Part shown: piece by piece, positions 1 through 64,000 of the stretch | Position numbering within the stretch: position 1 is the stretch's first letter | Layout: each line of letters opens with the position of its first letter | NCBI GenBank assembly: GCA_947650365.1 | Contig: OX393555.1 | Location: 77,567,995 to 77,631,994, forward strand | Direction of reading: 5' to 3' | DNA: 64,000 nt | From: Chamaelirium japonicum | Lineage: Eukaryota; Streptophyta; Magnoliopsida; Liliales; Melanthiaceae | Program-made: the position numbers and the translations under genes | The notes under the pieces: model-generated | Seen by the model: only the letters and a program-made list of their open reading frames with translations | Database searches by the model: none | What the model was told of the DNA's origin: nothing

Positions 1-1484
1 CGGGCCTTCGCCTCATCAATGGGGATAGGCTGGGAATCTTCTTCTTCCAAGCCACCAGTGGGGGTGGGAGGAAGATCCCCATCACCCCCCTGCCTTTGGT
101 CACCACCAGTGGGGGTGGGAGGAATTTCTTCCTCACCACCCCCGTTTCCACCATCTCCATCAGTGGGGGTGGGAGGAAGATCATCCTCGCCACCCCCATC
201 TTCGTCATTATCATCACTGCCATCCTCTTCTTCATCTTCATCATCATCTTCCTCCTCTCTATCTTCTTCTTTCTTCTTTCCTTCTTCCTGTTGAGGCTCG
301 ATGAGGGTTTTCCTCTTCTTCTTCGCTGGGCCTCGTTGTATCACCAGCTTCTCCTCCACAGTAGGCAATCGACGCCTCGCACTGTATGCCTTCTTCTCGG
401 CATGAATCTTCCTGACGATCTTGCCCGAATGAGGATCCTCCTCATAGTCGGAATACAAGACATCATTGTCTTCGTATCTGACCTGCGATCGGTGAAGGAG
501 ATTGGCTTTACCATACCTCACTGGGCAGTTTGAAAACTGCTTCCATGACTTGGTACCGCAGGTCAACTCGAGGAACAGGTTGTCAATGACTCCAACCCTC
601 TCAGAAGTCCAAGCAAAGACGCCTCCCTCGCAGTACATCTTCACTTCATCGTGTATTTCGTTCCGGGGGGTCTCGGGTACGGAGAGAGGAGTCCAGGTGC
701 CGGAAACAGATATAGGCCAATCAGTGTATAGCTTGTCCGAGGCGACTGTGTCAGTAAGCGGACGCAGCGCAGAGACGCCGGTCAAGTTATAGAACGGACT
801 GTCCTTCCTCCAAGCCCATCGATAATGATAAAAGAAATATCCAAGCTCGATCCGGGCAACTTCATCCTCTGGTATGCTGGAGTAGCATGCCTTCAGATCC
901 TCCTGGAAGTCTGACTCTACGCGGCAGAAAGCGTAGATAATCCTCCAGGCATTCCCAGTGACCTGTCCGGGGCAAAGGCCGGAAGTGTTCAATAACCTAG
1001 CAGCGAAGGGTGGCAACGGAAGGCGCAAACCACAATTGAGCTGGCCAATCATCACTATGGTTCCCATGACCTGCTCCTTGCTGGCATAGTGGGTGTAGAT
1101 CGTCTTCTTGTCAATACCGAAGGCAGACTGAATCCCCGGGAGTGAGGGTTGAACTTTTTCTTCTGTGAAGCAAGCGAGCAGTGTCTGCCACTTCTTACTC
1201 TTTGCATCTGTGAATTCGCCACCGGTATTATATACATACTCCGGTTCCTCTGTCAGAGACATGAGTGGGCCCAGAACGAATTTTGCCTTGGGGATATGCT
1301 CGGGCCTCGATGGCGCTGAAGCAAACCCTACTCCTTGATGTCTTTTTCCCAGCTGTCCAAGTTCAGCAAGCACCGCCTTGCCCTTGCCACGTCCTTTCGG
1401 AGGAGAGGGAACCTCAGCGATCTCCTTCCCCTTCCTCTTCAAGGAAACCGCACTCGACTTCTTCGAACTTCCGGAGGAGGCCAT
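1..1484 (-). CDS. Antisense gene of element E (PF04195-like), exon 1, open to the window edge
   Basis: An uninterrupted frame runs from an ATG at 1484 off the left edge, about 494 codons. The protein starts with a short Ser/Lys-rich segment and a KRHQGVGFAS-type motif. Next comes a globular region with GIQSAFGID, GQLNCGLRLPLPPF, NAWRIIYAFCRVESDFQ and FFYHYRW, which resembles PF04195, the putative gypsy-type transposase family. An acidic Glu/Asp run follows, then PPTPTGG-type repeats near the window edge. This is the only antisense-gene copy here without a visible stop or frameshift. The start matches the ATG of element A's copy. The exons seen in B (coiled coil) would lie beyond the window. 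Its biochemical function is unknown; the family name does not demonstrate transposase activity. Confidence 0.82.
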   Translation of the reverse strand, partial: MASSGSSKKSSAVSLKRKGKEIAEVPSPPKGRGKGKAVLAELGQLGKRHQGVGFASAPSRPEHIPKAKFVLGPLMSLTEEPEYVYNTGGEFTDAKSKKWQTLLACFTEEKVQPSLPGIQSAFGIDKKTIYTHYASKEQVMGTIVMIGQLNCGLRLPLPPFAARLLNTSGLCPGQVTGNAWRIIYAFCRVESDFQEDLKACYSSIPEDEVARIELGYFFYHYRWAWRKDSPFYNLTGVSALRPLTDTVASDKLYTDWPISVSGTWTPLSVPETPRNEIHDEVKMYCEGGVFAWTSERVGVIDNLFLELTCGTKSWKQFSNCPVRYGKANLLHRSQVRYEDNDVLYSDYEEDPHSGKIVRKIHAEKKAYSARRRLPTVEEKLVIQRGPAKKKRKTLIEPQQEEGKKKEEDREEEDDDEDEEEDGSDDNDEDGGGEDDLPPTPTDGDGGNGGGEEEIPPTPTGGDQRQGGDGDLPPTPTGGLEEEDSQPIPIDEAKA

Positions 1485-1574
1485 TTGACCGATCGAGCGA
1501 AAGCAAAGAATAAGAAATCGGGAGCAAAAGAGTCTGGACTTCGAAAAAATTTTGAAAGTGTGAGGCGAAAATGA

Positions 1575-1635
1575 CAGCCAGAGAAGCTTAAGTATCCTGA
1601 GGGAATTAGGCGCACAAATCGAGAAAACACGTGTC
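1575..1635 (-). promoter_or_regulatory. Candidate promoter of E's antisense gene (G-box, degenerate TATA)
   Basis: CACGTG lies at 1628-1633 and an AT-rich GATACTTAAG segment at 1589-1598, in the same order and near the same distance from the ATG as the G-box and TATA box of the A and B copies. The TATA here is poor. Promoter activity is inferred from conservation, not shown. Confidence 0.5.
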
Positions 1636-1904
1636 ATCACCATATCAAATCGCGTGTTTTTTCAGGTACACGTGGCATCTATCCGTAGCAAGCGCAAAAC
1701 CAGGCGAACAGTCGGAACCAGACGAAGCGTCAGACCACCGGTCCAGAAAAGCCACCGGTCCAAGCAAACCACCGGTCCGAGTGAACCGGACCGCCGATTC
1801 AGAGAAACCATTCAAGACAAACCAAAGACTCGAAAAGCAGGAAGAATCCAACTCCATCAATATATTACGTTCTCTGAAGGACAGGTTTAAAACTTCAAAC
1901 TTGA

Positions 1905-3412
1905 CCGGCTGATTTTAACCGATCGGTCAAACTTGACCGATCGGTCAAAATCAACCGATCGGTCGATTTTCTACTGGATCGGGCAAAAAACTTGGCTTTT
2001 TGCCCGATCACCCAATCCTTGACCGGCTGATTTTAACCGATCGGTCAAACTTTACCGATCGGTCAAAATCAACCGATCGGTCGATTTTCTACTGGATCGG
2101 GCAAAAAACTTGGCTTTTTGCTCGATCACCCAAACCTTAACCGGCTGATTTTAACCGATCGGTCAAACTTGACCGATCGGTCAAAATCAACCGATCGGTC
2201 GATTTTCTACTGGATCGGGCAAAAAACTTGGCTTTTTGCCCGATCACCCAATCCTTGACCGGCTGATTTTAATCGATCGGTCAAACTTTACCGATCGGTC
2301 AAAATCAACCGATCGGTCGATTTTCTACTGGATCGGGCAAAAAACTTGGCTTTTTGCTCGATCACCCAAACCTTAACCGGCTGATATTAACCGATCGGTC
2401 AAAATCAACCGATCGGTCGATTTTCTACTGGATCAGGAAAAAAAAAACTATGTTTTTTGCCCGATCACCCAAACCTTGACCGGCTGATTTTAACCGATCG
2501 ATCAAACTTGACCGATCGGTCAAAATCAACCGATCGGTCGATTTTTTACTGGATCAGGCAAAAAACTATATTTTTTGCCCGATCACCCAAACCTTGACCG
2601 GCTGATTTTAACCGATCGGTCAAACTTGACCGATCGGTCAAAATCAACCGATCGGTCGATTTTCTACTGGATCAGGCAAAAAACTATGTTTTTTGCCCGA
2701 TCACCCAAAACTTGACCGGCTGATTTTAACCGATCGGTCAAACTTGACCGATCGGTCAAAATCAACCGATCGGTCGATTTTCTACTGGATCAGGCAAAAA
2801 ACTATATTTTTTGCCCGATCACCCAAACCTTGACCGACTGATTTTAACCGATCAGTCAAACTTGACCGATCTGTCAAAATCAACCGATCGGTCGATTTTC
2901 TACTGGATCGGGCAAAAAACTTGGTTTTTTACCCGATCACCCAATCCTTGATCGGCTAATTTTAACCGATCGGTCAAACTTGACCGATCGGTCAAAATCA
3001 ACCGATCGGTCGATTTTTTACTGGATCAGGCAAAAAACATGGTTTTTTGCCCGATCACCCATACCTTGACCGGCTGATTTTAACCGATCGGTCAAACTTG
3101 ACCGATCGGTCAAAATCAACCGATCGGTCGATTTTCTACTGGATCGGGCAAAAAACCTGTGTTTTTTGCCGATCACCCAATTCATGACCGGCTGATTTTA
3201 ACCGATCGGTCAAACTTGGCCAATCGGTCAAAATCAACCGATCGGTCGATTTTCTACTAGATCGGTCAAAAAACTATGTTTTTTGACCGATCACTCCAAC
3301 CTTGACCGGTTGAATTCGACCGATCGGTCAAAATTGACCGATCAGTCAAATTTGACCGATTAGTCAAATTTGACCGATCAGTCAAATTTGACCGATCAGT
3401 CTATTTTTTCGC
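1905..3412. repeat. CGATCGGT minisatellite, 118-bp period (element E)
   Basis: About 12-13 tandem copies with a 118-bp period (equivalent points at 2017, 2135, 2253). Each unit holds three ACCGATCGGT-type palindromes and one 33-nt hairpin, for example 1977-2009: arm GATCGGGCAAAAA, 7-nt loop, arm TTTTTGCCCGATC. The unit nearest the LTR (3260-3292) has GGTC and GACC in place of GGGC and GCCC, so pairing is kept. The array lies between the antisense promoter and the polypurine tract. No coding potential. Confidence 0.95.
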
Positions 3413-3500
3413 TAACACTCGATAAGCTCCGTTGCATTTGTGACAGGGGAACATTAGCTTTGCACCAAGAATCCAAGCCAGCCAAGGTGGCCTCTTAGCT

Positions 3501-3517
3501 AACTTGGAGGGGGTAAC
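3501..3517 (+). other. Polypurine tract of element E
   Basis: AACTTGGAGGGGGTAAC directly precedes the TGTGGGTGC LTR start. The same sequence, reverse-complemented, lies next to the left LTRs of A (29231), B (33098) and C (54552), which fixes the 3' LTR boundaries. Confidence 0.85.
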
Positions 3518-4409
3518 TGTGGGTGCAAATTTTGGCAAGAAGTCTGCAAACAGCGGGATCCACCGGCCCTGCCTGGTGGGCCCCCGAGTACCACAGCGGG
3601 ACCCACCGGCTCTGCCTGGTGGGCCCCCGAGTACCACAGCGAGACCCAGCGGCTCTGCCTGGTGGACCCACGAGTACCACAGCGGGACCCACCGGCCCTG
3701 CCTGGTGGGCCCCCGAAGACAACATCGAGACCCACCGGCCCTGCCTGGTGGGCCCCCGAGTACCCCAGCGGGACCCACCGGCTCTGCCTGGTGGGCCCAC
3801 GAGTACCACAGTGGGACCCACCAGCCCTGCCTGGTGGGCCCCCGAAGACAACAGCGGGACCCACCGGCCCTGCCTGGTGGGCCCCCGAGTATTACAGCGG
3901 GACCCACCGGCCCTGCCTGGTGGGCCCCCTAAAGACGGCAGCGGAGCCCACCAGCTCTACCCGAAGGATCCCCAGATGCTGCAGCAGAAACCGCCATTTA
4001 CCACCAGAGAATCCTATAAATAGCAGAGCTTTTGAATGTAAAAGGGATCCCGAAAATTCTGATTTCCACTCTGAGATCTGATCTTCAGAACCAGAGCTCT
4101 GGAATTTCTCAGCATTTCCCTCTTCCATCTCTCTTTGATCTTCTTCTCTCCTTTGAAGAGATCAGAGTATTTCAAGTGATACTCGGCCTGTCGAGATCAC
4201 TTCTAAAAAGTGTTAGTGAATTCGGGTTGTTCCCTATAGCACGGAGACGTAGGCTTCGGCTGAACTCCGAGATCACATCTCTCGTGTCCAATTTTCTCTG
4301 CTTACATATTGAGAGTTCCAACTACCACCGACATATCAAACTACAATCTTCAACTTCAATTGACTGGTGAGGTGAGATCTTCGGGTCGGCACGAAGATTT
4401 TCCCCCTCA
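3518..4409 (+). repeat. 3' LTR of element E
   Basis: It starts TGTGGGTGCAAATTTTGG and ends CCCCCTCA, a degraded form of the CCCCCACA end of sister LTRs. Inside are about nine GC-rich subrepeats of roughly 43-51 bp (3550-3930), a TATAAATA box at 4015-4022 and, downstream, the block around GGAGACGTAGGCTTCGGC that is the best conserved part of every LTR of this family here. It is closest to the LTRs of element C. Confidence 0.88.
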
Positions 4410-4669
4410 GAGTTGACGAAATTGCCTCCCTCCTTCCAAGAGTAATGCCCTCTGACGGTCGAGCGGTTCTTCTCTTTTATAAATATTGTTCTTATCTTCC
4501 ATGCGAGGGCGGTTGTTCTAATAACTTCAGGAATTGGGTCGGTCCAAGCAAGAAAGAACAAACTAAAACTTAAAACACCTTTTATTTTCTTTCAAAAAAA
4601 AAAATTGGTAGTAAAATAGCTCGCGCTCGGGGGTTCTCATGCAGCAGAGCAAAAATCCGGGGCATGACA
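4410..4669 (+). repeat. Fragment of a G-type LTR (3' end)
   Basis: Aligns by eye with the ends of the two G LTRs (about 16310-16569 and 23945-24202), including the AAGAGTGATGCCC-like segment, the A-rich run and the terminal GGGCATGACA. It starts exactly where element E ends. No clear primer-binding site follows. Confidence 0.7.
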
Positions 4670-5160
4670 TTGGTCCCCTTTCAAGGGTAAACCGATCCTT
4701 TAGTCAAGGGGAAATGCTAGTCACCTGCTAAGGATGATTTAACCACTTTGATCTAACCCTTGTGAGATAACTTGCTACCTGTCAACAGTATTGACAAACC
4801 TGAGAAAACCCATTGGACCTGCCGGTTATGCAAGTATAGTATAAGTCAATCGTTTCTATACTGCCAATCATATCAATAGTAGCCTTTTAGTATACTTTTA
4901 TTTCAGCTTAGGACGATATGGGTCATATTATACTTGAAAGTCAGAGTTTCTACCCTGAAATGCATGGTCCGGAGATCACTATCCCTACTAAGGTAAGCTC
5001 CACCAGATTTACATCACTTGAACACCACCAAGCTAAACAAAATATAATTACTTTATTGAAAATAAAATTATGTTCCTTTGCTAAAGTATTATGATCAATT
5101 GATGTTTCATGATAGTTATAGACATTTGTTTAATTGTTAAGCTTGTTATAATTACAAATC
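4670..5160. other. Unassigned AT-rich DNA
   Basis: No convincing ORF, LTR end or tandem array is visible. It may be an older retroelement interior. Confidence 0.4.
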
Positions 5161-6073
5161 TGTATAAATAAAGAGAGAAAATGTACTAATCTCCCTATAG
5201 AGATAGGGACCCCACGCACACTGGAAATGTGAGCCTCCCAGGGTATGTACCGAAAGGCAAAAGTAGGCATGGGGTCACGGGCAAGTTAGTACCCTCAAAA
5301 AAGGGACTTGGTTGGGTACCCCGACCTGGGATCTTAGCAGCCCCCAAAGAAAAGCAAGATGAGCTTGTAAGCTCCGCCGTAAAAGATGAGAAATCCCACT
5401 TGGTCATTTAGTTAAAGTTTGCATGAATGGATCCCATGCAGGGATAGAGCTGGCCCTGTGGTGTGAAAGAAAGGCCCAATAGTAATACTTACTGGGGGCA
5501 TGATGAATAAAATAATACCAGGGTTCACAATAGGTTAGATAAACATACTATGATATATTTTAGACAGTTTGGTAAATATAGTTGATTATGTGGAAATCTG
5601 ACAGTTTTTGTTTTATGATAATAGAATAGTACACATATTGATATAATTCTATTTTATATTCTGTTAACAAATTTAAATATCATTGTTAATATTATCTTTT
5701 AAAGTTATTATGATTCGTTTAGTATGTTGAAACCGTAAGATTTCTGAGGTATTTTTCTTATAAAATGCCTTAGGTCACAGAGAAGAAGCTGGTATCCAAG
5801 TGAACGGATTTAAGCAATGATTAATTTCACGTGGTTGAAGGATATTTATGTTTATTATTATTCTTGTTGTAGATACACATTGTATAAATGACAAGGAACT
5901 CTACGATATTGTAGCGTATATTGAACATTGGTTTTGCTCTATACAGGCTTACTCAAAATGTAAAATTTTATTTTTTTATTCTCCCCTCTCTTTTCCAAAA
6001 CACTCTTAATGAACCACAGTTCGGTTCGACTCGGAGGCGGTTTCATGGGCGATCCGGAGTGCGGGGTGTTACA
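5161..6073 (+). repeat. Degenerate LTR (3' part) of a chromovirus-like element H
   Basis: The right boundary GGTGTTACA at 6073 is followed after two bases by a perfect initiator tRNA-Met primer-binding site, which identifies this as the end of a 5' LTR. The left boundary is not defined. Short open frames here have no recognisable domain. Confidence 0.5.
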
Positions 6074-6075
6074 AT

Positions 6076-6087
6076 TGGTATCAGAGC
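6076..6087 (+). other. Primer-binding site (tRNA-iMet type) of element H
   Basis: TGGTATCAGAGC is complementary to the 3' end of plant initiator tRNA-Met, the usual primer of many plant LTR elements. It lies two bases after an LTR-like TTACA end. No gag follows. Confidence 0.75.
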
Positions 6088-8427
6088 ATTAAGATTCTAT
6101 GAGTGTTACAAATAGATATTACAAATGGTATCAACGTATTCAAATCTTAGGAGTGTGTACACGTACGTATCCTTTAGGGACATAAAACGTGATAATTCAT
6201 AAAGTGTGGCAACTGAACATTAGGATCACATTGAAGAATTAGAGGACCAATAGGTTTACTTAGGTAAGAGCGTAGAAAAAAATAGGGTGCATGCAAACTT
6301 AGAATTTTATCTTAGGATTTAAGTTTGACATCATGAACATGTATGATGTTTTGTTTAAATTATTGATATATAACTTATATTTTTAAGAACATCAGAGTAG
6401 GCAACATAAGTATTTATGCGTGGTTAATTTGTTGAAAATAATTCTATAGTAGAGGCCCACAGCGGAAGCAAATGATAGGTCCGAAGACCGTTGGTGGTGT
6501 GCATTACGTATCAAAATTTTCATCGAAATCCTACACATACGTGTATGAATCTTGCCTGGCAACTGCGCTACCTCCTAACGTCGATCTAGCGTGATGAACA
6601 ACCTCGCATGTATGCATGTTCTATCTCCACACTAGATCAACATGATAGGGATCATACCTCCGTGCGGATTCTTTCATCGCGACAAATTTCTTCTTTGTTG
6701 ATGGAGACGGCCTCGGATCTGCTCGATATAGCTTCGATACAACGGCCATAACTTTTCACCCCGAACTCCAATTGGGTTGAAATTTGGACTACAGTTAGAG
6801 GACTTCGAGTCACAACTTTTTCATCTGATTTGAGGTCGTTTGGAGTTCTATAGCTCTAACAATCGTAGAAGTATCGTTGATATTCTGTGCAAAATCTGAC
6901 AGCAAATGATTGCAGGAAGCACCTTCTAGTTCACCCGATCTCGCACGATGCACGGCACCTCGTCGATGGATCTCTAAGTGCCTCCATACAACGAGCCTTC
7001 TCCTTCTACGAAACCACATGCAAGGAATACGAGTCACCATCTAATGGCGCAAGCGAGTGAGAGAGACAAGAGAGGAGAGGAGAAGAGAGGAGTGAGGGGT
7101 GGCTAGGGTTTCCCCACAAGTGCTTGGCTGGTCCGCCTCTCTCTCTACCATTTTATGTGGTCGGCCTCCTTAGGGAGAGACACCCTAGAAGCTAGGGCCG
7201 GCCCCTCCTATAAAGATCGGATTTTTCGGCTTAAAATATAGTTATAATATTTATAATTTTAATCCTTTATTATTCCTCGATTTTATTCAAGGGTCCGATC
7301 TTGGTGAAACTGACGACAATGCGTTCATCTCATTGATACATTTCCAATGGATCCAACCGCGTTGGATTCCGAATCCGGAATCCCAAGTTATGTACGTTCA
7401 AACGTTTCAAGACCTAATTCGATAATCAATTCCCAGGGTAGGCTTACAACGTGTCTCCTCCAGGCCATCGTGCCACCCTTATGAGTGTGATGCTGGATGT
7501 TGATTCTCGACATGCGTACTGCATACGCGTGTGAATCTAAGTGTGGGTGTTACGCGACACCTATCAACATACGCAAACCTAGGCTGTCGATACCCTGTAA
7601 ATTGATTTTAAATTTAGAAAGAACATATAATATAATATTAAAATAAAAGAAAATGCTTGCACTGTTGGGATGCAAGGAAAATGAATCGGACGGTGGTGAT
7701 GAACCCATCCCATGGCCCACCACTGAGTAATGTTTTAGCCGTTAGGATTACAAGAAAATGAAATTGAGGGAAGGCTGAGATGGGACTTATGGTGCTAATA
7801 ATCTAACCCCAGCCAACCTCACCCCGTATCAACCCCCTGGCCTTAGCCAATCTCGAGTCTCGACCCAACTTGACTCAACCCAACCCAGTCCAAACCCAAC
7901 CCGATTAGCACCTCCACCTGGCCCTTGACCCAGTACTAGTTTCCCTTTTACATTAGATCCCCCTCCTCACATTCAAACCCAGCCAACTCCCTCCACCATT
8001 AAGACTCCGGCCGGAACGGGCCGGCTAGGATTTATATCGCTTCGAGCACACCATCCCGCCTTTCTCCTCGGCGTGTTCTTAGGATCGCCGCAAACGGCAA
8101 GGTCAGCCGGCCACTGTGTGGGACGCCGTAGAGACGCAAACCCACCCCCGTTGCATGAGTTCGGTGAAAGAAGAGAGGGGTATGGGTTTGAAAATTTAAA
8201 AGGGTTTTTGGGTTTCAGTAATAAGAGTTTGTTTTAAAATTATAAATAAAATGAATAAAGGGTTGTACTTATGCGTTTTAAATAGGGCTGCCTATAGTAG
8301 CCACTTAAGTGGTGGGGCTCTCACTCAAGTGGGTGGGCCCCACATAAGGGAGGTGGGCCCCACATAAGGGAGGTGGGCCCCACTTAAGTGGGTGACCCTA
8401 CAACTGTTTATGTCTATCCGGGACCGA
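6088..8427. other. Non-coding remnant region
   Basis: No protein domain was recognised. The part around 6450-7600 (CAGCGGAAGC motif, a passage on the pattern of plant LTR leaders) looks like an old LTR. A 20-bp unit, GTGGGCCCCACATAAGGGAG-like, is repeated about three times at 8330-8395. The right edge, 8427/8428, is the truncation point of element F. Confidence 0.4.
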
Positions 8428-9400
8428 CACATTTGAGAAGCATTCCTCCATGCGATTTGAAGTAAAGATCATCTTCTTGGAGGCTATAGAATGGAAGTTT
8501 TCTTTGGGGTTTTTTAGCCTAAGCCAGATCTTCGGGCATTCTGTCTTGTTTGACGAAGTCAAGGATTGGTTGTCTACAATTTGATTGTCTATTAGTTAAG
8601 GCAAAGATGAAAATTGGTTGTCTCCAACCCCCATAGCTTTTCATCGTGGCAGCGAGTTGTAGCCTGATGGTATCTTTAGGCAACTCTTGATAGTCAATCT
8701 GAATTTGACTTTCTTTGATAGTATCTCCGAGTACTGAAGCAGTGTCGGCTAGGGCATCGGCTTCTCGATTTTTTGCCATTGGAATTTGAATGAATTCGAT
8801 ATCAGAGAACCGTTATCGGTGATGCTGAACCAAAGCCAGATAATGTTGCATCATCTCTCCTCGTGCTACATAATCTTTGTTGATCTGCCTGATTACTAAC
8901 TAGGAATCATTATAGACAGTGAGATGATCTACCCCCAGGGTCTCGACAATCTCCAACCCAGAAATGAGCGCTTCGTACTCGGTTTCGTTGTTGGTAGCGT
9001 TGAATCCGAGAAGAATTGTCTTTTGAAGATGATCAAGATCGGGGGATATCAAAACTATCCCAGTTCCTGAACCGATCGCACTTGAAGTCCCGTCAGCATA
9101 GAGCTTCCATTGAGCAGGCGAAGTAGTGGGAGCCTCAGGGCTCGGATTAAAGGTCTCAGGACCTGGATTGAGATGAGATTTGTCACTGTCATCGAGATAC
9201 ATCTCAAGGTCGTCCTCCAAGATGATAGGATATATATTCCACAGGGATGTTGACAAGGAAATCAGCAATGGGTTGCCCCTTGACGAAGATACGAGGTTCA
9301 AATTGAATACCGACGGAACACATCTCGATTACCACTTAATAATCCGACCAGCTCGACCTGACTTATCGAGGATGTTTTTGAGTAGATGTTTTGAGATGAC
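8428..9400 (-). pseudogene. Archaeal-type RNase H (aRH) and tether of element F
   Basis: The frame at 9301-8900 has WKLYADGTSSAIGSGTG, NNETEYEALISGLE and a degraded YNDS, giving three of the four acidic positions of an RNase H fold. This second RNase H, after the RT-linked one, is a known trait of the Tat lineage. A TAG follows YNDS where B has SDSQLIIR. The continuation at 8779-8519 (NREADALADTASVLGD) matches the linker to integrase. Not functional. Confidence 0.75.
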
Positions 9401-9477
9401 CATGACAAAGTGAGAAACGAAGTAAGGTCGGAGTCACCGCAACGCTGTTAGTAGAGCTAGTATAACCTTCTCGATAT

Positions 9478-10760
9478 TTAAATAGCGAGTCTCTGCCGGC
9501 AGAAGAGTGTGGCTGTGTAGTAGACGGGGCGTTCAATGCCTTCTCTTCTACTTACTAAGACCGCACTGATGGCTTGATTGGTGACGACAAGATAGAGCCA
9601 GAGATTTTCTTTCGACAGTGGAGCCGTCAGGATAGGAGCTCGTGTGAGATAGTATTTGATACTTTGGAAGGCTTGCTCGTAAATTGAGTTCCACCCTGAA
9701 GTGTCCGCTTTTCTTAGTTTATTAAAGAGAGGTTTGCAATTGTTAGAAGATTTAGAGATAAATCGGTTGAGGGCCGCCAATCTTCTTGTGAGGTATTGTA
9801 CCTCTTTTTGATTAGAGGGTGATGATATTTCGAGGATCACTCGAATTTGATCGGGATTTGCTTCAATGCCCCTTCTGGTCACCAGATGGCTTAGGAATTT
9901 ACCCGATTGAACTCCAAAGGCATACTTGGTTGGATTCAGTTTCATATGATATCTTCTGAGGACCTGGAATGTTTCAGCAAGGTCAGAGAGGTGATTCTCA
10001 CAACTGCGGCTTTTGGTGAGGAGATTGTCGACATAGACTTTGACATTACGACCAATTTATTCTTCGAACATCTTCGTGACTAGCCTCTGATAAGTAGCTC
10101 CAGCATTCTTGAGGTCGATGGGCATGACATTATAGCAGTAGAGGCCTCTATCTGTTACAAAGTATGTTTTCTCTCGATTATCAGGATGCAGACGAATTTG
10201 GTTGTATCCTGAGTAACCATCCATGAAGGACAGGAGCTCGTGGCCTGTAGTGGCATAGACGAGACTGTCTATTCTTGGCATGGGGAATGAATCTTTGGGA
10301 TAGGCCTTATTGAGGTTGGTGAAGTTGATGCATACTCTGATCTTCCCATTCTTCTTAGGGACTGCGACGATGTTGGAGATCCAATGCAAGTTAGGTACTC
10401 TACTTCACAAATGAAGCCTACCACGAGCAACTTATTGATCCCTTCTTGAATGGCAAAAAAAAGCTCTGGCTGGATCGTCTGAAGTTTTTGCTTAACAGGG
10501 TTTACTCCTTCTTTGACGGCGAGTTGAAGGCATGTGTTATCTAGATTAATCTCGGGCATGTCTTCGAAACCCCATGTGAAAATATCGGCTTTGGACTAGA
10601 GGAAGGATACCATGTCTTGTGCTTCTGCAATGCTGAGACTGGTAACAATGAATGTTTCTCGAAGGAGATCACCACCGCCAATGTTTACTCGAAAGATCTC
10701 TTCGATTGAAGGTGGAGCCTCCAACTCGACAAATAGAGGTTCTATTAGTAGGGGCTCCTT
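9478..10760 (-). pseudogene. Reverse transcriptase and connection RNase H of element F
   Basis: Homologous to the RTs of A and B: VPKKNGKIRVCINFTNLNKA, the first catalytic Asp in FMDGYSGYNQI, and LKNAGATYQR. The second catalytic motif reads YVDN at 10024-10035 instead of YVDD, a loss of a metal-binding Asp by one G-to-A change. There is a stop in SFLQSN near 10600, a frameshift near 10385 and a TAA after MFEE. The frame 9945-9478 carries the thumb/connection and the degenerate RNase H. Confidence 0.85.
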
Positions 10761-10769
10761 TAGTTGCTA
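10761..10769 (-). promoter_or_regulatory. Candidate UAG-CAA-CUA readthrough signal between protease and RT (element F)
   Basis: The protease frame ends in TAG at 10769-10767, followed in the same frame by CAA CTA AAG GAG and an open frame into RT. UAG-CAR-YYA is the readthrough consensus known from tobamovirus replicases. Elements A and B have the same codon at the same place. Readthrough is inferred. Confidence 0.65.
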
Positions 10770-11290
10770 GCTTGTAGAAAAGCCAGCTTCATCTCTCTGA
10801 CGCTTTGGTGGTGCGAGATTATCTCTGTGATCCGTCTTTGCTACGGTGGCTTCGTAAGATCGCCTAACCTGTTGATCACCCCGAATGCAGATAATGCTTT
10901 CTCCCATTGCAAATTTGAGGAGTTGGTGACATGATGAAGATACGACATTGATGTGGTGGAGGAAAGGTTGCCCCAGAATGATGTTGTAGTTGGATGTTCC
11001 TTCGACGACGGCGAACCTCATGAAGATTCGAGTTTCTGTGCTAAGGTCCAGAGTGAATCTTGACTCTCCCATGGTGATTCTTTGCTCGTCATTGAAGCTG
11101 GTGATGATGGTGGGGACAACGTCGAGGCTTGAATACTTATGTCCCAGACGCTTAAAGCAATCTGAGAACATAATATCGATTGAACTGCCGGTATCGATAA
11201 GGATTCAGTTAATAGTACTCCCGTCGATGATGAGCCGTAGGATAAGGAGATCCCGATACGGAGTATGCACTCCTTGAAGGTCTGAGTCAT
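10770..11290 (-). pseudogene. Aspartic protease of element F
   Basis: The retroviral-type active site DTGS is encoded at 11195-11184. Downstream are MGESRFTLDLSTET, VEGTSNYNIILGQPFLH and the LLKFAMGESIICI segment, in the arrangement seen in A and B. A TGA lies just upstream of the active site (ARG-to-stop type change). The frame equals that of RT, and equals that of gag once the Cassandra insertion is discounted. Confidence 0.78.
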
Positions 11291-11542
11291 TGAAGAGGAT
11301 CGATGGCCACGCCAAGCCCTTGATGGGTTTCTCAACCCAACTGTCTTCTTTGTTCGCTGTCGAGCGAACATTGAAGATGCATTGAACTTGCCGATCGACT
11401 TTCTTCTCGGTTAACATTTGATGGTGCAATGCACCATAGATGCCGAAGACGTCGGCTCGCACAACGATTGGAGATGAGTGAGCGGAGATATAGTGGACCC
11501 AACATGCTTCCTTCCCTTTCGCTAAAGAAAGTTAATGCTGAT

Positions 11543-11871
11543 TGTGATGACCAAGATCCAATAGGCTAAGAGCCAAGACTCCTGAGGTTATGATGCCAAG
11601 TTGGATGAGATGAGGTGAGGTGAGGTGTACAAGGCCACGAGTTAGCCCCACATCGCCTGGAGAGAAGGAGATCCTGAGCTACTTATATAATTTCTCCTCC
11701 CAAACATAGAAGACGCGTTTTAAAGCCGTGCGTCGCTATGGATTTCGTAAGAACTCCGTAGTTAAGCATGCTCGGGCGAGAGTAGAACCAGGATGGGTAA
11801 CCCCCTGGGAAGTTCTTGTGTGGGGACGGACAAAGCGGACAATATCTTATATGTTTGGGGCAGATGTTACA
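11543..11871 (+). mobile_element. Cassandra-type solo LTR with 5S rRNA-like domain
   Basis: A 329-bp insertion in F's gag, TGTGATGACC to GATGTTACA, flanked by perfect 5-bp target duplications CTGAT (11538-11542 and 11872-11876). It contains CCCACATCGCC, a 5S rRNA-like region, and the AAAGCGGACAATATC...GTTACA end typical of Cassandra TRIM elements. Removing 334 bp restores the gag-protease frame. Only one LTR is present, so this is a solo LTR. Confidence 0.9.
11709..11828 (+). other. 5S rRNA-derived domain inside the Cassandra LTR
   Basis: The segment CTCCGTAGTTAAGCATGCTC, then GGGCGAGAGTAG, AGGATGGGTAACC and CCTGGGAAGTTCTTGTG, follows the 3' two-thirds of plant 5S rRNA. The internal pol III promoter boxes (A box, intermediate element, C box) are nearly intact. 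The 5' third is diverged, and the flanks are Cassandra LTR, so this is not a 5S gene. Confidence 0.88.
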
Positions 11872-11876
11872 CTGAT

Positions 11877-13504
11877 CCTGTCGATTCTTGACAAACTCTT
11901 GGATATGGCCTTCACGCAACAAGTCTTCCAAATAATACTTTAGTCGGAAGCATCGAGTGGTTGGATGACCGTGGCTGCGATGAAATTCGCAGTATACAAA
12001 TCTGTTGGCAGTGAGTTTAGTATCCGGTTACAGAGGGTTCGGCCGTCGAAGGAATTCTTCATGGTGGATTTAATCCAGAATTTGCTCGATCAGAAGAGTC
12101 CAATCGGTGTATGTCATTTTTGGTCGCTTGAATAGTGGAGGCCCTGGTATTTCTACGTTGTGAGCTTTGGCCATTTGCTTTGGTGCTTCTCTTTTGACAG
12201 GTCGTCGTCTGGATTCATATCCCTTCCGAGCTATCTGGTCATCTTCGATTTCTATCTCCCATTGGATACGGTCGAATATCGCACCAAGGAAAGGTGGAGG
12301 ATTGCAAATGAAGTCATTATAGATGTGTACATTAAAGCGAAAAACATTTTGAAAGGCCAACATAATGGCTTTATCATCAAGATGTCGTCCAGAGAGAGCG
12401 GCATGCTCGTTGCTGTATCTTCGCGTGAAGTTATGAAAACTCTCATCGGCTCCCATCCTCAATCGATAAAGAGAATCAAGTTTCTTCTCCAGCTTGAGGT
12501 TAAGTTGATAATGTTGGATGAAGTAGTTTGCAAGAACCCTAAACTGGGTGACCGATCCAGCACGAAGGTTATGATACCAATCGAGAGAAGGCTCGTCGAG
12601 GCTGCCGACGAAGGTGCGGCAGAGTATATTATTCTTTTCCTCATGCAGTGTCAAAGCTTGTTTGAATCCTAGAATGTGAAGAGTGTAAACTCCCTTGAGG
12701 CACTTGAAGTAGGCTTCGATAAGGGGGTCCAGCTGAAGAATATCATTCTCTACGACCGAGTCTCCGACCTTGGTGTTGGTCCAGGGGAAAGATTGAGGGG
12801 TCTTGGTCTTCACCTTGAATTGCTGCAGGATAGCTCTGGTGATGAAGATCAATTTGAGAGTCTCAATGGAGAGAGAGGGATGGAGAGACCCAGTCTTTCG
12901 ACGCCGACTTTTTCATCCAATGCCTCACTCGTAGGTTGGGTTCCACCTGTGCCTGCCTAATACAGTTGCGATCTGAAGACGATTGTAAGGATTAGTCCTC
13001 GATACGATCCCAGACACTCTATTTCCGAGGACATACCGAGGGAGTTGGTTTGTGATGATTCTTTTCTTGGGTAGCGTGGCTGAAAGACCTCCGCTGTTCA
13101 GAGTGGATGGATTGGTGTAGTGGATCGACTTCGGTGTTGCTGTTGGAAGGAATGGGAAGAACGACTCCGGTGTTGGAGGCTGCTTTCTTGTGAGCGTCCC
13201 TCTCAGCAGTGAGAGAGGCGTTCTGTTTTACCAACTGTAGTAGTTGAAAGTTGAGCACCGAGATTTGATAAATTGGTGGAAGATCCTTCGCTGAAGAAGG
13301 AGTGGTTTGCCCAATCGACTGTCGAAGTGGCGGAGGGATCGGTCAGTCGACCGATCTCTCATTTTCGGAGTTAGCTACTATTTCTAGGCAACTAAGAGGT
13401 AACCAGAAATTAAGTTGTTGACTCATTAATCGAGTTTCCAAGCGAGGTTGATTCCATTGAGTGTTACTTCCCTCTAGATGATCATGATGCCTTATCTTCG
13501 CCAT
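11877..13504 (-). pseudogene. Gag of element F
   Basis: The start ATG at 13504 begins MAKIRHHDHLEGSNTQ, matching B's MAKTKHQDHPEGSNTR. The N-terminal part holds LLQLVKQNASLTAERDAHKK, a short coiled coil. The central domain (12852-12070) carries SLDEPSLDWYHNLRAGS and LYRLRMGADESFHNFTRRY, the Retrotrans_gag core of Tat elements. The C-terminal part has the HRSHGH-type knuckle and LEDLLREGHIQEFV. A TAG in the N-terminal linker and one frameshift between 13019 and 12852 disrupt it. Confidence 0.85.
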
Positions 13505-13652
13505 TAAAGGAGAGCGAAGGAAGCAACCAGATCACTCGTGTCCAATCAGTTATCTGATCAACCGAGGGGGCTAGGAAGTATGACTGTCAGGATCGGTTGT
13601 CTACTAAACCAATCCGATGTTGTCGTCAAGCGGGCTGAGCTTTTCGAACGGA

Positions 13653-13669
13653 TCCCACAGACGGTGCCA
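13653..13669 (-). other. Primer-binding site of element F
   Basis: The minus strand reads TGGCACCGTCTGTGGGA, three bases inside the 5' LTR. It differs by one base from B's site. This PBS class is common in Tat-lineage elements. Confidence 0.85.
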
Positions 13670-13672
13670 AAC

Positions 13673-14334
13673 TATGGGGGATGGTCTCCGTGCCGATCCA
13701 AAGACTCTACCCAACCAGTATATCGAATCGAGTCGAAAGTCTAATCGAACGTTAGTCTAGTTCATTGGTTACTAGATACTAGTGTCTTTGAGTTAAACTT
13801 CTGAGTAGTCAAAAGGGTGTGGACTTAGATTCAGAGGAGATAAGTTGAGGGAGACCATTTAAGAGTTGACATGAGATATGATCTCGGAGTTCGGCCAAAG
13901 CCTACGACTCTGTGCTATGACGAGCAATGTGAATTCACTAGCACTTGAGCTGAAGTGACCTTGACATGCCGAGCGTCACTTGTCTCTCTTCGGAAAGAGA
14001 TCGAAAGGTTAGGATGTCAGAGCACTGGATTTTTGAAAGTCCAATTTAGAAATTAGATATTTGATCGTGTTACACTTGTCCAGTCTGCTATTTATAGAGT
14101 TTTTTTGGAAAGGAACCAGGGCAAGGGGCGGTTTCTGTAGCTATTTGTCGGGATCCAGGCAAGGCTGGTAGGTCCTGTCGTCGTCTTTGTGAACCCCCAG
14201 GCAAGGCTAGTGGGTCTCCTCGTTGTCTCTGTGGATCCCTAGGCAGGGCTAGTGGGTCCTGTCATCGTTTTTGTGGACCCTAGGCAGGGCTAGTCGGTCC
14301 CATCGCTGGGCGTTGGCCAAATTTTACACCCAAA
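13673..14334 (-). repeat. 5' LTR of element F
   Basis: About 662 bp. Left end TATGGGGGATGG (degraded TGTGGGGG), right end ACACCCAAA (degraded GCACCCACA). TATAAATA on the minus strand is at 14096-14089. The conserved block CGAAGCCTACGACTC and GC-rich subrepeats (14150-14310) are present. Confidence 0.85.
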
Positions 14335-16569
14335 ATCGCTATCGTGTAGTAGGAGTCATATCCTCTGTCCCTGTCGGGTTAGGGGCATGCCCCTCCTGCT
14401 CATTGACGGCAATACATGGTCACATAGTCACTTTAAGGATTTTTAATATATGGTATTTTGTACGGTTATGTGGATGCATTAGGAGTTGATTAGAAGGTTA
14501 TGTAGGATAGAAGTTTCTTAGTGAGTTTAGAGCAGTACCTGGTGTAGTTAAGGGGCGTGTCTCCTGTTCGAACTTGGTTAGGAGGACACATCATCTAGCC
14601 ACTGAAAGTATTTGCATATTTAGGTGAGAAATACATTAGGTATTGCATAATATATGTGATTGATTTCTCCTCGAGTGCCTATGCCACGGAGGATGACCAG
14701 ACCCTCGGGTCTGATGTTGGTCTTTAGTCTATGACTTATGCTAGTAGTGTAGGAATTGTTTGTAACGTAGCAGGTCCTAAGTAAGCATACGGAAAGCGAG
14801 GTAATGGCTGTGTGCAGACATGTGTAAACCTATATCGCATGCAGTTGGCGATCCCGTCGAAGCATGCTAGGGTAGAATCTACCATGTAAAACTAGGAATG
14901 GATTATGCTTAGGTTCTTACAAGTGACTTGTAGGTAGGGTCATCCCCTACTTTCCTTGTTGTTTACACAAACACGTAGATGTGTGTTCTATGTTTTTAGC
15001 CCTAGTTTAGGGGACCGGATCACGGTTGAGATTATAGAATTTGTCCTAGTTTAGGGGAATAGTGACACCATAATCATTGTCTAACTCGTAATGTCATCAT
15101 TGATGTAAAATTGAGATTGACATGGTAGCACCAGACTGATTTGGTTGGTGTGGTTGACACGTGTAAAATCCTAACCAATTGGGGGATGAGTCTTTAGGTG
15201 GTGGTAGTCGCTTTCAAGTATCCTAAGTCTAGTGGTTAATGTTGTGATAATGTGAATTAGGTTCTAAACCTAGATTAGGAAAGACAGGGACACCATAATC
15301 AATGTCTAATTTGTAATACCGAGCGTAGAGTTGAGATTGACATGGTATCGCCGAACCGGTATGGTTAGCATAGTTGACTTGAAAATCTGACTATTATTCA
15401 GATGAGTCTTTGATTGGTGGTAGTTCTTCTCAGTACCATAAAGTCTAGTAGTTGATATTTTGATAATGATTCTAGGATAGGCTTCGGTTATAGAAGTCTA
15501 TGCTAGATCATGATAAGTAGTGACAGTGTTAGCATCACTGATAAAGGTTTATAACAAGTCTAGACTCGATATTCTAGGAGATTTGATCTTTATAAGATTT
15601 GATATTATTCAAATAATGATATCCGTAAAATAATTAAAGCAATAGGGGTATTATATTAATTAAAATAAAATTAAGAATTGATATTAGTCGAAAGTGATAT
15701 TGATTTAGTTAAAGAAATTACTAAAGGTATAATATAACTTAAGATTCGGTGCCAAAGAGGATTGATCTGATTTAAGTTGAACAATAGAAGATAATATCGA
15801 TTAAAGCACCATACATATATTTTTATCAATTTTTTTTATAGAGTTAGCGTGGCTCTCACTGAGTCACTTAGTTGTTTAAGTGACTCAAGGTTTATGCGTG
15901 TGGTCTTGTTGGGCTCAAACCTAGGTATAAGGAAGAGTTGAATTTGTGGATCAGAAGAACGGATACAGCTGATGAAGTAGCGGGAGCTAGGAGCTTGGAG
16001 CACCAGTGGAGCTGCTATGGAGCGTTTGAGCTGGGGCAGGAACCTTAGATTTCAACCTGGGTTTTATTGAGACTAGGAGGATATTGTAATATATTCAAAT
16101 GATAAGATATAAAGAGTGTTGATACATATATAGAGAGAGTTTGCTTCTGGTGGTATGTTATTCTGGCTTGAGAAACCAACTGCTTCTATAAATCTTAATT
16201 TTAAAATAAATAAGTATGAGGAGCCCCTTAGGCTAATTCAGAGTGATGTGAGGAAAGGCTCGCCTTCTAGGCTCGAGCCTCATGCTCCTACAAGAGCACC
16301 ACTCCTAGAAGAGTTGAGGGAGTTAACTTCCTCCTTCCAAGAGTGATGCCCTTAGACAATCGATCAGTACTACCCTTTCATAAATAGTTTTCTTATCTTC
16401 CTTGCAAAAGTGGTTGTTGCAATGTCTTCAGGCATTGGGTTAGTCCGAGCAAGGAAGAACAAACTAAACTTAAAACCTTTATACCTTTTCTTTAAAAAAA
16501 AAAATTGGCAGTAAAATAGTTCACGATCTGGGGTTCTTGCGCTGCAGAGCGGAAATCCAGAGCGTGACA
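14335..16569 (+). repeat. 5' LTR of element G (5'-truncated)
   Basis: Ends GCGTGACA and is followed by a PBS. Aligned with the 3' LTR it lacks about 4 kb of its start, where element F abuts. Internal units of about 240-310 bp recur (near 15060 and 15290). A short frame at 16155-16346 also occurs in the 3' LTR (23788-23979) but shows no domain. Confidence 0.8.
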
Positions 16570-16572
16570 GCT

Positions 16573-16584
16573 TGGTATCAGAGC
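16573..16584 (+). other. Primer-binding site (tRNA-iMet) of element G
   Basis: TGGTATCAGAGC, three bases after the LTR end TGACA. Confidence 0.9.
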
Positions 16585-17685
16585 TTAGGGACATGACCCT
16601 AGGAATGGACATAAGGCAGGAAGTTAGTAGTGAAGAGCAACTTAGAAAGTTGTGTGAGTATCAGGTTTAGGATGATCTAACCTGAGTATTGGATATAGAT
16701 TGTAGAAGCTAATAGTCAGGATATCATGTCTAAACCATCGCGGGAGTCAGCTTAGTTGAAGTTTCAGTTTCAGTACCAAGTCCTTCCTCCTCGATGATCA
16801 CGAGAATCAGAAGGCAACTGAGGTATGTGGACTCTAGTAGGATAGAATTTGCATAAGTCATTCGAGTAAGGAGTTTCGTATTGAAACTAGTTTATAAAGG
16901 GTTACTTTTCAGTAGTTATGGTTAAGAAAGACGTTTCTTAATCTTGTGAGAACATATAACTGCTTATCCATATCGAAATAGGATATTTAACTAACGGATA
17001 AAATAAATCAGGAGGGACAACGTGTTCTCTCACGAAGTGAAATGGGACGCCTCGTGAGGGAATTCCATTTGACGTATCCTCCTACGTATAATCTGGTAGA
17101 GGTCCGAAAGTATTATTTGCTATGATTGTTAGATTAGGACTTATGGTGAATGATAATTGTGCTAAGATGTTTAATTTTCAGGTAAAATATCTCGAAAAGG
17201 ACAATGAGTTCTCTCACGAAGTGGAATGGGAGGCCTTATGAGAGAATTCCATTTGTCATGCCCTTTCACGTTATAACCTGGAGGAGATAATCATCATATA
17301 GTGATGTGTGGCATGATTGTTTGTTTAGAAATTATATTTAGTAAGAGCAGATGACAATGAGCTCACTCATGAAGTGTTATGGGATAATTCATCAGGAAAC
17401 TCCGTTTACCATCTACCATAAGTGTTTTTCTAATATATTTAAGTTATAGGAAGGGTATATTCTAGGGATATTGCAAACTAGTAGTTATTAATTTGGAGAG
17501 AAAATAGGCACCTCAAAATTAGTCAGAATTATCGATGCTATTTCTAGTGTGGAAGGTAACAATATTGAGATGGGTGATTTCTCAGTTACCATTGGATATT
17601 ACCTAGGACTGCCTTTAAGTCCGGTATTCATCACGATTCCTGTAGTGCTAATTTCGAGGATGAAATTTCTAAATAGAGGGAAGGG
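16585..17685 (+). other. Interior of element G with three diverged direct repeats
   Basis: Units around 16995-17075, 17180-17260 and 17340-17415 share ACAAYGWGYTCWCTCAYGAAG and GAATTCCATTT-like segments. No long frame. A GCTAATTTCGAGGATG segment at 17647 and the purine run AAATAGAGGGAAGGG (17671-17685) close the interior. Confidence 0.65.
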
Positions 17686-17963
17686 TATAAAGATCTGATT
17701 TTTTTTATAATAAAATAATATGAATATATTATGTTCTTTTTGTGGAACATTAGTGTAATGTCATGTGGCATGTGCGGGACTATCCTGAGGTGCTTACGTG
17801 AACATAAGTGCACAAGGGTTAAGTCTGGGAGATGGTGTGCAGACGCTGCGCACTAAAAAATACGAACCTTTCGTCCGATCTGGGCTGTTAGGCCCTAACT
17901 CCGGAACTCATGTGAGTCTTCCTGGAATGATTTAGCATCACCTAGGGTGTAGGAAATATTCTT

Positions 17964-19199
17964 CCCATATGAGTTTTCACTTCGTCTAGGATTTGGGTTC
18001 GCGCACAGAGAAATTGGGTCCCTTTCGCACACGAAGGGTAAAATCATCATTTTTCAAAAATGAATTTTTTTGTAAAATTACCAAAACTTATTTTGGACCT
18101 AAATATAATAAAAATGGATATTTTTGGGATTATATATTTTTTTTTGTGTTTTTAGTGCTAAAGCCTAATCCAAGGTTCAGTTAGCCCTAAATCAGGTCTT
18201 AATCGGATTTTGGGCTCTCTAATCACGCTTAACACTAATCAAACCTTAAGCCATCTCATGAAAAGTCTTGTGGAGCTCACATGACATCACACCCATGTGT
18301 ATGCCACATGAAAATAATTAATAAACCTAGTTAAGAACTAACCTAAGTTAGGGACTAAACAAAATTCTTTTAAACCCTAATCTAGCCTAAAATCGACCCT
18401 TAAAATCTAACTAGACTTAACCTAAACCTAAAGGAGACTAAATGGCTGCAAAGTGGGGCCCACATGATATCATTCCATATGCTCCCATGATAAAAGAAAT
18501 TAAGAAATCCTAATTTGGGATTAACTTAACCTAGTAACAAAACTATGTTAGATCAGCACCTAATCTAGCCTAAATTAGATCCCCATATGAGTTTTCACTT
18601 CGTCTGGGATTTGGGTTCGCGCACAGAGAAATTGGGCCCCTTTCGCACACGAAGGGTAAAATCATCATTTTTCCAAAATGAACTTTTTTATAAAATTATC
18701 AAAACTTATTTTGGACCTAAATATAACAAAAATGGGTGTTTTTGGGATTATATTTTTTTTTGGAGTTTTAGTGCTAAAGCCTAATCCAAGGTTCAGTTAG
18801 CCCTAAATCAGGTCTTAATCGGATTTTGGGCTCTCTAATCACGATTAACATTAATCAAACCCTAAGCCATCTCATGACAAGTCTTGTGGGGATCACATGA
18901 CATCACACCCATGTGTATGCCATGCAAAAATAATTAATAAACCTAGTTAAGAACTAACCTAAGTTAGGGACTAAACAAAATTAGCTTAAACCCTAATCTA
19001 GCCTAAAATCCACCCTTAAAATCTAACTAGACTTAACCTAAACCTAAAGGAGACTAAATGGCTGCAAAGTGGGGCCCACATGATATCATTTCATGTGCTC
19101 CCATGATGAAAGAAATTAAGAAATCCTAATTTGGGATTAACCTAACTTAGTAACAAAACTATATTAGATCAACACCGAATCTAGTCTAAATTAGATCCA
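17964..19199 (+). repeat. 618-bp tandem duplication in the G LTR
   Basis: Two adjacent copies (17964-18581 and 18582-19199) both start CCCATATGAGTTTTCACTTC and run through the same CCTAATCC and GGGGCCCACATGATATC segments with scattered substitutions. Confidence 0.92.
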
Positions 19200-20589
19200 T
19201 GAAGCCTAAATAAACATAAATCAAACCTAATTAAACTTGGATGGCAGCAAGGTGGGGCCCACATGACCTTATTTTCACACCCCTCATGTGCTAAAAACAG
19301 ACTTTGAGGAGAATTTAAGTTTGGTCTTTTCAAAAAGGACAAAACCCTTTGATTTTTATTTTTTCCTTATCTCTTCCCCTCCTATTCATTAACCATGATT
19401 TTTCTTTATCTATGGATGCCAAAAATAGTCCTTTAGAAGTTCTCCCTTTCCCATGAAATCTTAGAGAAAATCCCAAGGTGGAAGATCTAGCTTCCTAGTT
19501 CGGTTTGCAAGAAAAAAAGGAGGAAAAAAAGGAAAAGTAGAAGAAGAGAAAGAAAGGAGGGCCAAGGATTTGAGGAACTCCCCATAACTACAAAAGGTAA
19601 GCTACAATGGGTTGGATTAGGGTGTCATGATAATTTAGAGCAAGTTCTATATGATTGCATCTATAAGAATTAGTTTTAATCCATAGATTTTGATCGAAAA
19701 AGCATGCTAGGTGTGTTCTTCAATTTCAGTCCTACAAATCATTCTTAATAATTAAAATTGATATCATGGACATCTTAATTAATATGTTAGCTCTATGTTT
19801 CATGTTTCGCTAATTTCGATTCGGAGTGATTTACTTCTCCGAATCTCATATTTTTGCAAAATGCATGGTAGGTTATGTTCTTTAATTTCAGTCCTAGGGA
19901 TCTTGCCTAAAAGTAAAAATTGAGACCATGAGCTTATTTATTAGCATGTTAGCACTAAATTTCATGCTTTGCTCAATTTGATTAGGAGAGATTTGCTTCA
20001 CCGAATCTTGTATTTTCGGAAAACTAGTTGAGTTCTTCCGGATCTTGAATTTTCGAGATGAAAACCACACCAATGGTGGTTTTCGATCCGAAAAACCTTA
20101 AATCTTTCATCCTAACTTGTTTGTGGATGAAGTAAATGAAAAATAATAGTGACATCATTATGACATATTTTAGTAAATTATTAAATAATAAATAATGACA
20201 TTATAGTGATATATTTTGCTAAATAACCTAAATAAACCTATGTATGACTCTATAATGACTTCATCCTAAATAAATAAACTAAATAATTTTATAATATCAT
20301 AATAAATTCATTAAAATAATAAATAAATAAAATAAATTATTAAATAAATAATTATTTAAATTATTAATTAATTAATTTTGAAAATCAAAAATAAAAATAA
20401 AAATATTATTTTCCCCACTCGTGCACAGTCGGCTTAATATAGTGGGGGACTAATTAGAACGATGAAATAGGTTATTCGGGCCGGGAGAGAATTAGGGTTT
20501 GAAACTGTAGACGTTAGAGTAGGTTGTCAAACCGTCGTTCGTGACGGTTGAACCCACCACATAATCTAACATAAGGAAACCCTTTAGAT

Positions 20590-20890
20590 TCTAAAGCTTG
20601 GTGCGGCTTGACCATAGCCAATAACTGACCTTCGGGCCGAGGACCACAACATTATCCGGAAAAAGGGGGCGAAAGCTCTGCCCGTTTTTTCTTAAAATAT
20701 TAAGTGAAAACCCTGGCCTATCTAAAGGTGTTATCCCACCTCTCTTTGAAGAGTGTGGAATCTGTAGGTTTAAGGATAGGTGAGGCTTGACCACAGCCGA
20801 GGAGCGACCTCCAGGCCAGGGAACATTTTAATATGCTGGAAAGGGGGTGGAAGCTCTACCCGTTTTTCTAGTTTATAATGAGCCATCTCC
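20590..20890 (+). repeat. Diverged tandem repeat, about 180-bp period, in the G LTR
   Basis: Two copies share GGCTTGACCA, GACCT or GACCTTC, GGGCC, AAGCTCT(G/A)CCCGTTTTT and GGCCTATC at corresponding positions. Confidence 0.7.
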
Positions 20891-21389
20891 CTGGGCCTAT
20901 CCATATTTACTAAAGTTAGGGTTAGTTTCTATCCGCCATTTATATTACCCAGGATGCCTTTATAGGTCATCTGGGTGTTAGCTCTAGCTAGGGGAAGCAA
21001 TGACTACACGTTGTTCCAGTTAAGTCCAAGTCATATCATCGCTTATAGCGTGCTATGTGGGGGGACTTGATTATCTTGGACTTACACGGTTAGTGTATTT
21101 GACTCAGGAGGCCCTGGTATCCCATCGGGCAGGGACGAGTCATTTGAATGATGGTGGTTCCTTGCAGGTACCCTAGACTAGGGTTGTTTGGTGTTTTAAG
21201 GACTTTTTCTTATAATGTGAATAGTTAAGAAGGAGGTACCTTTACAGCGTATAAAGGATTATCCTCTACCAAGTTTAGGTCAAAAGATATCATGTCGCTT
21301 TCTCCCTAGGATTGACGCATTATATCATCATTAGGTTATGGTAGAGGAGTTATACATTAGGATAAGTAAATCCGGGCATACCTACGATA

Positions 21390-21790
21390 CTGTTGTCGTG
21401 CAGTAGGAGTTGTGTACCTTGTCCCTATTAGGTTTTGGGGATGCATCTCCTGCTCACTGATGATGATACGTAAAAACATAGGTAATTTAGAAAATACTAA
21501 TTGAGAGTAGCATAGGAAAAAGCCTTGCATAACCCTTGTACTGTTATCGTACTGTAGGAGTCATATTCTCTGTCCTTGTGTGGTTGGGGGACTGCCTCCC
21601 CTGCTCATCGACGATGTTGCACTGAATGCAAGTAAATTAGGATAGTTGGGTAGTACAGGTGGGATAGGAAACCCTGATTTGACGGTGGTATCGCTATCGT
21701 GTTATAGGACTCATATGCCCTGTCCCTATCGGGTTAGAGGCCTGCCCCTCCTGATCACTGACGACGATGCACGGTCACATAGTCAGTTTA
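21390..21790 (+). repeat. Tandem repeat, about 150-bp period, in the G LTR
   Basis: Three copies carry the motif GTAGGAGT...TGTCCCT and CTCCTGCTCACTGA near 21410, 21560 and 21700. The third copy is where homology to the truncated 5' LTR begins. Confidence 0.75.
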
Positions 21791-24202
21791 GGGATTTTTA
21801 ATATAAGGATTCTATATGGTAATGTGGATGCATTAAGAGTTGATTAGAAGGTTAAGTACGTAGGATAGAAGTTTCTCAGCGAGTTTAGAGTAGTACCTGG
21901 TATAGTTAGGGGGCGTATCTCCTGTTTGGACTTAGTTGAGAGGTAATGTCATCTAGCCACTAAAGGTATTTGTATATTTGGGTAAGCAATACATTAGGTA
22001 TTACATTGTATGTGTGATTGAATTCTCCTCGGGTGGCTATGCCACGGAGGAAGACCAGACCCTCGGGTCTGGTGTTGGTCTTTAGTCTATGACTTATACT
22101 AGTAGGGTAGGAGTTGTTTGTAACGTAGTAGGTCCTAACTAAGCATGCGAAAAGCAAGGTGATGGCCGCGTGCGGACAGGTGTAAACCTATATCGCATGC
22201 AATTGATAATCCCGTCGCCGCATGCTAAGGTAGAATCTACCACGTAAAACTAAAAATGGATTATGCTTAGGTTCTTACACGTGACTTGGAGGTAGGGTCA
22301 TCCCCTACTCTCCTTGTTATTTATATAGACACGTAGACATGTGTTCGATATTTTTAGCCCTAGTTTAGGGGAATAATGATACCATAATTGTCGTCTAACT
22401 CGTAATCTCGTCTTTGGCGTATAGTTGAGATTGACATGATAGTGCCGGACCGTTTTGGTTGGCATGGTTGACTTGTGTATAATCCTGACCAATTAGAGGA
22501 TGAGTATTGAGGTAGTGGTGGTCTCTTTCTAGTGCCCTAATACTAGTGGTATTTAGCCTTTTAGAGTTTGGTTTTGATTAAGATCAGATCGTTAGCTTGG
22601 CAGTAGGAGTTAGGGTTACTTCCTAACCATCGTTTGGATACTCTGGATCACGGTTGAGATTATAGGATTAGCCTTAGTTTAGGAGAATAGTGACACCATA
22701 ATCGTTGCCTAGCTCGTAATATCGTCATTGGCGTATAGTTGACATTGACATGGTAGCACCGGACCGATTTGGTTGGTGTGGTTGACTCGTGCAAAATCCT
22801 GACCAATTGGAGGATGAGTCTTTAGGTGGTGGTAGTCGATTCAAGTACCCTAAGTCTAGTGGTTAATGTTGTGATAATATGAATTAGGTTCTGGCCCTAG
22901 ATTAGGGAAGACAAAGACACCATAATCAATGTCTAACTCGTAATACCGGACGTAGAGTTGAGATTACTTAGTAGCACCGAACCGGTATGGTTAGTATAAT
23001 TGACTTAAAAATCTGACCATTGTTCAGATGAGTCTTTGATTGGTGGTAGTTCTTCTGAGTACCATAAAGTCTAGTAGTTGATATTTTGATAATGATTCTA
23101 GGATAGGCTTCGGTTATAGAAGCCTATGCTAGATCATGATGAGTAGTAACAGTGCTAGCATCACTGATAAAGGTTTATGACATGTCAAGACTCGATATTC
23201 TACGAGATATGATCTTTAATGAAATTCTATATTTTTCGAATAACAATATCCTTAAAACAATTGAAGCAATTGAGGTATGATATTAATTAAAATAAAATTA
23301 AGAATTGATATTAGTCAAAAGTGATATTGATTTAGTCAAATAAATTACTAAAGGTATAATATAACTTAAGATTCGGTGCCAAAGAGGATTGATTTGATTT
23401 AAGTTGAACAATAGAAGATAATATCGATTAAATCACCATACACATATTTTATTAGTTTCTTTTGATAGAGTTAGCGTGACTCTCACTGAGTCACTTAGTT
23501 GTCTAAGTGACTCAGGGTTTGTGTGTGTTGTCTTGTTGGGCATAAACCTAGGTATAAGGAGGAGTTGAGTTTGTGGATCAGAAGGACGAATGTAGCTGAT
23601 GAAGTAGCGGGAGCTAGGAGCTTGGAGCAGCAGTGGAGCTGCTGTGGAGCGTTGGAGTTAGAGATAGGGTAGGAACCTTAGATTTCAACCTGGGTCTTAT
23701 TTAGACCAGGAGGATATTGTAATATATTCAAATGATAAGATATGAAGATTGCTAATACATATATAGAGAGAGTTTGCTTTTGGTGGTGTGTTATTCTGGC
23801 TTGAGATATCAACTGCTTCTATAAATCTAAATTTTAAAATAAATACGTATGAGGAGCCTTTTAGGCTAATTCAGAGTAACATGAAAAATGGCTCGCCTTC
23901 TAGGCTCGAGCCTCCTACTCCTACGGGAGCACCAATCTTAGGAGAGTTGAGGGAGTTACCTTCCTCCTTCCAAGAGTGATGCCCTTAGACAGTCGAGCCG
24001 TACTACCCTTTCATAAATAGTTTTCTTATCTTCCTTACGAGGGCGGTTGTTCCAATGTCTTCAGGCATTGGGTCGGTCCGAGTAAGGAAGAACAAACTAA
24101 ACTTAAAACCTTTTTACGTTTTCTTAAAAAACAAAAATTGGCATTGAAATAGTTCATGCTCGGGGGTTCTCACGCTGCAGAGCAGAAATCCAGGGCATGC
24201 CA

Positions 24203-24746
24203 AATAAGGGTTTAGGAATATTCTAGGAAACTTCAGGAGTTTAGGCAATTATCCGAGGGATTTACCAGTCTTCAGATGGGATGTACAGGCCCGAGGCAGG
24301 GCTGCGAGTCCCACTGTCGTCTTCGTCGACCATAGGTAGGGCTATAGGTCCCACTCTCATCTTCGTGGGCCTCAGGCAAGGCTGCGGGTCCCATTGTCAT
24401 CATCATGGGCCCCAGGCAGGGCTGTGGGATCCACTGTCATCTTTGTGGGCCCCAAACAGGGCTACAGGTCCTATTATCGTCTTTATGAGCCCCAAGCAGG
24501 GCTGCGGGTCCCACTATCATCTTCGAGGGCTCTAAGTAGGGCTACTGGTTCCACTGTCATATTTGTGGGCCCCATACAAAGCTATGGATCGCACTATCAT
24601 CTTTATAGGGCCCAAGCAGGGCTGCGTGACCTACTGTCATCTTTTTGGGACCCAGGCAGGGCTGCGGGTCCCATTGTCATCTTCGTGGGTCCCAGATAGG
24701 GCTGGCAGGTCCCACTGTCGAGCGTCAGCCAGATTTGGCACCCACA
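24203..24746 (-). repeat. J-family LTR, minus orientation, truncated
   Basis: The right end, read on the minus strand, starts TGTGGGTGCCAAATCTGGC, like the plus-strand LTR at 26073. It holds about nine GC-rich subrepeats of roughly 43 bp (24280-24720) and then a CCTAGAATATTCC segment shared with that LTR. It is cut on the left by element G. J is a diverged relative of the A/B/C LTR family. Confidence 0.65.
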
Positions 24747-26055
24747 GAAGCTTCAACCGATGCTATCGAACTCAAAGAAAGTAAGGATTGAAGACTCAAA
24801 GAGAAGGTAACTCGAATGAGCACGTACTCAGAGAGCTCAAAAGTTCAAAAATTCTCAAAGGTGTGAAAGTTTTTTGAAACCTCCTCTAATTTATTTATAG
24901 ACTTCAAATTCAAAAATCCTACCCTTTATCAAGACAAAAATAAGAGCAAGTTGGACCATATTCAATGAACCTGGGCTAGACCCTTCCAACCCTGAGAGGC
25001 CATATCAGCACCATGTCATTACTAGGCCACGTTAGCGCCATATCATCACCAAGCTACGTCAACACCACGTCATCACCAGGCCACGTCAGTAATGAGGCAC
25101 TTCTTCAAAGAAAAGCCAAACTCCAAGAGCCATGATCGGTCGGTCGTCAGCACCCAATCGATCTATCGATCGGCTCAGATCTTGCAAGGGTTAGGCGCTA
25201 GGACCCTTCTGGCGCCCAACCCTCTGTTTCAAAGTCGAATGGCGACGACCGACCATCAGCACCCGACCGACCGATCAGTCGGTAACCCACACCCAACCAA
25301 TCGATCGGTTGGTCTAGATTCTGGCTGGATCGGGCGCGAGGACCCTTCTGGCGCCCGACCCCCTGTTTCACGATCATTTGGCGGCGACCGACTGTCAGCA
25401 CCTGACCGATTGATCAGTCAGTCATCCGTACCCAATTGACCGTCGGTCGATCCCGTTCCTGCCTGGGTCAGGCACTTGGACCTCTTTAGTGCCCAGCCCC
25501 CTATTTTGCAATCGACTGACAGTGACTGACCTACCGATCGATCGGTCATCAGCAACCGACTGACCAATCAGTCGGTCAATAGTAACCGACCGATCAATCA
25601 GTTGACCATGACCGACCGATCGGAGAACGACCAATAGGTTGCCCCTCTTGTCGGCCCTTCGTCTCGTCGGTCAGCCCCTTTGGTAGGGTGACTCGAGCAT
25701 CTTCCTAGTCAGCCCTTGGCAGGGGGTCGATAGGCACAATGATCAGCCCTTGGCAGTGGGTCGGCAAACACGATGGTTGGCCCCGAACGGTGGGTCAGCA
25801 GGCAAACTCCTGGTCGGCCCTTGGCAGTGGGTCAGCAGGCACAATGGTCGGCCCTTGGTAGGGGGTCGGCAGATGCGTTGTTTAGCCTCGGACGGCGGGT
25901 CGACACACAAACTCCGGACAGTGGATCAGCAGACAAACTCTTGGTCGGCCCTTGGTAGGGGTCGGCAGATCCTTTCCAACGCTCTTCAAACCGCCACGAC
26001 ATCGAAAAACCAATTTTGCACCATGGACTCCCAACCAGATAGGTTAGCACCTCCC
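24747..26055 (+). repeat. Diverged minisatellite interior of a J-type element
   Basis: 25136-25632 is rich in GACCGACCGATCGGTC-type palindromes in loosely repeated units of 110-125 bp. 25640-26000 has a second repeat based on GGTCGGC(C/A)CTTGGCAGTGG. A PPT and LTR follow, the order seen in E. No gene. The leading 400 bp shows only short CCACGTCA-type repeats. Confidence 0.6.
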
Positions 26056-26072
26056 TAGTTGGGAGGGGCTAC
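26056..26072 (+). other. Polypurine tract before the J LTR
   Basis: AGTTGGGAGGGGCTACA-like run directly before TGTGGGTGC, comparable with the tract of element E. Confidence 0.6.
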
Positions 26073-26640
26073 ATGTGGGTGCAAAATCTAGCTACTGCCT
26101 GATAGTGGCACCTATAGTCCTACCTGGGGCCTACGGAGATGATAGTGAGACCTGCAGCCCTGCCTAGAGTCTATTGATGCAATTTTGGAAATATTTCTAG
26201 AATATTCCCCAGATACTCCCAGAAATGTTCCCAGAATATTCCCTAAAATATTCTCCAAATATTCCTGTGAATATCCCTAGAATATTCTCCAAAATATTCT
26301 ATGAATGTTCCCAAAACCTCTATAAATAGCCAACCCTATAAATAATCAAGTCTTCTGGTTTTCAGACTCTCAAGCCTTCTCCACCCTCTGTCTACTTATA
26401 AGAAGCACTCCTCGGCCAGTTGAGAATAGCTCTACTTTCTTAGAGTTAGTGGATTCAAAGGTTGTGTCTTACCGCACAGAGACGTAGGCTTCGGTCAAAC
26501 TTCATCACTATATCCTGTGTCAACTCTCTCTCTCTCTCTCTCTATCCTTCTTTGTCTCTCTCTATCACAACAGTGCTTGAGTGATAGCTCAGCATTCAAT
26601 AGATCAACGCAATCGACTGTTGGTGGGGGGTTATGTATGA
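26073..26640 (+). repeat. J-family LTR, plus orientation
   Basis: Starts TGTGGGTGCAAAATCT. Contains repeated AGAATATTCCC units (26205-26310), TATAAATA at 26321-26328, and the family block CAGAGACGTAGGCTTCGG at about 26478. A CT microsatellite lies at 26526-26545. The 3' end is not sharply defined. Confidence 0.6.
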
Positions 26641-26800
26641 CTTGTTAGAACTGGTGAATGATGGTTGTGCAACAGTGTCTCTGAGCCATCTGGGGGGTTA
26701 CGAACAGGTAGAAAAAGACTTATTTCATAGATAAGAATTTTGATTACAAAAGCAACCCACAGGCGATGCACAAAAAGGCAATAGGAAGGAAATACAATCA

Positions 26801-28614
26801 CTAGCTGCTCTGAGCAGAACCCTTCGATGAGAGCTTATTAGACTCGATTTTGTCCTTCAGCACAAGGGTCGCTCACTCGCAGACGTCCTGGAAGCCGTTG
26901 CGATCCACCTTCACGAGCTGGAGCTTCGTCTTCAGCGATGCGATCTCCTTGTTGCACTGAGAGACTGACTCCTTGAGCTTTGTGATCAGCTCTTCCCGGT
27001 AGGCAAGCTCCTTCAAGCGTGAGGTAGCCAACTTCTTATCTCAGGTTGCAAGGTTCACCGCCTCAGCCTGATCAGACGTTGCCCGGTCCTTTGCTACGAG
27101 GGCCTCGGCCAGCGCCGAATGGACATCCTTTCGCTACTACCGAAGAGTCGAGCGATTCTCCTTAATTGGCAAGGATGTCGAACATCGCACTCAGTTGGTA
27201 TTAAAGCAAAGATCAACATTAGTGAGTAACATCACACAAAGCATCAAGACTGAGTCGGATGGAGCTTACCATGTCATGCATCCGCCCTGACATGACATCG
27301 TAGGGAAGGTCGTACCCACTATGTGATAGTGGATGACCGAAGTATAGACATCCACACTCCATGGAACGAGAGCAGCCACTGGCACACCAGATCCCTAGGC
27401 CTCCAGAACCCCTACAATGGAAGTCTAATCAGAAGACAAGAAGTATCCACATTGATGCAGAAATCGACTAATACTAGAATCACTAAAATTCACCTCCTAA
27501 GACCCCTTGGAAGGAGGGACGCTTGACACTGGAGGAGAAAGTGACATGGGCGAAGATCGAGCCGATGACAATTATGGGCCCTTGATGGACCGGTCAATCC
27601 CTAATGCGACTATCTTCAAGCGAGAGGCGGAAGACTCCCATTCCAGAGCAGGCTGAATCATGGGCGTCTCGGCCCTCATTGCAGAATGACCCAATGCCAG
27701 CAAGGCATCCAGTATCGCACGAGCAGACCGCAACACCCCCCATAGGAGCATTGGCGCCAGAGCTTGAGGTAGCTCCGGCCGAAGAAGGTGGGTGAAGCGG
27801 GAATCCTTCTCAACGCGTGGAGTTGAATGCTTCCGACCCACGAATTTTCCTCCTCCAAGTAAGAAACAACAAACTTCGTTTGAGCTTGCTTGCCCGACGC
27901 GATATTCTCTAGGCCCACCTCCAAAGCTTGTGACTTCATATCGACATCGGGCTAGAGCACCGGACATGGAGGTGTGGCCTTGTACTCGTACTTGCCCGAA
28001 TCCTCGTCAGACATAGTCTTCTCGTCCTCCTCCTTAGCAGAATGGGAAGACCCCAGTGGTGGCATCATATGCAACTACTTCACCGGCCAGTCTGCCTTAA
28101 GAATGTTGGTCAATCGGCAGTGGCACATGATCCTCTCATTGTTGGCCATGATTCTTGGCTCGACATCCTCAACTACTGCCTACCTCTTCTTGCCAGTTGA
28201 CTTCTTGCTAATGATGCACAGGAAAGGGTTCTCCACCAATGCTAAGCACATGTTGTCAACAGCCTCAGTGGTCATGAAGCTCCCCCGTGGAGCATCCTCT
28301 GCCTTGTAGTCGGAGTAAACCGCATTGTTCCCAATGATTCGGTTAGGGCTCCTGTCGAACAGACCATGAATGCATATCCTAGTCGTGTAGAAGCGGAACT
28401 ACTTCTAGGAGCAGGTGCCCAATGTCAAGTTGAGGAATATGTTATCATAGATCCTCGCTCGGGTGGCGATGTATGACTGGTCACCACCAACTATGTAGTG
28501 CTTGGCCTCCTCCGTCACAGCAATGCAGGGGAGCTCATGGATACTGATCGACGAGAACTGACGAAAAATCAACAGTGGCCTCTGAGAGTAGTGCTAGTCG
28601 AACTTGAGGAAGGA
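26801..28614 (-). pseudogene. Antisense gene of element D, 3' part (split by element A)
   Basis: Continues the reading of 61703-61094 after element A is removed. It matches the B copy at the NIFLNLTLGT and YSDY stretches, with in-frame stops. A GTAAGC donor follows ATG near 27264, where B has intron 2. The C-terminal part (27060-26801) is a charged coiled coil ending near SSKGSAQSS and a stop at 26801. It is much more diverged than A, B and E. Confidence 0.7.
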
Positions 28615-29230
28615 TGTGGTCGATGATCTCCGTGCCGACCCGAAGACTTCGTCCAACCAGTTAATCGAGTCGAGTCAAAAGTCCAATTGAACATTTGTCT
28701 AGTTTACAGGTTCGGATATTGATGTCTTCGAGTTGAACTTCTAAATAATCGAAAGATTGTTGACACGAGATATGATCTCAGAGTTTAGCTGAAGCCTACA
28801 TCTCCATGCTATAAGGAGCAACCTGAATTCACTAACACTTGAACTGAAGTGACCTCGACAGACCGAGTGTCACTGGTTTCTCTCCTAAAAAAAGATCGAT
28901 TGGTTGGAAGTTCAGAGGTTTGGATTTTTTGAAAGTTTGATTCAGAAATCAGATATTCGATCTTTTATACTTGTAGGGTCTTCTATTTATAGAGTTTTTT
29001 GGAAAGAAAATGGGATAGAAGGCGGTTTCTACCGCTGTCGTCTGGGTTTCGGCGGAGGGCTGGTGGGTCCTGCTGTCATCTTTGTGGACCCCCAGGCAAG
29101 GTTGGTGGGTCCCGTTGTCGTCTCTGTGGACCACCATACAGGGCTGGTGGGTCCCGCTGTCATCTCTGTGGACCCCCAAGTTGGGCTGGTGGGTCCCGCT
29201 GTGGGGCGTTGGCACCAATTTGCACCCACA
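28615..29230 (-). repeat. 3' LTR of element A
   Basis: TGTGGTCGATG to TTTGCACCCACA, 616 bp, with TATAAATA (minus strand) at 28991-28984, the conserved block near 28795 and four subrepeats of about 43 bp. The complement of a purine tract follows at 29231-29247. The other LTR is 532 bp; the difference is mainly in subrepeat number. Confidence 0.9.
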
Positions 29231-29379
29231 GTTACCCCCTCCAAGTTAGCTAAAGGCTGATCTGGATAACTTGGAACCCAGGTGCAAAATGCAAACCCCC
29301 TGCCAAGGGTTGGTGTTATCGAGCTCTCCTAGGACTCAGGCAATAGACTAGACAAGACCCATTGATAGGTTGCTTGTTA

Positions 29380-31190
29380 GTCGATTGGCCAAATTTGTCC
29401 GTTCGGTCAAATTTGTCCGATCGGTCAAATTCAACCGGTGGAGCTTGGGTCGATCGGGCGTTGTCTTCGTCCTATCAGTCAAATTTGTCCGATCGGTCAA
29501 ATTCAACCGGTGGAACCTAGGGCGATCGGGTAAAAAACTATGTTTTTTGCCCGATCCTTTAGAAAATCGCCCGATCGTCTGCCTGTCGATTGGGCGAAGT
29601 CTTGTAGCCGATCGGTTAAAGTTGTCCGATCAGATAAAATTTGTTCGATCGGTCAGATTCAACCGGTAGAACTTGGGGCGATCGGGTAAAAAACTATGTT
29701 TTTTACCCGATCCTTTGGAAAATCACCCAATCATCTGCCTATCGATTAGGCAAAGTCTTGTAGCTGATCGATCAAAGTTGTACGATTGGATAAATTTGTC
29801 TGATCGGTCAAATTCAACCGGTGGAACTTGGGATGATCGGGTAAAAAACTATGTTTTTTACCCTATCCTTTGAAAAATCGCCCGATCGTCTGCCTGTCGA
29901 TTGGGCGAAGTATTGTAGCCGATCGATCAATGTTATCCAATCGGATAAATTTGTCCGATCTGTCAAATTCAACTGGTGGAACTTGGGGCGATCGGATAAA
30001 AACTATGTTTTTTGCTCGATCCTTTGGAAAATCGCCCGATCGTCTGCCTGTCGATTGGGCGAAGTCTTGTAGCCGATCGGTCAAAGTTGTCCAATCGGAT
30101 AAATTTGTCCGATCGGTCAAATTCGACCGGTAGAACTTGGGGCGATCGGGTAAAAAACTATGTTTTTTGACCGATCCTTTGGAAAATCGCCCGATCGTCA
30201 GCCTGTCGATTGGGCGAACTCTTGTAGCCGATCGATCAAAGTTATCCGATCGGATAGATTTGTCCGATCGGTCAAATTCAACTGATAAAGCTTGAGCCGA
30301 TCGAGTAAAAAACTATATTTTTTGCCCTATCTTTTAGAAAATCGCCCGATCGTCTGGCTGTCGATTGGGCGAAGTCTTGTAGCCGATCGGTCAAAATTGT
30401 CTAATCGGATAGATTTGTCTGATCGGTCAAATTCAACTGGTGGAACTTGGAGCGATCGGGTAAAAAACTATGTTTTTTGCCCGATCCTTTGAAAAACCGC
30501 CACATCGTCTACCTGTCGATTGGGCGAAGTCTTCTAGCCGATCGGTCAAAGTTGTCCGATCGGATAAATTTGTCCAATCGGTCAAATTCAACTAGTGGAA
30601 CTTAGGGCGACCGGGTAAAAAACTATATTTTTTTGTCGATCCTTCGGAAAATCGCCCAATCGTCTGCCTGTCGATTGAGCAAAGTTTTGTAGCCGATCGA
30701 TCAAAGTTGTCCGATTGGATAAATTTATCCAATCGGTCAAATTCAACTGGTGGAACTTTGGGTGATCGGGTAAAAAACTATGATTTTTGCCCAATCCTTT
30801 GGAAAATCGCCCGATCGTCTGCTTGTTGATTTGGTGAAGTCTTGTAGCTGATCGGTCAAAGTTGTCCGATCGGTCAAATTCAACTGGTGGAACTCGGGGC
30901 GATCGGGTAAAAAACTATATTTTTTACCCGATCCTTTGGAAAATCTCCCGATCGTCTGCCTATCGATTGGCCAAAGTCTTGTAGCCGATTAATCAAAGTT
31001 GTCCAATCGGATAAATTTGTCCGATCGATCAAATTCAACCAGTGGAACTTGGAGCGATCGGGTAAAAAAACCTAAATTTTTTGCCCGATCCTTTGGAAAA
31101 TCACCCGATCATCTGCCTGTTGATTGGGCGAAGTCTTTTTTGTTGAACTTTGAAGTTTCACCCGATTATCTGCCTGTCGATCGGGTGAGG
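29380..31190. repeat. CGATCGGT minisatellite, 155-bp period (element A)
   Basis: About 11-12 units (equivalent points at 29605, 29760, 29915, 30069). Each has several CGATCGGT palindromes and one 33-nt hairpin, for example 29524-29556 (GGGT with GCCC, one wobble) and 29680-29712 (GGGT with ACCC, fully paired). It lies between the PPT and the antisense promoter. Confidence 0.93.
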
Positions 31191-31277
31191 TGGAGTTGGT
31201 GTTTTGTCTTCTTACCGCTTTGTCTAGCCTATCGCTTCGTCTGGTCTATCGCTTCATCATCCACCAGTCTGGTGGTG

Positions 31278-31326
31278 CCACGTGTGACATAGATTTTCCC
31301 GCCAAATTTTTCGGGGCTTATAAATC
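31278..31326 (+). promoter_or_regulatory. Promoter of A's antisense gene (G-box and TATA)
   Basis: CACGTG at 31279-31284 within CCACGTGT, and TATAAAT at 31319-31325, 110 bp before the ATG at 31435. B has the same two elements at the same spacing. Both are on the strand opposite to the retroelement transcript. Confidence 0.72.
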
Positions 31327-31434
31327 CCGTCCTGGAGTTTATTTTTCCCTTACGTTGTTCGAAATTTTCTGACTTCTCTGTTTTTGCTCCTGAGTTCTTG
31401 CTTTATGTTTTCCCTGTTTTTCCGTTCGATCGCG

Positions 31435-32222
31435 ATGGCATCTGCGAGCTGCACCAAGAATATTGTTCCTCCTAAGGTAAGGCCATCGAAGAAGGGGAAG
31501 GCCACCACTGAACCCTCATCGCCGAAAATAGCGGGGAAAGGCAAGGCCAAGGGTAGCCTCGGCGTCCTTGGCAAGAGGCATCTTGGTGTGGGATTTGCCT
31601 CCGTGCCCACCAAGTCGGAGCATATCTCCAAAGCCGAGTTCGTGTTAAGGCCACTGAGGCCTTTGTCTGAGTAACCCGTCTTTGAGTACGAGATTAGTAG
31701 AATGCCCACTGACGCGAAGAGGGAGAAGTGGGAGAGATTGTTGAGCTACTTCACTGAAGGTGTTCATCGCCCTGCGCTCGCAAGTGTATAGGCGGCCTTT
31801 GGGATCGACAAATGATCGGTTTTCATGGAGGTGGCCTGTAAGGATAAAATAATGGGCACGATCGTTATGATCGGGCAACTTAACTGTGGGCTGTGACTAC
31901 CTTTACTTCCTTTCGTGGCTAGGCTACTGTATATGTCTAGCCTCTGCCCCGGATAGCTGACGGGGAACGCATGGAGGATAATCTATGCCTTCCTGCAGGG
32001 CAAAGTTTGATCATCAGGACAAGTTGAGAGCTTGCTACTCCAGCGTCCCTAACAGCGAGCAGGCCAGGTTAAGATGGGATACTTCTTCTACCACTACCAA
32101 TGGGTGTCAAGGAAGGATAGTCCCTTCTTCAACCTGCACGGTGTCTCCACCCTTCTCCCTATCACCGACACGGTCCCTTCTAACAAGCTGTACACCGAAT
32201 GGCCGGTCTCCATCGCGGGTGC
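31435..32222 (+). pseudogene. Antisense gene of A, exon 1 part 1 (interrupted by B)
   Basis: ATG at 31435 starts MASASCTKNIVPPKVRPSKK. The conserved LGKRHLGVGFAS and the PF04195-like region follow, to YTEWPVSIAGA where element B is inserted. In-frame stops appear in place of Glu after PLSE, in the VQAAFGID region and near LNCGL. Coding resumes at 45759 after the duplicated GGTGC. Confidence 0.88.
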
Positions 32223-33097
32223 TGTGGGGGAAAAATCTTCGTGCCGATCCGAAGATTTCACTCCACCAGTCAATTGAAGTTGAATGGTACTTCTTTGATT
32301 GAAAGATGGCTCCTAAGGTCGATGCCTTGGTCACTTTGACGTAGCGCTTTCGATACAAACAAAGGAGATTGACACAAGAGTTGATCTCGGAGTTCAGCCG
32401 AAGCCTACGTCTCCGTGCTATAGGGAGCAACCCGAATTCACTAACACTTTACTTGGAACGACCTCGACTGGCTGAGTGTCACTGATCTTTTCGAACTTTT
32501 CAAAGATAAGAAGAAGATCGAGGAGAATTGAAGGATTGAAAGCCGGAATTCTAGAGCTCTGGTTTCTGGATTTTGACCTGGGATCCGGATCCTTTTTTAC
32601 TTGAAGGCTCTGCTATTTATAGGATTTCCTGGGGGGAAATCTGGGGTAAATGGCGGTTTCTACTATCGTATCCGGGGGATTCCCCAGACAGGGCTGGTGG
32701 GTCCCACTGTCGTCTCTGGGGATTCCACAGGCAGGGCTGGTGGGTCCCGCGGTAGTCTCTGTGGGTCTGCCAGGCAGAGCTGGGGGGTCTAGCGGTAGCC
32801 TCTGTGGGCCCACCAGGCAGGGCTGCTGGGTCCCACGGTAGGTCCCGCGGTAGCCTCTGTGGGCCCACCAGGCAGGGCTGGTGGGTCCCGCGGTAGTTTT
32901 CGTGGGTCCGCTAGGCATGGCTGGTGGGTCCCCTGGTAGTCTCTGTGGGCCCACCAGGCAGGGCTGGTGGGTCTCGCGGTAGTCTTCGTGGGTCCGCTAG
33001 GCAGGGCTGGTGGGTCCCGCGGCAGTCTCATGGGCCCACCAGGTAGGGCTAGTGGGTCCTGCTATCTATAGGCTTCTTGCCAAAATTTGCACCCATA
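32223..33097 (-). repeat. 3' LTR of element B
   Basis: TGTGGGGGAAAAATC to GCACCCATA, 875 bp. TATAAATA (minus) at 32621-32614. About eight subrepeats of 42-51 bp at 32690-33060. Confidence 0.93.
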
Positions 33098-33114
33098 ATT
33101 ACCCCCTCCAAGTT
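33098..33114 (-). other. Polypurine tract of element B
   Basis: The minus strand reads AACTTGGAGGGGGTAAT directly before the 3' LTR. Confidence 0.85.
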
Positions 33115-33189
33115 AGCTAGAGGTCATCCTGGCTGGCTTGGATTCTTGGTGTAAAAGTAACAACCCCCTGTCATGAGTGTAAAAAAATC

Positions 33190-35010
33190 CTTGAGTGTCA
33201 GTACTGATGGACTAATCGGTCAATTCCGACCGATCGGTTGAATTTGACCGATCGGCTAACTTTAACCGATCGGTTAAATTCAACCGATCGGTTGAATTTG
33301 ACCAATCGGTCAAATTTCAACTGATTGGTTAAATTCAACCGGTGGAGGTCGACGTGATCGGTCAAAAAACATAGTTTTTTGACCGATCCAGTAGAAATTT
33401 AATCGATCGGTTGAACTTGACCGATCGATCAAAGTTGACCGATCGATTAAATTCAACCGGTGGAGGTCGAGGTGATTGGTCAAAAAAACATAGTTTTTTG
33501 ACCGATCCAGTAGAAACTTGACCGATCGGTTGAATTTGACCGATCGGTCAAAGTTGAATGATCGGTTAAATTCAACCAGTGGAGATCGAGGTGATCGGTC
33601 AAAAAACATTTTTGACCGATCCAGTAAAAAAGGATCCGATTGGTTGAATCTATCGGATCGGTCATGTTTGACCGATCGGTTAAATTCAACCGGTGGAGGT
33701 TGAGGCGATCGGGCAAAAACTTAAGTATTTTGCCCGATCTAGTAGAAAACAAACCGATCGGTTGAATCTATCTGATCGATTATGTTTGACCGATCGGTTA
33801 AATTCAACCGGTGGAGGTTGAGGAGATCGGGCAAAAACCTAAGTATTTTGCCTGATCTAGTAGAAAACAAACCGATCGGTTGAATCTATCCGTTCGGTTA
33901 TGTTTGACCGATCAGTTAAATTTAACCGGTGGAGGTTGAGACGATCGGGAAAAAACCTAAATATTTTGCCCGATCCAGTAGAAATCGAACTGATCGGTTG
34001 AATCTATTCGATCGATCATGTTTGATCGATCGGTTAAATTCAACCGGTGGAGGTTGAGGTGATCGGGCAAAAACTTAAGTTTTTTGCCCGATCTAGTAGA
34101 AAACGAACCGATCGGTTGAATCTATCCGATCGGTCATGTTTGATCGATCGGTTAAAATCAACCGATGGAGGTTGAGGCGATCGGGCAAAAACCTAAGTAT
34201 TTTGTCCGATCCAGTAGAAATCGAACCGATCGGTTGAATCTATTCGATCGGTCATGTTTAACCGATCGGTTAAATTCAACCGATGGAGGTTGAAGCTATC
34301 GGGTAAAAACCTAATTATTTTGCCCGATCTAGTAGAAAACGAACCGATCGGTTGAATCTATCCGATCGGTCATGTTTGACCGATCGGTTAAATTCAACCG
34401 GTGGAGGTTGAGGCGAATGGGCAAAAACCTAAGTATTTTGCCTGATCTAGTAGAAAACAAACCAATCGGTTGAATCTATCCGATCAGTCAAGTTTGACCG
34501 ATCGGTTAAATTCAACCGGTGGAGGTTGAGGTGATCAGGCAAAAACCTAAGTATTTTGCCCGTTCCAGTAGAAAACAAACCGATCGGTTGAATCTATCCG
34601 ATCGGTCATATTTGACCGATCGGTTAAATTCAACCGGTGGAGATTGAGGCGATTGGGCAAAAACCTAAGTATTTTGCCCGATCTAGTAAAAAACGGACCG
34701 ATCGGTTGAATCTATCCGATCAGTCATCTTTGACCGATCGGTTAAATTCAACTGGTGGAGGTTGAGGCGATCGGGTAAAAACCTAAGTATTTTGCCCGAT
34801 CTAGTAAAAAACGAACCGATTGGTCATGTTTGATCGATCGGTTAAATTCAACTGGTGGAGGTTGAGGCGATCGGGCAAAAACCTAAGTATTTTTCCCGAT
34901 CTAGTAGAAAACGAACCGATCGGTTGAATCTATCCGATCAGTCAAGTCTGACCGATCGATTGAATTCAACCGGTTGAGGTTGAGGTGATCGGGCAAAAGA
35001 GCCTATTTTC
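33190..35010. repeat. CGATCGGT minisatellite, about 118-bp period (element B)
   Basis: About 15 units. The first have the 33-nt hairpin with GGTC and GACC arms (33356-33388). From about 33700 on the arms are GGGC and GCCC (33707-33739). Thus both arms switch together inside one array. Confidence 0.94.
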
Positions 35011-35250
35011 AGCCTGATTCTTTGGAAAATTATCCGATCGTCTACCTGTCGAACAGGTAAAGTCTTCGAACGGCGATTGAAGTTGGAGCGGTAGCTTCTT
35101 CAGTTTTTGTTGTTTTGCTTGATCTGGTGGTTCATGTGGATCGATGATTCTTCTGAACCGGCGGTTCGCTTGGACCGGCTGTTCATCTGGTTCGACGTTT
35201 CGTCCGATTCCGACGTTTCGCCTGGAAGAGCGCTTCCTTCGGATTGACGC

Positions 35251-35338
35251 CACGTGTCCCTTTTGAAAATACAGCTTTTGACCTGGTGATGCCATATGTC
35301 TTTTCAGTTTTTGCGCCAGTTTCTTTGGGGTTTATAAG
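35251..35338 (+). promoter_or_regulatory. Promoter of B's antisense gene (G-box and TATA)
   Basis: CACGTG at 35251-35256 in GCCACGTGTCC, and TATAAG at 35333-35338 in a GGGGTTTATAAG context that parallels GGGGCTTATAAAT in element A. The ancestral start lies 110 bp further on. Confidence 0.72.
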
Positions 35339-35442
35339 CCATTTCTGGATTTTATTTTTGCCTCATGCTTCTAAAAATTTTTCGAGTCCAAAACTTTTTG
35401 CTCCCGAATTTCCTGCTCTCCGTGCTTTCCCAATCGATCGAA

Positions 35443-36678
35443 ATAGCATCTTCTAGCAGCATTAAGAGCAAGAATGTGGTCTCGTCCAAGAAGGCTCGGA
35501 AGGAGAAGGCTCCGGTGTCGCCCAAGCCTATTAGCCGGGGCAAGGGCAAAGGCGCTCTTGGTGTGCTCGGAAAGAGGCACATGGGAGTGGGGTTCGCTTC
35601 TGCACCGTCAAGGCCCGAGCACATTCCAAAGGCCAGCTTTGTTCTGGAACCTCTCATGCCGCTGTCGGAGGAGCCCATCTTTGAATATAACGTCAGTGGC
35701 AAGCTAACTGATGTGAAGAAGGCTAAGTGGCAGAAGTTGCTTGCTTACTTCACAGAGGGAAATCACCGACCAGCTTTGGCAGGAATTCAATCTGCTTTCG
35801 GGATCGACAAACGGACTGTCTTCACAGGGATCGCCAGCAAGAAGCTAGTGATGGGGACGGTGGTCACCATCGGCCAGCTAAACTGCGGGCTGCGGCTTCC
35901 TCTGCTGCCGTTCGTTGCCCGGCTGCTGAACACTTCGGGTCTTTGCCCGAGGCAGATATCGGGGAATGCATGGAGGATAATCTATGCATTCTGCCGGGTG
36001 GAGTCTGACTTCCAGGAGGAGCTCAGGGCATGCTACTCTAGCATCCCTGAAGGTGAAGTGGCCAGGATAGAGCTAGGGTACTTCATCTACCATTACAAGT
36101 GGGTTTCGAGGAAGGACAGCCCATTCTTCAACCTGACCGGCGTAGCCGCGCTCCGCCCAATCATCGACACCGTACCCTCCGACAAGCTGTACACCGACTG
36201 GCCGATTTTCGTCGCTGGGGCATGGACCCCCCTTTCTGTGCCTGAGACTCCTCGTTCTCAGGTACACAAGGAGGTTGACATGTACTCTCTAGGAGGGGTC
36301 TTCGCATGGCCATCGAAGAGGGTCGGGGCCCTCGATAACCTCTTCTTGGAGTTGACTTGCGGTACTCGATCGTGGAAGCAGTTTTCAAACTGCCCGATCA
36401 GGCACGGCAATGCCAACCTCCTCCACAGACTGCAGGCCAGGTACGAGGACAACGACGTCTTGTACTCCGATTATGAGGAGGATCCTCAATCGGGCAAGAT
36501 AGTTAAAACCGTCCGGGTTGAGAAGAAGGTGTTCGGGGCGAGATGCCTCTTGCCAACGGAGGAGAAGCTGGTGGTGACCCATAGAGGTCAGGTGAAGAAA
36601 AGAAGGGTCTTCAAAGAGGAGGAGAAGAAAGGGGAAGAGAAGAAAGAAGAAGAGGAGAAGAAAGGAGAAGGAGAAGGA

Positions 36679-36710
<32 letters not shown>

Positions 36711-37376
36711 AGAAGAAAAAGGAGAAGAAGAAGAAGAAGAGGAGGAGGATGAAGACGATGATGACGATGTTGAAGGAAGGTAGTGGTGATGATGATGGTG
36801 ATGATGGGGATGATGAGGAGGAAGGGGGAAGAGACGGTGGCGAGGAGGAAGTTCCGCCCACCCCCATCGATGAGGCTAAGGCCCGTCGGATGGAGGACGT
36901 CATGGATACGGTGGGCGACGGTAAGAAAGTGTCGCCCACCTATCACTTCGAAAAGCTGAAGCGCCCAACGCGCATCAGGATTCGGTATTCGGGGAGTGAT
37001 GTGGTTGCAAGCAACCCTACTCCCCTTAACCAAGTACCTCCGAGCATCGCTCGTTTGGAAGGCGCCTCGACGAGCGGGGGTTTGGACGTTGAGCAACCTC
37101 CACCTGTGCTCCGTCCCTCAGCTGCCCAGATGGCAGAGGAGACGGCCATGCTCATGGCCAGGCTCGAGCAGGCTAGTGGGCAGTGTGAGGAAGGGGAGAT
37201 CACTCCTCCATGCGACATTCCTATCTCTTTGCAAAAGAAGGGTGGGAGTCGCGTGGAGGCTGTGACACCCTAACCTCCTCCTACTCTATCCCCCGTGAAG
37301 GAAAGGTCGACCCCCGGGGGTAAAAGTTCCGATCGGGGAAAGGGTAAAGCCGAAGCATCCCGGGTCGACGCCGCAG
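35443..37376 (+). pseudogene. Antisense gene of B, exon 1
   Basis: The ancestral ATG is ATA here (35443), although an in-frame ATG exists at 35365. The PF04195-like region covers about residues 40-310: GIQSAFGIDKRT, GQLNCGLRLPLLPF, NAWRIIYAFCRVESDFQEE and WPSKRVGALDNLFLELTCGT. An acidic Glu/Asp run (36610-36850) follows. A frame shift within the GAA/GAG microsatellite near 36750-36783 moves the reading by one, then PPTPIDEAKARRMED continues. A TAA at 37271-37273 interrupts PP-rich sequence just before the donor site. E shows the intact form of the first half. Predicted spliced length about 860 residues. Confidence 0.88.
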
Positions 37377-37460
37377 GTATGTCACTTTTAACTTCTCTTC
37401 TCGACTTCATTGCTCTTGGCTTTCGATATTCTAACTGTTGAATGTTTGAATTGATTACAG
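37377..37460 (+). other. Intron 1 of B's antisense gene (84 bp)
   Basis: GTATGT at 37377 and TTACAG ending 37460. Phase 1. Removing it joins GCA-G to AC-GTC in frame. Element A has an intron of identical length and position (46876-46959). Confidence 0.85.
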
Positions 37461-37597
37461 ACGTCCCTGTTGGCTCTGCTCAGCTGCTTAGAGACTTGGG
37501 TGAGGTTGATATCAACCACCCAACGGGTGTGATCCAGAAGCTTTGCAACCTTCCCGATGCTACCCTGGACGAAGCCTATAATAGGCTTGAAGTTGTG
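37461..37597 (+). pseudogene. Antisense gene of B, exon 2 (137 nt)
   Basis: Encodes GSAQLLRDLGEVDINHPTG, then IQKLCNLPDATLDEAYNRLE. The same 137 nt length and the DINxPTG and KLCNLPDATL motifs occur in A. It links the PP-rich segment to the coiled coil. Confidence 0.85.
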
Positions 37598-37674
37598 GTA
37601 AGTGCATCAGCATGACTTGGCATATGAGTTGTTTCTTCCGAGACATTTCTAACTTTTTCTTGATTGTTTTGCAG
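37598..37674 (+). other. Intron 2 of B's antisense gene (77 bp)
   Basis: GTAAGT at 37598 and a pyrimidine-rich TTGTTTTGCAG acceptor ending 37674. Phase 0. Confidence 0.85.
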
Positions 37675-38190
37675 AATTCAGCGGTCCTGAAACTCGCTAG
37701 CAGGCTCTTCAGGAGGGCCGACGAGCGGGGGGCTTCGGCAGAAGTCTCTCGTTTGACTGCCGAACTAGAGGCCGCGAACGAGGAGAAGGAGAAGCTGAAG
37801 GAATCTCTTTTTGCCAGTAAGAAGCTTGTTCGTCAGGAACGGCTGGAGAAGAAGAATTTGAATGCCTCTTACGTCGACTTGGACAAGGAGTTTTCTGACT
37901 TGAAGAGCAGGTTCTTCAAGATGGAGACTACGGCCTTTAACCGACTGACGGAGATCAACGAGTTGAAAGCGGAGCTTGCTGCGAAGGAGACAGCTCTTGC
38001 GAATAAGGAGGAGAAGCTCGAGCAGGCGCTTCAGGAGTGCGAGAGCTTAAGATCAACAACAGAGAAGGCGGTGGAAGCCCTCAGGCTTCATGCTAGCGGT
38101 GTCCAGTCTTCCAAGGCTTCTGCAGCGAGCAAGGCTCATGGTGGATCTGAAGGAGATAAGTCGCGTGCTCTAAGTGTGGCCAAGCCTTAA
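37675..38190 (+). CDS. Antisense gene of B, exon 3 (coiled coil)
   Basis: 171 codons and TAA. It begins NSAVLKLASRLFRRADERG and continues as a long charged heptad-rich helix to SLRSTTEKAVEALRLH, then a Ser/Ala-rich tail. This exon is open. A coiled coil suggests self-association or a partner; none can be named. An AATAAA at 38273-38278 lies 83 bp after the stop. Confidence 0.83.
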   Translation, partial: NSAVLKLASRLFRRADERGASAEVSRLTAELEAANEEKEKLKESLFASKKLVRQERLEKKNLNASYVDLDKEFSDLKSRFFKMETTAFNRLTEINELKAELAAKETALANKEEKLEQALQECESLRSTTEKAVEALRLHASGVQSSKASAASKAHGGSEGDKSRALSVAKP

Positions 38191-38272
38191 TGTATCCCTC
38201 TTCCTTCTCTTGTTTTTGTATCTGTAAACTCTGCATATGTAACAGCTTACTTGTATCCTGTAATTTTTGAGA

Positions 38273-38278
38273 AATAAA
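38273..38278 (+). terminator. Candidate poly(A) signal of B's antisense gene
   Basis: AATAAA, 83 bp after the stop and before the hairpin array. Plant signals are loose, so this is suggestive only. Confidence 0.5.
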
Positions 38279-38339
38279 GACTTCCTTTTGGTGCTTGAAA
38301 TTGAATGTCTCTTGTGTTGAATCCTCTGAATGTGCTCTG

Positions 38340-38760
38340 GATGGAATGCTTGAATATACTTAACACTTGACGGTAAGGGGTCGAGTCGCAACTCGATCAC
38401 CCAAACTCATTAAGTAATTTGATAATTGAAGGTTGTGTTGTAATAAAACTTAAAACCGTTTAACATTTGTCTGTAAGGGGGTCGAGTCGCAACTCAAGCA
38501 CCCAAACTATTTAAACGATCTGGTAATTGAGGGTTATTTAACATTTGCATGTAAGGGGTCGTGTCGCAACACGAGCTCCCAAACTTGTTAAATTGACCCA
38601 GTGACTTGAAGGTTGTTTTGTTTTACAACCCGAAACTGTTTAACATTTGCCTGTAAGGGGTTGAGTCGTAACTCAAGCACCCAAACTTGTTATACGACCT
38701 GGTAACTTGAATGCAAATGACTTGGAACCGCTTCAGAACTTGAGTTGACAAGATAAACAT
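38340..38760. repeat. Hairpin repeat between convergent 3' ends (element B)
   Basis: Four units each hold GTAAGGGG then a 16-nt hairpin: TCGAGTCGCAACTCGA (38381), a one-mismatch form (38482), TCGTGTCGCAACACGA (38559) and TTGAGTCGTAACTCAA (38661). The arms differ in concert. The array lies between the antisense-gene stop (38190) and the pol stop (38795). Confidence 0.88.
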
Positions 38761-38794
38761 TTGAAAGCGACCTTTATTCAACATGGAGTTTACA

Positions 38795-39900
38795 TTAAGG
38801 ATAGAATATTTTGAGATATCTAGCATTCCAAGCTCGTGGTAGCCTATCTCCTACTGGTGAAATCAGTCGATATGATCCTTTGCCTCCTACCGATTCGATG
38901 ATGTAGGGACCTTCCCAGTTGGGAGCTAGTTTTTCGCTACTGTGGTCTTTTGTGTTGTAGAAGACTGCTCTAAGGACCAGGCTGTCAATTGGGAACTGTC
39001 TCTTATTGACCTTCTGATCGTAGGCTCGTTTGATCCTCTGTTGATACTTGGCAATACGAACGGTTGCTCAATCTCGTAATTCTTCAGAGAGATCAAGGTC
39101 ATTGACTCCAAGCTCTTTGTTAACCCCCTCTTCGATTGCTCTGGTCTTCAAAGTGTTTGAGATGGTCTCAGTTGGGAGGATTGCTTCTGACCCATATGTT
39201 AGGCGAAAGGGTGAGAACTCAGTTGATCTTCTCGGAGTTGTTCGATAACCCCACAAGACTTCTGGTAGGACTTGTTCCCACAATCCTTTCTTGTCATCGA
39301 GCTTCTTCTTGAGTAGACCCAGGATGGCTATGTTTGAGGCTTCAGCTTGGCCATTGCACCGAGGGTACCTTGGAGTTGAGTAGAAGAGTTTAATCCCGTT
39401 GTTTAGGCAAAACCCCCGGAACTTGTCGGAGTCGAATTAAGCTCCATTGTCAGCAATATAAACTTGTGGTGTGCCAAATCTTGAGAAGATATTATGTCTG
39501 ATGAACTTGATGACTTCATCGTCTGTCTCTCGGAAGAGTGGCACGACTTCAACCCATTTGGTGAAGTAATCTATAGCCAACAGCAGATACTTCTTCTTGC
39601 TTGGCATTGGTGGGAAAGGACCCAAGAAGTCCAACCCCTATTGGTGAAAGGGCCATGGACTTGTTAATTGATGGAGTTCATCTGCTGGGAGATGGATGGC
39701 TCGAGTGTGTCGCTGGCAAGACTCGCATCTTTGAACCACTTGGTGAGCATCTCTTGCCGTTGTCGGCCAATAGTAACCCTGAAGATTTGTCTTGGCCTTA
39801 AGAGATCTTCCTCCCGAATGATTCCCGCAGGCTCCGGAGTGGATGTCGATTAAGATTGTCTTTGCTTGTAAATGACCTATGCATTTGAGCAACATCCCAT
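38795..39900 (-). pseudogene. Integrase of element B
   Basis: Zinc-binding HHCC motif with IDIHSGACGNHSGG and CESCQRH (39895-39638), then the catalytic core with AIDYFTKWVEVV, ADNGA and NGQAEASN (Glu codon 39343-39341), giving a DDE triad. The C-terminal part ends KLAPNWEGPY and IIESVGGKGSYRLIS, then a stop at 38795. In-frame stops: TAG at 39638-39640 (shared with A), TAA in ADNGAQF, and TGA after ELRD. Not functional. Confidence 0.88.
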
Positions 39901-40700
39901 TGTGCGATTTGAAATATAGATCTTTCCCTTGGAGGCTATAGCATGGAAGCTTCCTTTGAAGTCTTCGGTCTTGAATTGGATCTTCTGGTGTTGTACCTTG
40001 TTTGAAGAAGTTGAAGATTGGCCATCTTCAATCTTCGAGTTCATGTATTGTGGCATGATCGGTGGCTGGCTGTTCTCCACCCCTGGATCTTTCTGTAGTG
40101 GCGATGACTTGTTGCTCAAGAATAATCTTGGGCGATGCTTGATAGTCGATTTATATTCGCCTCTCCCCGAGTGAGTCTCCAAGAATCGAGGCAGCATTAG
40201 CCAAGGCATCTGCCTCCCAATTTTCTGCTCTCGGGACTTGGATGAACTCGGTGGTAGCAAAACGCTATTGATGATGTCGCACTAGAGTCAAGTAATGTTG
40301 TATTCTTTCTTCTCGCGCCGTGTACTCCCCGTTGATCTATCTTATGATTAGCTGGGAGTCGCTGTAAATGGTGAGTTGATCTACCCCCAGGGATTCAGCC
40401 ATTTCAAGCCCAGAGATAAGTGCTTCGTACTTGGTCTCATTGTTGGTAGCATTGAATCCGAGGAGAATAGCCTTTTGAAGATAATCAAGTTCGGGGGATA
40501 CCAAGACTATCCCAATTCCCGAACCAATCATGCTAGATGCTCCATCAGTATAGAGTTTCCACCGAGTTGGCCAGGTAGCAGGAGCCTCAAGACTAGGGTT
40601 GGTCTCGGGAATCAGATTAAAGGGAGGTTCATCTCCGTCTTCAAGACGCATATCGACGTCTTCCTCCTAAATTATAGGGTCATCCATAGGGAAATCGGCT
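39901..40700 (-). pseudogene. Archaeal-type RNase H and tether of element B
   Basis: RWKLYTDGASSMIGSGIG, NNETKYEALISGLEMAE and IYSDSQLIIR give the Asp-Glu-Asp positions of an RNase H fold, distinct from the RT-linked RNase H. A CAG-to-TAG change ends the frame at 40337. The rest of the domain and the ENWEADALANAAS linker continue beyond. This extra RNase H places the element in the Tat lineage. Confidence 0.85.
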
Positions 40701-42207
40701 AGGAAGTCAGCGACTGCCTGTCCTTTGATTGAAGTGCGAGGTTCGAATTGAATCCCAAGAGCACTCATTTCGATCACCCATTTGGTCATTCGACCTGCTC
40801 GACCTGCCTTGTCGAGGATGTCTTTGAGTGGGTGTTACGAGATCACAGTGATCGGGTGGGATATAAAATAGGGTTGAAGACGACGTGATGCGGTGAGCAA
40901 GGCTAGTATGACCTTCTCAATCTTTGAGTAGCGAGTTTCGGCCGAGAAAAGTATATGACTGATGTAGTAGACCGGATGTTCGATGCCTTCTCTTCTGCTG
41001 ACCAAGACCGCACTGATTGCTTGATCGGTGACGGCAAGATAGAGCCAGAGATCTTCTTTTGGGAGCGGAGCTGTTAAAATGGGAGCACGTATGAGATAAT
41101 TCTTGACGTCTTGAAAAGGTTGTTCGCAAGTTGGACTCCACCCAGAGGTATCAGCCTTTCGCAACTTGTTGAAGAGCGGTTTGCACTTGTCAGAAGATTT
41201 TGAGATAAATCGATTAAGAGCAGCTAATCTTCCAGTGAGGCGTTGCACTTCCTTCCGATTGGTAGGCGATGGCATATCGAGGATAGCTCGAATTTGATCA
41301 GGGTTGGCTTCAATTCCTCTCCTGATCACAAGGTGTCCCAGGAACTTGCCCGATTGAACACTGAAGGCACATTTAGCCGGGTTGAGCTTCATGCGGTACT
41401 TTCAGAGGATTTGAAATATTTCTGCCAGATCAGAGAGGTGGCTCTCACGATTGGAACTTTGGTGAGGAGATCATCCACATAAACTTTGACGTTGCGTCCG
41501 ATTTGATCTTCGAACATCTTTGTGACTAGCCTTTGATAGGTGGATCCAGCATTCTTGAAGCCGAAAGGCATTACGTTGTAGCAGTAAAGACCTCGGTCAA
41601 TCACAAAGCAAGTCTTCTCTCGATCGTCCGGATGTAGCGGAATTTGATTGTACCCCGAGTATCCGTCCATGAAAGATAGGAGTTCGTGGCCAGCAGTGGC
41701 ATCGACGAGTCTATTTATCCTTGGCATGGGGAACGGATCTTTGGGACAATCTTTGTTGAGGTTGGTAAAGTCGATGCACACTCTGACCTTCCCATTCTTC
41801 TTTGGGACAGCAACTATATTGGAGATCCAAGTAGGATACTCTACTTCATGAATGAAGCCTACTGCAAGTAGCTTACTGATCTCTTCTTGAACTACAACTT
41901 GTCGTTCTGGTCGGATTGTGCGTGGTTTTTGCTTGACGGGCTTCATACCCTCTTTGATTGCTAGGCGGTGACACGCGTCATCTGGGTTGATCCCAGGCAT
42001 ATCTTTGAAACACCAGGCGAAGACGTCTATGTTGGATTGAAGGAAGGATACCATGTCTCATGCTTCTGCATCGCTGAGACCGATACCAATGAAGGTTTCT
42101 TGAGGGAGATCTTCGCTACCGATATTGATTGGAATAATCTCTTCGATTGAAGGTAAGGCCTCCCACTCGATCGGCGGGGGTTCGGACAGTGGGATCTCCT
42201 TTGGTTG
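40701..42207 (-). pseudogene. Reverse transcriptase and degenerate RNase H of element B
   Basis: Begins DMVSFLQSNIDVFAW. Catalytic Asp in FMDGYSGYNQIPLHP and YVDD at 41481-41470 are intact. A 1-nt deletion near 41455 after YVDDLLTK shifts the frame. KLNPAKCAFSVQSGKFLGHL and the RT-linked RNase H (YLAVTDQAISAVLVSRREG, HPVYYIS) follow in the new frame, with CAA-to-TAA at 40835. A TGA precedes DMVSF. Confidence 0.9.
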
Positions 42208-42210
42208 CTA
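42202..42210 (-). promoter_or_regulatory. Candidate UAG-CAA-CCA readthrough signal (element B)
   Basis: In-frame TAG at 42210-42208 followed by CAA CCA AAG GAG, between protease and RT, in the same frame as both. Fits UAG-CAR-YYA. Same position as in F and A. Confidence 0.68.
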
Positions 42211-42760
42211 TCTTGAAGAAGGACCTGCTTCATCTCTAGGTCACTTTGGGGCAGCGAGGTTTATCCTGCGATCTGTTTTGGCAGTGGCTGCTTCACAGGA
42301 TCGCCCAGTTTGTTGATCTCCCTGAATGCAGACAATGCCTTCTCCTGTTGCAAATTTGAGGAGTTGATGGTAGGAGGAGGAGATGGCATTGATCTGATGG
42401 AGGAATGGTCGACCAAGGATGATGTTGTAGTTGGATGTCCCTTCGACGATAGCAAACCTTACCGAGACTTGAGTCTCTCGGCTGAGGTCGAGGGTGAATC
42501 TTGATTCCCCCATTGTTATGCTCTGCTCCTCGTTGAAGCCCGTGATCACTGTTGGGATGACTTCGAGACTTGAATACTTATGTCCCAGACGCTTGAAACA
42601 GTCTGAGAATATGATGTCGATGGAGCTTCCGGTGTCGATGAGGATGCGGTTGACAGTGCTTCCATCGATGATGAGCTTCAGGACCAGAGGATCCTAGTAT
42701 GGAGTATGGACTCCTTGGAGGTCTGAGTTACTAAAGATGATGGAGGGCCAAGTTAAGCCC
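42211..42760 (-). pseudogene. Aspartic protease of element B
   Basis: IIDGSTVNRILIDTGSSIDI with the active-site DTG at 42636-42628, then MGESRFTLDLSRET, VEGTSNYNIILGRPFLHQ and LLKFATGEG. Stops: TAG upstream of the active site (about 42695) and TGA at 42241. In frame with gag and RT. Confidence 0.85.
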
Positions 42761-44676
42761 TTGATAGGTTTCTCGATCCAGGTGTCTTCTTTATTCGCTG
42801 CAGAGCGAATATTGAAGATACGCCATATCTACCGATCAACTTCTTTCCCCGCCAATGTTTGATTGTGCAATGACCCATGAATGCCAAAGACGTTAGCATG
42901 CACTGTGATAAGTGACTGATTGGTAGAGATTTGGTGGATCCAGCAAGCTTCTTTCCCCTTTGCGGAAGGTCGGCGTTGATCTTGTCCGCCTTTGACAAAG
43001 TCTTGGAGATGGCCTTCTCGCAGTAAATCCTCGAGATGATATCTCAGTCGATAGCATCGGTCAGTAGAATGGCCGTGGCTGCGGTGAAAATCGTAGTAGA
43101 CTGTTTTATAAGCCGTGACCTTGGTATCAGGCTGTAGAGGGTTCGGCCTTCGGAGGAACTCTTCATTTTGAATTCGATCGAGGATCTGCTCGATTGGTAG
43201 AGTCCAATCAGTGAATGTAGTCTTCTTCGGAGGGGATCTACGTCCGTCGTTCTTTGACCGCTTGGGTGCAGGGGGAATCACCGCCTCTGCATTATGAGCT
43301 TTGGCTGCATACTTTGGGGCTTCTCTTTCGGTGGGTCGTCGCTTCGTTTCTCGCCCCTTTCAGGTGACTTGATCATCTTCAACTTCGATTTTCCTTTGGA
43401 TTCGATCGAACATTGAACCGAAGGAAGGGGGAGGATTGCGAATGAAGTCATTATAGATGTGCAAATCGAAACAGAGAGCATTTTGGAAGGCTAGCATGAT
43501 AGCCTCGTCATCCAGATATCGTCCCGAGAGAACGGCTCGCTCGTTGCAGAATCTTCGTGTGAAGCTGCGGAGACTCTCGTCGGCACCCATCCTCAGCCTG
43601 TAGAGGGAGTCTAGCTTCTTCTCCGGTTTCAAGTTGAGCTGATAATGTTGCACAAAATGGTTAGCCAAGACTCCGAATTGGGTGATGGATCCAGCTCGGA
43701 GGTTATGGTACCAATCGAGGGATGGCTCATCGAGGCTTCCGACGAAGGTGTGGCAGAGCACATTGTTCTCTTCCTCATACGACGTCAAAGCTTGCTTGAA
43801 TGCCAGTATGTGGAGAGTCGGATCTCCCTTGAGGCAATTGAATTTGGGAAGAGTTAGAATTCTCCATCCCCTTAGAAATATTGATTGGAACAAACTCCAA
43901 TGGAGAGGTCCAGCAGAGGAGTATCTCTCCCTACGACCATGCCCTTGACCTGGATACAGATCAAGAGGCAAGATCGCGAGGTCTTCTTCGGGCCTTTGAG
44001 TAGCGGTCGGATGGAGCCGGTGACGAAGATCCGTTCCTGCTTCATGCTGGAGTGGAAAGAACGGAGAAGCTCTACTCTTTGAGGGCGCCCCTTTCATCTG
44101 GTGCCTTCTTTGTAAGTTGGGCTTCGACTGTGTCGGCCTGACACAGTTGCGACCCGAGGATAACTGAGAGGACTCATCATCTATACGATCCCAGACACTC
44201 TGCTTCTATGGAGCAGCAGAGGGGATTGGATCACGACGGATCCTCTCAAGGGCAGCGGTGCCCATTGTCCTCCGTGGTTCGGAGTGGATCAATTATCGTG
44301 GCAGATCCGCTCTTTCTCCGAGTGAAGGGATGGGGAGAGCAATTCCAGCCTCGGAGTCTGCCTTCTTGAGAGCATCCCTTTCAGCTGTGAGGGTGGTATT
44401 TTGCTTAGCCAATTGTTGCAGCTGAAAGTCGACCGCCGAGATTTGATAGGTAGATGGCAGGTCTTCAGCTGAAACAGGGGTAGTCTGCCCTATCGACTGT
44501 CGAGGAGGTGGTGCGATCGATCGATCGATCGATCGTCCACTCCCTGAACGAACCCCCATTTTGGGGACAATAAGGGGCTGCCCGAAGTTGATCCGTTGAC
44601 TCATCGAACGAGTCTCCGGACGAGGTTGACGCGTGTTACTTCCCTCTGGATGATCCTGATGTTTCGTCTTCGCCAT
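42761..44676 (-). pseudogene. Gag of element B
   Basis: ATG at 44676: MAKTKHQDHPEGSNTRQPRP, then QLQQLAKQNTTLTAERDALK coiled coil. The Retrotrans_gag core at 44097-43360 has SLDEPSLDWYHNLRAGS, LYRLRMGADESLRSFTRRF and AIMLAFQNALCFDLHIYND. A FHRSHGHSTDRC knuckle with the first Cys lost (Tyr) and LEDLLREGHLQDFV follow. The frame is constant but broken by stops at 44293, about 44216, 43360 and 42829. Confidence 0.9.
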
Positions 44677-44824
44677 TTAGAGAGAGCAAAGGATTCAACA
44701 AGATTGCCGGTATCCTAACGGTTGTCTGCTCAACCGAAGGGGCTGGGAAGTTTGACTATCTAGATCGGTTGTCTGCTCAACCGATCTGATGCTTGTTGCA
44801 GAACGAACTTGGCTTCTCGCTCGA

Positions 44825-44841
44825 TCCCACAGACGGCGCCA
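44825..44841 (-). other. Primer-binding site of element B
   Basis: TGGCGCCGTCTGTGGGA on the minus strand, three bases inside the LTR; the least degraded PBS of the family here. Confidence 0.9.
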
Positions 44842-44844
44842 AAC

Positions 44845-45753
44845 TGTGGGGGAAAAATCTTCATGCCGATCCGAAGATTTCACTCCACCAGTCAATTGAA
44901 GTTGAATGGTACTTCTTTGATTGAAAGATGGCTCCGAAGGTCGATGCCTTAGTCACTTTGAGTTAGCTCTTTCGATACAAACAGAGGAGATTGACACAAG
45001 AGTTGATCTCGGAGTTCAGCCGAAGCCTACGTCTCCGTGCTATAGGGAGCAACCCGAATTCACTAATATTTTACTTGAAGCGACCTCGACAGGCCGAGTA
45101 TCACTGATCTCTTTGAACTCTTTAAAGACAAGAAGAAGATTGAGGAGAATTGAAGGATTGAAAGCCGGAATTCCAGAGCTCTGGTTTTTGGATTTTGAAC
45201 TGGGATCTGGATCCTTTTTTACTTGAAGGCTCTGCTATTTATAGGATTTCCTGGGAGGAAATCTGGGTCAAATGGCGGTTTTCGTTGTTGTATCCGGGGG
45301 ATTCCCTAGGCAAGGCTGGTGGGTCCCGCTGTTGTCTCTGGGGATTCCATAGGCAGGGTTGGTGGGTCCCGCGATAGTCTCTGTGGGTCCGCGAGGCAGA
45401 GCTGGTGGGTCCAACGGTAGCCTCTGTGGGCCCACCAGGCAGGGCTGGTGGGTCCCGCGGTAGCCTCTATGGGCCCACCAGGCAGGGCTGGTGGGTCCCG
45501 CGGTAGTCTCTGTGGGCCCACCAGGTAGGGCTGGTGGGTCCCGCGGTAGTCTTCGTGGGTCCGCCAAGCATGGCTGGTGGGTCTCGCGGTAGTCTTTGTG
45601 GGCCCACCAGGCAGGGCTGGTGGGTCGCCCGCGGTAGTCTTTGTGGGTCCGCCAGGCAGGGCTGGTGGGTCCCGCGGTAGTCTCTGTCGGCCCACCAGGC
45701 AGGGCTAGTGGGTCCTGCTATCTGTAGGCTTCTTGCCAAAATTTGCACCCACA
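44845..45753 (-). repeat. 5' LTR of element B
   Basis: TGTGGGGGAAAAATC to GCACCCACA, 909 bp. It is 34 bp longer than its partner, mainly in the subrepeat block 45300-45720. Same TATA and conserved block as the 3' LTR. Confidence 0.93.
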
Positions 45754-46875
45754 GGTGCATGAACTCCCCTTTCGGTTCCGGAGACTCCGTGCAACCAAAT
45801 TCACAAGGAGGTAGAGCGGTATGGACTAGGTGGCGATCTGTGCTGGTCGTTCGAACAGGTTAGGGCGATCGATAATCTGTTTCTGGAGTTAACCTGTGGG
45901 ACCCAATCGTGGAAGCAGTTTTTGAACTGGCGGGTCCGCCATGGCAACGCCAACTTGATGCACAGGCTGCCGATAAGGTACGAGGACAACGACATGTTGT
46001 ACTCGGATTATGAGGCGTACCCTGAGATAAGGGGGTGGTCCGATACATACAGACCGAAAAGAAAATCTACGGCAAGATGAGACGTTCGGGGCCTTGTGAG
46101 GAGAAATTGGTTGTAACTCGAAGGGGTCAGGTGAAGAAAAGGAAAGTGATGAAGGAAGAGAAGAAGGAGGATGAGAAAAAAGAAGAGGAAGAAGAAGAAG
46201 ATCGAGAGGAAAAAGAGGGGGAGGAAAGGAAAAAAGGAGAAGAAGAGGAGAAAGATAAAGATGAAGAAGGAGAAAATGGGAAGGAGGAAGAAGAAGAGGA
46301 GGAGGAGGCTGGAGATCGGGGAGACATGCCCCCCTCCTTGTCACCTGCTGGCCAAGTGCCTCCTATCGATGAGGCTAAGGCCTGTCAAATGGAGGACGAT
46401 CTTGATACTATAGACGACGGCAAGAAAGTATCGATCATCTATCACTTCGAGACCCTGAAGCATCCTACGCGCATCAAGGCTAAGTATTCGGGGAGCGATA
46501 CGGTGTATGACCCAACGCCCATCTACTCAGTACCGCCTGAAGGTCTCAGGCATGGGGAGGCCACAATGAACGGAGGGCCAGACGTGGAGAAGCTGAGGCT
46601 GGTGCCTCAGGGCAACGCGACCAATGTGGCAGCAGAGGCCACCACGCTAATGTCTACTCTCTTCCAGGGGGTTGGCGAAATGCAAAACGAAGAAGGAAAT
46701 TCGTCTCTTCTGGAAGTCCATCTCCTCGAACCGAAGCCGAACGAGGGTTAGGGAGAGAAAAAGATGACTGAGCCGGCTCTGATCGCAATCCCGGCGCAGA
46801 AGACTCCCACCCCCAAGGGGAAAGGCATTGATCGAGGGAAGGGTCCGACTCAACCCTCCCACAGGGGCTCTATCT
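45754..46875 (+). pseudogene. Antisense gene of A, exon 1 part 2
   Basis: Coding homology resumes right after the duplicated GGTGC with the counterpart of B's WTPLSVPETP region, then NLFLELTCGTQSWKQF. The open stretch from 46035 carries CEEKLVVTRRGQVKKRK, a Glu/Lys-rich microsatellite-coded run and PPIDEAKACQMEDDLDT. A TAG at 46749 interrupts the segment before the GTGAGTAAG donor at 46876. It is in frame across the acidic run, unlike B. Confidence 0.85.
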
Positions 46876-46959
46876 GTGAGTAAGCACTAACTCTTTATCT
46901 CCTATTCATTGAATCAGAAGTTTGAACATGTCTGAGAAGTTGGAGTATTCTGCCTGCAG
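46876..46959 (+). other. Intron 1 of A's antisense gene (84 bp)
   Basis: GTGAGTAAG donor and TGCCTGCAG acceptor, phase 1, identical in length and phase to B's intron 1 though the intron sequence has diverged. Confidence 0.8.
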
Positions 46960-47096
46960 GTGCACCTGGCAGCCCGAAGCCAATGCTGCGGGACTTGGAC
47001 GAGGTGGATATCAACCGCCCAACTGGGGCATTGAGGAAGCTTTGCAACCTGCCAGATGCGACCCTCGAAGAAACATCTAATAGGCTAGAAGTGATT
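46960..47096 (+). pseudogene. Antisense gene of A, exon 2 (137 nt)
   Basis: GSPKPMLRDLDEVDINRPTG and LRKLCNLPDATLEETSNRLE, open and the same length as in B. Followed by a GTGAGT donor. Confidence 0.83.
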
Positions 47097-47171
47097 GTGA
47101 GTAGTTTCAACTTCGCTTTAGGTTGTAGTAGTTCCATCCGATGTTTCTAACTTGTTCTTGTTGCTATGCTG

Positions 47172-47699
47172 ATGTTTGCCCTGCTGAAGCTAAACAGCAG
47201 AGTCTTTAGAAGGCCGAAGAGAGGGTGGCCGTCGATGAGATCTCGCGCTTGAACGCTCTCCTGGAGGAGGCCAACGACGAGAGGTCGAAACTAGCGGAGG
47301 AACTCGCCTTGAGTCAGCAGTCTGCTCACAACAAGGAGTACCTGAAGAAAAATTTGGAGGCTTCATGCGAGTTTGGATAAAGAGCTCCACAGTCTGAGGA
47401 ATAGCTACTTCAAGATGGAGACTCTTGCCTTTAAGCGCTCCAAGGAGATCAAGCAGCTCTCTGAAGAGATCAAGCAGCTGAAGGCTGAAGCAGCTGCGAG
47501 GGAAGAGGCCCATGCACTCGAAATGGAACAGTTGAATATCGACTTAGCAAGCTACAAATCGACGACAGAATAAGCCGTGGAAGCCCTCAGGTTAGCTCAC
47601 GGTAGCGGCGCTCCATCTTCGAAGGCTTTTATGGCCAGTAAGGCCTGAGGAGGTTCTGAAGGAGATAGATCACGTGCGCAAAGTGTAGCTAAGCATTGA
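47172..47699 (+). pseudogene. Antisense gene of A, exon 3 (broken coiled coil)
   Basis: Homology to B exon 3 starts at LLKLNSRVF. The acceptor at 47171 reads CTG instead of CAG. A deletion in the ASCEFG segment and TAA codons (47385 region and 47572) break the coiled coil. End by homology at the TGA 47697-47699. Confidence 0.8.
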
Positions 47700-47779
47700 T
47701 GTATTTCCTTTCTTGTACCTGTACTCTTGAGTGATAGAAAATACTTGTTTTTTTTGGAATGAACTGTCTCTTTTATGTT

Positions 47780-48270
47780 GAATGTTTTGAATGGAATGGT
47801 TAATGTCTTGCGTTAAATGATCAAATGAGTAGTTGCAACACAAACACCCAAGCTGTTTTATGGATTAGTCAGTCAGAAGTTGTACCGTGTTGCAACTTCT
47901 AAACTATTAATCGATCTGTCAGTTAAAAGTTATGATGTCTCACAACGTTAAAACTATTTATTTCTGCCTGTAAGGGGTCGTGTCACAACACGAACACCCA
48001 AACTATTAATCGATCTGCTAGTTAAAAGTTGTGGCGTCTCACAACGTTAAAACCATTTGTTTTTGCCTGTAAGGGGTCGTGTCGCAACATGAATTCCCAA
48101 ACTATTAATCGATCTGCCAGTTAAAAGTTGTGCTATCTTACAATGTTAAAACCATTTGTTTCTGCCTTTAAGGAGTCATGTCGCAACACGAACACCCAAA
48201 CTATTAATCGATCTGCTAATTAAGTGTTGTGTTGTCTCACAACATCAAAACTTTTTGTGATTTTGTGAGC
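47780..48270. repeat. Hairpin repeat between convergent 3' ends (element A)
   Basis: About four degenerate units with CTGTAAGGGGTCGTGTC. Hairpins at 47978 (TCGTGTCACAACACGA, perfect), 48077 (one wobble) and 48176 (one mismatch). Same location as in B, between the antisense-gene end and the pol stop at 48334. Confidence 0.82.
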
Positions 48271-48333
48271 ATATAGGATTGAAATAGACAAAATTAAAAT
48301 TGAAACAAATATTCATTCAGTATAGGTTTTATA

Positions 48334-49600
48334 TCAGGGGTAGAATATTTTGAGATATTTGACATTCTATACTCTTGATAGCCTATCTCTTTCTAGCGAG
48401 ATTAGGCAATAGGATCCTTTTCCCCCAACTGACTCAATGATGTAGAGTCTTTCCCAGTTGGGAGCTAGTTTTCCACTGTCATGTTCCCTTATGTTAGAGA
48501 AGACTGCTCTGAGGACTAGATCTCCAATGTGGAACTGTCTTCTCCTAACTTTTCGATCATAGGACTGCTTGATCTTCTGTCGATAGTCGGTGACACGGAT
48601 AACTGCCTGGTCACGTAGCTCTTCTGAGAAGTCAAGACCATTGATCCAAAGCTCGTTGTTCATTCATTCTTCAATCGCCTTAGTCTTCAAAGTTGGAGAT
48701 ATGGCCTCGGTTGGAAGAACTGCTTCTGACCCATAGGTTAGGCGAAAGGGGGAAAATCCAATCGATCGTCGAGGAGTGGTCCGATAGCCCTATAGGACCT
48801 CTGGTAGGACTTTCTCTCATAACCCTTTCTTGTCACCTAACTTCTTTTTGAGTAGACCGAGGATTGCTCTGTTGGAAGTTTTGGCTTGTCCGTTGCATTA
48901 TGGGTACCTCGGAGTGGAGTAGAAGAGTTTGATTCTGTAGTTCAGACAGAACTTCTGAAATTTATCTGAGTCGAATTGAGCTCCGTTGTCGACTATAAGT
49001 ACTTGAGGTGCACCAAATTTGGAGAAGATGTTATGTTTGATGAATTTTATAACCTCGTCGTCCGTTTTTCAGAAAAGCGATACAGCCTCAACCCATTTGG
49101 TGAAGTAGTCGGTGGCCAATAGTAAGTACTTCTTTTTGCTTGGTGATGGAGGGAATGGGCCCAGGAAGTCCAACCCCTATTGATTGAAAGTCCAGGGACT
49201 TGTCAAAGGATGAAGTTCATTTGCAGGGAGATGAGTAGCTCGAACATGTCGTTGACAAGGCTCGCATCTTCGGACGAACTGACGAGCGTCCTTTGCCATA
49301 GTTGGCCAATAGTAGCCTTGGAGTTTTATTTTGGCTACGAGTGATCTTCCGCCAGAATGATTGCCACAAGCTCCAGAATGAATATCAGCTAGGATTGCTT
49401 CTTCTTGCAGGGTACTAATACACTTAAGAAGTATTCCGCCATGTGATTTTAAATAAAGATCTTTCTCTCGAAGACTATAGAACAGGAGTTTCCTTTGAAG
49501 TCTTTTGGCTTGGACAAGGTCTTTAGGTGCTCTACCTTGTTTGAGGAAGTCAAAAATTGGTTGTCTCAAATCTGAGGGTTCACAAACAAGGGAAAAAATG
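48334..49600 (-). pseudogene. Integrase of element A
   Basis: HHCC motif (ADIHSGACGNHSGG, CEPCQRH), then the core with ATDYFTKWVEAV and VDNGAQFDSDKF. The catalytic Glu is Lys (NGQAKTSN, codon 48882-48880), a G-to-A change that by itself kills the enzyme. TAG at 49177-49179 before GLDFLGPF is shared with B. The C-terminal part (48663-48367) is open. Pol ends at TGA 48334. Confidence 0.87.
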
Positions 49601-50290
49601 GAGGTTGGTTGTTTCCTACTCCCACTACCTTTCGTTGTGGTGACAAGTTGTTGTCCAATGATAGCTTATGGAAACTCTTGATAGTTGATCTGAATTCGAC
49701 CTTCTTTGAGAGAGTCTTTGAGTACTAAAGCTGCGTTGGCTAGAGCTTCAGCCTTTCCATTTTTTGCCCTCGGGATTTGCACGAATTCGATGTCTGAGAA
49801 TCATTATTTGTAATGCTGTACTAGAGCCAGATAGTGTTGCATCATTTCTCCTCACGCTTCGTAGTCTCCGTTGATCTGCCTGATTATTAGTTGATAATCG
49901 CTATAGACGGTGAGATGGTCGACCCCCGAGTTTCAGCAATCTCTAGCCCGGAAATAAGTGCTTCATATTTGGCTTCATTGTTGGTAGCGTTGAATCTGAG
50001 AAGAATTGCCTTTTAAAGATGGTCAAGTTCGGAGGATATCAGAACTATCCCAATTCCCAAACTGATCGCACTTGAAGCTCCGTCAGTATAGAGTTTCCAC
50101 CGTGTTGGTGAGGTAGTGGGAGCCTCAGGGCTCGGATTGAAATTTGCAGGATCGGGAATGAGAGGAAGTTCATCGTCGTCGTGGAGATGCATCTCAACAT
50201 CATCCTTCAAGGTAATAGGATCCTCCATGGGGAAGTCGGCAAGGAAATCAGCAACGGCTTGCCCTTTGAGTGACATGCGAGGCTCGAACT
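49601..50290 (-). pseudogene. Archaeal-type RNase H and tether of element A
   Basis: GQAVADFLADFPMEDPITLK leads to RWKLYTDGASSAISLGIGI, then a TAA after SELDHL, and the NNEAKYEALISGLE and DYQLIIRQING segments. Same order as in B and F. Confidence 0.8.
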
Positions 50291-51747
50291 AAATTCCGAG
50301 AGCACTCATCTTTATTACCCACTTAGTCATTCAACCCGCTCGACCTGCCTTATCGAGGATGTCCTTGAGTGGGTATTGTGAGACGACTGTAATCGAGTAA
50401 GAAATGAAGTAGGGTCAGAGCTGTCGTGATGCTATGAGCAAAGCCAATGTGACTCTCGATCTTCAAATAGCGAGTCTCTGCCAAAAGAAGAGTATGACTG
50501 ATGTAGTAGATAGGATGCTCAATGCCTACTCTTTTACTGACCAGAACTACACTGATGGCTTGATCTGTGGCAGCAAGATAGAGCCAGAGGTCTTCTTTTG
50601 ATAGTGGAGCCGTTAAGACAAGAGCCCGAGCGAGATAGTATTTGACACTCTAGAAGGCTAGCTCGTAAGTTGGATTCCATCCGGAGGTGTCTGCCTTCTG
50701 TAAATTATCGAAGAGTGGCTTGTACTTGTCGGAAGACTTAGAGAGAAATCGGTTGAGAGCAGCTAATCTTTCTGTGAGGCACTGGACCTCCTTTCGATTG
50801 GTGGGCGAGGATATTTCAAGGATTGCTCAAATTTGGTCAGGGTTCGCTTCGATAAACCTTCTGGTCACCAGGTGACCTAGGAATTTACCCGATTGAACTC
50901 GGGAGGCGCACTTGGCTGGATTCAGTTTTATGCGGTATTTTCGGAGGACTTCGAATGTTTCGGCAAGGTTAGAGAGATGGTTCTCACGACTGCGACTCTT
51001 GGTGAGAAGATCGTCGACATAGACTTCGATGTTGCAGCCGATTTGCTCTTCGAACATCTTTGTGGCTAGCCTTTGATAAGTTGACCCTGCATTCTTGAGT
51101 CCAAAGGGCATGATATTGTAACAGTAAAGACCTCTATATGTCACAAAGCAGGTCTTCTTTCGATCGTCAGGATGCAGGGGAATCTGGTTATACCAGGAAT
51201 AACCATCCATAAAGGACAGAAGTTCGTGTCCATCAGTGGCGTCGACAAGTCTGTCTATTCTTGGTATAGGGAATGGGTCTTTAGGGAAAGCTTTGTTGAG
51301 ATTGGTGAAGTCAATATAGACCCTGATCTTTCCATTCTTCTTAGGAACCGCAATAATATTGGAGATCCTGGTTGGGTACTCTACTTCACGAATGAAGCCT
51401 GCCATGAGCAACTTGTTGATCTCCTCTTGAACCGCTGCTGAACGTTCTTGTCGGATCACCCAGAGCTTTTGTTTGACAAGCTTTGCTCCTTCATTGATGG
51501 CAAGTCGATGGCATGCATCATCCAGATTGATCCCTGGCATATCCTCGAAACACCATACGAAGACGTCGATGTTGGACTGGAGGAAGGATACCATGTCTCG
51601 CACTTCTGCGTCGCTGAGACCGATACCAATGAATGTCTCTCAAAGGAGATCACCACTGCCAATATTTACTCGGGTGATCTCTTCGATTGAAGGGGAAGAC
51701 TCCCACTCGATAGACGGAGGTTCTGCCAGTGGGGGATTCTTTGGTTG
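50291..51747 (-). pseudogene. Reverse transcriptase and degenerate RNase H of element A
   Basis: The frame 51603-50827 covers DMVSFLQSNIDVFVW, FMDGYSWYNQIPLHP, MPFGLKNAGSTYQR and YVDD (51021-51010), through SGKFLGHLVTRR: a nearly complete RT. A TGA upstream in GDLL-ET and stops further on inactivate it. The RNase H segment (50640-50400) is degraded. Confidence 0.88.
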
Positions 51748-51750
51748 CTA
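51742..51750 (-). promoter_or_regulatory. Candidate UAG-CAA-CCA readthrough signal (element A)
   Basis: In-frame TAG at 51750-51748, then CAA CCA AAG AAT, in the common frame of protease and RT. Same place and consensus as in F and B. Confidence 0.68.
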
Positions 51751-52260
51751 GCTCAAGGATGAGCCAGCTTCTTCTCTTGGATGCCTTGGTGGAGCGAGAT
51801 GTACCCTACGATCTGTCTTGACTGATAGCTTCACAAGATCGCCCAGCTTGCTAATACCTCAAATGTATATAATGCCCTTTCCCGTTGTGAACTTGAGGAG
51901 TTGGTGGTAAGAGGAGGATACGGTATTGATTTGGTGCAGGAAGGGTCGCCCAAGGATGACGTTGTAATTGGATGTTCCTTCGATGATGGCGAATCCCACA
52001 GAGACTCGAGTCTCCTTGCTTAGGTCCAAGGTGAATCTCGACTCTCCCATGGTCATACTTTGCTCGCCGTTGAAGCCTGTGATGACGGTGGGGATGACGT
52101 CGAGACTTGAGTACTTATGCCCCTAACGCTTAAAGCAATCTGAAAACATAATATCGATTGAGCTACCGGTGTCGATGAGGATTCGATTAACGGTACTCCC
52201 ATCGATGATGAGCCAAAGGACCAGGGGATCCCCATGTGGAGTATGCACTCCTTGGAGGTC
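51751..52260 (-). pseudogene. Aspartic protease of element A
   Basis: DTGSS with Asp codon 52173-52171, then MGESRFTLDLSKET, IEGTSNYNVILGRPFLHQ and LLKFTTGKGIIYI followed by a TGA at 51859. In frame with RT. Confidence 0.83.
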
Positions 52261-53879
52261 AAAATCGTTGAAGACGATCGATGGCCACGACAAACCCTTG
52301 ACGGGTTTCTCGATTCAGGTATCTTCTTTGTTTGCTGCAAAGCGAACATTGAAGATGCGTCGAACTTGCCGATCGACTTCTTTTCCGATCAGTATTTGAT
52401 TGTCAAATGCTCCGTGGATACCAAAAATATTGGCTTGCACGACGATAGGCGATGAGCTAGTCGAGATCCGGTGGACCCAACAGGCTTCTTTCCCTTTTGC
52501 TGAAGAAGGTTGGCATTAGTCATGTCCGTTCTTGACGAACTCCCAAAGATGGCCTTTATGCAATAGGTCTTCCAGATGATAGTTTAGTCAGAAGCATCAA
52601 GTGGTTGGATGACCATGGCTGTGATGAAAGTAACAGTAAACAGATCTGTCGGCAGTGAGCTTGGTATCGGGTTGTAGAGGATTCGGCCGTCGAAGAAATT
52701 TCTCATGTTGAATTTGGTCGAGAACCTGCTCGATCGGGAGGGTCCAATTGGTGAATGTTGTTTTCTTCGGAGGTGATCTACGACCGTCTTCTCTTGGTCG
52801 CTTGGCTGGCGGAGGTACTGGTGCTTCTGCATTGTGAGCTTTGGCTGTATGCTTGGATGTTTCTTTCGGCAGGTCGCCGTCTGGTCTCGTGTCCCTTTCG
52901 GGTGATTTGATCATCTTCGACCTCTATCTCCCACTGGATCTGATCGAACATCGTGCCTAGGGAAGGCGGAGGGTTGCGGATAATGTCATTGTAGATGTGC
53001 AGATCGAATCGGAGAGCATTTTGGAATGCCAACATAATGGCTTCGTCATCGAGATGTCGTCCGAAAAGGGCGGCATGCTCGTTGCGGAATCTCCGCGTGA
53101 AGTTGCGAAGACTCTCATCAGCTCCCATCCTCATCCGATACAAAGAATCATGTTGTTTCTCTGGTTTGAGGTTGAGTTGATTGTATTGCACGAAGTGGTT
53201 CACAAGGACTCCAAACTGGGTGATTGATCCAGTATGAAGGTTGTGGTACCAATCGAGAGTGGACTCGTCAAGGCTTCTAGCGAAGGTTTAGCAGAGCACA
53301 TTGTTTTCATCCTCGTGTGGCATTAAAGCCTGCTTGAATGGTAGAATGTGAAGGGTTGGATTTGAACTTTGGCAGGGTTCTCCAGCCCTTCGGGAAAGAC
53401 ATTTGAAACAGACTTAGGTAGAAAGGCCCGGCCGAAGAGTATCCTTCCCTTCGACCTAGTCCCTGTCCTTGCTGTTGGACCAGGGGTAAGATCGAGAGGT
53501 CTTGATCTCCACCTTGAACTGTTGTCGGGTAGCCTTGGGGATGAGGATCAATTCAAGAGTCTCGTTGGAGAGGAGGAGATGGATAGAAACGGCCTTTCGA
53601 TGTAGTTTCTTTCATCCGATGCCTCACTCGTAGATTGGGTTTGGACTGTGCATGCCTAACACAGTTATGGCCCGAAGATGATTGCGAGGATTGATCGTCG
53701 ATTCGATCCAAAACACTCTGCTTTCGCGGAGTAACTGAGGAGGTGGGCTCACGTTGGCTTCTCTCTTAGACCACGCGACCGATCACCTGGCTCATAGACC
53801 TCTGTTGTTTGGAGTGGACGGATCGTCGAGGCGGATTAGCCCCTTCGTTGAGAGAAGGGACAGGAAGAATAACCCCAGC
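52261..53879 (-). pseudogene. Gag of element A, main part (split by C)
   Basis: Gag core with LYRMRMGADESLRNFTRRF, AIMLAFQNALRFDLHIYND and PPSLGTMFDQIQ, then SVYCYFHHSHGHPTT, a zinc-knuckle-like segment that keeps the first Cys. Several stops and at least one frameshift near 52780. The N-terminal part lies at 60064-60389. Confidence 0.85.
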
Positions 53880-54551
53880 TGTGGGGGAAAATCTTCGTGC
53901 CGACCCGAAGACCTCGCCTCACCAGTCAGTTGAATGTTTGAGTAGAAGAGATCGTTGTTGGATCTGTTTGGTTGAAGTTGCTGCTTTCGATATGCAAACA
54001 GAGAGAATTTGACACGAGAGATGTGATATCGGAGTTCAGCCGAAGCCTACGTCTCCGTGCTATAGGGAGCAACCCGAATTCACTAACACTTTGATCAAAG
54101 TGACCTCAACAGGCTGAGTGTCACTGAAGCCTCTCTAATCTCCCTAAAGACAAGAAGAAGATCGAGGAGAGTTGAAGGTTGAGAGGGTTGGAACCTCTGA
54201 GCTCTGATTTCTGAAATCAGATATCAGATGATGATGGCACTGATCTTTCTCTGGATTTTCTCTCTGGATTTGAAATCGGATCCATTTACATTCCAAGGTT
54301 CTGTTATTTATAGGATTCTCTGGTGGTAAATGGCGGTTTTCTGCTGTCGTATCTGGGGATCCTCCAAGTAAGGCTGTTAGGCTCCGCTGCCGTCTTAGGG
54401 GGCCCACCAGGCAGGGTCGGTGGGTCCCACTGTGGTCTTCGGGGGCCCACCAGGCAGGGCCGGTGGGTCCCGCTGTGGTCTTCGGGGGCCCACCAGGCAG
54501 GGCCGGTGGGTCCCGCTGTTTGCAGACTTCTTGCCAAAATTTGCACCCACA
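53880..54551 (-). repeat. 3' LTR of element C
   Basis: TGTGGGGGAAAATC to GCACCCACA, 672 bp. TATAAATA (minus) at 54312-54305; three 43-bp subrepeats at 54390-54520. Confidence 0.95.
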
Positions 54552-54568
54552 GTTACCCCCTCCAAGTT
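54552..54568 (-). other. Polypurine tract of element C
   Basis: AACTTGGAGGGGGTAAC on the minus strand, next to the LTR; identical to E's. Confidence 0.88.
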
Positions 54569-54679
54569 AGCTAAGAGGCCACCTTGGCTGGCTTGGATTC
54601 GTGGTGCAAAGCTAACGACCCCCTGTTACACATGCAGAGGAGCTTTTGCCGAGTGTTAGCGTTTTTTTGAAAAATAAGA

Positions 54680-55700
54680 TTTTCATCGGTCAACTTCTGA
54701 CTGATCGGTCAAAATTGACCGATCGGTCAATTTTGACCGATCGGTTGAATTTGACCGATCGGTCAAGTTTGACCGATCGGTTAAATTCAGCCGGTCAAGG
54801 TTGGAGTGATCGGTCAGAAAGCACCATTTTCTGACTGATCGAGTAGAAATTCGACCGATCGGTTGATTATAATCGATCGGTCAAGTTTGACCGATCGGTT
54901 AAATTCAACCGGTCGAGGTTGGAGTGATCGGTCAGAGAACACAGTTTTCTGACCGATCCAGTTGAAATTCGACCGATCGGTCAAAGTGATCGGTCGAAGT
55001 GATCGGTCAAAGTGATCGGTCGAAGTGATCGGTCAAAGTGATCGGTCAAATTTTGATCGGTCAAAGTGATCGGTCAAAGTTGATCGGTCAAATTTGATCG
55101 GTCAAATTTGATCAGTCAAATTTGATCGGTCAAAGTGATCGGTCAAATTTGACCGATCAACGGAAGACCCTCTGCCAGGGTCGCGGATTAGATCTAATGG
55201 ATTAGATCGAAGAGGGGAGGAGGGCCTCGACCCATGATTGTTGAAATTCGAGGATGTTGGAGAAGGGCTGTTGGAGAAATCGATCGGGTGAAAATCGTCG
55301 ATCGGGTGGAGGTAGCCGATCGGGTGCAGATCACTGATCGGGAGAAGTTCACCGATCGGGTGAATTTCACCGATCGGGAGGTGGTCATCGATCGAACAAA
55401 CACAGATCACTGATCGGGAGAAGTTCACCAATCGGGTGAATTTCACCGATCGGGAGGTGGTCATCGATCGGAAAAACACAGCCGGTCAGGAAATGGTTGA
55501 TCGGTTGGAAGGACGGGTTTGGCACCAGATCCAGTAGGTTTTTGGCCGATCAGATGGAGGACGAAGGGGAAGAAGGGGATCGAGGTTTGCCGATCGGTCA
55601 AATTCGACCGATCGGTGGCACTGATCGGGTGATTTTTGCCTAAATCGGGAGAAAAACCCTCTCTGCGACCGATCGCTGAAACCTTCACCGGCTGGTTTTG
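54680..55700. repeat. CGATCGGT minisatellite of element C
   Basis: Two full units with the 33-nt hairpin (54808-54840 and 54926-54958; arms GATCGGTCAGA... and ...TCTGACCGATC), then short GTGATCGGTCAAA repeats of 11-15 bp (54980-55155) and GATCGGG(A/T)G-based repeats to 55480. It has decayed into shorter units compared with A, B and E. Confidence 0.85.
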
Positions 55701-57470
55701 CCCGATCGATCGCCGGCAGCCGATCTGAGGCGGAGTGCTGTTGTCGGTGCCGTGGGAGATGTTGCAGCCGGGTTCGATTTGGTGCGGGGCGGAGCTTCAG
55801 CGCTTCGTCGTCGTCAGTGGGAGAGAAGGAGAGCTCTGGGTACGGCTGTCACGGGCTTCAACTGCTGCCGCTGCCTCACTTTGGTGAATGATGTGTCATG
55901 GGCTTCAACTGTGGCCGTTGATTGGGTCAATGGGACCGTGATCGATCGCCACGCAGAAGGCTGAGTGATGATGCATAATGCCATCGTTGCTATGATGGCA
56001 CTGTTGTTGTGATGGCATTGTTGTTGTGATGGCATTGATGCACAAATGATGGCCGTTTGATGGATGTTTGGTGTTTACTCCTGTTTGAGAGACACTGTGA
56101 ATTGGATTTGAACGACAAGCTGGGTTCCGAGTGGAACTTTGAATTGGATTGAATGGCAACTTGGGTTCCAAGTGGAACTTTGAATTGGATTGAATGGCAA
56201 CTTGGGTTCCAAGTGGGACTTTGAATTGGATTGAATGGCAACTTGGGTTCCAAGTGGGACTTTCTCTCTCGGGCTCTAGGGGTCTGTCTCGAAGTTGTAA
56301 TGCCATGGCATTGCTGGTCTGAGAGTGAGTCAACGATCGGACTTGAGTGTGGTTTGATGTATCTGTATAGTTGTCTCTAGGAGATGCATTCTGGAGTCCG
56401 TCATCTTTCATCTAGCGTCGAATGCGTAGACGAACATGGGCAACTCCTGGCCAAGGGTCGATCCTTCGATTGATCGCCACTAATCGGTAACGGTCACGAG
56501 GGTCGACTACTATTGGAAGATCGGACGACGAAGGTCGGCCGATAATCCGTAGCATTGAAAGCCATGCCACGGGAGGTCATATGAGTCAGTTGGGCAGGGC
56601 TAATCCTCGTCGTAAGGAAGTTTGGATCGATCGAATGTCGATACTACGAACTAGTTGTCTTCCACTGGTGGACTAACCAGGTTAGAGAGTGCCTTTAGAA
56701 AGCAATTGAATGTTTGTGTGCTCTAAAATAGAATTCGAATGTCTTGCTACTGAATAGCGCTGAGGCTATGAGCGAAGACTTCGATTGAATGCCGAGACTC
56801 AGGTCTCGGACTTTGCTGCCTCATGCCAAGGTTGCGAGCTTGGACTTTCGATCAAATGCTAAGATGTCGGTCTCGGATTTTACTACCAAATAATAGGACT
56901 AAATTTGGACTTTGTTCGAATGCTGCGGTTCATGCCTCAGACTTCGCCCTCGAATGGTTGATGAGTTTTCGCCTTTGTCATCGACTTTTGAATCTTAGGA
57001 CGATCTGCAACGTCGGAAGATTTTTGAGGGTTGGTCGGAAGATCACGCGACTCCTGGGTGATAGTCGTGTCGTCGTTGATGCTGGCTATGAAAGATTGTA
57101 GATTCACCCCCTCATCGATGGTGGACTTCCAGAACGCATCTTCCTCGAGCATGAGAGCGCGTGATGCTCTCTTATATGAGTGTCGAGTGGTAGAAGTCTT
57201 CTGTAGTGACTTGGTAAGTTGAGGGATGTTTTGCCTCTGGAGTGACGTTGGCTGAATGCTGCAGAACGCGTTGGACCTTGATCTTTATGTCGAGATGTGT
57301 TGGGGCTGAGAGCTTGGGGCTTCGCTAGGGTGCCGAGAGCAAGTCTCGAATTTTGGACTTGCTGAGTGCCGAGGCGATGGTCGCCTCGGACTTTGTCTGC
57401 GAGTCGAGGCAGCGAAGGTGCCTCGGATTATGTATCTGAGTGTTGATATTCTGAATAAAATAGAATGATT
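55701..57470. other. Element C cargo region unrelated to A and B
   Basis: This sits where A and B have the antisense gene, but no part of it could be matched. 56097-56265 has four 42-bp direct repeats (GAATTGGATTGAATGGCAAC-based). 56750-57450 has loose repeats of a GCCGAG...CTCGGACTTTG type. Short open frames are present but show no domain. It could be captured sequence or a diverged leader. Confidence 0.55.
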
Positions 57471-57476
57471 GAATAG

Positions 57477-58090
57477 GTTTAACATTTGCACATAAGGGGT
57501 CGTGTCGCAACACGAGGCCCTAAACTTGTTAAATGACCTGGTAGCTTTAAATTGAGAGTTGTGCTGTTTCACAACCCGAAACCGTTTAACATTTGCACGT
57601 AAAGGGCCGTGTCGCAACACGAGGCCCTAAACTTGTTAAACGACCTGGTAGCTCGAAATTGAGAGTTGTGCTGTTTCACAACCCGAAACCGTTTAACATT
57701 TGCACGTAAAGGGTCGTGTCGCAACACGAGGCCCTAAACTTGTTAAACGACCTGGTAGCTTGAAATTGAGAGTTGTGCTGTTTCACAACCCGAAACCGTT
57801 TAACATTTGCACGTAAAGGGTCGTGTCGCAACACGAGGCCCTAAACTTGTTAAACGACATTGGAGATTGAAATTGAGAGTTGTGCTGTTTCACAACCCGA
57901 AACCGTTTAACATTTGCACGTAAAGGGTCGTGTCGCAACACGAGGCCCTAAACTTGTTAAACGACATTGGAGATTGAAATTGAGAGTTGTGCTGTTTCAC
58001 AACCCGAAACCGTTTAACATTTGCACGTAAAGGGTCGTGTCGCAACACGAGGCCCTAAACTTGTTAAACGACCTTGTTGCTTGAAGGTTG
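57477..58090. repeat. 107-bp hairpin repeat (element C)
   Basis: Five full units and a partial one (starts at 57477, 57584, 57691, 57798, 57905 and 58012). Each has a perfect TCGTGTCGCAACACGA hairpin preceded by AAGGGTC. Homologous to the arrays at 38340 (B) and 47780 (A) and here the most regular. Confidence 0.95.
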
Positions 58091-58139
58091 AGCTGGCTCA
58101 ACTTGGATTTGCTTGAAGGTTTGAAACTGAATGTTGCGC

Positions 58140-58800
58140 TGTCTCATAACTCAGAATCCTTCCCAGTTGGGAGTTAGTTTCCCACTGCTCCTCTCTTGTA
58201 TTGGAAAAGACTGCTCTGAGTACCAGGCTTTCGATAGGAAATTGTCTTGACAACCCTCTGGTCATAGGCTCGCTTGATCTTCTGTTGGTAGTTCGCAATA
58301 CGAATGATCGCCTGATCTCGCAGTTCTTCGGAGAAGTCAAGATCGTCGATTCGGAGCTCATCGTTTATCCCTTCTTCGACTGCTCTGGTCTTCAAGGTGT
58401 CAGTAGCCTTGTAGCTTCTTCTTGGCTTCGAGAGACCTTCCTCTGGAATGATTTCCACAGGATCCAGAGTAGACGTTGATTGGAATCGCCTTTGCTTGTG
58501 TGGGGCCAATACATTTGAGCAGTATCCCATTGTGTGACCTGAAGTAGAGATCTGCATCTTGAAGACTGTAGTACGGAAGTTTTCTTTGAAGTCTTCTGGC
58601 TTGAATTGAATCTTCTGCATTCGGCCTTCTTTGAAGAAGTCGAAGATTGGCTATCTCCAATCTTCGAGTTCGTGCGCCATAGTAAGATTGAAGGTTGGGA
58701 GTCTCCAACCCCCAGACCTATCTGTGGAGGCGATAATTTGTTGTTCGATGGTAACTTTAGGCGACTCTTGATAGTCGATTTGTATTTGCCTAGATAAGCG
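58140..58800 (-). pseudogene. Deleted integrase remnant of element C
   Basis: 58140-58395 matches the integrase C-terminal part (RIANYQQKIKRAYDQR, IDDLDFSEELRDQA). 58396-58800 matches the tether and the start of the zinc-binding part (INVYSGSCGNHSRGRSLE). The catalytic core between them is gone by internal deletion. Confidence 0.82.
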
Positions 58801-59039
58801 CTTCGGACTTTGCATTCGATTGCCAAGGCTGTCTCCTTGAGGTTCGCCGAATGTCGAGGCAACGAGTGCACCTCAGACTTTGCATTCGAGTGCCAAGGCT
58901 GTCTCCTTGGGCTTCACCGAATACCGAGGCAGCGAGTGCACCCCGGACTTCGTGGATATATAGCACATGCCTTTGCCTATCACCTCGTTGTAGTCTTTAG
59001 GTGAGCCCTTTCGTTTCAAACATCACCCCCAAGATAGGG

Positions 59040-59391
59040 ATTGGAGGAGAGTCAGAATTGAAAGGCTTAGGATATCAATGGGAGATGTCGACGACTGATT
59101 GTCTAGAAAGAACGGGTTGTTGGATTGAAGTTGAGCCGTCGACTCATTGAGTGAGTCTCGGGTCGAAACTGATATCGTTCTGAGTAACTTCCCTCTGGAT
59201 GATCCTGATAGAGTCTTTGCAATTCAGTAAAAGCGGAGGAAGCAACCAGATCGCTCGTGTCCATTCGGTTGTCTGCTCAACCGAGGGAGCTGAGAAGTTT
59301 GACTTTGAAGATTAGTTGTCTGCTCAACCGATCCGATGTTGTCGTCGAGCGTACTGAGCTTTTCGAACGAATCCCACAAACGGTGCCAAAC
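59040..59391 (-). other. Gag leader remnant and PBS of element C
   Basis: 59100-59215 matches the gag N-terminal region around MSQ(R/Q)LNF. The PBS TGGCACCGTTTGTGGGA lies at 59388-59372, three bases inside the 5' LTR. 58800-59000 holds two copies of a 90-bp repeat of unknown origin. Confidence 0.7.
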
Positions 59392-60063
59392 TGTGGGGGA
59401 AAATCTTCGTGCCGACCTGAAGACCTCGCCTCACCAGTCAGTTGAATGTTTGAGTAGAAGAGATCGTTGTTGGATCTGTTTGGTTGAAGTTGTTGCTTTC
59501 GATATGCAAACAGAGAGAATTTGACACGAGAGATGTGATATCGGAGTTCAGCCGAAGCCTACGTCTCCGTGCTATAGGGAGCAACCCGAATTCACTAACA
59601 CTTTGATCAAAGTGACGTCGACAGGCCGAGTGTCACTGAAGCCTCTCTAATCTCCCTAAAGACAAGAAGAAGATCGAGGAGAGTTGAAGGTTGAGAGAGT
59701 TGGAACCTCTGAGCTCTGATTTCTGAAATCAGATATCAGATGATGATGGCACTGATCTTTCTCTGGATTTTCTCTCTGGATTTGAAATCGGATCCATTTA
59801 CATTCGAAGGTTCTGTTATTTATAGGATTCTCTGGTGGTAAATGACGGTTTTCTGCTGTCGTATCTGGGGATCCTCCAGGTAAGGCTGGTGGGCTCCGCT
59901 GCCGTCTTAGGGGGCCCACCAGGCAGGGCCGGTGGGTCCCGCTGTGGTCTTCGGGGGCCCACCAGGCAGGGCCGGTGGGTCCCGCTGTGGTCTTCGGGGG
60001 CCCACCAGGCAGGGCCGGTGGGTCCCGCTGTTTGCAGACTTCTTGCCAAAATTTGCACCCACA
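59392..60063 (-). repeat. 5' LTR of element C
   Basis: 672 bp, about 98% identical by eye to 53880-54551. TATAAATA (minus) at 59824-59817. Confidence 0.95.
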
Positions 60064-60389
60064 CCAGCATCGGAGGCTGCCTTCTTGATAGTGTCCCTCT
60101 CAGCATTGAGAGTGGCGTTCTGTTTCGCTAACTGCAGCAGTTGGAAGTCGAGCACCGAGATCTGATAAGTTGGTGGAGGATCTTCCGTTGGCTTGGGATT
60201 AGTTTGCCCGACTGATTGTCGAAGTGGCGGAGGGATTGGTCGGTCGACCGATCTTCCGTTTCCCGAATGTGATGTTGCGTCGGAGTAAGTAAGAGGCAAC
60301 CCGAAGTTGAGCCTTTGACTCATCGATTGAGTTTCCGGACGAGGTTGGTTCTGTTGTGTATTACTTCCCTCTGGATGATCCTGAACCAT
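60064..60389 (-). pseudogene. Gag N-terminus of element A
   Basis: ATG at 60389, VQDHPEGSNTQQNQPRPETQ, then LLQLAKQNATLNAERDTIKK coiled coil up to the C insertion. The frame runs on by chance into C's LTR, giving a spurious chimeric ORF. Confidence 0.85.
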
Positions 60390-60536
60390 TTAGGGAAAGC
60401 GGAGGAAGCAACCAGATCGCCGTCGTCCGATCGGTTGTCTGCTCAACCGAGGGAGCTGGGAAGTATGGTTATCAAGATCGATTGTCTGCTCAACCGATCT
60501 GATATTGTCGTAGAACGAAATAAGCTTCTCGACCGA

Positions 60537-61088
60537 TCCCGCAAACAACGCCAAACTGTGGGCGATGATTTCCGTGTCGACCCAAAGACTCCGCCCAACC
60601 AGTCAATCGAGTCGAGTCGAAAGTCTAATCGAACGTTTGTCTAGTTTACAGGTTCGGATATTGATTTTTTCGAGTTGAACTTCTGAATAGTCGAAAGATT
60701 GTTGACACGAGATATGATCTCAGAATTCAGCCGAAGCCTATGTCTCCGTGCTATAAGGAGCAACCTGAATTCACTAACACTTGAACTGAAGTGACTTTGA
60801 CAGACCGAGTGTCACTGGTTTCTCTCCTAAAAGAAGATCGATTGATTGGAAGGTCAGAGCTCTGGATTTTTTGAAAGTTTGATTGAGAAATCAGATATTC
60901 GATCTTTTACACTTGTAGGGTCTGCTTTTTATAGAGTTTTTTGGAAAGAAAATGGGGTAGAAGGTGGTTTCTACCACCGTCGTCTGGGTTTTGGAGGAGG
61001 ACCGGTGGGTCCCGCTGTCATCTCTGTGGACCCCCAGGAAGGGCTGGTGGGTCCCGTTGTGAGGCGTTGGCCAAAATTTGCACCCACA
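60537..61088 (-). repeat. PBS and 5' LTR of element A
   Basis: Degraded PBS TGGCGTTGTTTGCGGGA at 60553-60537. The LTR runs 60557-61088 (532 bp), TGTGGGCGATG to GCACCCACA, and is followed by the target duplication AAGGA. Confidence 0.9.
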
Positions 61089-61093
61089 AAGGA

Positions 61094-61703
61094 CTTGAGC
61101 GGCTGAAAAGTGGACACGTAATGGAGATTTAATAAGCGACTGTAGGTCTGCTTGTCCTAGTGGTAGTGGTGGAAAAAGTTGCCCAGCTCAATCCTGGGGA
61201 TGTCGTGCTCGCCAAGGCCCGAAGAGCATCGACTCAGCTCCTCCCCCATATCCGACTCAACGCGACAGAATACATAGATGACCCTCCACACATTGCCGAT
61301 GACCTGGCATGGGCAGAGGCCAGATGTGTTGAGCAGTTGGGTGGCGAAAAGAGGCAACAGCAGGTACATGCCCCCGCATTCAATTGGCCCATAGAGATGA
61401 TCATCCCCATCACCTTCTCGACGCTCACCTCGCTCAGGAAGACCTGGTTCTGGTCTATCCAGAATCTTCTGTAGATCTCGAGAATGGTGGGACAATTATG
61501 AGGCTCACAAAACATCTTCAGCAACAAGGACCACTCCGAGCGCAAGGTCGCAACCTCGGAGTAGCCAGCATTATACCCGAACAACTCCTCCTCATAGAGC
61601 AGCATGAGGGGGCCCAACTCCAACTAAGTATACCAAGTGGCTCAAGGAGTCGGCGACCCTTCGGAGGGCCCTTGGTGACTTGCTTGCCACCATGCAAAGA
61701 CAT
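61094..61703 (-). pseudogene. Antisense gene of element D, 5' part
   Basis: ATG at 61703. Homologous positions to B include GPLMLLYEEELFGYNAG, KVMGMIISMGQLNAG, LLNTSGLCPCQVIGNVW and VIYVFCRVESD. A frameshift occurs near 61370, a TAG after FFHHYH, then element A. It is an old divergent copy of the same gene on the opposite strand to A, B and C. Confidence 0.75.
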
Positions 61704-61814
61704 CGAGCGGGAGGGAGTGGCTAAAAGAAGAAAAGCAATTTCACAAGAGAAAGCAAAACCTCAAAGGAGAAGATGAAAACTTGGAATGAAAGCGTGAGAA
61801 ATGAAGTTAAGATC

Positions 61815-61830
61815 GAGGAATTTATAGATG
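61815..61830 (-). promoter_or_regulatory. TATA box of D's antisense gene
   Basis: CTATAAATT on the minus strand (TATAAA at 61826-61821), about 120 bp before the ATG, the spacing seen in A and B. No G-box was found upstream. Confidence 0.5.
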
Positions 61831-61984
61831 AAAATCCTCACCCACCAAAAAAAGCGGGAGCCGAAGGGAAGCATAGCACTCAAGGTGGGACCCAAACGGA
61901 TACCCTGCAATAAAAGAGAGCCACATCAGCAACCGTTGATGCCATGTCAACAACAGTGTGTGTGTACCACATCAATATCAAGTG

Positions 61985-63110
61985 GAAAATGACCAAGTCC
62001 ATAATAGGAAAGATCGACTAAACCAATTGGTGATCCTCCAACCGATCAGCTTAGGTGCAATATCGAACGAACCTTCAAGGGGAGAAGGACGAAATTGATC
62101 GGCGAGTCACAAAACCGATCTGTCCTGAGGTGAGTCATGGCGAAGCTCCAACGGTAAATCTCCGAAACCGATTGGCGAGTCACAAAACCAATCAGTCTCA
62201 AGACGAGTCGCTCCAATGATAGACCTCCAAAACCGATCGGAGAGTCACGAAACGGATCTATCCTGAGGCGAGTCACACCAAGTATCAAATGGTAGATCTC
62301 TAAAACCAATCTCCAAGACACGAATCTGATCGGTCTCAAGGAGAGTTGCTCCAATGGCGGATATTCAAAACTGATCTCCAAGCCACAAAACTGATCGATC
62401 CCAAAGCAAGTTCCAACGGAGGCTCTAATGGTAGATCTCCAAAATTGATCGATGAGTCATAAAACCGATCGGCCCTGAGTCGAGACGCTCCAACAGCAGA
62501 TCTCCGAAACTGATCAGTTTCGTGAGTCGTCGATCGGTTTCGGAGATCTACCGTTGGAATCTCTGTGAGTCCTTAGCTGAGTCACACGAAGGCCCGAACG
62601 ACAGGTCTCCAAGCCACAAAACTAATCAGTCCCAAAGCAAGTTTCGACGGAGGCTCCAACGACAGATTTTTGAAATTGATCGACGAGTCACGAAACCGAT
62701 CAGTACTAAGGTGAGTCACACGAAGGCTCGAACGATAGATCTTCAAAACCGATCTCCAAGCCACGAAATCAGTCAGTCTCAAGGCGAATCGCTCTAATGG
62801 CAAACCTTTGAAACTGATCTCCAAGCCATGAAACCGATTGATCCTAAGGCGAGTAGCATGAAGGCTCCAACGACAGATCTTTGAAACCAATCGGCAAGTC
62901 ACGAAACCGATTCCCAAAGTGAGTTTCAGTGGAGGCTCAAACGATAGATCACCGAAACCGATCGACAAGGTCACAAAACCGATTGGTCTCAAAGCAAGTT
63001 GCGGTGAAAGTTCAAGCGATAGATCATCGAAACCAATCGGCAATGTCATTAAACCAATCGACCTCAAGATGAGTTGTAGCAAAACTCCAACAGTAAGTCT
63101 CGGAAATCGT
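61985..63110. repeat. Diverged ACCGATCGG-type repeats of element D
   Basis: Loose units of about 50-110 bp alternate GAGTCAC(A/G)AAACCGATCGG-like and CTCCAA(C/T)GGTAGATCTCC-like segments. It lies where the minisatellites of A, B and E lie, so it is probably their old counterpart. Confidence 0.6.
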
Positions 63111-63416
63111 TTGACTTATGTACAAGGGCGGTAGTGCCTCTAAGGGAGATCACAAGAACCAATCGGCTTGGGCACCCCTCCAAAAGGGTTCTCCAAGTCG
63201 ATCGTGGAAACTAATCAACCCTGGAGACAGGTTCTTAGTTCAGTCTCTAATTCTCAAGACCTCTCAAGGGTTAATCATCCCCTCTTTTGACACGACGACA
63301 AGCAACAATACATGAACCAGCAACAAACAAGCAACGGTAGACAAGAAATCAAAGCAGATCTGCACCAAGATCCCGGCCAGCCAGGTAACCACCAAGCTAA
63401 CCAGGAATGGGATAAT

Positions 63417-63591
63417 TGTGGGTGCAAAAAATGTTTAAGGCATGCAAGACAGCAAATGCCCACATCTCCAAAGTCCATGAGGGTAGCTCATGGATCACCA
63501 ATGGACCAGCAGAGGCCCAAGCTAAATAAGGCCTATGAGTACAGCTCGTGGGACATTGACAAGCCAACAAAGGCCCTAGCAGAACAAGGCT
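63417..63591 (+). repeat. Possible 3' LTR start of element D
   Basis: TGTGGGTGCAAAAAATG preceded by ACCAGGAATGGGATAAT, a degraded PPT. Interrupted after 175 bp by a poly(T)-flanked insertion. Confidence 0.5.
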
Positions 63592-64000
63592 TTTTTTTTT
63601 TTTTTTTTTTTTGAAGGGTAAAAAACGAATATATTACTGAAAAAGAAAGACAGTTACAGGACTCGGCTTAACTCTGGGTGAGTAAGCAGTACATCAGACC
63701 AAATAGGCCACCCACAGGCTCTAACCCAAAAAGGAAGAAAACACTATCTCACTGAAGTGAGTTACAATACTCCAATAAGATTGAAGCTGAAATAGGTGAT
63801 CAAAAACATCACCACAAACCATTCCTCTACCTACAGGGAACAACAACGAAGCTCCTACTCTTCCGAACAGAAGACCTGTGTATCTGAGATGAAGCTTGCA
63901 CCACTAGAGGGTCTTCCACAGTTGTAGAATCCCCACCTTTCACTGTTATGGTTACGTCCGCATCACCCCGAAGCCGGCTCGCTGAACAAACCACCATCAC
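63592..64000 (-). mobile_element. 3' end of a poly(A) retroelement (LINE-like), minus strand
   Basis: A run of more than 20 T on the plus strand is the poly(A) tail of a minus-strand insertion. Inward from it there is a non-repetitive 3' region and an open frame of about 57 codons from the window edge to a TAG at 63827-63829. No RT or endonuclease motif is visible in this short piece, so LINE is a guess; a processed transcript is possible. Confidence 0.55.

Follow-up and report, generated by a model that had tools for sequence, protein, structure and literature searches.

To our knowledge, the way in which the Gag:Pol ratio is set in single-frame plant Ty3/gypsy elements is largely unsettled. 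The question is raised directly by the window described here (the whole stretch of DNA analysed, 64 kb in length, G000:C7:77567995-77631994), in which three decayed copies of LTR retrotransposons, named F, A and B, lie on the minus strand, and a single in-frame TAG separates protease (PRO) from reverse transcriptase (RT) in each of them. Is this codon a product of decay, an inherited stop devoid of meaning, or a stop through which Pol was once made? The original prediction chose the last answer, with Gag-Pro as the main product and Pol made by readthrough. On re-reading, the coordinates, strand and codons that it gave for the junctions all proved correct: by codon reading, the signal on the minus strand is UAG-CAA-CUA in F (10761-10769, stop at 10769-10767) and UAG-CAA-CCA in both A (51742-51750) and B (42202-42210), and all three fit UAG-CAR-YYA, as had been proposed. 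The flanking codons differ between F, A and B just as reported, with STS, SLS and SSR before the TAG and KEP, KNP and KEI after it. Within the 64-kb window, tblastn with the two sides searched apart and these copies as queries found no PRO-RT junctions beyond those of F, A and B.

Over 649 aligned codons, A carries 8 stops, B 6 and F 4, and the TAG is the only one common to all three, while the remaining 15 are private to single copies, in line with what had been claimed. For 8, 6 and 4 stops placed at random on 649 codons, our own arithmetic gives about 0.0005 expected triple coincidences, and about 0.02 when the stops are confined to roughly 100 easily mutated codons.

By their domain layout, the three copies look like members of the Retand lineage (Ty3/gypsy, Tat). 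In B, the stop-to-stop pieces on the minus strand run in the order gag, PRO, TAG, RT, RH, aRH-like and integrase zinc finger. These are a Gag piece (43360-44205, Retrotrans_gag E 3.4e-7), an aspartic protease piece (42241-42693, PF13650 E 9.6e-7, over the cut-off), and, downstream of the stop, an RT piece (41389-42057, RVT_1 E 8.8e-20), an RNase H piece (40835-41401, PF17919 E 3.2e-20), a second, aRH-like RNase H between RH and integrase (40337-40666, RVT_3 E 2.4e-5 over its cut-off and RNase_H 1.5e-5 just below) and an integrase zinc-binding piece (39638-40027, PF17921 E 3.5e-8). The element is bounded by a 5' LTR (44844-45751) paired with a 3' LTR (32222-33095), both on the minus strand and 89.1% identical (K2P 0.079). 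In A, the RT piece downstream of the stop is at 50827-51639, minus strand (RVT_1 E 3.5e-29). In F, also on the minus strand, a Gag piece at 12070-12912 falls just under the cut-off (Retrotrans_gag E 7e-5), and a protease piece at 10770-11204, open up to the stop, matches PF13975 (E 2.5e-4) and PF13650 (1.8e-3), both under the curated cut-offs.

The order found in B is that of Retand, gag-PRO-RT-RH-aRH-INT, and is identical in Ogre; the available part of PMC6317226 assigns both lineages an aRH domain located between RH and INT. Between pol and the 3' LTR of B lies an antisense ORF (35338-36783, plus strand) with a sub-threshold match to Transposase_28 (PF04195 E 2.5e-5, 24.8 bits against a cut-off of 26.2). 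According to the portions of the two sources at hand, the share with antisense Transposase_28 ORFs is 97% among Retand clusters of recent activity (PMC11963269) and 23% among Retand elements (PMC6317226). The aRH-like domain before the integrase, together with the antisense Transposase_28 ORFs, therefore points to a Retand-like family and not to Ogre, so that Ogre, with which the original prediction compared the copies, appears to be a cousin.

A number of other features are found around these elements. Beside the ORF at 35338-36783 (plus strand), a second long ORF with a sub-threshold Transposase_28 match is present at 3-1661 (minus strand). Tandem arrays with a 118-bp unit are common to the elements (1779-3479, 33492-35071 and 54711-55010, the first in opposite orientation), arrays with a 43-bp unit lie within LTR-like stretches (3506-3978, 32653-33114 and 45232-45681), and a 107-bp array occupies window positions 57370-58192. 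An LTR-like direct repeat, 53879-54551 and 59391-60063, is 98% identical over copies 5.5 kb apart, a closer pair than the LTRs of B, and possibly marks the ends of a short non-autonomous element next to A.

The junction was then followed through the same 1.52-Gb genome, a plant's to judge from its elements, by DNA searches with the 850 bases round each junction of A, B and F as queries. The survey drew on the best 40 places per search, from 4382, 4544 and 3454 unconfirmed first-look candidates in lists that overlap, and the copies are referred to as the A, B and F sets after the search that found them. All 40 listed places were scored for A and for B, each including the window copy; from the F search, 20 of the 39 listed places other than F were scored, plus F itself. 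TAG stands at 79 of the 80 junctions from the A and B searches and at all 20 scored F-search places other than F, which makes 100 of 101 among these best-listed places of one genome. The single sense codon, of the kind that would count against a functional stop if the copy were otherwise intact, is a TTG in L080. Neither are the bases at +4 to +9 random, another observation that had been held to speak against the prediction, as TAG-CAR-YYA is complete in 94 of the 101. The other misses are L016 (CAACAA), L071, L074 and L075 (TAACCA), L085 (TAACTA) and L094 (TAGCCA), so that the seven comprise five changes of C to T at +4, one of C to A at +8 and one of TAG to TTG. As near-duplicate places occur in the survey (L107 equals L109 over 117 bases), the 101 junctions do not represent as many independent events.

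No other codon column comes near this frequency. In the A set (30 copies), stops at any one of the other columns are limited to 5 copies at most, a few columns upstream of the stop, between the frameshifting deletions of reference A, being invalid and not used; in the B set (30 copies), the corresponding maximum up to codon +245 is 8, columns past codon +250 being set aside for a deletion in reference B. Intactness was scored within the ranges -190 to +380 (A) and -190 to +245 (B). In the former, none of 30 copies is free of other stops, the fewest being 2; in the latter, 3 of 30 have no other stop or frameshift relative to the reference, and these keep the TAG. Such counts bear on the idea of parallel decay, by which CAG would have become TAG in each old copy through methylation-linked C-to-T change. 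Decay of this kind is common in plant repeats, and several private stops in A, B and F look like its products. With TAG in 100 of 101 copies, no other valid column near that number and CAG in 0 of 101, the idea is rejected on copy counts, and the chance left to it is negligible.

The sequences on both sides of the stop have been maintained. Pairwise dS among A, B and F is 0.6-1.4 overall and 0.84-1.39 in RT, while dN/dS for the pairs AB, AF and BF is 0.07, 0.19 and 0.09 in PRO and 0.08, 0.17 and 0.10 in RT, values that decay after insertion tends to push up. PRO and RT flanking the stop have thus diverged under strong purifying selection. As RT has been selected behind the stop in three lineages, RT was made in lineages already carrying it. 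This is what readthrough predicts, and in that sense the comparison supports Gag-Pro as the probable main product with Pol made by readthrough. The stop, the hexamer after it, the common frame, the presence of all these in the scored copies and the selection on both sides are direct observations.

The constancy of the nine-base signal itself is a less simple matter. Among 1884 9-mers in 32 copies it is the least diverse, tied with two neighbours; it contains no CG or CHG cytosine and for that reason mutates slowly. As a measure of conservation, the raw rank of 1 in 1884 was overstated, and it was weakened by a control in which 9-mers were matched for base context and codon position. After this control, diversity in the A set is 0.198 against 1.06 expected (P 0.001-0.002, rank 8 of 1691), and in the B set 0.287 against 0.68, which is not significant (P 0.12-0.14, rank 136 of 1296); the one variable site of the signal in the B set is the allowed choice between CCA and CTA. 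Since about one change would be expected in 30 copies, the lack of any at the TAG is only slightly surprising. Constancy inside a subfamily is mostly descent, and the sameness between copies is in part due to shared descent and low mutability. The strength of the case is the agreement between subfamilies under selection, combined with the domain border and the hexamer. It is here that a dead inherited stop has to be weighed, one that arose without meaning in a single source element copied in trans. Most copies are indeed defective, and shared ancestry explains much of their sameness; the low RT dN/dS (0.08-0.17) at such dS (0.84-1.39) would nevertheless not be seen in a dead Pol, and the stop lies at the border between two domains, followed by a known readthrough hexamer. 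We regard this origin as very unlikely.

If Pol was made, it could have been reached by ways other than reading the stop. One is splicing, in which some transcripts would lose an intron containing the stop and Pol would be obtained without readthrough; Ogre, of the same Tat clade, has its GAG-PROT and RT ORFs split by an intron in pea and Medicago, according to the part of PMC6317226 available. Another is termination followed by re-initiation at a conserved AUG, codon +52, just ahead of the RT core. In 54 of 60 copies this codon (10613-10611 in F) is the earliest in-frame AUG past the stop, and in 38 of 60 no AUG in another frame comes before it either. The linker bears on both. Pairwise dN/dS is 0.26-0.35 in the linker before the stop, 0.30 (AB), 1.02 (AF) and 0.36 (BF) over codons +1 to +35, and on average 0.29 between the A and B sets over codons +3 to +52, against 0.07 over RT codons +53 to +240. 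From the stop to codon +52, no frameshifting indel occurs in 60 copies; of the 3120 codons that these copies have at +1 to +52, 23 are other stops. Two further measures from the 60-copy analysis, the dN/dS between the A and B sets upstream of the stop and the A-set indel count before it, were discarded, as reference A has frameshifting deletions there.

Against splicing, the PRO and RT sides share one frame with no second shared stop, and the linker retains some coding signal; a separation of the Ogre type, as far as can be read from the sequence, does not seem to apply to an element with one frame and one shared stop. Against re-initiation, the codons ahead of the AUG stay in frame under some coding selection, and the readthrough hexamer would be a coincidence. 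The linker data thus weakly favour reading through over splicing out or restarting. Splicing is judged improbable, and re-initiation to the same degree; both rank slightly ahead of the dead stop.

Readthrough of the UAG may be assisted by structure in the RNA. A putative hairpin of 12 bp with a one-base bulge starts 8 nt past the UAG, on the minus strand at 10714-10758 in F (with one U-U mismatch), 51695-51739 in A and 42155-42199 in B, where the inner 6 bp are good and the outer part is weak. Folding was scanned in 23 segments of 130 nt stepped along 1.5 kb, each scored in 12-14 of the 30 copies per set. The lowest mean z belongs to the segment immediately 3' of the stop, both in the A set (-3.03, next -1.77) and in the B set (-1.58, next -1.44); in F alone the same segment ranks 5 of 23. 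In an alignment of 81 rows (80 distinct), 85.8% of hairpin cells are paired, against 34-55% when the shape is slid, and at least 10 of the 12 pairs form in 63 of the 81 rows. Of 1630 placements of the shape along the gene, the one 8 nt after the UAG ranks second in the A set (tied first) and first in the B set, although the shape was picked by eye in the very rows scored.

The pattern of substitutions is less favourable to it. Over the three sets, covariation in the 12-bp hairpin was not above that of shuffles (155 of 500 as high), with 2 pairs changed on both sides against 4.2 in shuffles and 85.8% of cells paired against 87.1%. Some pairs are poor: 22-58 is present in 4 of 30 rows of the A set and in none of 30 in the B set, 20-60 in 9 of 30 B rows and 29-50 in 11 of 21 F rows. 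RNAalifold favours a different fold over the hairpin. A two-hairpin model for the A set (401 of 500 shuffles as high) was dropped, its second hairpin being poorly kept in B. For an inner hairpin with a long-range stem in the B set, 27 of 500 shuffles were as high in covariation, again no clear excess over the shuffles, and the long-range stem is mostly absent from A. In the B-type segment itself (window 42081-42210, and L042-L070), bases 8 nt past the stop can pair about 90 nt on, GGAGAUC with GAUCUCC, with 95% of cells paired over six outer pairs, and this stem would form at the expense of the outer portion of the local hairpin. We regard the hairpin 8 nt downstream of the UAG as plausible but unproven.

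Relatives outside the family were sought among proteins. The closest RT relative is 60% identical (best 120 of 7406 protein matches), and 33 of these best 120 have their start 57 or more residues ahead of the RT piece, so that a single protein spans the place of the linker. Relatives in other plants, at about 51-60% RT identity, can thus cross the linker without a stop. As these database proteins were selected for being open, they show only that other families can do without a stop; the lineage as a whole, it follows, can dispense with the device. In the protein search with the PRO piece, 4 distant matches were obtained, and no match was found in the viral contigs searched. Genome contigs yielded L001 and L002, which were left out of the comparison. 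The former, a 4661-bp contig titled Streptomyces clavifer (BMWJ01000029.1), encodes an RT 46% identical to that of this plant family and is perhaps eukaryotic contamination.

Taken together, the sequence comparisons make it probable that the ancestral active elements produced Gag-Pro as the main product and Gag-Pro-Pol by UAG readthrough. On this view, F, A and B are old members of a Retand-like family of Ty3/gypsy LTR retrotransposons, in whose active ancestors Gag-Pro would have terminated at the UAG, while a fraction of ribosomes would have decoded this codon as an amino acid and gone on, without a change of frame, into RT-RH-integrase. The CAR-YYA just 3' of the UAG would aid readthrough, and the hairpin 8 nt after the stop possibly would too. 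We infer readthrough itself, its rate and the role of the hairpin. A leaky stop probably keeps the copying enzyme scarce relative to the structural protein. A further proposal, that a two-part signal of a tobamovirus-type UAG-CAR-YYA and a hairpin 8 nt downstream evolved within Retand, after the protease, and is spread over thousands of first-look candidate places, is a real possibility to which we give somewhat less than even weight. If true, viral readthrough would have a counterpart in a host genome, within a group in which relatives cross the linker without a stop and Ogre relies on splicing. For this family, a segment of about 130 nt is now enough to put the Gag:Pol question to the test.

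Translation would thus set the ratio of Gag-Pro to Gag-Pro-Pol in a manner similar to gammaretroviruses, yet with the stop after the protease. In MuLV, the stop precedes the protease, whereas here it follows, and a spacer of 8 nt follows the MuLV stop, as it would with the putative hairpin here. Both systems have UAG with pol in frame 0, and in MuLV a stimulatory structure lies 3' of the stop (PMC5009743, in the text available); that structure is a pseudoknot, whereas the present family has at most a putative hairpin.

The closest likeness in the signal is to the tobamovirus replicase (TMV, type I). CAR YYA is essential for TMV readthrough, and tyrosine is inserted at the TMV UAG (Lao et al. 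2009, PMC2754532). The UAG and next six bases of the present family fit the consensus stated in the available portion of that paper, and in both cases the plant translation machinery is the reader. Unlike the tobamovirus, this is a retrotransposon with a PRO-RT site, mostly CCA at YYA, and a possible downstream hairpin. In the same text, the verified plant readthrough cases up to 2009 are all viral; an element fixed in a plant genome would, if the reading is true, widen that list.

Among retrotransposons, rice RIRE2 is already known as a readthrough candidate: it is cited as such in PMC2754532 and listed with Retand in a table of PMC6317226, at least in the parts of these papers available. It resembles the present family in lineage and in the proposal of readthrough, a comparison drawn from the citing papers' descriptions. 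Relative to RIRE2 as so described, what is added here is presence of the stop in 100 of 101 scored copies of one family. A fungal study (PMC3441728) states, in its accessible text, that a stop between gag and pol is rarely observed, and its Copia element is without CARYYA. In the literature searched, a partial collection, no description of UAG-CAR-YYA between PRO and RT of Retand was found.

With Ogre, the split point between PRO and RT is identical. The Ogre GAG-PROT and RT ORFs are on average 274 bp apart with an intron in pea and Medicago, as given in the part of PMC6317226 available, so that a spliced region of about 274 bp in Ogre stands against one in-frame stop here, within a linker that has coding signal. 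If the reading given here is true, three answers to the same question exist within one clade: to read straight through, to splice, and to leak through a stop.
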